IMG/VR virus record: IMGVR_UViG_3300021171_000021
Span: 1 to 44,355 of that record
Length of the DNA: 44,355 nucleotides
Source of the DNA: a virus
Reading direction: 5' to 3' (one strand)
Every line of letters begins with the position of its first letter. The first letter of the stretch is position 1. This document shows, piece by piece, positions 1 through 44,355 of the stretch. The notes under the pieces are model-generated. The model saw only the letters and a program-made list of their open reading frames with translations, was not told the origin of the DNA and ran no database searches. The position numbers and the translations under genes are program-made.

Positions 1-54
1 TCGGGGTCGTGGTCGCGGTCGTGGTCGCGGTCGGGGTCGTGGTCGCGGTCGGGA
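1..54 (+). repeat. TCGNGG hexamer tandem array at the contig junction
   Basis: Nine hexamers of the form TCGNGG (N = G, T or C; the last is TCGGGA) run head to tail from base 1. The last six bases of the window (44350-44355, TCGTGG) are one more unit in perfect phase, so the array continues if the ends are joined. Read in the open frame, the units encode alternating Ser-Gly, Ser-Trp and Ser-Arg. The array could be the place where a circular or terminally redundant genome was cut, or a low-complexity site where assembly stopped. Confidence 0.9.
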
Positions 55-60
55 TCATGA
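1..60 (+). CDS. 3' part of the junction-spanning Gly-Ser-Trp-Ser-Arg repeat ORF
   Basis: The frame from base 1 encodes SGSWSRSWSRSGSWSRSGS and stops at TGA 58-60. Joined to the ORF opened at 44311 it makes a 34-residue peptide. The stop overlaps an ATG at 57 (ATGA), the same coupling seen at most gene borders here, which argues that it is translated. The peptide has no known function; its Trp/Arg alternation resembles designed or antimicrobial-like short peptides only superficially. Confidence 0.4.
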   Translation, partial: SGSWSRSWSRSGSWSRSGS

Positions 61-95
61 CAGAAGAATACCGAGGAACGACGGGGGAGAAATGA
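57..95 (+). CDS. Possible 12-residue leader peptide
   Basis: An ATG at 57, overlapping the preceding TGA as ATGA, encodes MTEEYRGTTGEK and stops at 95, where its TGA again overlaps the next ATG at 92. It has no recognisable function. It may only serve to couple translation between its neighbours, or may not be a gene. Confidence 0.25.
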   Translation: MTEEYRGTTGEK

Positions 96-349
96 CACCG
101 ACGGAACGAGAGAAAAAAATCCGCGAATTACTTAACGACCCTTGGGGTAATCCTATCGCTAATGATGTAGTCGAAGGTGTTATTAAATGGATCGCCGCCG
201 AGATCGAAGCCGTCAGGAAAGAAGCCTTCGAGGAAGCCGCGAAGATTGCAGAAAGATGTTGGGAAAATAGCAAAGAGTATGAAGGAGCTTCTATAGCTTT
301 GGCTGTTCGAGATAGTATCCGTCGCCGCGCCGCCGAGGGGGAGAAATGA
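92..349 (+). CDS. Conserved-looking small helical phage protein
   Basis: This 85-residue acidic and helical protein begins MTPTEREKKIREL. Its central stretch (EAVRKEAFEEAAKIAERC, about residues 40-57) is the amphipathic helix often seen in small phage proteins of unknown function. The start is preceded by GGGGGAG, and both its start and stop overlap neighbours as ATGA, so it belongs to a coupled operon. No function can be assigned. Confidence 0.7.
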   Translation: MTPTEREKKIRELLNDPWGNPIANDVVEGVIKWIAAEIEAVRKEAFEEAAKIAERCWENSKEYEGASIALAVRDSIRRRAAEGEK

Positions 350-453
350 CTACCTATTGCCTTCATTGCTATTGTATTCCTGCCCCCTGTCAGTCACCCA
401 CTTGCCCTAATCCAAACCATGCGATTTGTTGTAAATGTGGAGAGAAAAATTGA
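346..453 (+). CDS. Cys-rich 35-residue zinc-knuckle-like peptide
   Basis: An ATG at 346 (ATGA overlap, behind GGGGGAG) opens a 35-codon frame rich in cysteine: pairs at residues 5, 8 and 10, then 15 and 20, and a C-terminal CCKCGEK motif. The spacing suggests zinc binding. It is one of many tiny Cys-rich proteins in this genome. Its stop overlaps the TTG start of the next gene. The role is unknown; peptides of this kind in phages often bind host proteins, which is inference only. Confidence 0.55.
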   Translation: MTTYCLHCYCIPAPCQSPTCPNPNHAICCKCGEKN

Positions 454-632
454 CCAAATCTAAACATCAATATTTAGTTGGGTGGAATCAGGATAATCAA
501 TGCGTATACGGGAAAGATTATAACGGTCAATCTCATTGGGCTGATCCTATGACTTTATGGCAAGCGCAAAGGAAATTAAAAGAACTCTCTGGGAAATCTC
601 GCTGTATTTATAAGCTGGTGAGAGTGCGATGA
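450..632 (+). CDS. Small phage protein of unknown function
   Basis: The protein has about 60 residues with a central WNQDNQCVYGKDYNG segment and a helical tail (WQAQRKLKEL). I chose TTG 450, which has GGAGAG just upstream and overlaps the preceding TGA as TTGA; an upstream ATG at 435 in the same frame would add five residues but lacks a ribosome binding site. The aromatic N-terminal half looks like a small beta domain. No function recognised. Confidence 0.6.
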   Translation: MTKSKHQYLVGWNQDNQCVYGKDYNGQSHWADPMTLWQAQRKLKELSGKSRCIYKLVRVR

Positions 633-1189
633 CCCCCGCCCTCCTCCTCGCGCTGTGGATTTGTGGCCGGAGCCTTCCTCTCCTCTGCGGAAGTAGCGAG
701 ATAGCACCTCCGGCCACTCTCTCTTGCGCCGTCGCTCCTCCTGGCGGGTCCTTCACCCATCCTCCCCTCTTTGGCGGCGACTTGACGCTGTTTCACTCTA
801 TGGTCACGCTCATCACGGAGCATGATGGGTATCGAATGCTCGTGGTAGGACCAACACGGAACTGGATTCTGTCTTTGAGGTTGGAGGGAATACGGGCTTT
901 CGGGATCGCGGAGGAACCCTGGAGCTGGGACCCTTTCTACGTGATCGCTAAGTATGGCGACATGCCCTTCCGCAGTTCATCGTTCAAGGTTATTTCGGTG
1001 GTGGCCGAGGGTGGCGTGGCGCTCATCTTTGAAGCCGACCGGCTCTTGGTCCCGTCGGGATTTCTGACGCTCCAGACCTATGATGAGTTCCGGATGTACG
1101 GGCTCCTAAAGCGCTTGGGCTATTCGTTCTTGGGGCACTCCGTAGCGGGGATGCACGTGTGGAGGAAACGGGATTGGGAGAGCGCATGA
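629..1189 (+). CDS. Degenerate class I methyltransferase-like protein
   Basis: The 186-residue protein starts at ATG 629 with GGTGAGAG upstream. From about residue 66 the order of segments matches a SAM-dependent methyltransferase: a strand (RMLVVGP) in place of motif I, an acidic turn (GIAEEPW), then GDMPFRSSSFKVIS, which resembles the GDA.LPF.D.SFD.V stretch of the Methyltransf_11 family, and LLVPSGFLTL in place of the LKPGG loop. The glycine-rich SAM loop is poor, so it may have lost activity or bind another ligand. The first 57 residues are hydrophobic and Pro/Ser rich; an alternative ATG at 800 would remove them. It sits with an oxygenase and a glycosyltransferase-like gene, which hints at a modification cassette. 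Confidence 0.5.
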   Translation: MTPALLLALWICGRSLPLLCGSSEIAPPATLSCAVAPPGGSFTHPPLFGGDLTLFHSMVTLITEHDGYRMLVVGPTRNWILSLRLEGIRAFGIAEEPWSWDPFYVIAKYGDMPFRSSSFKVISVVAEGGVALIFEADRLLVPSGFLTLQTYDEFRMYGLLKRLGYSFLGHSVAGMHVWRKRDWESA

Positions 1190-1449
1190 CCTTCACCGAC
1201 GACGATCAAGTTCCAAAGGAACGACACATTCAAGTCTTTTCAGACTTGGACTTGAAGCGGTATAAGAACCATGATTATTCATTGCCATCACAAGCGTCAT
1301 GGAACGATGCAATCGATGCTCTCCTCGCCCGTCTGGAAGCGGCAGAGTTAGCTTTGACAGATGTGGTAGTTTGTCCGTGCGAAAAAGGACATTTTCATCT
1401 TCTAAAAGGCGACCACTATGAAGCCTGGCGCAAAGCGAGCGGGAAATGA
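1186..1449 (+). CDS. Small phage protein of unknown function
   Basis: An 87-residue protein from ATG 1186, which overlaps the preceding TGA and has GGGAGAG upstream; a longer in-frame GTG start at 1159 is unlikely. It has an acidic N-terminus (MTFTDDDQVPKERH), a helix at about residues 40-58 (WNDAIDALLARLEAAEL) and a C-terminal CPCEKGHFH segment that could bind a metal. No known family was recognised. Confidence 0.6.
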   Translation: MTFTDDDQVPKERHIQVFSDLDLKRYKNHDYSLPSQASWNDAIDALLARLEAAELALTDVVVCPCEKGHFHLLKGDHYEAWRKASGK

Positions 1450-1772
1450 GCAATCTCGATGACACTCAGTTTTGTCCTCAATGTGAAGCCCATGCTAAGG
1501 AGCGCGACCGGCTCCAGGAGGAAGTGGAGAGGCTGAAGAAAATGCCTCCAGGAATAGTCCAGCAAGCTAGAACCTGCGGCCATACGAAGAATAACTGGAC
1601 ATGCCTAGAATGCTATTGGGAATTGCAATCCCGCGCCGAACGCGCCGAGAAGATGGCGCGGGAGTTGGCGGAGGCCATACGAAATCACTTCAAGAAATGT
1701 GATGCAACAGCGGAAGATTCTAAGTTAGAAGAAGCTCTCGCCGCGTTCGAGGCGAAGGAGGGCGGGAAGTGA
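1446..1772 (+). CDS. Coiled-coil protein with Cys pairs
   Basis: The 108-residue protein starts at ATG 1446 (ATGA overlap). A CPQC pair lies at residues 10-13, followed by a charged coiled coil (residues about 14-33), a Cys/His cluster (CGHTKNNWTCLEC, about 44-56), then a second Ala/Glu-rich helix (SRAERAEKMARELAEAI). The arrangement suggests a small zinc-bound helical hairpin. Similar tiny coiled-coil proteins are common in phage early regions with unknown roles. Confidence 0.6.
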   Translation: MSNLDDTQFCPQCEAHAKERDRLQEEVERLKKMPPGIVQQARTCGHTKNNWTCLECYWELQSRAERAEKMARELAEAIRNHFKKCDATAEDSKLEEALAAFEAKEGGK

Positions 1773-1963
1773 TGCAATGGTGGTGGGATCGCCACTATGA
1801 TTGTTGGCTCTTGGGCATCGGGATTCAGCGGATGAATAATGCCCAACATTCCTGGAGTCTTTGTCTATGGATCGGTCCTTATGTGCATGGGATTTATTGG
1901 GGAGATCCTGTTCATTGGGTTGAGGCGGTAAAGGCTTATGAGAAAGAGAAGGGCGGGAAGTGA
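1769..1963 (+). CDS. Trp-rich small protein
   Basis: The 64-residue protein starts at GTG 1769, overlapping the previous TGA, or at ATG 1772; GGAGG at 1757-1761 serves either. It is unusually rich in Trp, Tyr and His (QWWWDRHYDCW, then HSWSLCLWIGPYVHGIYWGD). It ends in a charged helix (VEAVKAYEKEKGGK). No family recognised. Confidence 0.55.
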   Translation: MMQWWWDRHYDCWLLGIGIQRMNNAQHSWSLCLWIGPYVHGIYWGDPVHWVEAVKAYEKEKGGK

Positions 1964-1967
1964 AGGT

Positions 1968-2735
1968 ATGATCTTCAAGTGGGACTTCATGGAGCGCAAT
2001 GTTGCGGCATGGGCCAAGGAGTACGCCAACGCTCCGGCCTATCCGCATATCGCCCTTGACCGCCTCGCGGATGACAACCTTTTGAGTCAAGCCTTAGCCG
2101 AGTTCCCTCCACCTGGTAGTCCCGTCTGGCATCAAAATACGGTATCAACCGCCACCATCTACAAGAAGCAAGCTCAGCAGGATATCCGTGAAATCCCGCC
2201 GACCTTACGCGAGGTTCTGTTTGAAATGAACTCTGGGCCTTTCATCGAGTTCCTGGAGAAGTTGACAGGCATTGACCACCTTCTACCCGACCCCCATCTT
2301 TACGGCGCAGGGATACAGCAGACGCTTCCTGGGGGCGTGTTGGCAATGCACGTGGACCACAACATCAATCCCAAGATCCAGCTCTACCGACGGCTCAGTT
2401 TAGCCTTCTACCTGAACAAAGATTGGAAGCATGAGTACGGCGGCCAGTTTGAGGTGTGGGACAAAGACAAGAAATGTGTCGATGTGATTCAGCCGGTGTT
2501 CAACCGCATGGTGATCTTCTCGAACTCCGAGACCTCTTGGCATGGGCACCCGCGAGCCGTAACCTGTCCTCCTGGAATGACACGGAAGTCCCTGGCGACG
2601 TGGTACTTCTCGGTCACACCGCACCCCTCTTATGGCGACGTACCGCACATGGGCCGGTTCTTGAATCACCCGAATCCCTGGCGCATCTTCAAGTCGATCT
2701 TGATTGATAAGATTGCAAAGAAGGCTTACGGATGA
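1968..2735 (+). CDS. 2-oxoglutarate/Fe(II)-dependent oxygenase (prolyl 4-hydroxylase-like)
   Basis: The 255-residue protein has the double-stranded beta-helix metal triad: His128-Val-Asp130 (MHVDHN), distal His192 in WHGHP, and Arg206 (TRKSLATWYF) for the 2-oxoglutarate carboxylate. Family members use Fe(II), O2 and 2-oxoglutarate to hydroxylate amino acid side chains or other substrates; phage copies are common and their substrates mostly unknown. ATG 1968 was chosen because the upstream ATG 1938 lies well inside the preceding gene. The C-terminus overlaps the membrane protein gene at 2732 (ATGA), so the two are probably co-translated. Substrate (virion protein, host surface or DNA) is not evident. 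Confidence 0.85.
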   Translation: MIFKWDFMERNVAAWAKEYANAPAYPHIALDRLADDNLLSQALAEFPPPGSPVWHQNTVSTATIYKKQAQQDIREIPPTLREVLFEMNSGPFIEFLEKLTGIDHLLPDPHLYGAGIQQTLPGGVLAMHVDHNINPKIQLYRRLSLAFYLNKDWKHEYGGQFEVWDKDKKCVDVIQPVFNRMVIFSNSETSWHGHPRAVTCPPGMTRKSLATWYFSVTPHPSYGDVPHMGRFLNHPNPWRIFKSILIDKIAKKAYG

Positions 2736-3220
2736 GGTGGCTAGTTCTCTTGGCTGTCCTGTTCCAACTCTACCAAGTCACGCGGATTCCCCAGGGGCGC
2801 GGGATGGAGCCGATCCTGGTAGGGCAAGCCATGGATCGCGGAGTCGTCCCTTATAGCCAGTTCAAGTTCCATGACGGCCCCGTCATGCCTCTTTTCTTCG
2901 CGGGACTCTTTGCGGTGCCATCACTGATCTGGATCGCGTTGGTCTATTGCCTTTTCAATCTCTTGACGACCCGCGCCATCTACTTACTTTCCCGCTTGCA
3001 CGGGTGTTCCGTGGAATGCGCCTGTGCGGCGGCTATTTTGTTTCTCTTGCTTCTCCCGTGGTGGGAGGCGAACGGAAGTATCGAAACGGCCATGACAACC
3101 TTTGGCCTGTGGGCCTTCTACTTCGCTGGAACTGATCGCAAGGAATTAGCGGCAGTGCTGGTTGTGTTGGCGGCGCTCACAAAGCAAACCGGCTTAATAT
3201 TTGGTTTATGTCTACTTTAA
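2732..3220 (+). CDS. N-terminal part of a split membrane glycosyltransferase-like protein
   Basis: The 162-residue product is mostly transmembrane: hydrophobic segments at about residues 2-16, 50-80, 95-108, 118-130 and 138-162. The segment from residue 22 (GRGMEPILVGQAM..GVVPY..F..HDGP) resembles the first luminal loop of lipid-linked-sugar-dependent glycosyltransferases of the ArnT/PMT superfamily (GT-C fold), and the end (LAALTKQTGLIFG) matches the K-Q-T/P-G segment seen mid-protein in that group. The frame then stops at TAA 3218-3220, where a full-length family member would continue for 200 or more residues. The next gene continues with more membrane helices in the -1 frame. Start at ATG 2732 overlaps the oxygenase stop. 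Confidence 0.6.
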   Translation: MRWLVLLAVLFQLYQVTRIPQGRGMEPILVGQAMDRGVVPYSQFKFHDGPVMPLFFAGLFAVPSLIWIALVYCLFNLLTTRAIYLLSRLHGCSVECACAAAILFLLLLPWWEANGSIETAMTTFGLWAFYFAGTDRKELAAVLVVLAALTKQTGLIFGLCLL

Positions 3221-3879
3221 AAGCGTTCTTGGCCGAGTACGTCGGCTGGACCGCCCACCATGCCCTATTGGATCCCTATGAGCTTCATCAACCCTTGGTC
3301 AGCCGTTGGCTGATCTTCGCCAGGATCGCACCGCTCCTCATTTTCGCTTGGCCTCAACTGAGACATGTTCCGCGCACTTGGGTCGCGGTGATCGGCGTGA
3401 CGTGCCTGCAAATCCTGGCGGTCCCAGAGTACAAGTTCACCTTGCAGATGCTCCCGTTTCTCGTAATCATGATCGCTATCACGCTCGATGAGCATCGGCA
3501 CCTGTTATGGATCGGAGGCGCGGCGCTCCTGCTCTGCGGCCTCCCTCGATTCATCCGGCAGGTTCACTCTCGGCCCTACAGTATCATGGACATGTATTAC
3601 TATACCGACCTCCTGAAGAAAAACAACGTGGAAGGTCCGGCCTGGACGAGCGTGTATCCGATCTACTTCCTGATGAACTGGCCGGTGCCAAACAATAATC
3701 TCTTGGACCTGACGCCCGAAGAAAGCCGCATGGGAAGGCTCGACTACGCCAACGAGCGCACGGCGGTGTTTCTCTACACCTCCTGGCACAAGCCGGAGGA
3801 CTGGAAGGGATGGACGCACCAGGATATCAAGCTCACGCGGGGGCTGTATCACTGGATGCGGATTTGGCGGAAAACATGA
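3208..3879 (+). CDS. C-terminal part of the split membrane glycosyltransferase-like protein
   Basis: A 223-residue protein opening at ATG 3208 inside the end of the previous gene, in the -1 frame. It has hydrophobic helices at about residues 36-50, 60-74, 82-94 and 100-113, and a soluble C-terminal half rich in Trp, Tyr and Asn (from YSIMDMYYYTDLLKKNN), as in the C-terminal domain of GT-C proteins. Together with the upstream gene it adds up to about 385 residues, shorter than typical family members, so a middle block looks missing. It may be a two-subunit arrangement, a decayed gene or a sequencing indel. Confidence 0.5.
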   Translation: MSTLKAFLAEYVGWTAHHALLDPYELHQPLVSRWLIFARIAPLLIFAWPQLRHVPRTWVAVIGVTCLQILAVPEYKFTLQMLPFLVIMIAITLDEHRHLLWIGGAALLLCGLPRFIRQVHSRPYSIMDMYYYTDLLKKNNVEGPAWTSVYPIYFLMNWPVPNNNLLDLTPEESRMGRLDYANERTAVFLYTSWHKPEDWKGWTHQDIKLTRGLYHWMRIWRKT

Positions 3880-4085
3880 GCGGAAATTTCTTCCAATCCC
3901 TGAACGACCGCGAGAAGATCATCTACAATCAAGGCGTTCTCGATAACGATAAAGGAATGAGAAAATTTAAAGCCATGCTTAAAAAACAAAGTGCCATTGA
4001 GAAACAACTTTTAAATTTCCTTCAATATCAAAACTTATGCGCTCCTTGCAAACGATGGCTGAAAGAGTTCGCAGAAGGCCGATGA
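3876..4085 (+). CDS. Small basic helical phage protein
   Basis: A 69-residue protein from ATG 3876 (ATGA overlap with the glycosyltransferase-like gene); an in-frame ATG at 3810 lies inside that gene and is unlikely. It is helical and Lys-rich (GMRKFKAMLKKQSAIEKQ), with a CAPC pair near the C-terminus (LCAPCKRWLKEF). No function is recognised. Confidence 0.55.
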   Translation: MSGNFFQSLNDREKIIYNQGVLDNDKGMRKFKAMLKKQSAIEKQLLNFLQYQNLCAPCKRWLKEFAEGR

Positions 4086-4121
4086 AGCAAGGAGCCGCCC
4101 ATTACAACAAAGCCCATTAGC

Positions 4122-4286
4122 ATGGGACGCCATAGCGATTTCTGTAAGCGCCCGAAGTGCGGTCACCGAAAATCTGACCATCAGCAGATCCGCGGGGCTA
4201 CGTTCCGATGGGTCTGGTGCACAGTCCCGGGATGTGATTGCGAGGCTTACCGGCATGGACGATTCCGTGCTCCAAAGACTAAATGA
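4122..4286 (+). CDS. Zinc-finger-like 54-residue basic protein
   Basis: An ATG at 4122 opens a 54-codon frame with Cys8-x4-Cys13-Gly-His15 and His20, then Cys33, Cys38 and Cys40 with the motif CTVPGCDCEAY, and a basic C-terminus (RHGRFRAPKTK). The residue spacing fits a small zinc-binding fold. The nearest purine-rich site (AAGGAG 4089-4094) is 27 bases away, inside a tiny 12-codon ORF (4082-4120) that could be a coupled leader. It is absent from longer-ORF listings because of its size. Confidence 0.45.
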   Translation: MGRHSDFCKRPKCGHRKSDHQQIRGATFRWVWCTVPGCDCEAYRHGRFRAPKTK

Positions 4287-4374
4287 AATCGCTGATCACC
4301 TCTGTGAAGATGCCCTGCCATTGCTTGCCGCCGCGCACACGAAATCATCAACCCTCCTGCCGGCGCATTCGTAA
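4255..4374 (+). CDS. Possible 39-residue helical peptide overlapping its neighbour
   Basis: In another frame an ATG at 4255 opens MDDSVLQRLNEIADHLCEDA and ends at TAA 4372-4374. The first half is a convincing amphipathic helix. It overlaps the zinc-finger-like ORF by 32 bases and has no strong ribosome binding site. It could be a real coupled gene or a chance frame. Confidence 0.3.
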   Translation: MDDSVLQRLNEIADHLCEDALPLLAAAHTKSSTLLPAHS

Positions 4375-4400
4375 TACCATGAAAAGACTCAGAAAACGCA

Positions 4401-4646
4401 ATGGCCGAAGGTGCCGCCGATCTCATGATTGACACTTCTTATCTATCACGCCGCAATCCTCGTCTTTATCAAGGTGCTTACTGGCGCGGATTCTTTGCCG
4501 CCTATCGCCAGCAGGGAAAGATGGCATGCCCCTGGGACCGCCAGGATGACTTTTCTCAAGCCATGCGCTCCATCTTCGCGAACGGTTTTAATGTGGGCTT
4601 GCTGTTATTCGAGAGAGACCATCCCCAAAGACGCCGCGATCTGTAA
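4401..4646 (+). CDS. Ribosome modulation factor / CrpP-like small protein
   Basis: An 81-residue protein (or 73 from ATG 4425) with the pattern NPRLYQGAYWRGFFAAYRQQG, then CPWD, and finally a helix ending FANGFNVG. This matches the layout of RMF and CrpP-like proteins: G-x-x-A/W-G-x3, a short loop with C/P/W-Y, then a second helix with W/F-x2-G-F/W-x2-G. RMF dimerises and hibernates ribosomes; phage-borne homologues exist but their roles are unsettled. The match is by pattern, not by alignment. It is the last gene before the terminase leader. Confidence 0.4.
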   Translation: MAEGAADLMIDTSYLSRRNPRLYQGAYWRGFFAAYRQQGKMACPWDRQDDFSQAMRSIFANGFNVGLLLFERDHPQRRRDL

Positions 4647-4654
4647 TTCATCCC

Positions 4655-4683
4655 TTGCAATCTTCGCCAACAAAGCCTAGACT
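4655..4683 (+). promoter_or_regulatory. Candidate sigma70-like promoter ahead of the packaging genes
   Basis: TTGCAA (4655-4660) and TAGACT (4678-4683) are 17 bases apart, each matching the sigma70 consensus at four of six positions. They fall in the 150-base non-coding gap between the early small genes and the terminase genes, the expected place for a promoter of the structural operon. The match is moderate and the host sigma factors are unknown. Confidence 0.3.
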
Positions 4684-4701
4684 AATGCGGTGAACGCTTT
4701 A

Positions 4702-4718
4702 AGTCACTCCCCGTGACT
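4702..4718 (+). other. Short hairpin in the terminase leader
   Basis: AGTCAC (4702-4707) and GTGACT (4713-4718) are perfectly complementary around a five-base C-rich loop. It lies just downstream of the candidate promoter and just upstream of a second hairpin. No T-run follows, so it may be a leader RNA element or a packaging-related site and not a terminator. Confidence 0.4.
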
Positions 4719-4721
4719 GGT

Positions 4722-4760
4722 GCCCAGGTTCCTTATCCCTTTTGGAGCCTGGGCGCTTTA
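4722..4760 (+). terminator. Hairpin resembling a rho-independent terminator or attenuator
   Basis: GCCCAGG (4722-4728) pairs perfectly with CCTGGGC (4748-4754), with an extra CC/GG pair inside, and is followed by a T-rich GCTTTATTT. It could end transcription of the early genes coming from the left, or act as an attenuator if the promoter at 4655-4683 is real. The loop is long, so folding energy is modest. Confidence 0.4.
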
Positions 4761-4796
4761 TTTCGGAGTGGAAGGGAGAACAGATGAGGGCCCGAC

Positions 4797-5300
4797 TTGA
4801 GAGCAAGAGGGACCAGATCGCAGCATGCGGCGAGTGTAGCGGCTCAAAAGAAAGAGTTTCTGAACTACTATACGGCCTTTGGCGCGATCTATGCGGCGGC
4901 GAAAAAGATCGGGGTGAACCGGCAAACGATCCTGCGATGGCGGAAGCAGGACAGGAAATTCGACCGCGCCATCTTAAGCGCGCTGGACGACAATACGGAT
5001 TTCCTTCACAGCACAGCGGTCGATCGCGCCGTCCATGGTACATCCAAAGGAGCGGATACGCTCTTGATGTTTTTGCTGAAGGGTCGGCAACCCGAGGTCT
5101 GGCGTGAGCGCTTCGACGTTACAGGATCAGGCGCGTTTACGCTCCGCGATTTCCTGCTTCACGGAGAAAAAGAAGCTTCTACGGGGGCCGGAAGTAAGAC
5201 AAAAGACATACGACCAGCCGGAGTGGTACTTAACCCAGGTGCTGGGGATCAGCCCATGGCCCAAGCAGGTCGAGATCCTGGAAAGCGTGAAGGTCAATGA
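4797..5300 (+). CDS. Terminase small subunit
   Basis: The small terminase binds phage DNA and hands it to the large subunit for packaging. The segment at about residues 18-60 (KKEFLNYYTAFGAIYAAAKKIGV, then NRQTILRWRKQDRKFDRAI) is a helix-turn-helix as in phBC6A51/P2-type small subunits, followed by the usual ADTLLMFLLKGRQPEVWRERF stretch at about 86-106. The frame opens only at TTG 4797, with GAGGG upstream; a better ATG with a strong Shine-Dalgarno at 4784 is in a different frame. The reading frame runs on to 5300, overlapping the large subunit by 197 bases, which is unusual; the last 50 residues may be spurious or reflect an indel. Confidence 0.8.
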   Translation: MRARGTRSQHAASVAAQKKEFLNYYTAFGAIYAAAKKIGVNRQTILRWRKQDRKFDRAILSALDDNTDFLHSTAVDRAVHGTSKGADTLLMFLLKGRQPEVWRERFDVTGSGAFTLRDFLLHGEKEASTGAGSKTKDIRPAGVVLNPGAGDQPMAQAGRDPGKREGQ

Positions 5301-6612
5301 AAAGACGATCTGCTTTTCGTGCGTGGCGAGCGGAAAATCGTATATCGGGGGCGCCGCTATTCCTTGGTGGCTTACCGCCTTCTATCCGGCCCGAGTTTTT
5401 ATTATTGCCCCCACCGAACGCCAGATTAAAATCAATATCTGGGGCGAGTTCTCCAAAGTTTATTTCGGTTCCCGGATCCCATTGGGCGGCGAGCTTCTTA
5501 CGCTCGATTATAAGCTCGGCGACAATTGGTACGCCAAAGGCTTCAGTCCTAAAGACGCGCTGGGCGTGTTTGGGTTCCATGGGCCACACGACCTCGTTAT
5601 CTTCGATGACTCGCAGGGAATTTCTCTGGATGTATTTGACGCTTTTGAGAATGCTTCGGCGGCCGGGACCGCACGTTATCTCCTTCTGTGCAATCCCGCC
5701 GTCGTCTCCGGGTATGTCTATGACGCTATCGTGGGCCGCAAGAAAATGCACCGCATCAAGATCGACGCCTGGGATACGCCGAACGTCCGGACCGGACAAG
5801 TCATTGTGCCCGGGCTCCTCACCAAAGAAAAGGTGGATGCATGGATCGAAGAATATGGATATGATTCCGATTTCGTCCGCGTCAAGGTGCGGGCGCTCAC
5901 TCCCAAGCAAGAGCCGGACACCCTTATCCCCATCGATTGGGTCGAGCAAGCGCGAACCCGCGACGTCCAGCTTATGGGCGTCCCGGAAGCGGTTATCGGT
6001 GTGGACGTGGGCCGCTTTGGAGACGATAAATCCGTCATCCTTGTGCGCGTTGAACGCAAGGTGGTCTTGATTGTCCGACTTCACGGTAACGATACGATGC
6101 AAGTGGCTGGAAAAGTCGCAGAGGTTGCAGATCAATTTCCACGGCATGATATTTACATTGACGAGATCGGAATTGGATCGGGCGTACTCGACCGCCTTAA
6201 AGAGCAGAAGCGGCAAAACGGGCTTCCGCGATATAACGTTCACGGGGTCAATGTAGGAACGAAACCGAACGATGAAGAAAAGTTCATTATCCGTCGGGAT
6301 GAGATGTGGTGGTCAGCCCGGCAATCCTTGGATCCTACCAATCCAGCCGCGGTGTGCTTGTCGGATGAGATCCCGGAGGAGCTATTGGACAGCCTGGAGG
6401 CCGATCTGTGCGCGATGAAGTGGACGATTCAATCGGACAAAAAGATCGTGATTGAAAAGAAAGACAAAACCAAAGAGCGCTTGGGGCGTTCAACGGACTT
6501 CGGCGATGCCTATTGCTTGGCCGTTTTCCGCGATTACACGACAGCGGCGCGACCCTCATTCACTTTTGTGAATAAGCCAGGCCTTACAAGGAGACCCTCT
6601 TGGCTACGGTAG
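5104..6612 (+). CDS. Terminase large subunit (packaging ATPase/nuclease)
   Basis: The 502-residue protein shows the full set of large-terminase features: adenine-binding region PWPKQVEIL (51-59), Walker A-like CVASGKS (73-79), Walker B LVIFDD (164-169), and the RNase H-type nuclease acidic residues in VIGVDVGRFGDD (Asp301), IDEIGIG (352-358) and RSTDFGDAY (Asp465/Asp468). It powers DNA translocation into the prohead and cuts the concatemer. GTG 5104 (GAGGT upstream) is the only plausible start that includes the conserved N-terminus, so the gene begins deep inside the small-subunit frame. It ends 13 bases inside the portal gene. Confidence 0.93.
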   Translation: MSASTLQDQARLRSAISCFTEKKKLLRGPEVRQKTYDQPEWYLTQVLGISPWPKQVEILESVKVNEKTICFSCVASGKSYIGGAAIPWWLTAFYPARVFIIAPTERQIKINIWGEFSKVYFGSRIPLGGELLTLDYKLGDNWYAKGFSPKDALGVFGFHGPHDLVIFDDSQGISLDVFDAFENASAAGTARYLLLCNPAVVSGYVYDAIVGRKKMHRIKIDAWDTPNVRTGQVIVPGLLTKEKVDAWIEEYGYDSDFVRVKVRALTPKQEPDTLIPIDWVEQARTRDVQLMGVPEAVIGVDVGRFGDDKSVILVRVERKVVLIVRLHGNDTMQVAGKVAEVADQFPRHDIYIDEIGIGSGVLDRLKEQKRQNGLPRYNVHGVNVGTKPNDEEKFIIRRDEMWWSARQSLDPTNPAAVCLSDEIPEELLDSLEADLCAMKWTIQSDKKIVIEKKDKTKERLGRSTDFGDAYCLAVFRDYTTAARPSFTFVNKPGLTRRPSWLR

Positions 6613-8663
6613 ATCCTCAAACCCGCTCCGGCGCTCCCCAGCCCCTTCAATCCTTGGAGGCAATCCGGGATAAACAAGCCGAGGCGAAGGCGCCCTTCCT
6701 GGACCGGGTGCGCCTCTGGATACGATGGGTAGGTTTGTCTTTCGCTGGGACGAAGGTATCGGATTGGATCGGCGTTCCCAAAGAAGTGCAGGCGGCCGCC
6801 AAAGAAATTAAAGCCGCTTTCAGCACGACCGGACCGGGCTATAAATACGATCCCGATGAAATCGTCGATCAGTTTACGAAACCCATCCTGAATCCAGTCT
6901 ATGCGTTCCATGAAGCCTTATTCGCCAACGGCGATAAATCTAAATGCCGTCCCGACAATCCCTTCGCCGGTAAGAAGCTTAAGGTGAGCGAAGCCTATCT
7001 CTTTTGCGGCCAGGTGGATGAACACGGAAAATTGCTCCGCGATCCAAGGATACGAGAATCCATAGGATCTCAATGGCCGCTCGATAATAAAATTGAGTAT
7101 GTGAAGGGCGACGAAGCTTACCGAAAGACAGCAACGGCCGCCTATCGCACCCATCAGGAGTTGCCGAAGATCGCTAAGGAATCCCGCGAGCGCCGGGAAT
7201 CGATCCGTAAGACGCTGAAGGAGGACGGTTTCTTTGATGACTTTGAGTTCCAATCGACAGGCGGTTACGATCCGAATCAATACAGCGAGTTCGCCCCGAT
7301 CATGGGCGGGCCGTTTTATCGCCAGCTGTACATGCACGACTTCCTCAAGCAGATCGCCTATGCCTTCGAAGCGTTCAATCATAACCCGCTGGCGAAAGCG
7401 ATTGTGGAAATTCTGGTCGATTACGCGCTGGGGCGGTGCTTCGACATGAAGATCAAAGACCCGGCCATGAAGCTGGCTTGGGATCAATTCGACGAGCAAT
7501 ATAAGATCATCGAAAACGTCTGCACGGTATGGGGAAAAGAAGCCGAAACGTACGGCGATTTCATTCTGGACACGGATTACTGGGAGTCGGTCGATCCTTC
7601 CACCATTTGGGACATTATTACGGATGCGGAGCACGTCAACGACGAATACTATTATTATCAAAGTTACCCGACGGCCTACCAGATGTTCACGGGGTTCAAG
7701 GTGCCGCAAGAGCCCGGGAGCGAAGACCAAAAGCCAGCGGATTACATCATCAAGCAAATCCCAGCCATGAAGCTCCTGCACATGAAGATCAACTGCATGT
7801 CGAACGAGAAGCGAGGGCGGTCATCCCTGTTCTCCATTCTGGGCTGGCTGAAGCGCATCAAGGATCTCTACAACGCCCAGGTCATCCGCGAGTGGCTCTA
7901 CTCCTGTTTTATGTGGGATGTGGAAATTAACGGAAGCCAAGGCGATATCAACACTTACATGAGCCAGAATAACGAGATCCCACTCCCGGGAAGCCGTCAC
8001 GTGCATAACCAGCAGGTGAAGTTGACACCCATGCCGGCGCTGAACACCGCATTTAAGGGCGGCACAGGAATCGGAGAGGAGATCATCAGCTTTATAGCCG
8101 TCGCGATGCGGATCCCGACGCAATTCCTGAATGTCGTGCAGAAGATGGGGGGTGGATCCGGAAGCCGGGCCGGGGCGCTTACGGCCGCCGAACCTTTTAC
8201 CAAGAAGGTGGAGGGTATTCAGGCCCGCTGGGAATCATTCATGAAGGATATCTTCGTTAAAGCGATGGGTCAGCGGGGTATTAAAGCTAAAGAATCTGAT
8301 GTAGAGGTGCTGTTCCCAAGCGTGACCAAAGATGCTACGGCGGACACCTTGAAGAATATCCAGCTATGCGAAATGCAGGGATGGCTCGATAACCAGACCG
8401 CCGCCGAGATGGCGGCCAAAGAACTGAATATCACAGAGTTTAATTATGTCGACGTGCAACAGAAAAAGCAGAAGCTCGCTCGCCAAGGAATCACGCCGCC
8501 GACAGTGGGACAACAGCCGCCAGCGAGTCGATTCGGACAAACGTCAACCAATGGAAACGGATCCTCTAAAAACGGCGTTCATGCGGGAGGGGATAATCCA
8601 GGCGGATCGGAGATCCACGGATCCGGAGCTCAAGACTTGAAGGATCAACTGAGGACACTCTAG
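6600..8663 (+). CDS. Portal protein
   Basis: A 687-residue protein directly after the large terminase, where the portal vertex protein is expected. It contains the long helical and mixed regions typical of portals, including the central stem-like segment (from LFSILGWLKRIKDLYNAQV) and the segment IGEEIISFIAVAMRIPTQFL followed by a Gly-Ser-Arg rich loop, which matches portals that list conserved isoaspartyl-like loops before the crown. The C-terminal 60 residues are Gly/Asn/Ser rich and low complexity. TTG 6600 is preceded by AGGAGA; no ATG lies near. Portal rings form the packaging and ejection channel. Confidence 0.85.
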   Translation: MATVDPQTRSGAPQPLQSLEAIRDKQAEAKAPFLDRVRLWIRWVGLSFAGTKVSDWIGVPKEVQAAAKEIKAAFSTTGPGYKYDPDEIVDQFTKPILNPVYAFHEALFANGDKSKCRPDNPFAGKKLKVSEAYLFCGQVDEHGKLLRDPRIRESIGSQWPLDNKIEYVKGDEAYRKTATAAYRTHQELPKIAKESRERRESIRKTLKEDGFFDDFEFQSTGGYDPNQYSEFAPIMGGPFYRQLYMHDFLKQIAYAFEAFNHNPLAKAIVEILVDYALGRCFDMKIKDPAMKLAWDQFDEQYKIIENVCTVWGKEAETYGDFILDTDYWESVDPSTIWDIITDAEHVNDEYYYYQSYPTAYQMFTGFKVPQEPGSEDQKPADYIIKQIPAMKLLHMKINCMSNEKRGRSSLFSILGWLKRIKDLYNAQVIREWLYSCFMWDVEINGSQGDINTYMSQNNEIPLPGSRHVHNQQVKLTPMPALNTAFKGGTGIGEEIISFIAVAMRIPTQFLNVVQKMGGGSGSRAGALTAAEPFTKKVEGIQARWESFMKDIFVKAMGQRGIKAKESDVEVLFPSVTKDATADTLKNIQLCEMQGWLDNQTAAEMAAKELNITEFNYVDVQQKKQKLARQGITPPTVGQQPPASRFGQTSTNGNGSSKNGVHAGGDNPGGSEIHGSGAQDLKDQLRTL

Positions 8664-8671
8664 GAGGACTC

Positions 8672-8884
8672 ATGGCACTCAAAAACACGAAATGCACGAC
8701 CTTAGATCCAGCACGGAAGGCCGTGATGGCCGATCCGAACACGGGGAAAGTCCATGCCGCGGGCGTCTGCCCGGGAGACATCATCCCCATAGAAGGACTG
8801 GAAGGACTCTCATTTGTGGTGGGCGGCGTTACCTACGCACGGATCGAGAAATGCCAGCTGTGCGGCGCCATCTATCCCGGATGA
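8672..8884 (+). CDS. Small protein with C-terminal CxxC
   Basis: A 70-residue protein with an excellent ribosome binding site (AGGAGG, 6 bases before ATG 8672). It has a Cys at 8, a beta-rich middle (VGGVTYARIEK) and a terminal CQLCGAIYPG. It lies between portal and head morphogenesis genes; a minor head protein or accessory factor is possible but not shown. Confidence 0.6.
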   Translation: MALKNTKCTTLDPARKAVMADPNTGKVHAAGVCPGDIIPIEGLEGLSFVVGGVTYARIEKCQLCGAIYPG

Positions 8885-8979
8885 TCGATCATCTGATGTG
8901 GTTTGTGGCCGGGTTTGCATTCGCTATGTTCGGATACATCTTTAATAAAATCGTGAGACGAAATCGAGATGACGAATGA
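8881..8979 (+). CDS. Single-span small membrane protein
   Basis: A 32-residue peptide from ATG 8881 (ATGA overlap). Residues 6-21 (MWFVAGFAFAMFGYIF) form one transmembrane helix, followed by a basic and acidic tail (NKIVRRNRDDE), so it should sit with its C-terminus in the cytoplasm or be a small tail-anchored protein. Its position inside the head block is odd for a lysis gene. Function unknown. Confidence 0.5.
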   Translation: MIDHLMWFVAGFAFAMFGYIFNKIVRRNRDDE

Positions 8980-9173
8980 ATGAAGCTCCCAATGTCCGTT
9001 TTATGACCGAGGCCCAGCGCCGCGAAGGCGTCCCCATTCTGGAACGCTGGCTTCATGCGACGGGGGATTATATAACTAGAGCTCGCACCGATTTAATGGA
9101 TGTGAATCAGCGCGCGCTCTTTGACCGCATGGCCCATTATTGGCAGGAATATAATCGCTGGCTCATGAAATGA
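8976..9173 (+). CDS. Small head-region protein of unknown function
   Basis: A 65-residue helical protein from ATG 8976 (ATGA overlap) with Arg- and Trp-containing helices (AQRREGVPILERWLHATG and FDRMAHYWQEYNRWL). Both ends overlap neighbours, so it is translated with the MuF-like gene that follows. No family recognised. Confidence 0.55.
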   Translation: MNEAPNVRFMTEAQRREGVPILERWLHATGDYITRARTDLMDVNQRALFDRMAHYWQEYNRWLMK

Positions 9174-10174
9174 GTTATCCCAGGCAATCGAGCGTAAACG
9201 CGCGCCTTCATAAAGAGACTCTGGCGGCCTTGGAAAAGACGGGATCGAAAGGCTTGTATGAGCTCGCTATGATTTGGCGACACCACCGCAAGGAACTCCA
9301 GCTTGCCATTATGAACGGGTATCGATATGCGGCTCCGGAAGGCAACTGGTCTCTCGGGACATTCAAGATGATGGCTAAACCCTACTTAGATACCGAGATC
9401 CGCGGCGTCCTTGAGCGATTCCGGGCCTTATCGGCCCACACCATTAAAACTCACCTGAACAGCCTCTACAACCAGTCCTGGGCCCGATACGCCTGGATCC
9501 TAGATCAGCTGACCCCCGAAAGCCGTGATATCCGGGTTCCGCACAAAAAGACCTTGCACGAAGCGGCGGTCACAGGTATTTATTATGGTGCGCAAGCGTC
9601 GCAAGCATGGGCGGAGAAGTGGTCGGCTTGGGTAGAGAGCTATGGATCGGCACTCATTAACAACCTCGCGCTTGGCGCTTCCAATTCTGGCCCGATATCT
9701 GATGCTGTGGCGGAGGTTGATGCGACAAAATCCAACACACCCCAAGCCAGCCTCATCGATGCGCTCGTCCGCTTATATGACTATGCCGCCACGGAAGCCA
9801 TGATGGAAGGCTCCCACACGATCGCCGACATGAACGACGACTCGGCCGAGGAGGAGATATGGAAGACACGCGGCGATCTGAACGTCTGCGATGACTGCCA
9901 GGAAAACGAAGGCGAAACGCGTGATTCTGCCGACGGCGACATACCCCTCCACCCCAATTGTCATTGTTATTGGTTGTTGGTGCCTAAGTCTTATGCTGAA
10001 CTCCTGCGCTCTGGCGATAGTGACGATGTGGCTCTTGCAAACCAGATGAGGGATGAAGGCATTGTCCCGGAAGCGCTCGTCATCCGAAATGCGGATGGGG
10101 ATATTGCGGCTAAGACGATTGTGGATTTCAATCAATGGCAGAAGGGCCAGGGCTATTCGGTGACGGCTCAATGA
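9170..10174 (+). CDS. Phage head morphogenesis protein (MuF/SPP1 gp7-like)
   Basis: A 334-residue protein, helical for its first 200 residues, ending in the signature of MuF-type minor head proteins: Cys240-x2-Cys243, then DGDIPLHPNCHCYW with His261, Cys264 and Cys266. In Mu and SPP1 this protein binds the portal and is needed for correct head assembly or DNA ejection. The position after portal and before protease/scaffold fits. The start overlaps the previous gene as ATGA. Confidence 0.85.
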   Translation: MSYPRQSSVNARLHKETLAALEKTGSKGLYELAMIWRHHRKELQLAIMNGYRYAAPEGNWSLGTFKMMAKPYLDTEIRGVLERFRALSAHTIKTHLNSLYNQSWARYAWILDQLTPESRDIRVPHKKTLHEAAVTGIYYGAQASQAWAEKWSAWVESYGSALINNLALGASNSGPISDAVAEVDATKSNTPQASLIDALVRLYDYAATEAMMEGSHTIADMNDDSAEEEIWKTRGDLNVCDDCQENEGETRDSADGDIPLHPNCHCYWLLVPKSYAELLRSGDSDDVALANQMRDEGIVPEALVIRNADGDIAAKTIVDFNQWQKGQGYSVTAQ

Positions 10175-10323
10175 CTTTGGGCGAGTGGCGGGACAATCTC
10201 AAATGCCTCTGCTGTGGCGATACCTTTCGCGGCCAAGTCGGCCATTCTGCCTTGTGCGAGCTCTGTCGGACCGGGAATTGCGAACTCTGCAAAGGAAAGA
10301 CCGCGGCCACCCATGATCTCTAA
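10171..10323 (+). CDS. Double zinc-knuckle small protein
   Basis: A 50-residue protein from ATG 10171 (ATGA overlap). Cysteines are arranged CLCC near residue 13, then CELC-x2-GNCELC in the second half, a pattern that would bind one or two zinc ions. A longer start at 10135 lies inside the MuF-like gene and is unlikely. Function unknown. Confidence 0.6.
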   Translation: MTLGEWRDNLKCLCCGDTFRGQVGHSALCELCRTGNCELCKGKTAATHDL

Positions 10324-10693
10324 ACTGAAGGACTGGAATGCCGCGCGAAAGCACCGCCGCGCCATGAAGCTCTTTACCCGGCTGATGCAGGATTCCACTT
10401 CTAAGATGCAGGAGATTTTCAACACCGAATGCTTTAAGGTCTCGGCCAAGATGTTCATGCAGATGATGGACCGTGAGGGATTTGTTCATTGCGCGGTCTG
10501 TCCGAGCCGTGGCCCACTTAAGAATATCGCGAAGACCAAGCTCTGCACGACGCACTATGACCAGGCCATGGAGGCCCGGCACAACCTTCAGCATCCGACC
10601 CAGAAAGAGGAGGATTCCAATGCCCGTCGAAACGAAGGAAACACCAGCCAAACCGAAGCCGCTGATCGCCAGCCCGATCCAAGCGCCGTTTGA
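10313..10693 (+). CDS. Putative zinc-binding head-region protein
   Basis: A 126-residue protein, basic and helical at the N-terminus (DWNAARKHRRAMKLFTRLM) with a Cys/His group in the middle (HCAVCPSRG, then LCTTHYDQ). The C-terminus is polar and disordered and overlaps the next gene by 74 bases in another frame. I chose ATG 10313 because earlier in-frame starts lie within the preceding gene. No function recognised. Confidence 0.5.
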   Translation: MISKLKDWNAARKHRRAMKLFTRLMQDSTSKMQEIFNTECFKVSAKMFMQMMDREGFVHCAVCPSRGPLKNIAKTKLCTTHYDQAMEARHNLQHPTQKEEDSNARRNEGNTSQTEAADRQPDPSAV

Positions 10694-10949
10694 TGAAGCG
10701 CCACCGCCCGAACTAGGAACCGAAGAACGTGCACCCGCGGATCCGCTTGAACATTTCCGTAAGCACCAATGCTCTCATGGTCACAAGAACTGGGATCCGG
10801 AAAAGATCGTCTTCTCGGTGGATAATAAACGGTGGATTCTGAAATGTTTGGACTGCTATAAGAACGAAGTCCCTTGTTGGTACACGATTACGGGATCCTC
10901 GATGGTCATTGAGGAACAAAGAGTAGCAACGGCGACCGTTCAAAAATGA
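10620..10949 (+). CDS. Small zinc-ribbon-like protein
   Basis: A 109-residue protein whose ATG 10620 has a strong ribosome binding site (GAGGAGG). The first 40 residues are Pro/Glu rich and disordered. The rest holds CSHGH, then a strand pair and CLDCYKNEVPCW, which looks like a zinc ribbon. It is one of several Cys-pair proteins placed between the MuF-like gene and the protease. Role unknown. Confidence 0.6.
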   Translation: MPVETKETPAKPKPLIASPIQAPFDEAPPPELGTEERAPADPLEHFRKHQCSHGHKNWDPEKIVFSVDNKRWILKCLDCYKNEVPCWYTITGSSMVIEEQRVATATVQK

Positions 10950-11440
10950 GTAGCGTCCACGATCAGCTTTCCAAGACCAAACCGTCCCTAGTGACCCGTA
11001 TCATCCAAAATCAGGATGTGACGGGAATGATCATGGGATACATCAATATCTTCCATGGACTCCGGAAGGTCCAAGGCATAGCGATCGAAACCCTGGAGTT
11101 TGGGCCATTGGAAGATATCGGGGATGGCGCCTTTACCTGCGCGATCCGGTTTAATTCGGTAGCGGCGCTCCGTAGCGGCATCTGGACACCCACCACCGAA
11201 GTCCAGGGATACGCGGCCTCCCGGGCGGCCCACTTCGCGGAAACCTTGCGGCTCAATCCCAACATCGAAAAGTGGATTGCATCCGTTGTGGAATCTCTGG
11301 AGCGATGGGCCGACGCTAAAGGGTGCGAATGGGGGAATATCACGATCGATGGGGATCCCCCTAATCAAGCGGTTGTAACAAAAGACTTGCGGAAAATACG
11401 TTTTCGGGTTAAAAGAAAGATGGCGCTTGCAATTGTCTAG
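10946..11440 (+). CDS. Unknown head-region protein
   Basis: A 164-residue protein from ATG 10946 (ATGA overlap). It has alternating strands and helices with a long amphipathic helix at about residues 105-125 (NIEKWIASVVESLERWADA) and a basic C-terminus (LRKIRFRVKRKMALAIV). No recognisable motif. The gene lies in the head operon directly before the protease/scaffold block. Confidence 0.6.
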   Translation: MSSVHDQLSKTKPSLVTRIIQNQDVTGMIMGYINIFHGLRKVQGIAIETLEFGPLEDIGDGAFTCAIRFNSVAALRSGIWTPTTEVQGYAASRAAHFAETLRLNPNIEKWIASVVESLERWADAKGCEWGNITIDGDPPNQAVVTKDLRKIRFRVKRKMALAIV

Positions 11441-11615
11441 CGAAAGTGCTACTTTGGCCCCAGATGAATCGTGGCTGCTTCATGAAGTTCGAAAGATGAA
11501 GCGCGAAGGGTTCGGCGAAATGCAGATCAAAATCCATGCCGGACAAGTCGAAGCGATCACCACGACGCAGAAGCACAAAAGAGTCGCCGGACTCAATGTC
11601 ACTTTGAAAGACTGA
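11427..11615 (+). CDS. DUF2292/YezD-like small protein
   Basis: A 62-residue protein from TTG 11427 (or TTG 11433), overlapping the previous gene. The C-terminal half (IKIHAGQVEAITTTQKHKR) fits the short beta pattern of DUF2292 proteins, I..G.V..I....K.R. Those are small proteins of unknown function found in bacteria and phages. The assignment is by pattern only. Confidence 0.45.
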   Translation: MQLSSESATLAPDESWLLHEVRKMKREGFGEMQIKIHAGQVEAITTTQKHKRVAGLNVTLKD

Positions 11616-11659
11616 TTTAACCCGCCTGACCGCACGAGCGGAAGGCCAATGGAGAATCG

Positions 11660-13408
11660 TTGGCCCTTACGCTTACCCGATCCGAAGTCCGACAACTCGA
11701 AGCCATTCCGCCTTCCGCGTTCTCCGCTCTATTACGCCCCGATCAGGACCCCAAGAAGCAGAAGAAAAAGAAGAAAGAAGGGAACCCTTATCATGATGCG
11801 CGTGGTGAGTTCTCTAGCGGTGGCGACGGGGGCGGCGAAGGCGGTAAAGGGGTAGGCGATCTGAACGGAACGGATAAAGAATATCTCGCCACCACGCTCG
11901 CCAATGACGAGAACTCTTCAGATTCGGAATTAAAAGCTCACTTCATCCGGCAGGGATTCAGCAAGTCTCTGGCCTCCAAAGTGGTGTCAGCCCGCGGAAA
12001 ATTCCTGAAAGGCGAATACAAAAACTCGAGCGATTTGATGAAGCATCTTGGCGCAGGCACAGAATCTAATCGCGTGATTGAGTCGGCCGCTGTTCTTACT
12101 TCCAAAGATGCCGTCGTTGATCCCGACAACAAGCAAAAGCTTTTAAAAGGCCCGATCTGCAAGGTCGTTCTAATTACCGAAGGTTTGGGCAATATGCGCG
12201 ACAAGAACTATTACGGCCCGGAAGCCATCGAGTCCGGCGCGCGCATCTTTGAAGGCTCGGTCATGATGCAGGACCATTTGGGATTTATTGAGGAGCAGGA
12301 TATCCCAGAGGGCCGGGTCGGAAAGACCGTCGCCTATTATAAGAACTGCAAATCTGAGATGGTGGACACCCCGGAAGGAAAGAAGCTGGGGATCACCGCC
12401 GAAGCGCATTTTGATTTAAGCCAAGAGGGATTGAATGCCTATCAGAAAGCCAAGACCGCCGTTCACTACCGGGACGAGTTCCCGGCGACGGACCGGGAGT
12501 ATGTGGGGATTTCGGTCAATGCCATCGGCGAGTCCGAGCCCCGGATCATGAACGTGAACGGGCAGGAGCTCGAAGTCAATTACGTCATGCGATTTGCAGA
12601 AGGATCCCGTGGTGCGGATATGGTGACATTGCCGGCACGGGGAGGAAGTTTCCGAGCGCTCGTTGAGGATATCTACGGCGCACAACCAACCAAGGAGGTC
12701 CAGATGAAGAAATTGCTTGAAGCGCTTGAGAAGGCCCAGGCCTCTCTCAAAGAAGCAATAGCCGAAAAGGACGCGAAAGTGCGCCAGACGAAGACGCTCG
12801 AAGCTCAAAAGGCTCTTGAGGTATCCATTAAGGCGATCCGGGAAGCCAAGCTCGTTCCGTCAGGAGAAGGCACCCAGGGCGGCCAAACAACGATCAAATC
12901 GAATATGGAAGACGACGTTCAGCATGACCCGGACAATCCCGACTGTGAGTGCGAAGCCTGCAAGCCTTCCGCCGAAGGCGACGCCGGTGCTGATGGCGCC
13001 GGGGATGGGGATGGCAAAGGCGGAGACGGTGACGATGGCGTATCCAGCCATGTCGTGAAGCATACCGTAACCTCCAAAGGCAAAGCCGCTATTGCGGCGG
13101 CCGCCAAGCAGGAATCAGAACGGAGAGAACTGATGAAATCGGCCGTTGAAAAGATTATTGAGGAATCCGGGATCGACAAAAAGTATTTCGATATCCCGGC
13201 CCTTTGCGCCATGAGCTTCAAAGAGGCCAAAGCCGATATCGCAAAGCAAAAGCGCATGCACGAAGCCGCTGTAGCAACCGTCCTGGCGAAGGTGGGCCAG
13301 GGCGTCTCAGCCTCGCATCGCGCGCGAGAGAGCGGATCCGGAGCCGGTGGGAATGAAGGCGACGCACCCAATAACGCCGAATTTCCGCTCCTCTCGGTCG
13401 CGGAATAG
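11660..13408 (+). CDS. Capsid maturation protease fused to scaffold
   Basis: A 582-residue protein. After a basic and Gly-rich N-terminal linker with an NPYHDARGEFSS segment (residues about 42-53), residues about 163-345 look like a prohead protease domain: GPICKVVLITEGLGNMRDK, then YYGPEAIESGARIFEG, then MMQDHLG and GRVGKTVAYYKN, the order seen in phage peptidases that precede the capsid gene. From 349 the protein becomes a charged coiled coil, an acidic Gly/Asp-rich linker and a further helical region, as in scaffolds. TTG 11660 has GGAGA upstream and no ATG competes. It would cleave scaffold and capsid protein during maturation. Confidence 0.7.
   Translation: MALTLTRSEVRQLEAIPPSAFSALLRPDQDPKKQKKKKKEGNPYHDARGEFSSGGDGGGEGGKGVGDLNGTDKEYLATTLANDENSSDSELKAHFIRQGFSKSLASKVVSARGKFLKGEYKNSSDLMKHLGAGTESNRVIESAAVLTSKDAVVDPDNKQKLLKGPICKVVLITEGLGNMRDKNYYGPEAIESGARIFEGSVMMQDHLGFIEEQDIPEGRVGKTVAYYKNCKSEMVDTPEGKKLGITAEAHFDLSQEGLNAYQKAKTAVHYRDEFPATDREYVGISVNAIGESEPRIMNVNGQELEVNYVMRFAEGSRGADMVTLPARGGSFRALVEDIYGAQPTKEVQMKKLLEALEKAQASLKEAIAEKDAKVRQTKTLEAQKALEVSIKAIREAKLVPSGEGTQGGQTTIKSNMEDDVQHDPDNPDCECEACKPSAEGDAGADGAGDGDGKGGDGDDGVSSHVVKHTVTSKGKAAIAAAAKQESERRELMKSAVEKIIEESGIDKKYFDIPALCAMSFKEAKADIAKQKRMHEAAVATVLAKVGQGVSASHRARESGSGAGGNEGDAPNNAEFPLLSVAE
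12692..12698 (+). promoter_or_regulatory. Strong internal ribosome binding site for the scaffold
   Basis: AAGGAGG is complementary to the 3' end of 16S rRNA and lies five bases before an in-frame ATG in the middle of the protease gene. Strong sites of this kind elsewhere in the genome mark real starts (for example at 8672, 13418 and 13924), which is why the internal start is taken seriously. Confidence 0.7.
12704..13408 (+). CDS. Internal in-frame start: independent scaffold protein
   Basis: Within the protease gene, ATG 12704 (codon 349, same frame) is preceded by AAGGAGG at 12692-12698, five bases away, the best Shine-Dalgarno in this gene. Translation from here gives 234 residues starting MKKLLEALEKAQASLKEA, a charged coiled coil with an acidic Gly/Asp linker and a C-terminal helical segment, which is a typical scaffold. 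This is the same arrangement as lambda C and Nu3, where the scaffold is the separately started C-terminal part of the protease. Inferred from sequence; the product would be made in excess over the protease. Confidence 0.7.
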   Translation: MKKLLEALEKAQASLKEAIAEKDAKVRQTKTLEAQKALEVSIKAIREAKLVPSGEGTQGGQTTIKSNMEDDVQHDPDNPDCECEACKPSAEGDAGADGAGDGDGKGGDGDDGVSSHVVKHTVTSKGKAAIAAAAKQESERRELMKSAVEKIIEESGIDKKYFDIPALCAMSFKEAKADIAKQKRMHEAAVATVLAKVGQGVSASHRARESGSGAGGNEGDAPNNAEFPLLSVAE

Positions 13409-13417
13409 GGAGGACTT

Positions 13418-13912
13418 ATGGCTTACGTATCATTAACAGCATCAATCGACAACATCGTCATCAAATATCAGGACCCGGTACCGTATCCCCAAGATACATC
13501 ACTGGCCAATGTCATCAACGCCGGGGATCTCGTATGGTATGACACGGCTAACCATTGGATCGCTTCTGTGGATACAGACGCTCACGCCGCGACCTTTGCC
13601 GGAGTGGCCATGGATGGGTCTTCGATCCAGCCCTACACCACCAAGTTCGCCATGCCGCAGTTGCCGGTAATGACCAAGGGCATTGCGCGATTCAAAGGAA
13701 CGAGCGGAGATACTTACCACGACGGCGATTCGGTCTATCAGACCACCTCCGCCGCCGGGGATCCGCAAACAATCACGAACACCGCTGGAGGCAACACTCA
13801 CGTGCTGGGCACGATTGTCCTTCCTCCCGGTATCACGTCGGCCGCGTTCGCCGCGGGCACACTGTATCAGGTGAAGATTTCACCTCTGTGGCCTGTGACG
13901 ATGGCCGCGTAA
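13418..13912 (+). CDS. Head decoration-like protein
   Basis: A 164-residue beta-rich protein between scaffold and capsid genes with a strong ribosome binding site (GGGAGG). It lacks cysteines and contains repeated Gly/Thr/Ala turns (INAGDLVWYDT, FAGVAMDGSS, YHDGDSVYQTT, AGTLYQVKISP) like the small capsid-stabilising proteins of the DUF2190 or lambda gpD type. Such proteins bind the expanded head. The match is by context and composition. Confidence 0.6.
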   Translation: MAYVSLTASIDNIVIKYQDPVPYPQDTSLANVINAGDLVWYDTANHWIASVDTDAHAATFAGVAMDGSSIQPYTTKFAMPQLPVMTKGIARFKGTSGDTYHDGDSVYQTTSAAGDPQTITNTAGGNTHVLGTIVLPPGITSAAFAAGTLYQVKISPLWPVTMAA

Positions 13913-13923
13913 GGAGGAATGAA

Positions 13924-15186
13924 ATGAATGCTACCGCCGAAGAATTAGACCAGCGCGAAGAGCAGATTCGCGCCATCGCCAAGGAATCCAAAGACCTCCG
14001 CTACCAAATGGCCCGAATGGAAAATGAAGCCATTTGTACGCATGTACGAGAGTCTTACGGGATTGATGTCATGGACAAGACCCGGTTCAACTTCAAGAGT
14101 CCCAAGTTCTCTATTCGCGGGATGAAGGAAGCGTGTTATCGGGTGGCGGGGAAGTTCCGCGAGACGAATCCGGAGGCCGCGTTTTCTGCGGTTCTCCGTG
14201 CGGGCGTCAATAACTTCGCCAACCAATGGTATCAGCTGACGCAGACGGTCTATGACCAGATCGTCTCGACCACGCCATCCACTCATGCGGTCGAACCGTA
14301 TGCGCCGATCCCGCGGGGATCGATCCCGACCCGTGTTCCGCGTGGGACGCCGTTCCGGGAGGTAAAGATCCAGGCGCCGGCCGACATTCAGATCATCAAT
14401 GAGAAGTATGGTGCTCTGTCCTCGGCTCCGCAGGAGTTAATCGACGACGATCAGACGGCCCAGATTGTGGACCGGATGATGGATATCGGTCCCAACATGG
14501 CGCTCTTGGAAGAAGTCTGGGTCATGTCGAAGTTCATCTCGCCATCGGGCGGAACGCTGTACAAGGGCGAGATCATTCCCGCGTCTTATACGAAGCCTTC
14601 GATTGAAACTGCTTCCACCTGGCCCTGGTCGACGAGTATGTTAGGCGGGGGTCAAAACCGGCTCACGACCTACATCGTCTTTAACCAGAACTCGGTACAG
14701 GCGGCAGACTACATTCTTTCCATTCAACAGGATCAAAACGGAAACTTTATAGCCGTCGATCCCGATACCATTCTCGCTGGCCCGGGCTTAAAATTCTTGG
14801 CGGCGAAGCTGATGAATGACAGTTGGTACCCTTCGACCGTAGCGATGTTGCCCGGCGGCGGACAGGCCGGAAGCACCTCGATTGGCGGTGTGGGAGCCAC
14901 TTCCACAGCCACCAATCTGGGAGTGAATGTCACTGAAAACGCGATGAAGGGCATGTATCGCCCGGTCATCAGCCGCTTCCTTCCACCGCAAGCATGGGCG
15001 CTGGGCATGGCTCATCGGGGAATGACATTCCAGATGCGGCAGGGATTATCGGTCGTTCAGCAAATGCCTTTATCGGGATCCTCGTTTACCCATGACGAAA
15101 TCGTCTGGCGGAGCCGTGCACGCTGGGCGGTTGAAATCATTGATATGCGCTTTTGGTGTCTCGGAAACGATGGTTCAGCCACCTAA
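13924..15186 (+). CDS. Major capsid protein
   Basis: A 420-residue protein from ATG 13924 with AAGGAGGA upstream. The order protease/scaffold, decoration, this gene, then connectors identifies it as the HK97-fold major head protein. It starts with a helical delta-domain-like segment (EELDQREEQIRAIAKESKDL), followed by a mixed region with an APADIQIINEKYGAL stretch and a C-terminal beta-rich part ending WAVEIIDMRFWCLG. A longer in-frame ORF from 13555 runs through the previous gene and is not used. It should be the most abundant virion protein. Confidence 0.85.
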   Translation: MNATAEELDQREEQIRAIAKESKDLRYQMARMENEAICTHVRESYGIDVMDKTRFNFKSPKFSIRGMKEACYRVAGKFRETNPEAAFSAVLRAGVNNFANQWYQLTQTVYDQIVSTTPSTHAVEPYAPIPRGSIPTRVPRGTPFREVKIQAPADIQIINEKYGALSSAPQELIDDDQTAQIVDRMMDIGPNMALLEEVWVMSKFISPSGGTLYKGEIIPASYTKPSIETASTWPWSTSMLGGGQNRLTTYIVFNQNSVQAADYILSIQQDQNGNFIAVDPDTILAGPGLKFLAAKLMNDSWYPSTVAMLPGGGQAGSTSIGGVGATSTATNLGVNVTENAMKGMYRPVISRFLPPQAWALGMAHRGMTFQMRQGLSVVQQMPLSGSSFTHDEIVWRSRARWAVEIIDMRFWCLGNDGSAT

Positions 15187-15205
15187 TTCATAAATGGATG
15201 ACGCG

Positions 15206-15234
15206 GGGGCCGTCGCCTTTTGCGGGGCGGCCCC
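15206..15234 (+). terminator. GC-rich hairpin after the capsid gene
   Basis: GGGGCCG (15206-15212) pairs with CGGCCCC (15228-15234), with a further CGC/GCG pair inside around a T-rich loop. It sits in the only gap of the head block, just after the capsid stop. There is no clear T-run after it, so it may reduce read-through or protect the capsid message 3' end and not fully terminate. Confidence 0.5.
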
Positions 15235-15259
15235 TCATCCTCCAAAGAGGACTCCAATT

Positions 15260-16981
15260 ATGAAAAGACTCATCGCCGCCGTATCTCTCCTTGGATCGCT
15301 GGCCGCCGTCGGCCATGCGATGACTCCTAGCCTCACGACGCCCATCTACAACGGTGTCATCGCCTCCTCTCAGAACGTGATCGTGGATATGAACGCCGCG
15401 CGCATCGATTACATGAGCTTGACGGCGAGCTATTCTTCGGCAACACTTTCCACCTCCACTTTTGTAGATGGTGCAAAATCATCGGTCAACATTACGCTCG
15501 GATCGACATCCAGCTATGTTTCGCTGGGATCTAGTGACACGCTCACGGTCAGCACGAACTCCGCTTTGTTTGCGACGGCCGGAACGATCAGCGTCAACGT
15601 ATCTTCCGCCGGTCCGGGTCCGCTCACGTTCTCAACGCTTACGATTAACGGGGTCAATATCTTCCCGGGCACCGCCGTTATTGTGGTCTCGTCCACGTCC
15701 TATGCGACCTGGATCTCAACGACCATTAACGCGACCGTTCCAAATGTAACGGCGGCCGTCGTTCCTTTAGGCGGAAGCACGTTCACCATCACCTGCGTGA
15801 ATCCCGGATCCTTCTGCAACACCTATAAAGTGACCTCGAGCACCCCAGCCCTGGCCGTTGTGGACAGCACAGGGACGACGACGCTTGGCCCCGCCTTCTT
15901 TTATAACGGAGCCGACAATGGCAACTTCACGATTTCCGGTCCGGGCTTCTCAAAGCTCTATTCGGAAGACGTGGAATGGAATGCAGACGAGCTTGGCTAT
16001 TCCAGCAATACAGCCGTCTCAATTGCGAACGCCATCAACGCCAACCAAGCCAGCCTTTTAACAGCCTCTACCCTTACGGCTACGACGGTCTTAATTGTGG
16101 CCGACAATACTGGCATTGTTGGAAATCAGTATACCCTGGCGTCGAGCACAGGCGCCTTAACGGTCGGGAAGGCTACCTTTATCGGAGGTCAAGCTCCCGC
16201 GTCGATCGCCATCAATGGCGTGACGAAAACGGCCGGAGTGAACTGGACCATCGGATTATCGAGCGTGACGGCCTCCACGGGACTTGTCGTGGCGATCAAT
16301 TCGGATCCTGTCCTATCGACCATCATCATCGCGACCACTAATGTGACCTGTCCGGGATGTGGGATTGTCTATGCCACGGCGACGGCGAACGGGATCAACA
16401 ATTACCCAGTCACCCCATCGACAGGCACCATCATCGTATCGAGTACGAACTTCACCGGGGGCGGAGTAAGCGCCGTCAATACATCGAACAATTCTCTTCT
16501 CCTTCCGAGCCATGGATTCGCAACAGGAACAGCGGTCACATTTACCACGACGGCGGGGACGCCTCCCGGCAAGCTGTTCAGCGGAACGAACTATTTTGTG
16601 GTCGCTTTGGATGCTAACGATATCCAGCTCGCCTCAAGCTATGCCAACGCCACGGCGGTTCCGCCCGTCGTGATCGGAATATCGACCCAGACCATAAACG
16701 GCGGCGGAACCTTCACGGTCGGTCCGTTGGCGATTAACGGCGCGTTGGGCCTGAGCTGGTATTCCTCCGATGACGCCGTGAACTATAACGTTCTCATGCT
16801 TCCCAATAATGTGACGGTCTCGACCGTCAGCTTTGCGCCCAGCGCGGCGGCCGCGTCCACCTATTGGGATTTCGGTCAAGTGAATGCCCGGTATCTCGAG
16901 CTGAAGATTGCAGGCCCAACGGCTGGCGATTACAATCTCACGGTGACGCCTTATGGCAAGAGTCTTGCCAATGGCTATTGA
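15260..16981 (+). CDS. Signal-peptide-bearing beta-rich protein in the head/neck block
   Basis: A 573-residue protein from ATG 15260 (GAGGA upstream). Residues 1-20 are a classic Sec signal: basic MKR, a hydrophobic core LIAAVSLLGSLAAV, and a GHA cleavage site. The rest is Ser/Thr/Gly/Ala-rich beta structure with repeated VxxSTGxxxxSS-type strands and a few Cys pairs (TCVNPGSFC, TCPGC), resembling bacterial surface or fibre proteins. It lies between the major capsid and connector genes, where a virion protein is expected. Export of a capsid-block protein has no usual explanation: it may be displayed on the host, be a fibre assembled in the periplasm, or be exported to modify the envelope. Confidence 0.65.
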   Translation: MKRLIAAVSLLGSLAAVGHAMTPSLTTPIYNGVIASSQNVIVDMNAARIDYMSLTASYSSATLSTSTFVDGAKSSVNITLGSTSSYVSLGSSDTLTVSTNSALFATAGTISVNVSSAGPGPLTFSTLTINGVNIFPGTAVIVVSSTSYATWISTTINATVPNVTAAVVPLGGSTFTITCVNPGSFCNTYKVTSSTPALAVVDSTGTTTLGPAFFYNGADNGNFTISGPGFSKLYSEDVEWNADELGYSSNTAVSIANAINANQASLLTASTLTATTVLIVADNTGIVGNQYTLASSTGALTVGKATFIGGQAPASIAINGVTKTAGVNWTIGLSSVTASTGLVVAINSDPVLSTIIIATTNVTCPGCGIVYATATANGINNYPVTPSTGTIIVSSTNFTGGGVSAVNTSNNSLLLPSHGFATGTAVTFTTTAGTPPGKLFSGTNYFVVALDANDIQLASSYANATAVPPVVIGISTQTINGGGTFTVGPLAINGALGLSWYSSDDAVNYNVLMLPNNVTVSTVSFAPSAAAASTYWDFGQVNARYLELKIAGPTAGDYNLTVTPYGKSLANGY

Positions 16982-17399
16982 TGCTCCTTATGGCGTTACC
17001 CTTCCTCCGCGCCGGAGCTTACCCACCGAAGAAGCGGAACTGGAACGCGAGCTCGCTGAGCTCGATGAAATCCAGCGCAAGAACCTCCGCGCCAAAGAAC
17101 GCGCCCGGGATCCGATAGCCGAACTTTTCGGCGGCAAGTTCTGCATTCTCAATAAATGTTTTTGGTTCATCGACTATCAGAGCGCGCCGGTCCGCGTGCA
17201 TCGCTACTATCCCGACAAAAACGTGGCTGTCGATGTGTTCCCGGTCATCGGTCCAGAGGAAACCCGCGAGATCGCGTTTAAGCGGGTGGCGTTCAAAAGA
17301 GAGCGGATCCGTTACGGCGCCCTGTCCTATGCCATGGACGTGGCCCAACTCCTTCCGCAGATTGAGCATGTAAGGCTATGGCCTTTCAGAAAGGATTGA
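16971..17399 (+). CDS. Small neck-region protein
   Basis: A 142-residue protein from ATG 16971, overlapping the previous stop (an in-frame ATG at 16953 would add six residues). It has a strongly charged helix (EEAELERELAELDEIQRKNLRAKERARD) written here as motif region residues 20-47, then a compact beta domain (FCILNKCFWFIDYQ, then VRVHRYYPDKNVAVDVFPV). It could be a connector accessory protein. No family recognised. Confidence 0.55.
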   Translation: MAIDAPYGVTLPPRRSLPTEEAELERELAELDEIQRKNLRAKERARDPIAELFGGKFCILNKCFWFIDYQSAPVRVHRYYPDKNVAVDVFPVIGPEETREIAFKRVAFKRERIRYGALSYAMDVAQLLPQIEHVRLWPFRKD

Positions 17400-17400
17400 G

Positions 17401-18432
17401 ATGCTGATTCAGGTTGTCGCCGCAACAGGTCAAACGGTATACGTGTTCATCTGGAACGCCCTGGGCCAGATTTGGAATGGCACCTCGTTTGTCACGTATG
17501 TGCAGGCGAATTGGGCTACCTATGTGATCAGCGCGGTAGAGCAAGCAGGATCCGGGAGCTACTTCGCCACGGTGCCATCTGGGATCACCACGGCCGGAAC
17601 TTACAGCTTTGCCGGATACATCCAGCTCCACGGAAGCCCAGCTTCCGGGGATACGCCTGTCGCTCAAGGGCCATTCACTATTCCGCCCGCGGTATCCACT
17701 TTCATCGTCCCGGCAACGCTCGCCGGGCTCATCACGGATCTACGGATCTTGGTGGAGGATGCTCCGGATTCCAAAATCGTCTATGGCGAGCAGTTGGGTC
17801 TTTCGGACCAGCCGATGTTCCCCGTGAACGGCGTCAATAAGAATTTCAGGCTTAAAAAACCGTTGCTTTCTGATTATGTGGGATCTGCACTCTATACTTG
17901 GGTGACGGTGGTGGGGACCGGCGCGGTGGCTCGGACCCAGGTCGGATTTACCATCGCCGATCAGATCAACGGCGTCATCAGCTTCACCAGCGCCCCAGAC
18001 CCCGGCGGCGGGACCTATCCTACAGCCCCCCCCAACGGCGTCTACGTAGACTACAACTATGAGTGGTTTTCGGATGCAAAATACGCGCAATTCCTATATC
18101 AGGCGGCGCAGATGACGCTGGCCGGGACGACCGACCCGACCACCATTCCGAACGGTCTAACGGATGCCATGCTTCAGTATGGGGTTTATTTGACCTTTAC
18201 GGCGCTCGCTGGGCGGTTTGCTCAGGAGTTCGCGAGCTCTGGCGGCGAGGCCCACGCGGACGCCCAGCAACCGGCCCAGGTCTATAGGAGCTTGGCAAAG
18301 GACGCCAAAGCCAACGCCGACCAGCTGAAGAAGGATTTTTACATGCGCCAAGGTCAGCGCGAGGCCCCGGCATTCGTCAATCCAACGAGCTTTCCGCCGT
18401 CGCGCTTTGACCGGATCACACCCAGGAGATGA
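17401..18432 (+). CDS. Head-tail connector/neck protein with Ig-like N-terminal domain
   Basis: A 343-residue protein. Residues about 1-95 form a beta domain often found at the start of phage neck or fibre proteins (QTVYVFIWNALGQIWNG, then Y..NWATYVISAVEQAGSGSYF..VPSGI). Residues about 105-330 are a mixed domain rich in helices (AKYAQFLYQAAQMTLAG, then LTDAMLQYGVYLTFTALAG) with the gp6-like connector layout. It follows the SP-bearing protein and precedes the morphogenesis-type tail genes. The exact connector class cannot be fixed by reading alone. Confidence 0.55.
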   Translation: MLIQVVAATGQTVYVFIWNALGQIWNGTSFVTYVQANWATYVISAVEQAGSGSYFATVPSGITTAGTYSFAGYIQLHGSPASGDTPVAQGPFTIPPAVSTFIVPATLAGLITDLRILVEDAPDSKIVYGEQLGLSDQPMFPVNGVNKNFRLKKPLLSDYVGSALYTWVTVVGTGAVARTQVGFTIADQINGVISFTSAPDPGGGTYPTAPPNGVYVDYNYEWFSDAKYAQFLYQAAQMTLAGTTDPTTIPNGLTDAMLQYGVYLTFTALAGRFAQEFASSGGEAHADAQQPAQVYRSLAKDAKANADQLKKDFYMRQGQREAPAFVNPTSFPPSRFDRITPRR

Positions 18433-18433
18433 C

Positions 18434-19075
18434 ATGCCTGCCCTGAATTTTACGATCAAGGTGTTGATGGACAACCCCGAGACCATGCCGGAGCTCGAGG
18501 CCCGGGTGTCGGACTTATCTCCCGCCTTTGCGGCCATCTTTGACGCCTGGGTGAAGACGAATGCCCAGAAGTTCCAGCAGTCCGTAGGGGCAGAGCAGAC
18601 AGGCGCCGGCATATTTGATGAGGAGTGGGCGGCCGTGACGCCTCAATACTACCGCGCCAAGCACCGCCTGGGCTCTCCCAAGGTCACCCAGAAGGCCGCC
18701 AGGGGCGGCAAGGCTCGCTTTGCAGGGGCTTTTCCGGACTGGTTGATGGTTCGGACGGGTGCCCTCCGGGAAGCCATGACCAATCCAGACGCCTTATTTC
18801 ACGAATTTGATGCACAAATGGCGATGTTTGGACTGCCAGAGGATCCATTTCTGGCGAATCTTGTGGAATGGCAGGCGGGACCTCGGCAAAAGGATCGCTT
18901 TGTCGTATTTCTGGCGGATCCCGACAGGAACGCCATCGAGCAGATACTTCAGGATTATTTCAGTTTAGGCGCTAATTTCGCATCGATTCGACAGGCCAAG
19001 GCTTTGGCGGCTGTCGGATACGCTCCAATCGATGCTTTGGGAATGGAGGCCGATTTTGAGGAACCCGGGCTTTGA
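18434..19075 (+). CDS. Virion morphogenesis / tail completion-like protein
   Basis: A 213-residue protein from ATG 18434 (GGAG upstream). It shows features of phage virion morphogenesis proteins of the gp10/Mu gpG kind: W-x7-Y-x2-K (EEWAAVTPQYYRAKHRLG), a basic linker, FPDWLMVRTGALREAM and a C-terminal helix. These proteins complete the head-tail joining interface. The stop overlaps the next gene as TTGA. Confidence 0.55.
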   Translation: MPALNFTIKVLMDNPETMPELEARVSDLSPAFAAIFDAWVKTNAQKFQQSVGAEQTGAGIFDEEWAAVTPQYYRAKHRLGSPKVTQKAARGGKARFAGAFPDWLMVRTGALREAMTNPDALFHEFDAQMAMFGLPEDPFLANLVEWQAGPRQKDRFVVFLADPDRNAIEQILQDYFSLGANFASIRQAKALAAVGYAPIDALGMEADFEEPGL

Positions 19076-19587
19076 GTGGTCTCGCATTCAACCTCACGTC
19101 GATCATCGACGAAACGACGGTGCGCGGTCAAGGCATGGCCGCCTTGATTCAGAAGTATCTCACGGTCCAGACCAGCTATGGTCTCAGGAATCTAGGAGAC
19201 GTTCCGAACCTGACATTCCCAATCATGTTTGTCGAGCCGGAGGCGGGGTATATGCCCGATCTCGTGATGATGGGAAAATATCAAATCGAGTTGACCTTCT
19301 TCTTGTTTTGGTATGTGTCTTCGTCCAATCCGGTGCAGGTGATCCAGGACGGCACCTTAATTGGGCACGCGCTCGAAAAGCTGTTTTCGAACAACGCCTT
19401 GAACGATTTGGGTACGGCGTCGCCGCCCAGCCACAGTTTCTGCAACTACCCGGGATTCTGGACGGAGGTCATGAATTATCAGTTCAAATTATCGCCGACT
19501 TTCAAGAATCCGTTTCCGAATCCGTCCGCAGAACACATGCGGATCGGCAAGGGAACGGTCAAGATCCGCGATTGGATTATCCGATAA
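19072..19587 (+). CDS. Tail terminator-like protein
   Basis: A 171-residue protein from TTG 19072, overlapping the previous stop. The centre has an ISxLxxL-like pattern with aromatic strands (KYQIELTFFLFWYVSS) and it lies directly before the tail tube gene, the position of tail terminators such as lambda gpU. Such proteins cap the tail. Assigned by context. Confidence 0.5.
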   Translation: MSGLAFNLTSIIDETTVRGQGMAALIQKYLTVQTSYGLRNLGDVPNLTFPIMFVEPEAGYMPDLVMMGKYQIELTFFLFWYVSSSNPVQVIQDGTLIGHALEKLFSNNALNDLGTASPPSHSFCNYPGFWTEVMNYQFKLSPTFKNPFPNPSAEHMRIGKGTVKIRDWIIR

Positions 19588-19599
19588 GAGGAGGGAACT

Positions 19600-20883
19600 A
19601 TGGCCGTATCAGTTAGTCGCTTACGATCGATGGGTCTAGCCAAGGAATCGGTGCGCGGGACCGAAGTCGCCACGCCCACGCGATTCATTAATGGAATCCC
19701 GCCGGATGCCTTTACGCCGATGATTGAGCCCCTGCCCTCCAAAGGCATTGAGGCCCTTCGCAATCTTTACCCCAAGATCACGCAAGGCCCGGCTACCTTA
19801 AACGGCATGAAGATCAAGCTCGAAGTGGAACCCGACAACATCGGAGAAATCCTGCAAGCGATCTTCGGAGCAGACGCCTATACCGTGGCCGGAAATAATC
19901 TGATCGTCTGGACGGGGGTCAACGACGCCATCGATTTCAATATGTCAGCGGTGGATTATCATTGCGTCATACCCCAGGGCGTCTACAGCATTTCTACAAT
20001 CGAGACCGCCATTGCCACAGCCATGAACGCGGCGAACCCGAACACCTTTGTCGTAACGCAATCGTCCAGTAAATTCGTGATCTCTGGGACTGCCGTATTT
20101 GTCATCAAATGGAGTTCTGGAACCAATGCCGCCCACAATGCCGCGGGACTCTTAGGCTACAACAAGACCGATTCCTCGAGCGCCACCTCGGACAACGCTC
20201 AGAATCTTCCCGGCTACACGACCGGAAGCATTCATGTGTTTACGCCCCAGCAAGTCTCTCAGCCTCCAACCTATACCTGGTGGTTTGACAAGACGCTTCT
20301 TTATCCTTTGTTCTTTGGGGCGATGTGCAACAAGCTCGATCTCATGCTCAAAGCCAAAGCGATCCTGGAAGCAGACACAGAATGGATTGGCCTTGGATAT
20401 GACGGCGCCACAGGCACCACACAAGCGAGCGCGTTTTCGAAACTACCGCCTTTCGTCTGGTCCAATGCCGTCTTGAACATCGATGGGTTGACGAAGCCCG
20501 GTTACGACAATCTGAAACTCGCCCTATCGGCCGATGGCAAAGCGGATCACGCGCTCAATAACTCGATCTATCCCTACACGAGCTACTCGGAAGGGTTCAC
20601 GCCGGACCTTTCTGCTGATCTGTTCTTTGAGGATCTGACCCAGTACAACAAGTTCATCGCCGGAACGACCGCTCATGTGAACGTCACGCTTTCGTTCACC
20701 TTCAGCGGGACGGTCTATCAGCTCATCATCGACGTGCCGCTCTGGTACTACAAGTCGGCCCCGCTTTATATTCCTTCCAATGGGCCTTTGAAGATTCCGT
20801 TTACGGGGTTGGCCCAGTACAGTTTTACGACGGGATACGATGTCCAAATCGTTCTCGTGAACGATGTGACGAGCCAATATTAG
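19600..20883 (+). CDS. Major tail tube protein
   Basis: A 427-residue protein from ATG 19600 with GGAGGG upstream, located between the terminator-like gene and the tail chaperones, where the tube protein sits. The sequence is beta-rich with many Thr/Gly turns and a conserved-looking VEPDNIGEILQAIFGAD segment, then NLKLALSADGKA and repeated F-x-F pairs (NVTLSFTFSGTVYQLII). It starts with MAVSVSRLRSMGLAKESVRGT, as in tubes with a disordered start, whose motif positions are residues 1-21. It would polymerise into the tail tube around the tape measure. Confidence 0.7.
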   Translation: MAVSVSRLRSMGLAKESVRGTEVATPTRFINGIPPDAFTPMIEPLPSKGIEALRNLYPKITQGPATLNGMKIKLEVEPDNIGEILQAIFGADAYTVAGNNLIVWTGVNDAIDFNMSAVDYHCVIPQGVYSISTIETAIATAMNAANPNTFVVTQSSSKFVISGTAVFVIKWSSGTNAAHNAAGLLGYNKTDSSSATSDNAQNLPGYTTGSIHVFTPQQVSQPPTYTWWFDKTLLYPLFFGAMCNKLDLMLKAKAILEADTEWIGLGYDGATGTTQASAFSKLPPFVWSNAVLNIDGLTKPGYDNLKLALSADGKADHALNNSIYPYTSYSEGFTPDLSADLFFEDLTQYNKFIAGTTAHVNVTLSFTFSGTVYQLIIDVPLWYYKSAPLYIPSNGPLKIPFTGLAQYSFTTGYDVQIVLVNDVTSQY

Positions 20884-20896
20884 CAAAGGAGAAATC

Positions 20897-21271
20897 ATGG
20901 GAACCGAAAACGGCACCACGATCGAATACAAATCGAAAGACGGCATCGAGTTCAAGATCCGCGGGCACGCCACTCGCCGCGATCAGTCCCAGATGAATAT
21001 CGCTATGGGCGGACAGACCACGATCGAAGACGGAAAAGTGATCCGCACAAACGTCCTGGCTCTATTCCCCTGGCTCTTTGAGACATTTGTGGTGGGCTGG
21101 TCCGGAGGCGTGGAGAAGACAGGTCGCGACATCTTGAACGCCATTTATGCCCAGCCCGCCGATCCCACAGAGGATTTGGTGATGGTGGTCGGAAGCTATA
21201 TCTTCAACCATGTGCAGGGATTGACCCTGAAAGCCGAGGACGAAGCTAAAAAAAAAGGCTCGAAGGCCTGA
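20897..21271 (+). CDS. Tail assembly chaperone, short form (gpG-like)
   Basis: A 124-residue protein from ATG 20897 (AAAGGAG upstream) between tube and tape measure. In siphophages this gene makes a chaperone that coats the tape measure during tail assembly. The last codons are AAA AAA AAA GGC TCG AAG GCC TGA, so the stop follows directly after an A9 slippery run. The product is acidic and helical. See the frameshift site for the long form. Confidence 0.8.
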   Translation: MGTENGTTIEYKSKDGIEFKIRGHATRRDQSQMNIAMGGQTTIEDGKVIRTNVLALFPWLFETFVVGWSGGVEKTGRDILNAIYAQPADPTEDLVMVVGSYIFNHVQGLTLKAEDEAKKKGSKA

Positions 21272-21558
21272 TCGATTGGATTCTGGAGGGAAATGATTTT
21301 GGCGAATGCAAACGGACGCTCTGCCCAAAGATTCTCCCTTGCCCCTTTGAGGGATGCGGGCGGCCCGCCCCCGATATCTGGGCCTCGGAGATTCTTACCA
21401 CCTACCAGGATTGCCGAGAGCGCCGCGCCTTGCCCGAATCGGGCGGGATCCTGGATCAACCCGCCGACCTCCTGCGGTGGTTTCGGGTGCTAGACGAACG
21501 GATTGCCGTCAAAAAGAAAGATATAGAACTTCATCAGGCGATGGAACGAAATGGCTGA
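20897..21558 (+). CDS. Tail assembly chaperone, frameshifted long form (gpGT-like)
   Basis: A -1 slip on the A9 run (21248-21256) joins the short form to a second open frame that has no start codon of its own near its beginning and runs from AGG 21256 to TGA 21558. The product has about 220 residues; the added 100 residues include ILEGNDFGECKRTLCP, CPFEGCGRPAPDIW and FRVLDERIAVKKKDIELHQ. The extension ends just inside the tape measure start (21551), the usual arrangement for G/GT pairs. The extended protein is predicted; the ratio of products depends on the slippery site. Confidence 0.75.
21248..21257 (+). promoter_or_regulatory. Programmed -1 frameshift slippery run (A9G)
   Basis: Nine A bases starting on a codon boundary (AAA AAA AAA) followed by G give an A-AAA-AAA slippery site. 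A -1 shift moves into the long chaperone frame (AAA AAA AAA AGG). The run lies about 15 bases before the zero-frame stop and just ahead of the open T frame, as in other siphophage tail chaperone genes. Confidence 0.75.
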
Positions 21559-23047
21559 AACGACAGCAAACATTATTTTGCAGACCTCCGGAGGAGACGC
21601 CGCGGCGGCCGAGATCAATAAGGCGTCGGCGGCCTTAAATAACGTCACCTCATCCAGCTCCGGAATGCAAGCCAAATTCCAGGAACGCTTCCAGCATATC
21701 GGTTTGATGCTTTTTGCGGGCGATGCTTTGCGAGCGTCCGGCCTGGGCGCTGAAACGCGCATGGTCGTTAATTCCCTGAATTTGGCCCTCACCGAAGGCG
21801 CGGCGGCCGCCGGGATCTCCTCGGGCGGGATTATGCTCGTGGTCGTGGCTCTGACCGCTCTAGCGGGCATTGTCCTCAAAGTCATCAATCACCACAAGGA
21901 TTTGCTCGATTCCCTGAATAAGATCCATGACGCCACAGAGAAAGCAATCGGCGTCGCGGACTCTGAAATCGACGCGCTCACCCGATTATGGACGGCGACC
22001 GGCTCATTAAGCAATGCTCAGACGAATCTTTTGTTTTCGGAAGTTAAACTGCGCCAAGCCCAGATCGATTCCCTTGAAACCACCAATATGGCGACGATTG
22101 CGGCTTTGAACTCGACCATCGTGAAGGACCAGGAAACGATCGCCACGGACCGCCATATCCTGGCCGCCACGGCCGAGCGCGCGGCGATTGAGGCCCAGTA
22201 TCATGTCAAACTGAGCAATGCCGGAGTCACGAAAGACCTGAGCGCGGCCACCACGCAGTTGGCCACGGATGAAAACGCTTTGAATAAAATCATCGCCCAG
22301 CAAATCGATCTTCATAAAGGCGTTACGAGTTCCATTGAGGACCAGATTAAGAAAGCGAAAGAAGACCATGACGCCGAGGTGGCGCAGATGGCGGCCTATA
22401 ACGCCGCCATGGATCAGCTTTATCAGAAAAAAGTTTTCATGGAACAGAACACGGACGAGCTCATTAAGAAATACAACTCCGATCTCTATACCGCCATCGA
22501 GAAGGATCAGAAAGAACAAGCCAAACAGCATAGCGCGCTCCTTCAGGGAATGGCCCAGGACGTAAAGCAGTTGACTGATCAAATGGCTGGCGATTTCGGA
22601 AAAGCCTTTGCGAAGATGATTGTGGAAGGAAAAAATTTCGCCCAAGAAATGCAGGCTGCTTTCCAGAACCTTGAAGAACAGATCATTGAGATGATCGTGA
22701 AGATGATCGCGCAATGGATGATGTTTGAAGCGATCACGGGGATGGGAGGCGGAGCGTTTGCTTCAAAGATGTTTCCAGCCTTTGGGGGATTCCATGCCAC
22801 GGGCGGAAGCGCCTTTGCCGATACGCCGACGTTGGCGATGTTCGGGGAAGCTGGACCCGAGCTCGCGACCTTTACCCCGATGAGCGGAGGCGGCGGCCAG
22901 GGCGGAGGCCCGGGTGCCCAGACCCAGATCAATAACATCAGCGTCCATGTGGAAGGCGTGATCGATTCGCGCATGGTCTCTCAGATCGGTCAAGAGATCG
23001 TGAAATCGATCCGCGGCCAGGGGCAAATCAACTTTGTGGGGTCTTAA
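21551..23047 (+). CDS. Tape measure protein
   Basis: A 498-residue protein from ATG 21551. It is long and helical with a hydrophobic segment at about residues 93-113, coiled coils between about 130 and 380 (LFSEVKLRQAQIDSLETTN, IEDQIKKAKEDHDAEVAQM), an amphipathic helical region and a C-terminal Gly-rich tail with MFGEAGPELATFTP (about 435-450), a motif common near tape measure C-termini. Tape measure length sets tail length; 498 residues suggest a short tail, about 75 nm by the usual rule of thumb. It overlaps the chaperone frame. Confidence 0.85.
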   Translation: MAETTANIILQTSGGDAAAAEINKASAALNNVTSSSSGMQAKFQERFQHIGLMLFAGDALRASGLGAETRMVVNSLNLALTEGAAAAGISSGGIMLVVVALTALAGIVLKVINHHKDLLDSLNKIHDATEKAIGVADSEIDALTRLWTATGSLSNAQTNLLFSEVKLRQAQIDSLETTNMATIAALNSTIVKDQETIATDRHILAATAERAAIEAQYHVKLSNAGVTKDLSAATTQLATDENALNKIIAQQIDLHKGVTSSIEDQIKKAKEDHDAEVAQMAAYNAAMDQLYQKKVFMEQNTDELIKKYNSDLYTAIEKDQKEQAKQHSALLQGMAQDVKQLTDQMAGDFGKAFAKMIVEGKNFAQEMQAAFQNLEEQIIEMIVKMIAQWMMFEAITGMGGGAFASKMFPAFGGFHATGGSAFADTPTLAMFGEAGPELATFTPMSGGGGQGGGPGAQTQINNISVHVEGVIDSRMVSQIGQEIVKSIRGQGQINFVGS

Positions 23048-23710
23048 GTGTGGCTAACATTCCAGCTTGGCAGGCCGACAACCGAAATCCTGTTCGAAGT
23101 ACCGCCGAACGCAATGTCGATCGATCACGACAACGTCGAGGTGAATCTCCGGAACTTGGCGGGCGACTTGAAAACATCCATTCTAAAGGTCAACGCTCCA
23201 TCGATCAAAATCAATTCCAATTTCCTCTCTCAGACCCAACGCATCCAGTTCATGTCTTTGATGGGGATCTCGGACACCTTTCTTTCCTTTTTGACCCGGG
23301 ACGACTGGCAGACTCAAAACGAGTTAGTCACGATCATCGATTCAACTCATGTCCAGATCGCCAACTCTTCGGCGACCCGGCTATCGGCCGCCCTGGTGGC
23401 GGCGGGCGGTGGATCGATCATCAATATCATCACACCCTTCAATGCCGTTCTCGGAGAAGGCTACGGGAGCGGGGGCTATGGTTTGGGGGGTTACGGCGGA
23501 GCCGCTTTGACTTTCGATCCGGGGCCCGTGACTTACAATGACGCGACGCGGGTTATCACTTTAACGAACGCTTTGGGAAGCCTGACCGCTCCGATGTATG
23601 TGAGCTATACCTATACCGGGTGGCTCGTCAAAATGCAAAAGCTGACGGTCAAGAATCAGGGCGGATGGATTGACCGCGGAACCTATGATATCGCGCTTTT
23701 GGGAGCTTAG
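23048..23710 (+). CDS. Distal tail-like protein
   Basis: A 220-residue protein from GTG 23048 directly after the tape measure, the usual place for a distal tail protein. It begins with a beta pattern (WLTFQLGRPTTEILFEVPPN), has a Gly/Tyr-rich loop at about residues 136-150 (GEGYGSGGYGLGGYGG), and ends in a beta region (MYVSYTYTGWLVKMQKLTV). The assignment is by position. The Gly-Tyr loop is an unusual insertion. Confidence 0.55.
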   Translation: MWLTFQLGRPTTEILFEVPPNAMSIDHDNVEVNLRNLAGDLKTSILKVNAPSIKINSNFLSQTQRIQFMSLMGISDTFLSFLTRDDWQTQNELVTIIDSTHVQIANSSATRLSAALVAAGGGSIINIITPFNAVLGEGYGSGGYGLGGYGGAALTFDPGPVTYNDATRVITLTNALGSLTAPMYVSYTYTGWLVKMQKLTVKNQGGWIDRGTYDIALLGA

Positions 23711-23712
23711 CT

Positions 23713-24792
23713 ATGAGAAATAAATCAGGTTGGTTAATCAGCTCATTCCTTCTACTTCTCGCATCAAAAGCAGGGTGGTGCGATACATTCACCAACCGAT
23801 TGAATTTGGACTTGCCTAGCATCGGCGCGGTGAATTGGGGAACAACGGTGAATAATAACATGACCACAATCGATTCTAATATCACAGTGCCCGGAAACGG
23901 AGTGGTGGTGGGCCAATGCATGCAGTACAGTGGGAATCAAACCTTTGGAACCTCGGGGGCGTCCTGCGGAACGACAACCGGAGTCGGGACGCCATTGGCT
24001 ATTTATGTCGGCGCGACGAACATTTCCTCACCGACGGCGAACGTCATATTTTCCACCTACAACCCAATCAACGTCACCGGATCCGGAGGATTCAAAGGCA
24101 CATTCATTGCAAACGCGACCAGTTTTATCCAGATCAACTCTTCCCAGACATTCGTCAATTTGACGGTCAGTTCCAATACGACCTTGCCGGGGGCGGTGTT
24201 CTACCAAGGCCAACCGACTCAGATCACAAACGCTTATTCGGGATTCTTTGCCAATCCTGCTGGACAGAGTATTTATGGAAACTTCGTCGGCTCTACGACA
24301 GTCGCCGCCGCATCGAGTGCGACCGTCAATTTCAGCGGATACAACCAATACGTCATAAAGATCGATGCGTTAAACAATGTAGCATCCAATGAAACATTGG
24401 TTCTGCGATTTAATAATGATGCCAACTCGGACTATTCATTTTCATTCCAAGGGTTTTTAATCGGCGCATCAACAGGCGTGTTCTGTGCTCATAACGGAGC
24501 GACCGGGATTCTGCTCTCTGGAATCAATAACGTCGAAAATACGCAATCCACGTTTCAGACCTGCACGCTGAATCTTCATGCCGTCAATTACGGATATAAG
24601 AAGCTGGAGGGGACGTGCAGTTATTCGGAGACGAGCGCATTGGATGAGGTTAATTTAAACATTGCAGCGGAAGTGCACCAAACTCCCGTGACTTCGTTGC
24701 AGGTCTTTTTCGGAGTGGATACGGGATGCACGACGCAGACCGATGTCTTAACGGGAACCACCGCGACCGTGGAAGTATGGGGAGTGTTCTGA
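23713..24792 (+). CDS. Signal-peptide-bearing tail fibre-like protein
   Basis: A 359-residue protein. Residues 1-20 form a Sec signal (MRNKSG, hydrophobic WLISSFLLLL, likely cut near ASKA). Right after it comes TFTNRLNLDLPSIGAVNWGT, a form of the T-x2-L-x-L-x2-P-x-G..W motif at the N-termini of tail fibres, then N..M..ID at residues 48-55. The remaining part is beta-rich with eight cysteines, consistent with disulfides in the periplasm. Seen: both elements in one frame, start with TAG of the previous gene two bases away. Inference: an exported fibre or surface-displayed protein. Confidence 0.65.
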   Translation: MRNKSGWLISSFLLLLASKAGWCDTFTNRLNLDLPSIGAVNWGTTVNNNMTTIDSNITVPGNGVVVGQCMQYSGNQTFGTSGASCGTTTGVGTPLAIYVGATNISSPTANVIFSTYNPINVTGSGGFKGTFIANATSFIQINSSQTFVNLTVSSNTTLPGAVFYQGQPTQITNAYSGFFANPAGQSIYGNFVGSTTVAAASSATVNFSGYNQYVIKIDALNNVASNETLVLRFNNDANSDYSFSFQGFLIGASTGVFCAHNGATGILLSGINNVENTQSTFQTCTLNLHAVNYGYKKLEGTCSYSETSALDEVNLNIAAEVHQTPVTSLQVFFGVDTGCTTQTDVLTGTTATVEVWGVF

Positions 24793-27741
24793 TTGGCCCT
24801 CGCCGTCAGCACCGCATTCAAAAACGCCCAGGTGGCGGATATCAACACGCCCGCCGCCAAGGTCCAGCTCATGTTGGGAAACTACTTCAACGCCTCGGCC
24901 TATGGCGCGACGATCGCTTCCAATGGGGATGATGCGTCTGGGAACTACCCGGCGGCCGGAGCGATTGATGGCGACCGCACCGAGATCAATGTCGGCGCGG
25001 CTTCCGGAGCCGATAACGGAATAGGGCTTTCGTCCTGGCGCTCCGCGGCCAATCCTTCCGGGGGATCCCCGGCCACACTCACGATCACGCTCAAAGCCGC
25101 CCAATCCCTCAATCGCATAAAGCTCTATCATCTTTCGACGGATTCGCTCACCAGTTACGATCTCGAATATTTCAACGGCACTTCCTGGATCGTATTTGCC
25201 GCTACATCTGGAATCGTTATGGCTGGGCAGGTATCCATCCCAACGACGGGGACGCTGGACGTCGTGAACTTTCCAACCATTACAGCCACGCAATGGCGCC
25301 TTTCGGTTTATGGGTCCACGAGCGGTCACGCCAACGTGGTCGAGATCGAGGGTTATCAGCTGGTAGATATCACGGCCCGGGTGAAATCGGTCAAAGTCTC
25401 GCGCCAGAGGGATTACAAAATCGCTAACCCTATGGCCGCCAAAGTGACACTCGACTGCATTAACACGGACCAGTTCTTTTCGATCAATTACACGCCAACG
25501 CCTGCCCAGACAGCGGCTGGCTTCGTGAACTCGCAACTTCTTCCAAATGCGGTGATCCTCGTCACGGCAGGATTCTTTTTAACGTCCGGATCCTCCGCCG
25601 GATCGCCCGAGCTCGTGCCATCGATCACGGCTTACATGGATTCGATTACGGTGAAGCCCCTTTCCCGCACGGCCGTCATCGAAGGCCGCGATGGGGTAAA
25701 AGGCCTTATCAACTTGACCGATTCCAGCAACCTGAAAACCAATGCGGATATCACGACCTGCATTCAGTATGTGCTAAACCGGGCCAATCTCTCAAGCTTC
25801 GAGTGCTCCCTCAACACCACCGGCGTTACCATCCCCTATTTTTTCACGGACCAAGAGGACATCCTCAGCACCGTTCGCAATCTGACGCAGGCTGCGGGCG
25901 ACGCCCTTTTCTGGTTTGATGAAAACGGGATCGCCACATTCCGATACTATACCGCGGACACCCCGGAGCAATGGCTCTATCCGAGTCAAACGGACTGGAA
26001 CCTAGGATCCTTCACCGGAAATGTGACAAAGAATGCGAGCGATCAGTTGGATTTACAGCTCAGCTATGGGCCGCCGATCATTACTTGCACGGATCCGAAC
26101 AGCATCTTCATTTATAACCCCTCGATCCAAAACAATAACTCTGGAGCAGTCAATGGGATGGCGCAATCCATACGACTTCCCTTCCCAACCCAGTTAAGCA
26201 ATGTCACTTTCACCATCACCTACAGTATTGCGTTAAATTTTGGATTGTTTTTCCACGTATGGGCGGACAATGGCGGATCGCCCGGCACCGTTCTTTATTC
26301 GCAACAGATCGCCAGCAATAGTTCAGGGACAACGACCTTTAATTTGAACTTGGCGGTTACCTTAGCGGCTGGCAATTACTGGATCGGCGTCGATGATGGC
26401 GGAACGGACGAAGGGACGATCTCGGGATTCTATCCTGCGTTCCTCGGCAACCAAAGTCCGCCGCTTCAGAATCCGCCCTATCTCTGTCTTGGAGTGTTTG
26501 ATGCTGGGCCTACAGCGGGTCAATGGACCCTGCTTCAAGCATGGGTTCCCGGAAATTTTCAATTTAGGCAAACGGCAGGCAATATCTTTATGAGCTTTTC
26601 ATTTGACACGGCCGCTGGATCTGGAACGTGGCAATCGCCTGTGCATGACATGGGCGCCGGTGTGGTTTCCTTGGGCCAGCTGCAGATGCTGGCCGTTCCG
26701 AGCGGCGGCACCATTAGCGCGATGACGCGAACCTCAGCGAATGGAATCTCGGGATGGTCTCCCTATGTGGCGCTGTCGTCCACCGGGAACATCCTTTCAC
26801 CCGTTAATGAGTTCATACAATTTCAAATCTTTATGGCCGTTGGGATCACAACGGTATCGGATCCGCTCGTCCTCAATGTCACGCTGAATTGGACGGGAGG
26901 ATCCGGCAATGCCAAATATCCCCCCAAACCGTCATCCTGGACATTCAGCTTCGCCTCGAACCTTCTGAACGTGTCCCAGGAGTTGGCCGATAATCTGGGC
27001 GGTGATTCTTCTATCCTGAACGATGTGATCGTGAATGCCCAGCCCTATGTGCTCCAAGGAGCAAGCACCGATGTGGTCTGGCAAGGAACCATTGGCACAC
27101 CGCCGGTCAACATCTCCGCGGGCGTCCCATTGTCGGTGACGAGCGGCCAGACCTTAATTTATCCGCTCTATATTTCCGGCGGTATGGATATTGGATCGAT
27201 GTCGGGCGCGAACCCGGCCGCCGCGACCATCACCTTTGCGGCTGGCGGAGCGGGATCCTGGTCCTTTACCACGATCCATCCGACGCTTCCGGTGCTTCAG
27301 ATCGTCATCACGGGAACGGGCACCATCACGAATCTGCAGGTGCTCGGAAAAACATTTTCTAGCGGCACTATTACCGCCGTCAATGCCCAGATCCAGAGCA
27401 CGACGCAGGGCATTGAGATCACAAGCAAGCCATCGATCGCATCCTTTGGAAGACGTAAAGCGACCATCTCGAATCCCTGGATTGTGAGCGCCGCCATCGC
27501 GACCAATATCGCCCAGGCGATCATCAACAATTTTGCCAATCCATTTTCCTACATCCCGTCCGTGGATCTGCAGTTCACGCCGGCGGCTCAAGTCGGAGAC
27601 CGCGTGACAGTCATCGATCAGAACACCGCATTAAATAACGATTATCTGATTGTGGGATTGGACCATGAGATCAGCGTCCAGGAAAAGCGCGCCAGCATCC
27701 AGACCACGGCGACGCTTTTGCTCGTCCCGGCAGGCTATTGA
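24793..27741 (+). CDS. Tail tip / baseplate hub protein with discoidin-like domain
   Basis: A 982-residue protein from TTG 24793, directly after the previous stop. Residues about 30-190 resemble an F5/8 type C (discoidin) domain: AIDGD near the start, then SLNRIKLYHLSTDSLTSYDL, FNGTSW and ATQWRLSVYG, then VVEIEGYQL. The middle carries tail hub features (VKVSRQRDYKIANPMAAKV, then ITAYMDSITVKPLSRTAVI), and the end (GDRVTVIDQNTALNNDYLIV) matches the C-terminal hub fold (gp44/Mu gpP-like). The protein probably forms the tail tip and binds a host carbohydrate. No signal peptide, unlike its neighbours. Confidence 0.65.
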   Translation: MALAVSTAFKNAQVADINTPAAKVQLMLGNYFNASAYGATIASNGDDASGNYPAAGAIDGDRTEINVGAASGADNGIGLSSWRSAANPSGGSPATLTITLKAAQSLNRIKLYHLSTDSLTSYDLEYFNGTSWIVFAATSGIVMAGQVSIPTTGTLDVVNFPTITATQWRLSVYGSTSGHANVVEIEGYQLVDITARVKSVKVSRQRDYKIANPMAAKVTLDCINTDQFFSINYTPTPAQTAAGFVNSQLLPNAVILVTAGFFLTSGSSAGSPELVPSITAYMDSITVKPLSRTAVIEGRDGVKGLINLTDSSNLKTNADITTCIQYVLNRANLSSFECSLNTTGVTIPYFFTDQEDILSTVRNLTQAAGDALFWFDENGIATFRYYTADTPEQWLYPSQTDWNLGSFTGNVTKNASDQLDLQLSYGPPIITCTDPNSIFIYNPSIQNNNSGAVNGMAQSIRLPFPTQLSNVTFTITYSIALNFGLFFHVWADNGGSPGTVLYSQQIASNSSGTTTFNLNLAVTLAAGNYWIGVDDGGTDEGTISGFYPAFLGNQSPPLQNPPYLCLGVFDAGPTAGQWTLLQAWVPGNFQFRQTAGNIFMSFSFDTAAGSGTWQSPVHDMGAGVVSLGQLQMLAVPSGGTISAMTRTSANGISGWSPYVALSSTGNILSPVNEFIQFQIFMAVGITTVSDPLVLNVTLNWTGGSGNAKYPPKPSSWTFSFASNLLNVSQELADNLGGDSSILNDVIVNAQPYVLQGASTDVVWQGTIGTPPVNISAGVPLSVTSGQTLIYPLYISGGMDIGSMSGANPAAATITFAAGGAGSWSFTTIHPTLPVLQIVITGTGTITNLQVLGKTFSSGTITAVNAQIQSTTQGIEITSKPSIASFGRRKATISNPWIVSAAIATNIAQAIINNFANPFSYIPSVDLQFTPAAQVGDRVTVIDQNTALNNDYLIVGLDHEISVQEKRASIQTTATLLLVPAGY

Positions 27742-29867
27742 TGCGCGCACTTCGGCTCATCGGACTTCTGGCTTTGGCCGGACCGGCCTGGGCGATTGTG
27801 GGATCCAATGTCCAGCCCATCGTAACTCCGGCCCAGGTCCTTTTTGGATCGCCCGTTAAAACGATCACGAGCACCGGAACGGTAACGATCAGCACCATCA
27901 CGGGAACTCTGGCCGTCCAGAATATCGTCATCAATGGGACCTGTACGGGCCCGGGATGCGCGGCGGGAGGTGGGGTCATCCCTTTTTCGTTAGGTATTAC
28001 CACGGGAGGGCCCACGGCTTTTCTAGGCCCATTGATTTCAACCTCCGCGACGACGACTACCATTCTTTTCGATTCGGCCACGACGCTGGGTTCATTGATC
28101 TCGAATAACACCTATTTTTGGCAAGCCAATCCTTCCAGCGTCACGCTTCAAGGAAACAATCTCGCATTAACCTATCTCACGAACAGCTCTGCCACAGCCA
28201 CCTACCTTCAACAGTCCTCGGCGACACTGACCTATGTCAATAAGAACCAGGCCAATAACGGGACCGTGACGAACGTCACAGGAACAGCGCCTATTATCGT
28301 TGGCAACGGATCAACCACGCCAGCCATCAGCCTCAATCAAACCATTGCCCAGACCGAGACCTTCACGTCCAGCGTCACGATCCCTGCTCCCCAGGGAGAG
28401 AACGTCACCTTCGGCGTGACGGCAGGAACCTTTACAGGAAACGGCGCGGCCATCACGAGCCTGACTGGGGCGAACATCACGACGAATATCCCCTCGACGG
28501 TGTTGCCGTCGACCATTGCCTATACGACCGTCGCCAACAACTTTACGTCATCGCAGACCATATCGAACCAGACACTCCATACCTCTACCGTCACGATCCT
28601 TTCGAACCCTTCGGCGCTTTATGATCTTTGGGTGGCATCGAATGTAGCGGGGACGCCCGGAACGACGGCCCACCTGTTTGTCAGTACGACAGGAGCAGTC
28701 AACATACCGGCCGCGGGCGGATTGACCGTTGCGAATGCTGTTACCGCGAGCAGTTTTACGTTCATCACAGGGCCTACGGTGACTTCGCAGGTCATTCAGA
28801 CCTCCACCATTACGATGGTATTCGAGAATGCAAACAACGATTTTTCACATTCGAATGCAGGTCAGTTCGAATTTATGAACGCTGACAATTCCCAAGTCAA
28901 GATCACGGGAGGCCCGACGTTTGGAGGAGGACTGGATATCTTTGGAGACAGCACGACAAAGCATTCGGCCATTGAATTGGACCAGGGAGGACAAAATTCT
29001 TCGGGGCGTTTCGCATTTGGTCACGATGGGTTTATTTCTGGAAACGATTTCTGGATCGATGGATTCACGACGGCAGGCAACACCCGAATGAGGGTCTATG
29101 ATGTGGACTCGGCAGCGCTGCAACAGGTAACGGTAGGTGTCAATGGGTCTGGCGGCGGTGCCAATCGCCTCCTTCGGATTATCGATGCGGGCGTGACTTC
29201 GGATGTGGTCCCCGCCAATATCAATTCCACGCAAACCTGGAGCGCGGCACAGACCTTTACGCAACCCACCACCTTTACGTCGAGTGTCACCGTCACGGCT
29301 CCGTTAGGAGAAAATGTGGTCTTTGGTTTATCCGTCGGAACCATGACGGGCGCCGGTCTTGGCACCTGCGGCGATACGACCCACGCCCTGGGGTTTACTT
29401 CAACAGGCACCTTTACTTGCCAGAATGTAACGGGATCCGGGGGAGGGGGCGGCGGGTCATCTTTGGCAATTGGTTTGGGTTCGACAGCAACTTTTACCAC
29501 GCAGATATCGAGCCCCACGCAACCCCTCTCCTTCGATATCAGCCAGTTTTCAGGGCAACTCCTAGGGACGACAACTGGATTTATTACGATTGCCTATTCC
29601 ACAAATGCCCAGACAACTAGCTATACGGCAGTTTCGACGGATACGGTGGTGGAGGCAAACTGCGCCTCGGCTTGTACGGTGACGCTTCCGACGGCTGTTA
29701 ATCGGAAAGGAAAAAGATTTAATATAAAAATGATCGGGGTAGGTCCTGTCACGATTGCCACGGTGGCAAGCCAGACGATTGATGGGAGTACAACCGTCAC
29801 ACCAAATCCGAATCAGTACGTCGATATTGAGGTGGAATCCGATGGCTCAAACTATGACATCTTATAG
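27741..29867 (+). CDS. Signal-peptide-bearing tail fibre with internal repeats
   Basis: A 708-residue protein. Residues 1-18 are a clear Sec signal (MRALRLIGLLALAGPAWA, canonical A-W-A). The rest is Thr/Ser/Val beta structure typical of fibres, with two related blocks, TFTSSVTIPAPQGENVTFG (about residue 210) and TFTSSVTVTAPLGENVVFG (about residue 515), and a C-terminal domain with TVTLPTAVNRKGKRFNIK and TIDGSTTVTPNPNQY, found in fibre and receptor-binding proteins. Start: ATG 27741, overlapping the preceding TGA by one base. Export of a fibre protein is unusual for a phage. Confidence 0.65.
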   Translation: MRALRLIGLLALAGPAWAIVGSNVQPIVTPAQVLFGSPVKTITSTGTVTISTITGTLAVQNIVINGTCTGPGCAAGGGVIPFSLGITTGGPTAFLGPLISTSATTTTILFDSATTLGSLISNNTYFWQANPSSVTLQGNNLALTYLTNSSATATYLQQSSATLTYVNKNQANNGTVTNVTGTAPIIVGNGSTTPAISLNQTIAQTETFTSSVTIPAPQGENVTFGVTAGTFTGNGAAITSLTGANITTNIPSTVLPSTIAYTTVANNFTSSQTISNQTLHTSTVTILSNPSALYDLWVASNVAGTPGTTAHLFVSTTGAVNIPAAGGLTVANAVTASSFTFITGPTVTSQVIQTSTITMVFENANNDFSHSNAGQFEFMNADNSQVKITGGPTFGGGLDIFGDSTTKHSAIELDQGGQNSSGRFAFGHDGFISGNDFWIDGFTTAGNTRMRVYDVDSAALQQVTVGVNGSGGGANRLLRIIDAGVTSDVVPANINSTQTWSAAQTFTQPTTFTSSVTVTAPLGENVVFGLSVGTMTGAGLGTCGDTTHALGFTSTGTFTCQNVTGSGGGGGGSSLAIGLGSTATFTTQISSPTQPLSFDISQFSGQLLGTTTGFITIAYSTNAQTTSYTAVSTDTVVEANCASACTVTLPTAVNRKGKRFNIKMIGVGPVTIATVASQTIDGSTTVTPNPNQYVDIEVESDGSNYDIL

Positions 29868-31431
29868 AAAGATTCTTTTAGGCGTTCTCTGCCTCCCTGC
29901 TATGTCCTGGGCGTCTTATCAGCCAGTTACGGGATCATCCGTCACGGTATTTCAACCCACGGGAACCAGCTTGCAGACCACGGCGAACCCTTCAGGAACA
30001 TATACGATCACGCCAGGAACTGGCACCTTTCAGACCAATAACGCCGCCACGCTCAATACGGTCAGCACCAATACGACTATTCTCCAAGCCGTCCAGCTGG
30101 CATCTGGGACAGTCACGAACCCTTTGCAGGTTAACAATGCCGCTACATTGAATGTCGTGAGTACGGCTCCTACCATCGTAACCTTGACCACCGTCACTTT
30201 TAACGGTATCGCTCAGCCAGTCAATACGCTCAATGTGGGGGTTTACATCGATTCGTCACCTTACACGCAGGCCATCTCCTCGATGGCTCCTGTAGGAGGG
30301 CTTTACCAGCAGATATTGATCCCTTTTGTGAGTACCACCACGGCGGCTTTCCGCATGAACCAGTACCGAGCACTCTATGTGGTTCCTTCTGATGCAAATG
30401 GCGTGATTCTCGGGACCGCTACGACTAATCCCAATATCGTTGGATTCGGAGGGACCGCCCAGCCAGTCACGCAATCGGGGCTTTTCAGTATCGCCAATTC
30501 AACGCTAGGCGTAGTCCCTGGAGGGCCACCGTTTGTCGTGACTTTAACCACCGTAACGTTTAACGGCGCGACTCAGCCGGTGAGCAATGCGGCTACATTG
30601 AACGTCGTCAGCACAAACGTCGTCATTCCAGCCACGGTGAACGTCGTGAGCACCAACGTAGTTATTCTCCAGGCGGTTCAGTTGGCGTCGAGCACAATCC
30701 AAACCAACAACGCCGCTACGCTGAATGTGGTGAGCACTTATACCACCATCGTTTCCACCTATGCCGACAATGGGGCTCTTGCCAACGCCAACCGCTTCAA
30801 TGTCTTGCCTGCGATCTATGGGTCGGATTATTTAGACGGCTCAGCGGCTACGGATGATTTTAATGCCGCCTTGTATGTCGGAACCCGCGACGGTGGTTTG
30901 CGTACCACGCAGATTATGAATTTTACAGACCACAGCTATTCCGTTTCGACGGGTCCTTTTACCGTCCCGAATAGCACGATTGACGTAAGCGGCATTTGCG
31001 GAAACGCCACAAACAATGTCGGGATCGTCGGAATCCGCGTAAGCGCGACCCAGACCACGGCGGGGATTGTCCCTCTCCTGGTCGTTCGACGATCCACGCA
31101 GTATACGGGAATCTACAGCACCATGGTAGCGTCAGGGTATGACCCCACGACGTATTCGGTGCCTTTGTCCTCGGCGATCTTCTTTAACAGTACGGACGGC
31201 CATCAGTTGAACGGGACATATCTGACAACGCTCGATTCGTATAATCTGGGGATCATGGCAACAGGGACTGCCACGCCGAATGATATCTACATCAGTCCCG
31301 CATCCTGGCGAACTGACCCGCCGGTTTTAAGAGGGGTCACGCAATGTCTTGGCATAAGTACTCAAGGCAACGTCGTATCGGGAGGGAAGTTCAATGTGAG
31401 TTGGTTTTGGAAAGAAGTCGTAGCACCCTAG
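29854..31431 (+). CDS. Signal-peptide-bearing repeat-rich fibre-like protein
   Basis: About 525 residues from ATG 29854 (ATG 29842 is an in-frame alternative). Residues 1-20 form a Sec signal (MTSYRKILLGVLCLPAMSWA). The protein then has at least five copies of an NNAATLNVVST-type repeat (also seen as variants ATLNTVST and TVNVVST) and two TLTTVTFNG..QPV blocks, a collagen-free repetitive shaft, then a globular C-terminal part (about residues 320-525) with aromatic and Cys residues. It looks like a fibre shaft plus receptor-binding tip but is predicted to be exported. Confidence 0.6.
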   Translation: MTSYRKILLGVLCLPAMSWASYQPVTGSSVTVFQPTGTSLQTTANPSGTYTITPGTGTFQTNNAATLNTVSTNTTILQAVQLASGTVTNPLQVNNAATLNVVSTAPTIVTLTTVTFNGIAQPVNTLNVGVYIDSSPYTQAISSMAPVGGLYQQILIPFVSTTTAAFRMNQYRALYVVPSDANGVILGTATTNPNIVGFGGTAQPVTQSGLFSIANSTLGVVPGGPPFVVTLTTVTFNGATQPVSNAATLNVVSTNVVIPATVNVVSTNVVILQAVQLASSTIQTNNAATLNVVSTYTTIVSTYADNGALANANRFNVLPAIYGSDYLDGSAATDDFNAALYVGTRDGGLRTTQIMNFTDHSYSVSTGPFTVPNSTIDVSGICGNATNNVGIVGIRVSATQTTAGIVPLLVVRRSTQYTGIYSTMVASGYDPTTYSVPLSSAIFFNSTDGHQLNGTYLTTLDSYNLGIMATGTATPNDIYISPASWRTDPPVLRGVTQCLGISTQGNVVSGGKFNVSWFWKEVVAP

Positions 31432-31440
31432 GGAGGTTTT

Positions 31441-31878
31441 ATGGCTTGGTCCGCCGTCGTTCAAGGCACTGACACACAGAATCAAATCGTGCACCTTCTT
31501 TTTACGGAAAGTGTAACGGGACAGACCTTTGCGAACCAGTACCCGATTCCATTAGGTGCGCCTGCTACTTTCCTGGGAGATTTGGTTGCCCAGGTCATTG
31601 CCCAACTTACGGCCCAACAGTCGGTGTCTACGGCTATTCCTCAGCCTGGTGAGGTGGTTCTTCCAACTCCTACGCCCGTCATTGTTCCTGATCCGAACGC
31701 CGCGATGAAAGCCCAATTCCTAGCCGATTATCAGCTTTTGAAACAGATGCAGACGGCCATTGCTCATAACATCTTGACGGCGGCGGACCTGACCTTTACG
31801 GCGCAACTGGCGAAGGTGACGAGTGAGCTTGCGGCCAATCAAGCAATTCTCTTGCCGCTGATTCAAACAGGACCATGA
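31441..31878 (+). CDS. Unknown small tail-region protein
   Basis: A 145-residue protein with AGGGAGG upstream of ATG 31441. It lacks a signal peptide and Cys, has a beta N-terminus (WSAVVQGTDTQNQIVHLLF), a Pro-rich linker in the middle (LPTPTPVIVPDPN) and a helical end (AQLAKVTSELAANQAILLPL). It sits between two exported proteins and could be a fibre chaperone or adaptor. No family recognised. Confidence 0.6.
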   Translation: MAWSAVVQGTDTQNQIVHLLFTESVTGQTFANQYPIPLGAPATFLGDLVAQVIAQLTAQQSVSTAIPQPGEVVLPTPTPVIVPDPNAAMKAQFLADYQLLKQMQTAIAHNILTAADLTFTAQLAKVTSELAANQAILLPLIQTGP

Positions 31879-32612
31879 AATACGCAGCTCTTTTTGTGCT
31901 TCTCATTCCCGTGTCGGGATGGTCAGCCATTGCGGTTAGTTCACAGACTTTTCATCAGCACACAGGAGCCGCCGGAGTCGATACCTGGACCTTTAACTGC
32001 AACGGCGGAAATCTTCTTGTTTTAGCTCCAATTTCTTCACAAGGTTTTTTGGTGGTGGGATCAAGTTTTAATGGTGTTAATTTAACTATGAGCACCCAAA
32101 CGATTAATGGGAGTGGCCCCACGGCAGCGGCGTTGTGGTACTTGGTTAATCCCTCGGCGGGCAGTAACACCATGTCCATTACGTGGAGCGATACGGGCGG
32201 AAGTGTAAATCAAGGAGCTGGAGCCGTCTGTTTTTCTGGGGTGAACACTTCTGCTCCTATTGATGTGGCGAATTGCAGTATTTCAGGAAGCGGGGGAACG
32301 ACGGTCACGGTGAATTTAGTGACTACGGTAAATAATGATTTTTTAGACGATGTACTTATGAATAATTCACAGACTATAACTATCACATCAGGTTCAGGAA
32401 CCATTCAATGGTTTCATAACGGAGTGACGGAACCTCCTTTTGGTATTCAAATCGGATCGACAAAAGGTCCCGTTTCGACAGGCTCTAATTCAATGACCTA
32501 TGTGACTACAAACACCTTTTCACAGCCCACTTACTGCGGTCTTGCGGTTGAACCGGCAGCGGTGGCTGGCGGCGGTTCTCCCAAGATGATGAAGATGGAG
32601 ACCTGCGATTAA
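31875..32612 (+). CDS. Signal-peptide-bearing lectin-like protein
   Basis: A 245-residue protein from ATG 31875 (ATGA overlap). Residues 1-17 are a Sec signal (MKYAALFVLLIPVSGWS). The rest is a beta sandwich-like domain with repeated short strands, including LWYLVNPSAGSNTMSITWS, typical of LamG/concanavalin-like modules, and five to six cysteines. The C-terminus is a basic-acidic tail (KMMKMETCD). It resembles a secreted carbohydrate-binding protein. Functional link to the virion is unknown. Confidence 0.6.
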   Translation: MKYAALFVLLIPVSGWSAIAVSSQTFHQHTGAAGVDTWTFNCNGGNLLVLAPISSQGFLVVGSSFNGVNLTMSTQTINGSGPTAAALWYLVNPSAGSNTMSITWSDTGGSVNQGAGAVCFSGVNTSAPIDVANCSISGSGGTTVTVNLVTTVNNDFLDDVLMNNSQTITITSGSGTIQWFHNGVTEPPFGIQIGSTKGPVSTGSNSMTYVTTNTFSQPTYCGLAVEPAAVAGGGSPKMMKMETCD

Positions 32613-32624
32613 GGAGACATTGTC

Positions 32625-32921
32625 ATGATGAAAAGAGTAAGTCTTATGTTCTTATTGACGGGAACTCTTGTGGCCGCCCCGATCACTCAGTCCAATATAC
32701 CGACGGTGCGGCAGGTCATGGAGGCGCAAGTGATCCCGGCCATCGTTCGTCTCAATCAATTCGCGCATGATGCGGGGGATTTTAGCGATGCGGGGTTTGC
32801 CTTCCAAGTCAAGTACAGTTGCACGACAGTCCCAGCGGACCCGCAACAAATCGCGGATATCATAACCACTTACGCCACGCTAAAAGCCCAGTTAATCGCG
32901 GCCGTGAACGCTCTTCCATGA
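32625..32921 (+). CDS. Signal-peptide-bearing small protein
   Basis: A 98-residue protein from ATG 32625 (AAGGAG upstream) with a Sec signal (KRVSLMFLLTGTLVAA) at residues 3-18, then an all-helical mature part of about 80 residues with YSCTTVPADPQQIADI. A small periplasmic protein is likely. No known family. Confidence 0.6.
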   Translation: MMKRVSLMFLLTGTLVAAPITQSNIPTVRQVMEAQVIPAIVRLNQFAHDAGDFSDAGFAFQVKYSCTTVPADPQQIADIITTYATLKAQLIAAVNALP

Positions 32922-33175
32922 GCGACTTAGAGGTCCATCGATGGCGACGGTCGGATACGATCTCTCTGAGCACTCTGATTGTCTTAGCGGGTTGGATTTG
33001 GTATGCGTCCGCGAAAGCGAGCGCTTGGGATGAAACGGTCCAAACCGTCAATCAGATGAATCCAAAAGTCGAAACGCATGGTCAACAATTATCGGCCATA
33101 GAAGCGACGCTCTCGGATATGAAGGAGGATGTGACATATATACGTCGGCACATGAAGACGAACCGTGACGATTGA
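32918..33175 (+). CDS. Membrane-anchored coiled-coil protein (XhlA-like)
   Basis: An 85-residue protein from ATG 32918 (ATGA overlap). A basic N-terminus (EVHRWRRSDT) is followed by one transmembrane helix (ISLSTLIVLAGWIWYASA, about 17-34) and a coiled coil (ETHGQQLSAIEATLSDMKED, about 53-72). The layout is like XhlA/hemolysin-type phage proteins that act with holins. The link is by structure only; it starts the lysis region. Confidence 0.45.
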   Translation: MSDLEVHRWRRSDTISLSTLIVLAGWIWYASAKASAWDETVQTVNQMNPKVETHGQQLSAIEATLSDMKEDVTYIRRHMKTNRDD

Positions 33176-33635
33176 TCGCGATATCGACGAACCTTCAAAT
33201 GGGTGGACGTTTCGGACACTCAAGGAATATTTTGAGACGATGATCGGATCCCTCACGACCCAGTTCGACCAGCGTTACGAGACCTCCCAGAAGGCGATTG
33301 AGACGGCCTTCAATGCGCTCAGTGAATCCACCCGGGCCGCGATGGCTTCCGCCGATAAGGCCGTCTTAAAAGCGGAAGCCGCTTCCGAAAAACGCTTCGA
33401 GAGCGTGAACGAGTTCCGGAGCCTCGTGACCGATCAGCAGGCCACGTTTATGCCGCGTAAGGAGGCAGAAAGCGCCATCGGTACGCTGGAGGATAAGATC
33501 GATGAAATGCGCCGAATCTATTTGCAGTCCTCCGGTGAAAAGAAGGGTTCGCACGATGTGGTGATTTATATCATAGTGGTGCTCACGATCCTGATTGATT
33601 TCGGAACGATGCTCGTGATGCTGTTCAAGAGGTAA
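33165..33635 (+). CDS. Coiled-coil protein with C-terminal membrane anchor
   Basis: A 156-residue protein from GTG 33165. A long Ala/Glu coiled coil (FDQRYETSQKAIETAFNAL and SADKAVLKAEAASEKR) is followed by a C-terminal transmembrane helix (DVVIYIIVVLTILIDFGTML, about 131-150) and a basic end. Similar proteins occur in many metagenomic phages next to endolysins. It may be a spanin-like or holin-partner protein; no functional evidence. Confidence 0.6.
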   Translation: MTIDRDIDEPSNGWTFRTLKEYFETMIGSLTTQFDQRYETSQKAIETAFNALSESTRAAMASADKAVLKAEAASEKRFESVNEFRSLVTDQQATFMPRKEAESAIGTLEDKIDEMRRIYLQSSGEKKGSHDVVIYIIVVLTILIDFGTMLVMLFKR

Positions 33636-34040
33636 ATGATCGAGGAATGGCCTGGGGGATTAGGCGATGAGTATTGGGGAGATCAAATAATGGGCAATTT
33701 TAGGTATTTCACAGATGCGGAGATTGCCGGACTCCAAGGAAACTTACCGGCGATGCTCGATCAGGCGAGAGGAATCGCCGGAGTCCCATTTGTTTTGACG
33801 TTCACAACCGGGGGTCAGCATTGTGGTAATTCGGCGCATTATAAGGGACTTGCTGTGGATCTGGGACTTGGTCATTTATCTGAAGGTTTCGAGAGGGACA
33901 ATGTGCGTGGTGAGATGCTTCGAGGACTCTACGCCGCTGGCTTTAAACGTGTCGAAATTGCGCCTGCGCATCTGCATGTGGATATTGGGGAACCCCCTGA
34001 TTATCCAAGCCCTACAACATGGATAGGAACCGATGCGTAA
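33636..34040 (+). CDS. M15-family peptidase (endolysin)
   Basis: A 134-residue protein with the D-Ala-D-Ala-type peptidase zinc site: SAHYKGLAVDLG (His68 and Asp75) and the C-terminal AHLHVDIG (His114). It should cut peptidoglycan peptide bridges and act as the phage endolysin. It has no signal peptide, so a holin or pinholin would be needed. It starts at ATG 33636, right after the previous TAA, with GAGG just before it; an internal ATG at 33690 is possible. Neighbours are membrane proteins. Confidence 0.85.
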   Translation: MIEEWPGGLGDEYWGDQIMGNFRYFTDAEIAGLQGNLPAMLDQARGIAGVPFVLTFTTGGQHCGNSAHYKGLAVDLGLGHLSEGFERDNVRGEMLRGLYAAGFKRVEIAPAHLHVDIGEPPDYPSPTTWIGTDA

Positions 34041-34542
34041 TGCCCTCTACACCCTTCTTATTCTGGTTGGAATATTCTCTTTGGCATGGCCTTACACCGT
34101 CATCATTTCAACAAATCCAACCGTCGAACAGCAGTTTCTTTCAGCGTTATCTGCTCAGTTTTCTGTTTCAATTAGTTCTAACCCCTACTACGCCAACACG
34201 TATTTGGTTAACCTTTTTGGCCCGAATCCCAATTACGTCCTTCCTGGTCAAGTCCTCCCGTCCGTTCCATGCCAGCTGGATAAGGACGTGGCACTCATGG
34301 TGGGGATTTCCAGCTTTACCTACCCCTACGGCTGGGCGGCGGGGATGTATTACGAGCGGTGCCAAGACTTGGCTATTTTGTCCAATTATTTTGTAAATTG
34401 TTCTTCGATGACCACTTTCCAGCACGTCATGGGATCAACGGGAACTTGGGACTTGGGGACGTGCGATGACGTGTTATTAAACGCCGATGAAACCATCTTC
34501 CAACGAAATCTCTCAACCCCGACATTGGTACCAGGATTTTAG
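34033..34542 (+). CDS. Signal-peptide-bearing secreted protein in the lysis region
   Basis: A 169-residue protein from ATG 34033. Residues 1-18 form a Sec signal (MRNALYTLLILVGIFSLA). The mature part has four cysteines (VPCQ, ERCQD, NCSS, GTCDD), which could pair in the periplasm, and aromatic strands (SFTYPYGWAAGMYYE). It overlaps the endolysin by 8 bases. It could be a spanin-like outer component or a secreted protein with another role; no lipobox is seen. Confidence 0.55.
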   Translation: MRNALYTLLILVGIFSLAWPYTVIISTNPTVEQQFLSALSAQFSVSISSNPYYANTYLVNLFGPNPNYVLPGQVLPSVPCQLDKDVALMVGISSFTYPYGWAAGMYYERCQDLAILSNYFVNCSSMTTFQHVMGSTGTWDLGTCDDVLLNADETIFQRNLSTPTLVPGF

Positions 34543-34603
34543 TTGGACGCGAGACAAGTTTCATTGGCTTGAACTTAAAATAAGGAAACTGGAGGATAAA
34601 CTC

Positions 34604-34825
34604 ATGGCTGTCGATCAAAAGCAACTCGATACGGACCTGCAAATTCTATTAGCAAATGTGGCGATCTTAATCAATGAGACAAATCTTCTTATTGCGAAGA
34701 CGACAGGCGCACAACCGGCACCTCCGCCTGCGCCAGATTTCACCACAGAGGATACCGGAATAAACTCGGCCAATTCCTCAGTGACAACGGCCATTGCCGC
34801 CGCTAAGGCGATCACAGGCCAATGA
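34604..34825 (+). CDS. Small helical protein of unknown function
   Basis: A 73-residue protein from ATG 34604 with GGAGG at 34591-34595. It begins MAVDQKQLDTDLQ, forms one helix (LLANVAILINETNLLIAK), and has a Pro-rich linker and a Ser/Ala helix at the end. An in-frame ATG at 34487 would add 39 residues (WTRDKFHWLELKIRKLEDK included), but it lacks a ribosome binding site and lies inside the previous gene. Role unknown. Confidence 0.5.
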   Translation: MAVDQKQLDTDLQILLANVAILINETNLLIAKTTGAQPAPPPAPDFTTEDTGINSANSSVTTAIAAAKAITGQ

Positions 34826-35175
34826 TTGATTACATTAAATGGTACGTCGTCCAGGTCGGCATGAAGAAGTATGTACCCATGGGTGTGATGGCCGCTTTGG
34901 CGTCTTTAGGTGCTATCATGGCCGCTCATGCGGGGATGCTGGAGCAATGGGGCGTCACCTATGGGAACTGGCCCTTGAACTTCGGCACCTCTCCCACCGG
35001 CCCCTGCATTGTCATTGAACTCGATACGTTGTCCAAAGCGGTCATTGCCGGAATTGCCAGTTTAGCGGCGATGGCGATGGCCGCGACTCAGCACCACACG
35101 ACCGGCACTCCCAGCGTTATAGGAGGCCGTCGTGCGATAGACCCACCGCCGGTACATCCGGCAGAAGGAGCATAA
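34822..35175 (+). CDS. Holin-like membrane protein
   Basis: A 117-residue protein from ATG 34822 (ATGA overlap). Two hydrophobic segments (VPMGVMAALASLGAIMAAHA, about 18-37, and KAVIAGIASLAAMAMAA, about 71-87) flank a soluble loop. The C-terminus is short and polar. With the endolysin and permuted NlpC/P60-like gene nearby, a holin is the best guess, though no family signature was seen. Confidence 0.5.
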   Translation: MIDYIKWYVVQVGMKKYVPMGVMAALASLGAIMAAHAGMLEQWGVTYGNWPLNFGTSPTGPCIVIELDTLSKAVIAGIASLAAMAMAATQHHTTGTPSVIGGRRAIDPPPVHPAEGA

Positions 35176-35177
35176 AC

Positions 35178-35399
35178 ATGAATACAGCCGCCGTTTCAGC
35201 CATTGCCGCAATCGGCCAAAAGGTCCTTGCGGTCTTACAAGGAGAAGTTATCAACGCTATCCCCATGCTGGCCGCTCTCGGCGTTGATGTGGCCGCCCTC
35301 ACAACCGACGCGAATAAATTGTTCGGAGACCTTCAAGCGTTTCTCGCAAAGATTGGGGAAACGGCCGTGGCATCCGCGACTGCAAAACCTGCGGCCTAA
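35178..35399 (+). CDS. Ala-rich small helical protein
   Basis: A 73-residue protein from ATG 35178 with AAGGAG upstream. It is nearly all helix and rich in Ala, Leu and Val (VSAIAAIGQKVLAVLQ, then DVAALTTDANKLFGDLQ). It is weakly amphipathic and may associate with a membrane. Function unknown; its position between the holin-like gene and another small membrane protein suggests a lysis-related or structural role. Confidence 0.5.
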   Translation: MNTAAVSAIAAIGQKVLAVLQGEVINAIPMLAALGVDVAALTTDANKLFGDLQAFLAKIGETAVASATAKPAA

Positions 35400-35401
35400 C
35401 C

Positions 35402-35533
35402 ATGAACAACAAAGGAGTCTTACTCATTCCTTTTTTGGTCTTGGGATGGATATGCGCCGCGCTCTTAGCCGGCTACGAGGCCAGCCAATACGTTAAAACA
35501 GGACCGCCGGTGGGGATTCCGACGCAGAATTAA
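35402..35533 (+). CDS. 43-residue single-span membrane protein
   Basis: A short ORF from ATG 35402 to TAA 35531-35533. One hydrophobic helix (GVLLIPFLVLGWICAALLAG, residues 5-24), then a polar Pro-rich tail (KTGPPVGIPTQN). It could be a small lysis accessory such as an Rz1-like or antiholin peptide, but no lipobox is clear. The next gene starts one base after the stop. Confidence 0.5.
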   Translation: MNNKGVLLIPFLVLGWICAALLAGYEASQYVKTGPPVGIPTQN

Positions 35534-36037
35534 ATGACTCAACCAGGGGATCTCCTGCTTTTCCGGGTCGGCCCGGGATCCCCGTTTTTAGGAAAGCTGA
35601 TCGGCTGGGGCCAGAAGGTCATCGGCCAGGCGCCCACCAAAGCGGCTTACGATCATGTGGCACTCGCGGGCAGGATCCGGGGCGAAATCGTAGAGGCCTA
35701 CTGGCCGCGGGTCCGGGTCCGGGAATATGACCCGGAGGGAGATCCCAACGTGGAGCTCTACCGGGATCCGAACGCCACTCCCCAGCAGATCGATTCCATC
35801 ATGACCTACGCCTATGCCCATAAAGGCGAGTGGTACAACCTCACCGGGCTCCTGACCTTCGGCCTCGTGCAATTGGGCCATTCGGTTGTGTGCTCTCAGT
35901 TCGCGTGGAAATGCTACATGGGATCGGACTACACCACCGCGGGATATACGCCTGCCGGCATCACGCTCTGCCCCCCCGCCCGACTCATCACCCCCGACGA
36001 CATCGCCGGATCCGCCAGCCTTATTAAGGTCGTCTAA
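35534..36037 (+). CDS. Permuted NlpC/P60-like (YiiX/YaeF-type) hydrolase
   Basis: A 167-residue protein with the circularly permuted papain-like layout: GDLLLFR near the start, a catalytic His in AAYDHVAL (His41), an acidic residue in EIVEAYW (Glu54), and a Cys in VVCSQFAWKC (Cys120). Enzymes of this type act on peptidoglycan peptides or lipid/peptide amides. Together with the M15 peptidase it gives the phage two potential cell-wall enzymes; this one could serve lysis or DNA entry. It lies just before the promoter at 36091. Confidence 0.7.
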   Translation: MTQPGDLLLFRVGPGSPFLGKLIGWGQKVIGQAPTKAAYDHVALAGRIRGEIVEAYWPRVRVREYDPEGDPNVELYRDPNATPQQIDSIMTYAYAHKGEWYNLTGLLTFGLVQLGHSVVCSQFAWKCYMGSDYTTAGYTPAGITLCPPARLITPDDIAGSASLIKVV

Positions 36038-36090
36038 AACCCCTTATTTTACCCTCGGATTCGCGCCTCCTAAAATAGCCAAGAAAAGCC

Positions 36091-36119
36091 TTTACAATTA
36101 CTACTACTTGTAGTATACT
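36091..36119 (+). promoter_or_regulatory. Strong sigma70-like promoter with overlapping palindromic operator
   Basis: TTTACA (36091-36096) and TATACT (36114-36119), 17 bases apart, give a near-consensus promoter, the best in the window. A 14-base palindrome, TACTACTTGTAGTA (36102-36115), lies between and into the -10 box, so a bound repressor would block it. It precedes the early/DNA region genes. A related copy occurs at 36718-36749. Confidence 0.7.
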
Positions 36120-36160
36120 CCTTGTATGAACAAATCAATAATTGGAAAGGAGAAATAACC

Positions 36161-36388
36161 ATGGAAAAGGAATATTCGGATCGTTGCTACAAATGCAATC
36201 AGCCCAGGTCTACGCACGATGATGGGGAGTGTGCGGGGGTGACGCGCTCCATGTCACAGCCATCATTGGGCCGATGCTTCCATTGCGACAACATAATCAC
36301 CGAACGCTCGGTACTGCCTTCCCTTTGTAAGCCATGCGCCATTAGTTTCCTGGCTTCCAATGGAGCGACCGCAAAGGGAATGTCATGA
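36161..36388 (+). CDS. Small zinc-ribbon protein
   Basis: A 75-residue protein whose ATG 36161 follows AAAGGAG. It has CYKC (residues 9-12), a DDGEC segment, then CFHC and CKPC pairs, suggesting one or two zinc sites. It is the first gene after the strong promoter. Such proteins in early phage operons may bind host RNA polymerase or nucleic acid; this is inference only. Confidence 0.6.
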   Translation: MEKEYSDRCYKCNQPRSTHDDGECAGVTRSMSQPSLGRCFHCDNIITERSVLPSLCKPCAISFLASNGATAKGMS

Positions 36389-36516
36389 GCGTCCCCCGCA
36401 TCATCCAGGATTTTCGTCCGGACGAGATCATCCTGGCGTATTGGAAGATGGTCACGGTGATCGAAGAAGATGCGGAGATTTTTCCGCTCGAAATACTAAA
36501 GGAGGCTGTGCTATGA
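36385..36516 (+). CDS. Short acidic peptide of unknown function
   Basis: A 43-residue acidic peptide from ATG 36385 (ATGA overlap), with one likely helix (PDEIILAYWKMVTVIEEDAE). The stop overlaps the next start. No function recognised; too short for standard gene callers. Confidence 0.5.
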   Translation: MSVPRIIQDFRPDEIILAYWKMVTVIEEDAEIFPLEILKEAVL

Positions 36517-36674
36517 GTGAAGTTCTTGAAGGAGACTACCGTGGGAGCGTGATGCTCATCATCCGCAACACCCCACAAGACAAGTTCCCGTTTCAGTTCG
36601 GCATCAAAAAGGCCAAATTGATCGTGGAGCATATCGAAGAGATCAAGGCGTTCATCAAGAAGCATCCCGCCTGA
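36513..36674 (+). CDS. Small phage protein of unknown function
   Basis: A 53-residue protein from ATG 36513 with AAAGGAGG upstream. It forms two strands (GSVMLIIRNT, FPFQFGIKKA) and a helix (LIVEHIEEIKAFIKKH). The strong ribosome binding site makes it credible. No family recognised. It closes the first small operon. Confidence 0.55.
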   Translation: MSEVLEGDYRGSVMLIIRNTPQDKFPFQFGIKKAKLIVEHIEEIKAFIKKHPA

Positions 36675-36681
36675 CGCTTGA

Positions 36682-36709
36682 CCTTGCCCGCCGAGAGGGA
36701 CGGGCAGGG
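36682..36709 (+). terminator. Hairpin between two operator-like promoters
   Basis: CCTTGCCCG (36682-36690) pairs with CGGGCAGGG (36701-36709), with one G-T wobble, around a 10-base loop. It lies between the small gene ending at 36674 and the second promoter-like block, so it may terminate the first small operon. No T-run follows directly. Confidence 0.45.
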
Positions 36710-36717
36710 ATGAGGCG

Positions 36718-36749
36718 TTTACTTTTACTATTTTAAGTAGTAGTATGCT
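36718..36749 (+). promoter_or_regulatory. Second promoter/operator-like element
   Basis: TTTACT (36718-36723) and TATGCT (36744-36749) are 20 bases apart; a TTTACT at 36724 would give 14. The spacing is poor, but the whole block aligns with the promoter at 36091 with a three-base insertion, sharing TTTAC, TTACTA and GTAGTAT(A/G)CTCC. An inverted repeat TACTA/TAGTA (36726-36742) lies in the spacer. It may be a weaker or activator-dependent promoter under the same regulator. Confidence 0.5.
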
Positions 36750-36763
36750 CCAGGAGGTCACAA

Positions 36764-36901
36764 ATGAAAATCGTCAAGATGAAGTGCGTCTGTTGCGGCC
36801 ACGAGTGGTTTCCTCACGTCGAGAAACCGCAGAAGTGCCCCAATTGTCAGACGCGCAAATGGCAGGATGGCAAAAAGAAGCCCGTCAAGGCGGCCGCATG
36901 A
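36764..36901 (+). CDS. 45-residue zinc-ribbon protein
   Basis: The ATG 36764 follows AGGAGGT at 7 bases. The peptide has CVCCGHEWF and CPNCQTRKW, so two Cys pairs in a rubredoxin-like zinc ribbon, plus a Lys-rich tail. It overlaps the next start as ATGA. It is the first gene of the second operator-controlled operon. Role unknown. Confidence 0.6.
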   Translation: MKIVKMKCVCCGHEWFPHVEKPQKCPNCQTRKWQDGKKKPVKAAA

Positions 36902-37071
36902 TGGACGCCCTGGGCGGGGTCTGTTTGGTCGTATTCATCATCGGGGCCATCGGGGTATGGCGGACCACTCGCCGCATCCCCACGGACAAGGAAACGAGGG
37001 ACTATGAACGTAAATTACAGAGAAAGTTTGCTGGAAGGCCTGTGGGGCCGTCTGGCTCGTCACGCTCGTAG
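36898..37071 (+). CDS. Small membrane protein
   Basis: A 57-residue protein from ATG 36898 with one transmembrane helix (LGGVCLVVFIIGAIGVW, about 5-21), then a basic tail (RTTRRIPTDKETRDYERK). An in-frame start at 36745 overlaps the zinc-ribbon gene and is not used. Function unknown. Confidence 0.5.
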   Translation: MMDALGGVCLVVFIIGAIGVWRTTRRIPTDKETRDYERKLQRKFAGRPVGPSGSSRS

Positions 37072-37141
37072 CTCACCCAGCGCTCGCACCTTTATCATCG
37101 GGGAGCTGACGCATCTATTGAGTTGCGATTGCACACACTAA
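37004..37141 (+). CDS. Overlapping 45-residue peptide
   Basis: In a different frame from the membrane protein, ATG 37004 preceded by GAGGG opens a 45-codon frame (MNVNYRESLLEGLWGRLARH..., ending LLSCDCTH) to TAA 37139-37141. Its first half is an amphipathic helix with Leu/Arg. It fills most of the gap before 37163. No family recognised. Confidence 0.4.
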   Translation: MNVNYRESLLEGLWGRLARHARSSPSARTFIIGELTHLLSCDCTH

Positions 37142-37162
37142 CCAAGAATCGGGGAGGCTTAC

Positions 37163-38074
37163 ATGGAACAAGAATTGGTCGCCAGCGAACGGCAACCGTC
37201 TATTACGGAGCTGATCGCGAACAAAAACATCGTCTTAGGAGCCATTTCAAAGGCGATGGAAGAAGACAAGGACTACGGGGTGATCCCCGGATGCAACAAG
37301 CCGAGCCTCTGGAAGCCGGGCGCGGAGAAACTCTTGATGATGTTTCGGCTCTGTGCGGTGCCGGAGGATATCAAGGATCTCTCGTCATCGGACGCTACCA
37401 GGTATCGCATCACGACCAAGATCGTCCACGCGCCCTCGGGCATGATCGTGGGCTACGGCCTGGGCGAGGCTTCGAGCGATGAAGAGAAATACCGCTGGCG
37501 CAAGGCCACATCCCGGGAGGAGTTCGACAATACGCCCGAGGACCGGCGGCGGTCCAAATGGGTGCAGAAGTGGAGCAAGGGCCAGAAGGTGTACGCCAAA
37601 GGAAAGCCCGTCATGGACGAGCTCCTGCAGGTGCGGACGAATCACGCGGACTTGGCAAATACGATCCTCAAGATGGCGGATAAACGTAGCTTCGTTGGTG
37701 CCACGCTTAAAGTCACAGCCGCATCCGCCGTGTTTACTCAGGACTTAGAGGACTTAAACGGCGAATTGCGGGAGGTGGTGGTGGAAGCGGACGCGGAAAA
37801 TGTGGCTCCGCAAAAGGATCCCATCAAACCTCCCGAACGCGCTTCCAAGGCAGTCCATAAGAAAACGGGGGAGATCGAGACGAAAGACACACCCTCCGGG
37901 CTTGCCAATGCCCAGGCGCCGGAGTTGCCGAAGGCGGATCCGCAATGGAAGAAAATGACATCGAATCGGGACGGGGATTGCGCGACCTGCGAGGAAGGAA
38001 TCTCGAAGGGGGCGGAGATCTATTGGGATCGGGAGAACTTCGAAGCCCATCACGCGGAGCACTTTGCGTCATGA
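37163..38074 (+). CDS. Conserved phage recombination-region protein
   Basis: A 303-residue protein. Residues about 34-110 contain KDYGVIPGCNKPSLWKPGAE and later HAPSGMIVGYGLGEASSDE; residues about 165-200 contain ADLANTILKMADKRSFVGAT and FTQDLEDLN. This matches a widespread phage protein family found next to RecB/Cas4-like nucleases and often proposed to act in ssDNA annealing or recombination; no reaction has been settled. The C-terminal 35 residues hold a possible zinc site, DCATCEEG and EAHHAEHF. The next gene is the nuclease and overlaps by four bases, which supports a recombination pair. Confidence 0.6.
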   Translation: MEQELVASERQPSITELIANKNIVLGAISKAMEEDKDYGVIPGCNKPSLWKPGAEKLLMMFRLCAVPEDIKDLSSSDATRYRITTKIVHAPSGMIVGYGLGEASSDEEKYRWRKATSREEFDNTPEDRRRSKWVQKWSKGQKVYAKGKPVMDELLQVRTNHADLANTILKMADKRSFVGATLKVTAASAVFTQDLEDLNGELREVVVEADAENVAPQKDPIKPPERASKAVHKKTGEIETKDTPSGLANAQAPELPKADPQWKKMTSNRDGDCATCEEGISKGAEIYWDRENFEAHHAEHFAS

Positions 38075-38715
38075 GCCCGGTCGAAATGGAAGATGCGGTC
38101 CTATTCCAAGAGGAACCGCGCCGGTATCTCTATAGAGGCAAATCCTACCGCTCGGTGACGGACCGCATCCAAGCAGTGGGGTTCGGTCCGGACTTTTCGT
38201 ATGTGAAGCCCGCGCACCTGGAATACTGCCGCCAGCGGGGAAACGCCATCGATGAGGCGCTCATTTACCATTACGAAGGCGATCTGAAGCCGGGATCCGT
38301 GGATCCGGCCATTGAGCAATACTTCTTGGCCGCGCTGAAGTTTGACGGCGAGTGCCCAGGCCCGATCGTGGCCGTGCATCCGCGCTTATGCAGCGAGCTC
38401 TTGGGCGTGGCCGGGACGCCTGATCTGATACGATTCATCCGCGGGCGGCGAGCCGTGGTGGACTGGAAAACGGGCGCGGATAACCCGCTCCAGACGTGGA
38501 TGTACATGATGCTCTGGAATCAGGCGCATCCGAATCATCCCGCCTATGAGCGGTACGGCCTGCGCTTGAAGCCGTCCGGTGCCTATGTTCTGAAAGAACA
38601 CAATGACCCCGACGACAGCTACGCATCGATGGCGATACTCACGGGGAATACACTACTCATCGAATCCTACAGGAGGAAATATGGAAACAACGGAATTAGA
38701 AGTCAAGAACATTGA
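38071..38715 (+). CDS. PD-(D/E)XK nuclease (RecB/Cas4-like)
   Basis: A 214-residue protein with GTPD (115-118, Asp118), a second acidic-Lys motif in VVDWKTG (Asp131-Lys133), and Q-x3-Y downstream (Gln141, Tyr145), the RecB-type nuclease pattern. It probably resects DNA ends to feed annealing by a partner. Start ATG 38071 overlaps the previous stop; the longer in-frame start at 37945 lies inside that gene. Its C-terminus overlaps the next gene by 35 bases. Confidence 0.8.
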   Translation: MSPVEMEDAVLFQEEPRRYLYRGKSYRSVTDRIQAVGFGPDFSYVKPAHLEYCRQRGNAIDEALIYHYEGDLKPGSVDPAIEQYFLAALKFDGECPGPIVAVHPRLCSELLGVAGTPDLIRFIRGRRAVVDWKTGADNPLQTWMYMMLWNQAHPNHPAYERYGLRLKPSGAYVLKEHNDPDDSYASMAILTGNTLLIESYRRKYGNNGIRSQEH

Positions 38716-39340
38716 GCAAGAGGGACTCAGCATGGAGGCGCAGGTGGCCGCCATCGTCATTCGCAACGACCAGGATTATCAATCCGCCGGGGCTCTCTTT
38801 ACGGAGCTGAAGGCCAAACTGAAGGCCGCGGAGCCGCCTTTGGAAGAACAGGTCTCGCGGGCGCATAAGATGTGGAAAGAGACCCGCGCCTGGGCGGACG
38901 GGATCCTGAAGCCCTGGAAAAACGCTTACGGCCAGCTGGGGATTAAGATCGGGGAATGGGACATGAAGGTGCGCGAGAAGCGCCGCAAAGAAGAAGAAGC
39001 CGCCCGGGCCAAAGCTGAGGCCGAAGCGAAGGCCAAACGGGATGCGGAGATTGCGGAGGCTATGAAGCGGAAGGACAAAGAAGCGGTCAAGGAATTGAAG
39101 GCCGCTCCGGTCGTGGCCGCGCCGGTCACGATCAAGACGCCGGAGCCTACCAAGGTGCAGGGCCTAAACACCCGCTATACGTGGGTCCTGGACCGCATCG
39201 CGAACCCGACCGTCGTTCCCAAGGAGTTCTGGGTGATTGACGAAAAGCTGATCCGGGACCGCATCAAGTCTTTGGGCAAGAATCACGGGATCCCTGGCGT
39301 GATTGCGAAGGAAGTGCCGATCACGAGCGGCCGCGTATGA
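38681..39340 (+). CDS. Charged coiled-coil phage protein
   Basis: A 219-residue protein from ATG 38681 with AGGAGG upstream. It has a helical N-terminal half (LFTELKAKLKAAEPPLEEQ), a very long Lys/Glu/Ala coiled coil (about residues 95-150) and a beta-containing C-terminus (YTWVLDRIANPTVVPKEFW). Such proteins are regularly found beside phage recombination nucleases. No biochemical role is known to me. Confidence 0.65.
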   Translation: METTELEVKNIEQEGLSMEAQVAAIVIRNDQDYQSAGALFTELKAKLKAAEPPLEEQVSRAHKMWKETRAWADGILKPWKNAYGQLGIKIGEWDMKVREKRRKEEEAARAKAEAEAKAKRDAEIAEAMKRKDKEAVKELKAAPVVAAPVTIKTPEPTKVQGLNTRYTWVLDRIANPTVVPKEFWVIDEKLIRDRIKSLGKNHGIPGVIAKEVPITSGRV

Positions 39341-39477
39341 TCCCAGCCTACTTCGTGGCCCTCTGGCTGTCTTTTGGGGGAGTGACCCTGGGGTTCAGTA
39401 CAGACATGGCGGCACATGCGAACCAATCGCTTCACGCCGTCCAGCGCCATCATCAGCCGTGGCTATGCCTAAAATGA
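39337..39477 (+). CDS. 46-residue membrane-type peptide
   Basis: A short ORF from ATG 39337 (ATGA overlap) with a hydrophobic N-terminus (IPAYFVALWLSFGGVTLGF, residues 2-20) and a His-rich tail (HAVQRHHQPWLCLK). One transmembrane helix is likely. Its stop overlaps the methyltransferase start. Function unknown. Confidence 0.5.
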   Translation: MIPAYFVALWLSFGGVTLGFSTDMAAHANQSLHAVQRHHQPWLCLK

Positions 39478-40712
39478 ACTCGCACCAGATCGTCACTATG
39501 CCGCTGGCGGACTTAAAGCCCGCTCCCTACAACCCCCGGACCATCAGCAAGGCGTCCTTGAAGGGCCTGACCGCCTCGATCAAACGGTTTGGTCTCGTTC
39601 AGCCGATCGTCTTAAATAAACGCTCCGGGCTTGTGGTGGGCGGGCACCAGCGGATTGAAGCGCTTAAAGCGGCCGGGGCGACGGATGCCCCGGTCGTGGT
39701 GGTCGATCTGGACGAGAACGAAGAAAAAGCCCTCAATATCGCCCTAAACTCCCCCGCCATATCCGGCACCTTCACAGACGACCTCCAGCCCATGCTGGCG
39801 AGCCTGCGCGAGGCCCTGCCGCATGAGTTCATTGATATACGGATGGACGAGCTTTTGCGGGATCTGAAAGCGCCCGGCGCGGACGAGGATGAGATCCCGG
39901 CCCCCCCCCGAATCCCCATAGTCAAACCCGGCGAGATGTGGACCCTGGGCGACCACACCCTCTTGTGCGGGGATTCATCGAAGCTCGGAATTATGAGAAG
40001 ATTCCTAGGTTCCGATCAAGTTCATCTTTGCTTTACGGATCCCCCCTATGGAATCAACTATGGCAAGAAGAACCGATTGCTAAATTCCTTTCAGAAGGCT
40101 GGAAGGAATTTAAAAGACATTGCGTCGGATACCCTTGGAAAGGACGCGCTCTGTAAGATGTTAGTCGCCGCGTTTTCTGAGGCTTTTGGCGTGGCCCGTG
40201 ACGATTGCGCGTTTTACGTAACCGCGCCGCAAGGCGGGGAATTGGGCCTTATGATGATGATGATGATGATGATGGCAGGATTACCCGTGCGACACGTCCT
40301 TATCTGGAATAAGAACTCGCCGAATTTCAGCCTCGGAAGATTGGACTATGAATACAAGCACGAGCCGATTCTCTACTGTTGGAAAAAAACACACCGTTTT
40401 TTTGGCAAAGGCGAGTTCACGAATAGTGTCTGGGATATCCCCAAACCCAGGCAATCTGCCGAGCACCCAACGATGAAGCCGGTGGATCTGATGGTCAATG
40501 CTATTTTGAACTCATCGCGCATCGGTGAGATCGTTCTGGATATGTTCTCAGGATCCGGATCGACGCTGATTGCTTGCGAGAGAACGGAGCGCAAGGCGCG
40601 CTGTGTCGAGATCGATCCGAGTTACTGCGACGTCACGATTGAGCGCTGGGAGAAGTTCACGGGCGGCAAGGCGAAAAAAAGTTCTTTACTTTCCAAGAAA
40701 GGAAATATCTAA
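39474..40712 (+). CDS. ParB-domain / N6-adenine or N4-cytosine DNA methyltransferase fusion
   Basis: A 412-residue protein. Residues 1-100 form a ParB/Srx-like domain (LKPAPYNPR, then GLVQPIVLNKR and VVGGHQRIEAL). The methyltransferase part has DPPYG (motif IV, 189-193) before DMFSGSGST (motif I, 356-364), the beta-class order, so it methylates the exocyclic amine of adenine or cytosine in DNA; the target site is not known. Eight consecutive Met residues (260-267) come from an ATG repeat. ATG 39474 overlaps the previous TGA; an ATG at 39465 is an alternative. It could protect phage DNA from host restriction. Confidence 0.85.
   Translation: MNSHQIVTMPLADLKPAPYNPRTISKASLKGLTASIKRFGLVQPIVLNKRSGLVVGGHQRIEALKAAGATDAPVVVVDLDENEEKALNIALNSPAISGTFTDDLQPMLASLREALPHEFIDIRMDELLRDLKAPGADEDEIPAPPRIPIVKPGEMWTLGDHTLLCGDSSKLGIMRRFLGSDQVHLCFTDPPYGINYGKKNRLLNSFQKAGRNLKDIASDTLGKDALCKMLVAAFSEAFGVARDDCAFYVTAPQGGELGLMMMMMMMMAGLPVRHVLIWNKNSPNFSLGRLDYEYKHEPILYCWKKTHRFFGKGEFTNSVWDIPKPRQSAEHPTMKPVDLMVNAILNSSRIGEIVLDMFSGSGSTLIACERTERKARCVEIDPSYCDVTIERWEKFTGGKAKKSSLLSKKGNI
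40251..40274 (+). repeat. (ATG)8 microsatellite inside the methyltransferase gene
   Basis: Eight perfect ATG triplets in frame encode eight Met residues between the DPPY and FSGSGST motifs of the methyltransferase. Length changes by whole triplets would keep the frame. Slippage could vary a loop of the enzyme without inactivating it. Confidence 0.9.
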
Positions 40713-40939
40713 TGAACCCATGGCCGCCAAATCCCAAAATGTTATACTGGTACACGTGCCCCTATCCGGGGCCTGCGAACCTATCGATTTTGGGATGGGC
40801 GGCCCGCAGGTTCCCGATAGGGGTTCTTCTTTCCTATCTACCTGCCCAGGCGATTAAACGCCGTCCGACAACCCGGCTGATAAGCGAATCCCTAGAACGG
40901 TACGGCCGCAGGGATGAACCGGGCAGAGGCAAAATTTAA
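40712..40939 (+). CDS. Small basic protein of unknown function
   Basis: A 75-residue protein from ATG 40712 (TAATG overlap) with AAAGGA upstream. It starts NPWPPNPKMLYWYTCPYPGP, has a short hydrophobic stretch (FPIGVLLSYLPAQA), and a basic C-terminus (KRRPTTRLISESLERYGRR). No family recognised. Confidence 0.45.
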   Translation: MNPWPPNPKMLYWYTCPYPGPANLSILGWAARRFPIGVLLSYLPAQAIKRRPTTRLISESLERYGRRDEPGRGKI

Positions 40940-41034
40940 TGATCGCGCGTTTTTCGGTAAGCCTTATAAAGGCTGTTCTTCCTTTTGTGTCGCCGTGTGC
41001 GTTTAGACTCCTGTGGAGGATTGGATGTCTTTAG
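40939..41034 (+). CDS. Possible 31-residue peptide
   Basis: ATG 40939 overlaps the preceding TAA (TAATG) and opens MIARFSVSLIKAVLPFVSPC up to TAG 41032-41034. It is hydrophobic with Arg/Lys at the ends. The frame contains the hairpin at 40960-40974, so it might be a chance ORF over a terminator. Confidence 0.25.
   Translation: MIARFSVSLIKAVLPFVSPCAFRLLWRIGCL
40960..40987 (+). terminator. Hairpin with T-rich tail
   Basis: AGCCTT (40960-40965) and AAGGCT (40969-40974) form a perfect six-base stem with a three-base loop, followed by GTTCTTCCTTTTG. It is the best terminator shape in this part and would end the recombination/methyltransferase operon before the replication-like genes. Confidence 0.5.
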
Positions 41035-41087
41035 AGACCAGAAGATGTAAAAACCGCCTCCCCCTTAAAGGCGCTGTGTGGGTGTAG
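41025..41087 (+). CDS. Possible 20-residue leader peptide
   Basis: ATG 41025 follows GGAGG (41015-41019) at five bases and opens a 20-codon frame (MSLETRRCKNRLPLKGAVWV) that ends four bases before the GTG start of the replication-like gene. It may couple or regulate translation of that gene. A short ORF with an ideal ribosome binding site but no recognised function. Confidence 0.35.
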   Translation: MSLETRRCKNRLPLKGAVWV

Positions 41088-41090
41088 ACC

Positions 41091-41423
41091 GTGGATTTTG
41101 AGAAAATGCCGCGTTTCTTTAATGATCGCTTCGGCATTACGGCCATGGTCTCGGAATGGTCCCGGGCCTATGAGGTGCCTCCGGCCGCCATTGAGCGTCA
41201 GATCCCGATCGCTCATGCCTGGTGCAATTCCAATCCGATGAAAGCGCCAAAGAGGAACCCGATGCGGTTCCTGCACAACTGGATGAGGCTGGCGAAGAAG
41301 TACGGGAATCTGACGGTCGAAGCCCGGAAGGATCCCTGGAAGGATAAACCGGTGCATGGCGACATGAGCGTGGAAGAGATGCAGGAAATCCGAAGGAGGA
41401 ACTTTGGTGAGCTCCGCCGCTGA
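41091..41423 (+). CDS. Replication protein-like (DnaT/replisome-organiser C-terminal pattern)
   Basis: A 110-residue protein from GTG 41091. The segment at about residues 40-70 (IAHAWCNSNPMKAPKRNPMR then FLHNWMRLAKKYG) follows the W-x-x-x-NP-...-FL-NW pattern found at the C-termini of phage replication and helicase-loader proteins. The N-terminal half could bind DNA or a partner. It lies with a winged-helix protein and a small nuclease, so a replication or recombination role is reasonable. By pattern only. Confidence 0.45.
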   Translation: MDFEKMPRFFNDRFGITAMVSEWSRAYEVPPAAIERQIPIAHAWCNSNPMKAPKRNPMRFLHNWMRLAKKYGNLTVEARKDPWKDKPVHGDMSVEEMQEIRRRNFGELRR

Positions 41424-41697
41424 ACAGAACCGAAGGGAATCGTATGCGGAAACGAATAAGACGGTCATCACGGTATCCCGTCAGATTTACCGGCTCATTG
41501 CGATGTACGGGCCTTTGAGTGCGTGGCAGGTGGCGGATATGTGCGGGCGGGCTGTGTATACGGTCCGGCCGCGCATTACAGAACTTTTTAAAGCCGGAAA
41601 AATCAGCGAGCGCGGCAGGATCTGGTGCGCGCGCACCGAACGACATGAAACGACTTGGGAAGTCACGGACAAACAGTTGGGCCTCTTTAACCCATGA
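41404..41697 (+). CDS. Winged-helix DNA-binding protein
   Basis: A 97-residue protein starting at TTG 41404 or GTG 41407 with GGAGGA upstream. Residues about 30-70 (RLIAMYGPLSAWQVADMCGR then YTVRPRITELFKAGKISERG) form a winged helix-turn-helix, then a short wing (TWEVTDKQ). It may regulate early genes (for example the operators at 36091 and 36718) or act at the origin with the previous gene. It has no cleavage or dimerisation domain. Confidence 0.65.
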   Translation: MVSSAAEQNRRESYAETNKTVITVSRQIYRLIAMYGPLSAWQVADMCGRAVYTVRPRITELFKAGKISERGRIWCARTERHETTWEVTDKQLGLFNP

Positions 41698-41990
41698 CGG
41701 GATTGCCCTGGTGGGATCTGCCTGAATGGGAGCCGGAGTTTCGGTTCCATCCCGTCCGCAAATGGAGATTTGATTATGCGTGGCCGATGTTTAAGGTGGC
41801 GGTCGAAATCGAGGGCGGAATCTGGGTGCGGGGCGCCCATGTGCGCGGGGGCCATTTCTTGAGCGACGCCGAGAAGTATAACAATGCCGGGCTCTTGGGA
41901 TGGCGGGTGTTCCGGTTCACGCCGCGCCAACTTCGAAGCGGGGAAGCTTTGACATTGATGAAACTGGTGTTTGGTGCGACCACTCGCTAA
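41694..41990 (+). CDS. Small PD-(D/E)XK-like endonuclease
   Basis: A 98-residue protein with FRFHPVRKWRFDYAW (Asp27), VAVEIEGG (Glu38/Glu40), and FLSDAEKYNNAGLLGWRV (Asp58, Lys61), the compact order seen in phage DUF559/VSR-like and Holliday-type nucleases. It is common in phages and may act as a structure-specific nuclease in recombination or packaging. Start overlaps the previous stop as ATGA. Confidence 0.7.
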   Translation: MTGLPWWDLPEWEPEFRFHPVRKWRFDYAWPMFKVAVEIEGGIWVRGAHVRGGHFLSDAEKYNNAGLLGWRVFRFTPRQLRSGEALTLMKLVFGATTR

Positions 41991-42282
41991 GCGATGGGCC
42001 CGGGAACTAAAGCGCCGCAAGATCCATGAACGCATGGCTCGTCATCTGAGGCCCAGCGTGACGATGCGATACGAGCAATCGAAAAGGAGCTCTCATGACG
42101 CCCGAGGATCTAAAGAAGCAGTATCCGCTGTTCCAGCGCGAGTGCCATCTGTGCGGGTGCCCGCTGGCGATCGGAACGACGGTGGACGGAAAGACCGTCC
42201 CGCTCGATCTGCGTTCTCCCGTTTACGCGATCGTGTACGAAAAATCGGACGCACATTCCAGCCTGCAAGTCGTAAGGACTGA
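41971..42282 (+). CDS. Doubtful basic ORF overlapping the next gene
   Basis: A 103-codon frame from GTG 41971, very rich in Arg and Lys (LAKRWARELKRRKIHERMARH). The first 35 residues cover the otherwise empty stretch 41991-42094; the rest lies in an alternative frame of the gene at 42095 and looks low complexity. It may be a short basic protein, truncated in the real annotation, or no gene. The gap 41991-42094 holds nothing else I can support. Confidence 0.25.
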   Translation: MVRPLAKRWARELKRRKIHERMARHLRPSVTMRYEQSKRSSHDARGSKEAVSAVPARVPSVRVPAGDRNDGGRKDRPARSAFSRLRDRVRKIGRTFQPASRKD

Positions 42283-42334
42283 GTTGGCGGCCGTGAATCA
42301 TTACGCGACTTGCCCCCATGCCAATGCTTTTTAG
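42095..42334 (+). CDS. Conserved zinc-binding phage protein
   Basis: A 79-residue protein from ATG 42095 with AAAGGAG upstream. It contains CHLCGCPLA, a central TVDGKTVPLDLRSPVY, and a C-terminal NHYATCPHANAF, typical of a small phage protein with two Cys-His sites. The function is unknown; homologues in other phages are known to me only as hypothetical proteins. Confidence 0.65.
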   Translation: MTPEDLKKQYPLFQRECHLCGCPLAIGTTVDGKTVPLDLRSPVYAIVYEKSDAHSSLQVVRTELAAVNHYATCPHANAF

Positions 42335-42515
42335 ATGGCTGTTTCATCGGCATCATTGGACGTTCGAGACGAGGGGATTCGGGATCCTGCCCAAGTGCAA
42401 TGTGGAGCCGACCGGGTTTAAGGGTGCCATTCATCGGTGCATCTGCGGCGAACGGCAATTCATTCCAGACGATCAGAGATTACGTCCCGTAGCGATAGAA
42501 GGTAAAGCCTTGTGA
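42318..42515 (+). CDS. Small conserved phage protein
   Basis: A 65-residue protein from ATG 42318 (17-base overlap). It begins MPMLFRWLFHRHHWTF and contains HRCICGERQF, as in a widely seen phage hypothetical protein with a hydrophobic-basic start and a Cys-x-Cys-Gly motif. Function unknown. It is translated with the next gene (GTGA). Confidence 0.6.
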   Translation: MPMLFRWLFHRHHWTFETRGFGILPKCNVEPTGFKGAIHRCICGERQFIPDDQRLRPVAIEGKAL

Positions 42516-42865
42516 AACCCAAACCCATTAACTGGGAAGCGCGTGCGGTGAAGGCGGAAGCGGAGGCTAGGGAAGCCACGGCCAAGTACATTCATTCCAA
42601 ATGGGACCGAGGCGATCCGCTTTTGGTGCTGGCAGTATGGCTCGTGTTTGTATGTTTTTGCGTGGCGATAGCAAGCTGGGGGTATATTGCGGCGGTGACA
42701 ACACGGCCCTTCGTGGTTCAACCTTATCCTGTCTTGGTCTATAAAGAGACAGGCCCTTGGCACGACCGTTGCCGCCGCGCCTGGAAAGTCTTGGAACACG
42801 CTCATTCAGGGCCGCACAATTCTGTTGCCTTCAAAATCTTGAACGGCGATGATGAAAGGAAATAA
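42512..42865 (+). CDS. Membrane protein with one hydrophobic helix
   Basis: A 117-residue protein from GTG 42512, overlapping the previous stop. A charged helix (WEARAVKAEAEAREATAKY) precedes one transmembrane segment (PLLVLAVWLVFVCFCVAIAS, about 36-55) with a second hydrophobic edge, then a mixed soluble domain with His and Trp (WHDRCRRAWKVLEHAHSG). Function unknown. Confidence 0.6.
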   Translation: MKPKPINWEARAVKAEAEAREATAKYIHSKWDRGDPLLVLAVWLVFVCFCVAIASWGYIAAVTTRPFVVQPYPVLVYKETGPWHDRCRRAWKVLEHAHSGPHNSVAFKILNGDDERK

Positions 42866-42866
42866 T

Positions 42867-43328
42867 ATGGGACTTTATGCTCAAAGCACCTTAGTTAGTT
42901 CAGATCGTTCAAAAATCGAAATCGAGAATACCTTACGTCGGTATGGAGCCGAAGAATTTGTGTCCGGATGGGACGCCAACAAAGCCGTGATTATGTTCAA
43001 AATGGAGAACCGCCGGATCAAATTTCTTTTACCTATGCCGGATAAAGACCAATTTCGTAAGACTAAAACAGGCCGCGAAAGACGTAACGAATGGGCTGTC
43101 GAGCAAGCATGGGAGCAAGCGGGACGGCAACGATGGCGCGCACTTTCTTTGGCGATTAAAGCAAAGCTAGAAGCTGTCGCCTCCGAAATTACGTCATTTG
43201 AAGAAGAATTTATGGCGCACGTCGTCATGCCGAATGGTCAAACATTGGGAAAATTGATTGTTCCGCAAATCGCAGAAGCCTACGAGAAAAAGAAGATGCC
43301 GCCGCTTTTGGAAACAAGTAAATCTTGA
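42867..43328 (+). CDS. Conserved phage protein of unknown function
   Basis: A 153-residue protein from ATG 42867 with AAGGA upstream (ATG 42849 lies in the previous gene). The N-terminal half reads SSDRSKIEIENTLRRYGAEE, then FVSGWDANKAVIMFKMENRR, IKFLLPMPD, a pattern repeatedly seen in phage hypothetical proteins that pair an S-x-x-E-I helix with a beta sheet. The C-terminal half is helical and charged. No reaction known. Confidence 0.65.
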   Translation: MGLYAQSTLVSSDRSKIEIENTLRRYGAEEFVSGWDANKAVIMFKMENRRIKFLLPMPDKDQFRKTKTGRERRNEWAVEQAWEQAGRQRWRALSLAIKAKLEAVASEITSFEEEFMAHVVMPNGQTLGKLIVPQIAEAYEKKKMPPLLETSKS

Positions 43329-43343
43329 ACGGGGAGGAATAAA

Positions 43344-43649
43344 ATGAAATGGGCATGGTTATGGATCGGCTTTGTGACGGGAGTCTTGCTGTGTCATTTT
43401 GGTCACGCTTGCGCCCCTAACCAAATTCCTCACGAAGGAGTCTGTGCTGATGACCCCCAACCGGAGAAGCCGACTGCGCAAGATGACTACAAGCCGTCGG
43501 ATGAACAGCCGCCGCTCCATCCTGAACCGGCTTGGCAACGCGGGGACGTGATTGCCGACACGCCACCGTCTAAGGCCAGCGATGACGCCAAGCAAGACCA
43601 GGAGAAAGCTCAGGCGGATGCTGATGGAAAAAAGGCCGCCGGTCTATGA
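43344..43649 (+). CDS. Signal-peptide-bearing or lipoprotein-like small protein
   Basis: A 101-residue protein from ATG 43344 with GGGGAGG upstream. Residues 1-22 are hydrophobic (WAWLWIGFVTGVLLCHFG) and end GHA-C, which may be a signal peptide followed by Cys; a lipobox is not clear. The rest is highly polar, Pro/Asp/Lys-rich and probably disordered (DDPQPEKPTAQDDYKPSDEQ). An envelope-tethered protein is likely. Confidence 0.55.
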   Translation: MKWAWLWIGFVTGVLLCHFGHACAPNQIPHEGVCADDPQPEKPTAQDDYKPSDEQPPLHPEPAWQRGDVIADTPPSKASDDAKQDQEKAQADADGKKAAGL

Positions 43650-43972
43650 AACTCTACCCCAAACTGTTCATGGTGTTCTCAGTCGTCACCCTGTATGTCC
43701 TCCTGTTCTTCTGGGGCGTGAGGCCGGTACATGCCATGTGCATCCATCCAGGTGACTGCATGAAAGGCTACGAACAATCAGGTGACCCCTACACCGTCCG
43801 CCCGACCTACAACGGATCAGGCTCCCAAGTCTATGAAGTCTGGGGTTCCAGCGATGTATTCGGGCCTTTCATGGCCAAAGACCTTGCGGACGATGTGGCG
43901 TACGGATTGAATAACGCGCATCGGGAGAGGATGGACGAGGAAGAATACCGTCAACATACCGATGAGAAATAA
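43646..43972 (+). CDS. Signal-peptide-bearing or membrane-anchored small protein
   Basis: A 108-residue protein from ATG 43646 (ATGA overlap). Residues 1-30 form a signal or anchor (KLFMVFSVVTLYVLLFFWGV then RPVHA, cut after Ala30), then MCIHPGDCMKGYE with two cysteines, a Ser/Gly/Tyr beta segment and a charged tail. Predicted to be periplasmic or membrane-anchored. It follows another exported small protein. Confidence 0.55.
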   Translation: MKLYPKLFMVFSVVTLYVLLFFWGVRPVHAMCIHPGDCMKGYEQSGDPYTVRPTYNGSGSQVYEVWGSSDVFGPFMAKDLADDVAYGLNNAHRERMDEEEYRQHTDEK

Positions 43973-43980
43973 GGAGACCT

Positions 43981-44310
43981 ATGAAATCCAAATTGCTCGA
44001 AAGATTAATCGAAAAAGTGTTAGCGGAAGAAGTTATTGAGGAGTCTGGAATAGATGGCCCCTTTGAAATTGGCAAAGCCTACCTGATCCGCACCGTGACC
44101 TATCACCAAGTGGGAATCTTAAAGGAAATCCAAGGGGATTTTCTGATTTTTAAAGACGCTTCCTGGGTGGCTGATTCCGGTCGGTTTAGCGATTGCATTT
44201 CAAAGGGATCGTTTAACGAAGTGGAATATGTCGGGTCTATCATCATCAACCGCACGGCCATCGTTGATGCTTTTCCGTGGGAAAATAAGGTTCCAAAAGA
44301 AAGCAAGTAA
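43981..44310 (+). CDS. Conserved phage/bacterial protein of unknown function
   Basis: A 109-residue protein from ATG 43981 (AAGGAG upstream). After a helical start (LLERLIEKVLAEEVIEES) comes a compact beta domain: FEIGKAYLIRTVTYHQVGIL, GDFLIFKDASWVADSGRF and FNEVEYVGSIIINRTAIVDA then FPW. I recognise this pattern as a recurrent protein of phages and bacteria without known function. It ends just before the ORF running off the window. Confidence 0.7.
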   Translation: MKSKLLERLIEKVLAEEVIEESGIDGPFEIGKAYLIRTVTYHQVGILKEIQGDFLIFKDASWVADSGRFSDCISKGSFNEVEYVGSIIINRTAIVDAFPWENKVPKESK

Positions 44311-44355
44311 ATGACTCCGATTCAAGCCAACATCAACATTCTTTATGGGTCGTGG
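44311..44355 (+). CDS. Small ORF running off the window end (5' part)
   Basis: An ATG sits directly after the TAA of the preceding gene and opens a frame of 15 codons (MTPIQANINILYGSW) to the last base. If the window is circular, the frame continues without interruption at base 1 and ends at TGA 58-60, giving a 34-residue peptide whose second half is made only of Ser, Gly, Trp and Arg. I recognise no family. The in-frame continuation supports both the gene and circular closure. Confidence 0.45.
   Translation, partial: MTPIQANINILYGSW

Follow-up and report, generated by a model that had tools for sequence, protein, structure and literature searches.

The gene at 15260..16981 (plus strand) of the window, by which we mean the whole stretch of DNA analysed, a linear virus record of 44,355 nucleotides (44.4 kb), encodes a predicted exported, fibre-type protein of 573 aa. 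The reading that we favour, tentatively and with a probability of roughly 0.43, is that this is a late, Sec-exported adhesin of the tail-fibre type, and that the exported set to which it belongs docks on phage particles at lysis. An export signal, fibre modules, a location among structural genes and conservation are supported at the sequence level, and the virion is slightly favoured over the cell surface as the final location of the protein. We infer high expression and a surface or virion location, as did the first-pass annotation of this DNA.

The gene, its start and its Sec signal are real. The reading frame was examined as one of five aligned family members, and its product begins with MKRLIAAVSLLGSLAAVGHA|MTPS.... 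An alternative in-frame ATG, which would lengthen the protein, lies at 15194; a strong Shine-Dalgarno sequence, AAAGAGGA (15244..15251, plus strand), located 8 bases before 15260, and a matching start residue in four relatives identify 15260 as the start. The Sec signal peptide (15260..15319, plus strand; residues 1-20) has n, h and c regions and was called with a rule-based detector, which applies these regions and the -3/-1 rule, is not a trained predictor, and detects Lom of phage lambda. The cut after GHA at residue 20 was picked by eye, the detector's own best cut being after residue 16. Sec export, as predicted from these features, is well supported. The mature protein would have 553 residues, with 27% Ser+Thr and 4 Cys; no lipobox is present in the sequence. 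No family in Pfam, PHROG or PDB matched the whole protein (best PDB sequence E value, 0.12). The mature part had been described as beta-rich and Ser/Thr-rich; the latter holds, while the former can be argued only from composition, repeat type and low-confidence models.

The window follows the plan of a long-tailed phage, with terminase, portal and a MuF-like head protein onward, and also encodes a Mu-gpT-like capsid, a tail tube (PF18906), a tape measure and a tail tip. Immediately upstream of the 15260 gene lies the gene of the Mu gpT-like major capsid protein (13924..15186, true start 13924), which is 41% identical to the capsid of G003 (IMGVR_UViG_3300036760_000260), a related siphophage. 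It is preceded by a gene for a putative decoration protein (13418..13912), which has a syntenic G003 homologue (38%); a profile search gave no match for it, and the decoration label is our reading. The gene after the 15260 gene (16953..17399) has no named function and a homologue at the same place in G003; all these genes are on the plus strand. The gene had been placed between capsid and connector genes. The capsid assignment is correct; 'connector' is plausible by position, with no profile match supporting this label for the genes at 16953-19075. The GC-rich hairpin noticed between the capsid gene and the 15260 gene (15205..15235, plus strand; z -4.8) is real but ordinary, because a hairpin also follows the capsid gene directly in G003 and in HK97. 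No promoter-like sites above chance were found in 13300-17500. Elsewhere, the window encodes an N6/N4 DNA methylase fused to a ParB N-terminal domain (39303-40712), a 2OG-Fe(II) oxygenase upstream of the packaging genes (1938-2735), and a protein matching PHROG 1128 (35534-36037; enoyl-CoA hydratase-like, moron category, E=2e-10).

Single-sequence searches of viral contigs with the 15260 protein, capsid, terminase and portal yielded no usable relative, nor did a search of genome contigs with the 15260 protein alone; no relatives turned up in the cellular genomes searched, and terminase-based relatives of the window had almost no other gene in common with it. The family was found via a DNA pattern, built by hand, that encodes the C-terminal motif DFGxVxxRY, followed by an alignment search that led to L140. 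Full-length relatives are present in three other uncultivated tailed phages: G003 (BLAST, 36% identity), G004 (3300050821_003741) and L140 (3300044260_000008, two copies). A signal peptide is found in 5/5 family copies, the mature parts of which are only 25-46% identical, and no full-length family protein without a signal was found. In G003, the order of decoration gene, capsid gene, homologue and next gene is that of the window, and a further probable signal-bearing gene follows (14917; recognised by eye, missed by the detector). In G004 and L140, which are of contractile-tail type, the family gene belongs to the tail-fibre block and comes straight after a gene for a collar fibre without a signal (the Collar domain is Pfam-confirmed for G004, and the L140 gene is homologous). 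The gene after the G004 homologue codes for a signal-bearing Peptidase_S74 fibre (29.4 bits versus a curated cut-off of 22; phrog_1980 tail fiber, 5.7e-12), the signal of which was read by eye and missed by the detector. Three consecutive signal-bearing genes are also seen between the likely portal and capsid genes of G004 (L136, 9441-12162). The family is thus found next to the capsid gene in the window and G003 and among the tail-fibre genes of G004 and L140; a location that varies in this way does not tie it to a single docking site.

The first-pass annotation's central observation, an exported protein encoded inside the head block, therefore stands, and the arrangement is kept in a second siphophage, G003. 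That the oddity is specific to the head does not: the same family occupies the tail-fibre block of two myophage-type genomes, the protein shares modules with tail fibres and with baseplate wedges, and signals occur in no fewer than five other genes of the window. Relatives lacking the signal and a start elsewhere had both been envisaged as refutations, and neither was seen: the signal is retained in the relatives, and 15260 holds as the start.

The mature protein is modular (all coordinates are on the plus strand). Its N-terminal domain (15320..15622) contains a YSSAT...F.DG.KS motif common to the family. Three repeats of ~95 residues follow. Repeat 1 (15623..15916) matches Flagellin_IN weakly (E=2.8) and has a Cys pair, C179/C186, that is also present in the G003 relative; repeat 2 (15917..16201) is a tail-sheath-type domain (phrog_165 tail sheath, E=0.0011; 3.9e-7 for the L140 relative); repeat 3 (16193..16471) holds a CPGC sequence (C364/C367). 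The next module (16469..16660; SHGFATG...YFVVALDANDIQLAS) is of a tail-fibre or baseplate-wedge kind, and matches phrog_38233 tail fiber (1.8e-8) and phrog_2885 baseplate wedge (1.1e-6); the G003 copy is 60% identical to a Franklin22 minor tail protein (E=1e-8). The C-terminal domain (16700..16978) has conserved W.SDD and YWDFGxVxxRY motifs. Judged by these matches, the protein contains the fibre-type modules that mark tail fibres and receptor-binding proteins. No Pfam match to the C-terminal intramolecular chaperone domain Peptidase_S74 was obtained. AlphaFold models reached a pLDDT of 37 without an alignment and 43 with four sequences, and a Foldseek search of PDB with the low-confidence model returned only E>1; because of this low confidence, no fold is claimed.

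Signals were detected at 6 of the 24 gene starts in the structural block of the window (15260, 23713, 27741, 29854, 31875 and 32628), versus 0/83 virion genes in four enterobacterial control phages (lambda, HK97, Mu and P2), in agreement with the earlier statement that structural genes normally lack signals. The detector background was 0/393 at internal in-frame starts and 0.2% for shuffled N-termini; in 1.1 Mb of terminase-related viral loci, there were 16 hits among 1513 long open frames, many spurious by eye. The additional genes, which the first-pass entry on 15260-16981 does not mention, are all on the plus strand. They comprise a fibre gene (23713..24792) whose LNLDLPSIGAVNWGTTVNNN start domain matches the N-terminus of the G004 S74 fibre at 48%, a fibre-like gene (27741..29867) with a Cys-bearing motif, GTCGDTTHALGFTSTGTFTC, and, as called by the signal detector, a second fibre-like gene (29854..31431), a beta-type gene (31875..32612) and a small gene of 97 aa (32628..32921). 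Products of the window's five large signal-bearing genes, the 15260 gene among them, contain 26% Ser+Thr and 6% charged residues, compared with 14% and 19% in the others. Cys enrichment in the signal-bearing proteins of the four family genomes was not significant (p=0.11), and the notion that even Cys counts prove disulphides was dropped, since parity (18/23) was little better than in controls (24/34). The 27741-29867 product and Tunturi_4 gp111 and gp113 have a common two-Cys motif, GTCGD(A/T)TH...G.(A/F)T.C, the form known from signal-less fibres being GTYGSAT...VT. The comparison would suggest an added disulphide in signal-bearing fibres.

In Tunturi_4, a cultured Acidobacteriota phage, gp111, gp113 and gp114 are signal-bearing. 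For gp111, the signal appears when a TTG lying 357 bases further upstream is taken as the start; the annotated start (L147 40077-43172, PP885687) looks wrong, and the open frame extends upstream of it. The N-terminal domain is common to gp111 and gp113, which differ in the C-terminal parts behind it, a pattern seen in fibre sets; judged by eye, gp111 resembles a lyase of the tailspike type, and gp114 a beta-helix protein. The start domain shared by the 23713 product and the G004 S74 fibre is also found, with no signal in front of it, in gp112, the product of an ordinary-looking tail gene, and the signals thus precede domains that ordinary tail genes also use. The paper describing Tunturi_4 does not mention signal peptides (PMC11924767), and, according to a survey of phage retroelement-diversified proteins, phage targets lack the signals of bacterial surface proteins (PMC6199706). 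Tunturi_3, also from Tunturiibacter, has no signals in its first 28 genes (0/28); given this result, the idea that signals are a trait of Acidobacteriota phages was dropped. Signal-bearing genes inside head or tail blocks were also seen at L073 7790-9170, L091 3391-3822 and 8407-10891, and L096 6899-7243, several of them with FN3-type repeats; some of the additional viral examples were retrieved because they resembled a signal-bearing protein, and the examples therefore speak to recurrence, not frequency. A repeat protein with a signal-like N-terminus is encoded in the head block of an archaeal virus (L002 13026-13721; vir525, a Methanosarcinales virus), and a beta-helix-like protein with a lipoprotein-type signal (L087 20846-22825; Rctr41k gp46) adjoins a tail fibre bearing the same module as the 15260 protein. 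In the literature searched, which included few subscription papers, exported fibre proteins of tailed phages were not described.

We propose that the 15260 protein would be made late and co-expressed with the capsid, as its position suggests, exported by Sec, and then relieved of its signal and matured outside the cytoplasm. The exported fibre-type set would fold in the periplasm, some members with disulphides, and would attach to particles once the inner membrane gives way during lysis; most likely, these proteins are receptor- or surface-binding appendages, with a ligand that we infer. Since tailed-phage particles are assembled inside the cytoplasm, it has to be asked whether exported fibres get to the particle at all and, if so, by what route. 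We know of no export-then-dock route for tailed phages, and no two-compartment assembly route for them was described in the literature searched. A phage class in which virions, complete in all other respects, receive Sec-exported, periplasm-matured tail or head fibres at lysis is possible, but we would not count on it. Docking is favoured because of the virion gene order, the fibre modules and the signal-less start domain of gp112. It is further supported by retention of the signal in all five diverged family members, none of full length lacking it, by G003 synteny, by the place of the G004 homologue between a collar fibre and a signal-bearing S74 fibre, and by the excess of signal genes in the window over control virion genes.

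Docking is weakened by the differing place of the family and by the signal-less collar fibres beside its homologues in G004 and L140. The same two facts speak for a quite plausible alternative, though one we hold to be short of probable, in which the proteins are exported and never on virions. They would then be adhesins or enzymes located on the infected cell or in its surroundings, where they would mask receptors, prevent superinfection or the loss of progeny to debris, or act on the matrix. Exported phage proteins such as Lom do exist near tail genes, and the lyase-like gp111 and beta-helix-like gp114 of Tunturi_4, as read by eye, would suit such roles. However, fibre start domains are kept after the signal, and the genes sit within the virion gene order; if receptors were masked by a copied binding domain, homology would be expected between signal-bearing and signal-less virion proteins within a genome, and this was absent. 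An uncleaved hydrophobic N-terminus, serving as a signal anchor or as a tether of fibres to membrane or capsid, is improbable: cleavage of the 15260 protein is a prediction, and the hydrophobic core is long in some related proteins (L140_10001 and the L073 proteins carry a TM flag), but textbook n, h and c regions and A-x-A type sites are present in nearly all. Very unlikely is the view that the signals have no function and came along as baggage when host surface genes were captured into fibre genes; beta modules common to fibre and bacterial surface proteins and the lack of such signals in Tunturi_3 agree with it, while retention in 5/5 diverged members, and also in other, unrelated fibre genes that these phages carry, does not. 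An artefact of start choice or chance, which the longer frame from 15194 might invite, is hardly credible given the Shine-Dalgarno sequence, the relatives and a chance rate of at most about 0.5% per gene.

Whether or not docking takes place, exported fibre-type sets in virion operons imply either a second assembly compartment or exported adhesins acting on the cell. Annotation of receptor-binding candidates of uncultivated phages would change, as would their expression (in an oxidising compartment), and the question is testable in the cultured pair Tunturi_4 / Tunturiibacter M8UP27.

Among known systems, phrog_38233, phrog_2885, Franklin22 gp18, phiLM21 p062 and Rctr41k gp45 have a homologous module of ~60 residues in common with the 15260 protein. 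The rest of the protein is unrelated to proteins of the Franklin22 gp18, phiLM21 p062 and Rctr41k gp45 type, and the two that were checked, gp18 and p062, lack the signal peptide that it has. The signal also sets it apart from cytoplasmic tail fibres, which have no export signal. The domain of Peptidase_S74 tail fibres is present in the signal-bearing neighbour in G004 and absent from the 15260 protein; to our knowledge, classic S74 (chaperone of endosialidase) fibres are made without export signals. A capsid decoration protein or head fibre would be tied to the capsid block, and for the family this tie fails, G004 and L140 having it in the tail-fibre block. Lambda Lom and Bor and T5 Llp are, like the 15260 gene, phage genes with an export signal, and Lom adjoins tail genes. 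Their products are small outer-membrane proteins or lipoproteins, whereas the 15260 protein is large (573 aa), modular, of fibre type and encoded next to the capsid gene; with no Pfam match, no lipobox and no promoter-like sites above chance around its gene, it does not look like the small outer-membrane barrel or lipoprotein with its own transcription unit that characterises Lom/Bor-type morons. Tunturi_4 gp111, gp113 and gp114 (tail fiber, tail protein and virion structural, respectively), although not homologous to the 15260 protein, are like it both signal-bearing and of fibre type.
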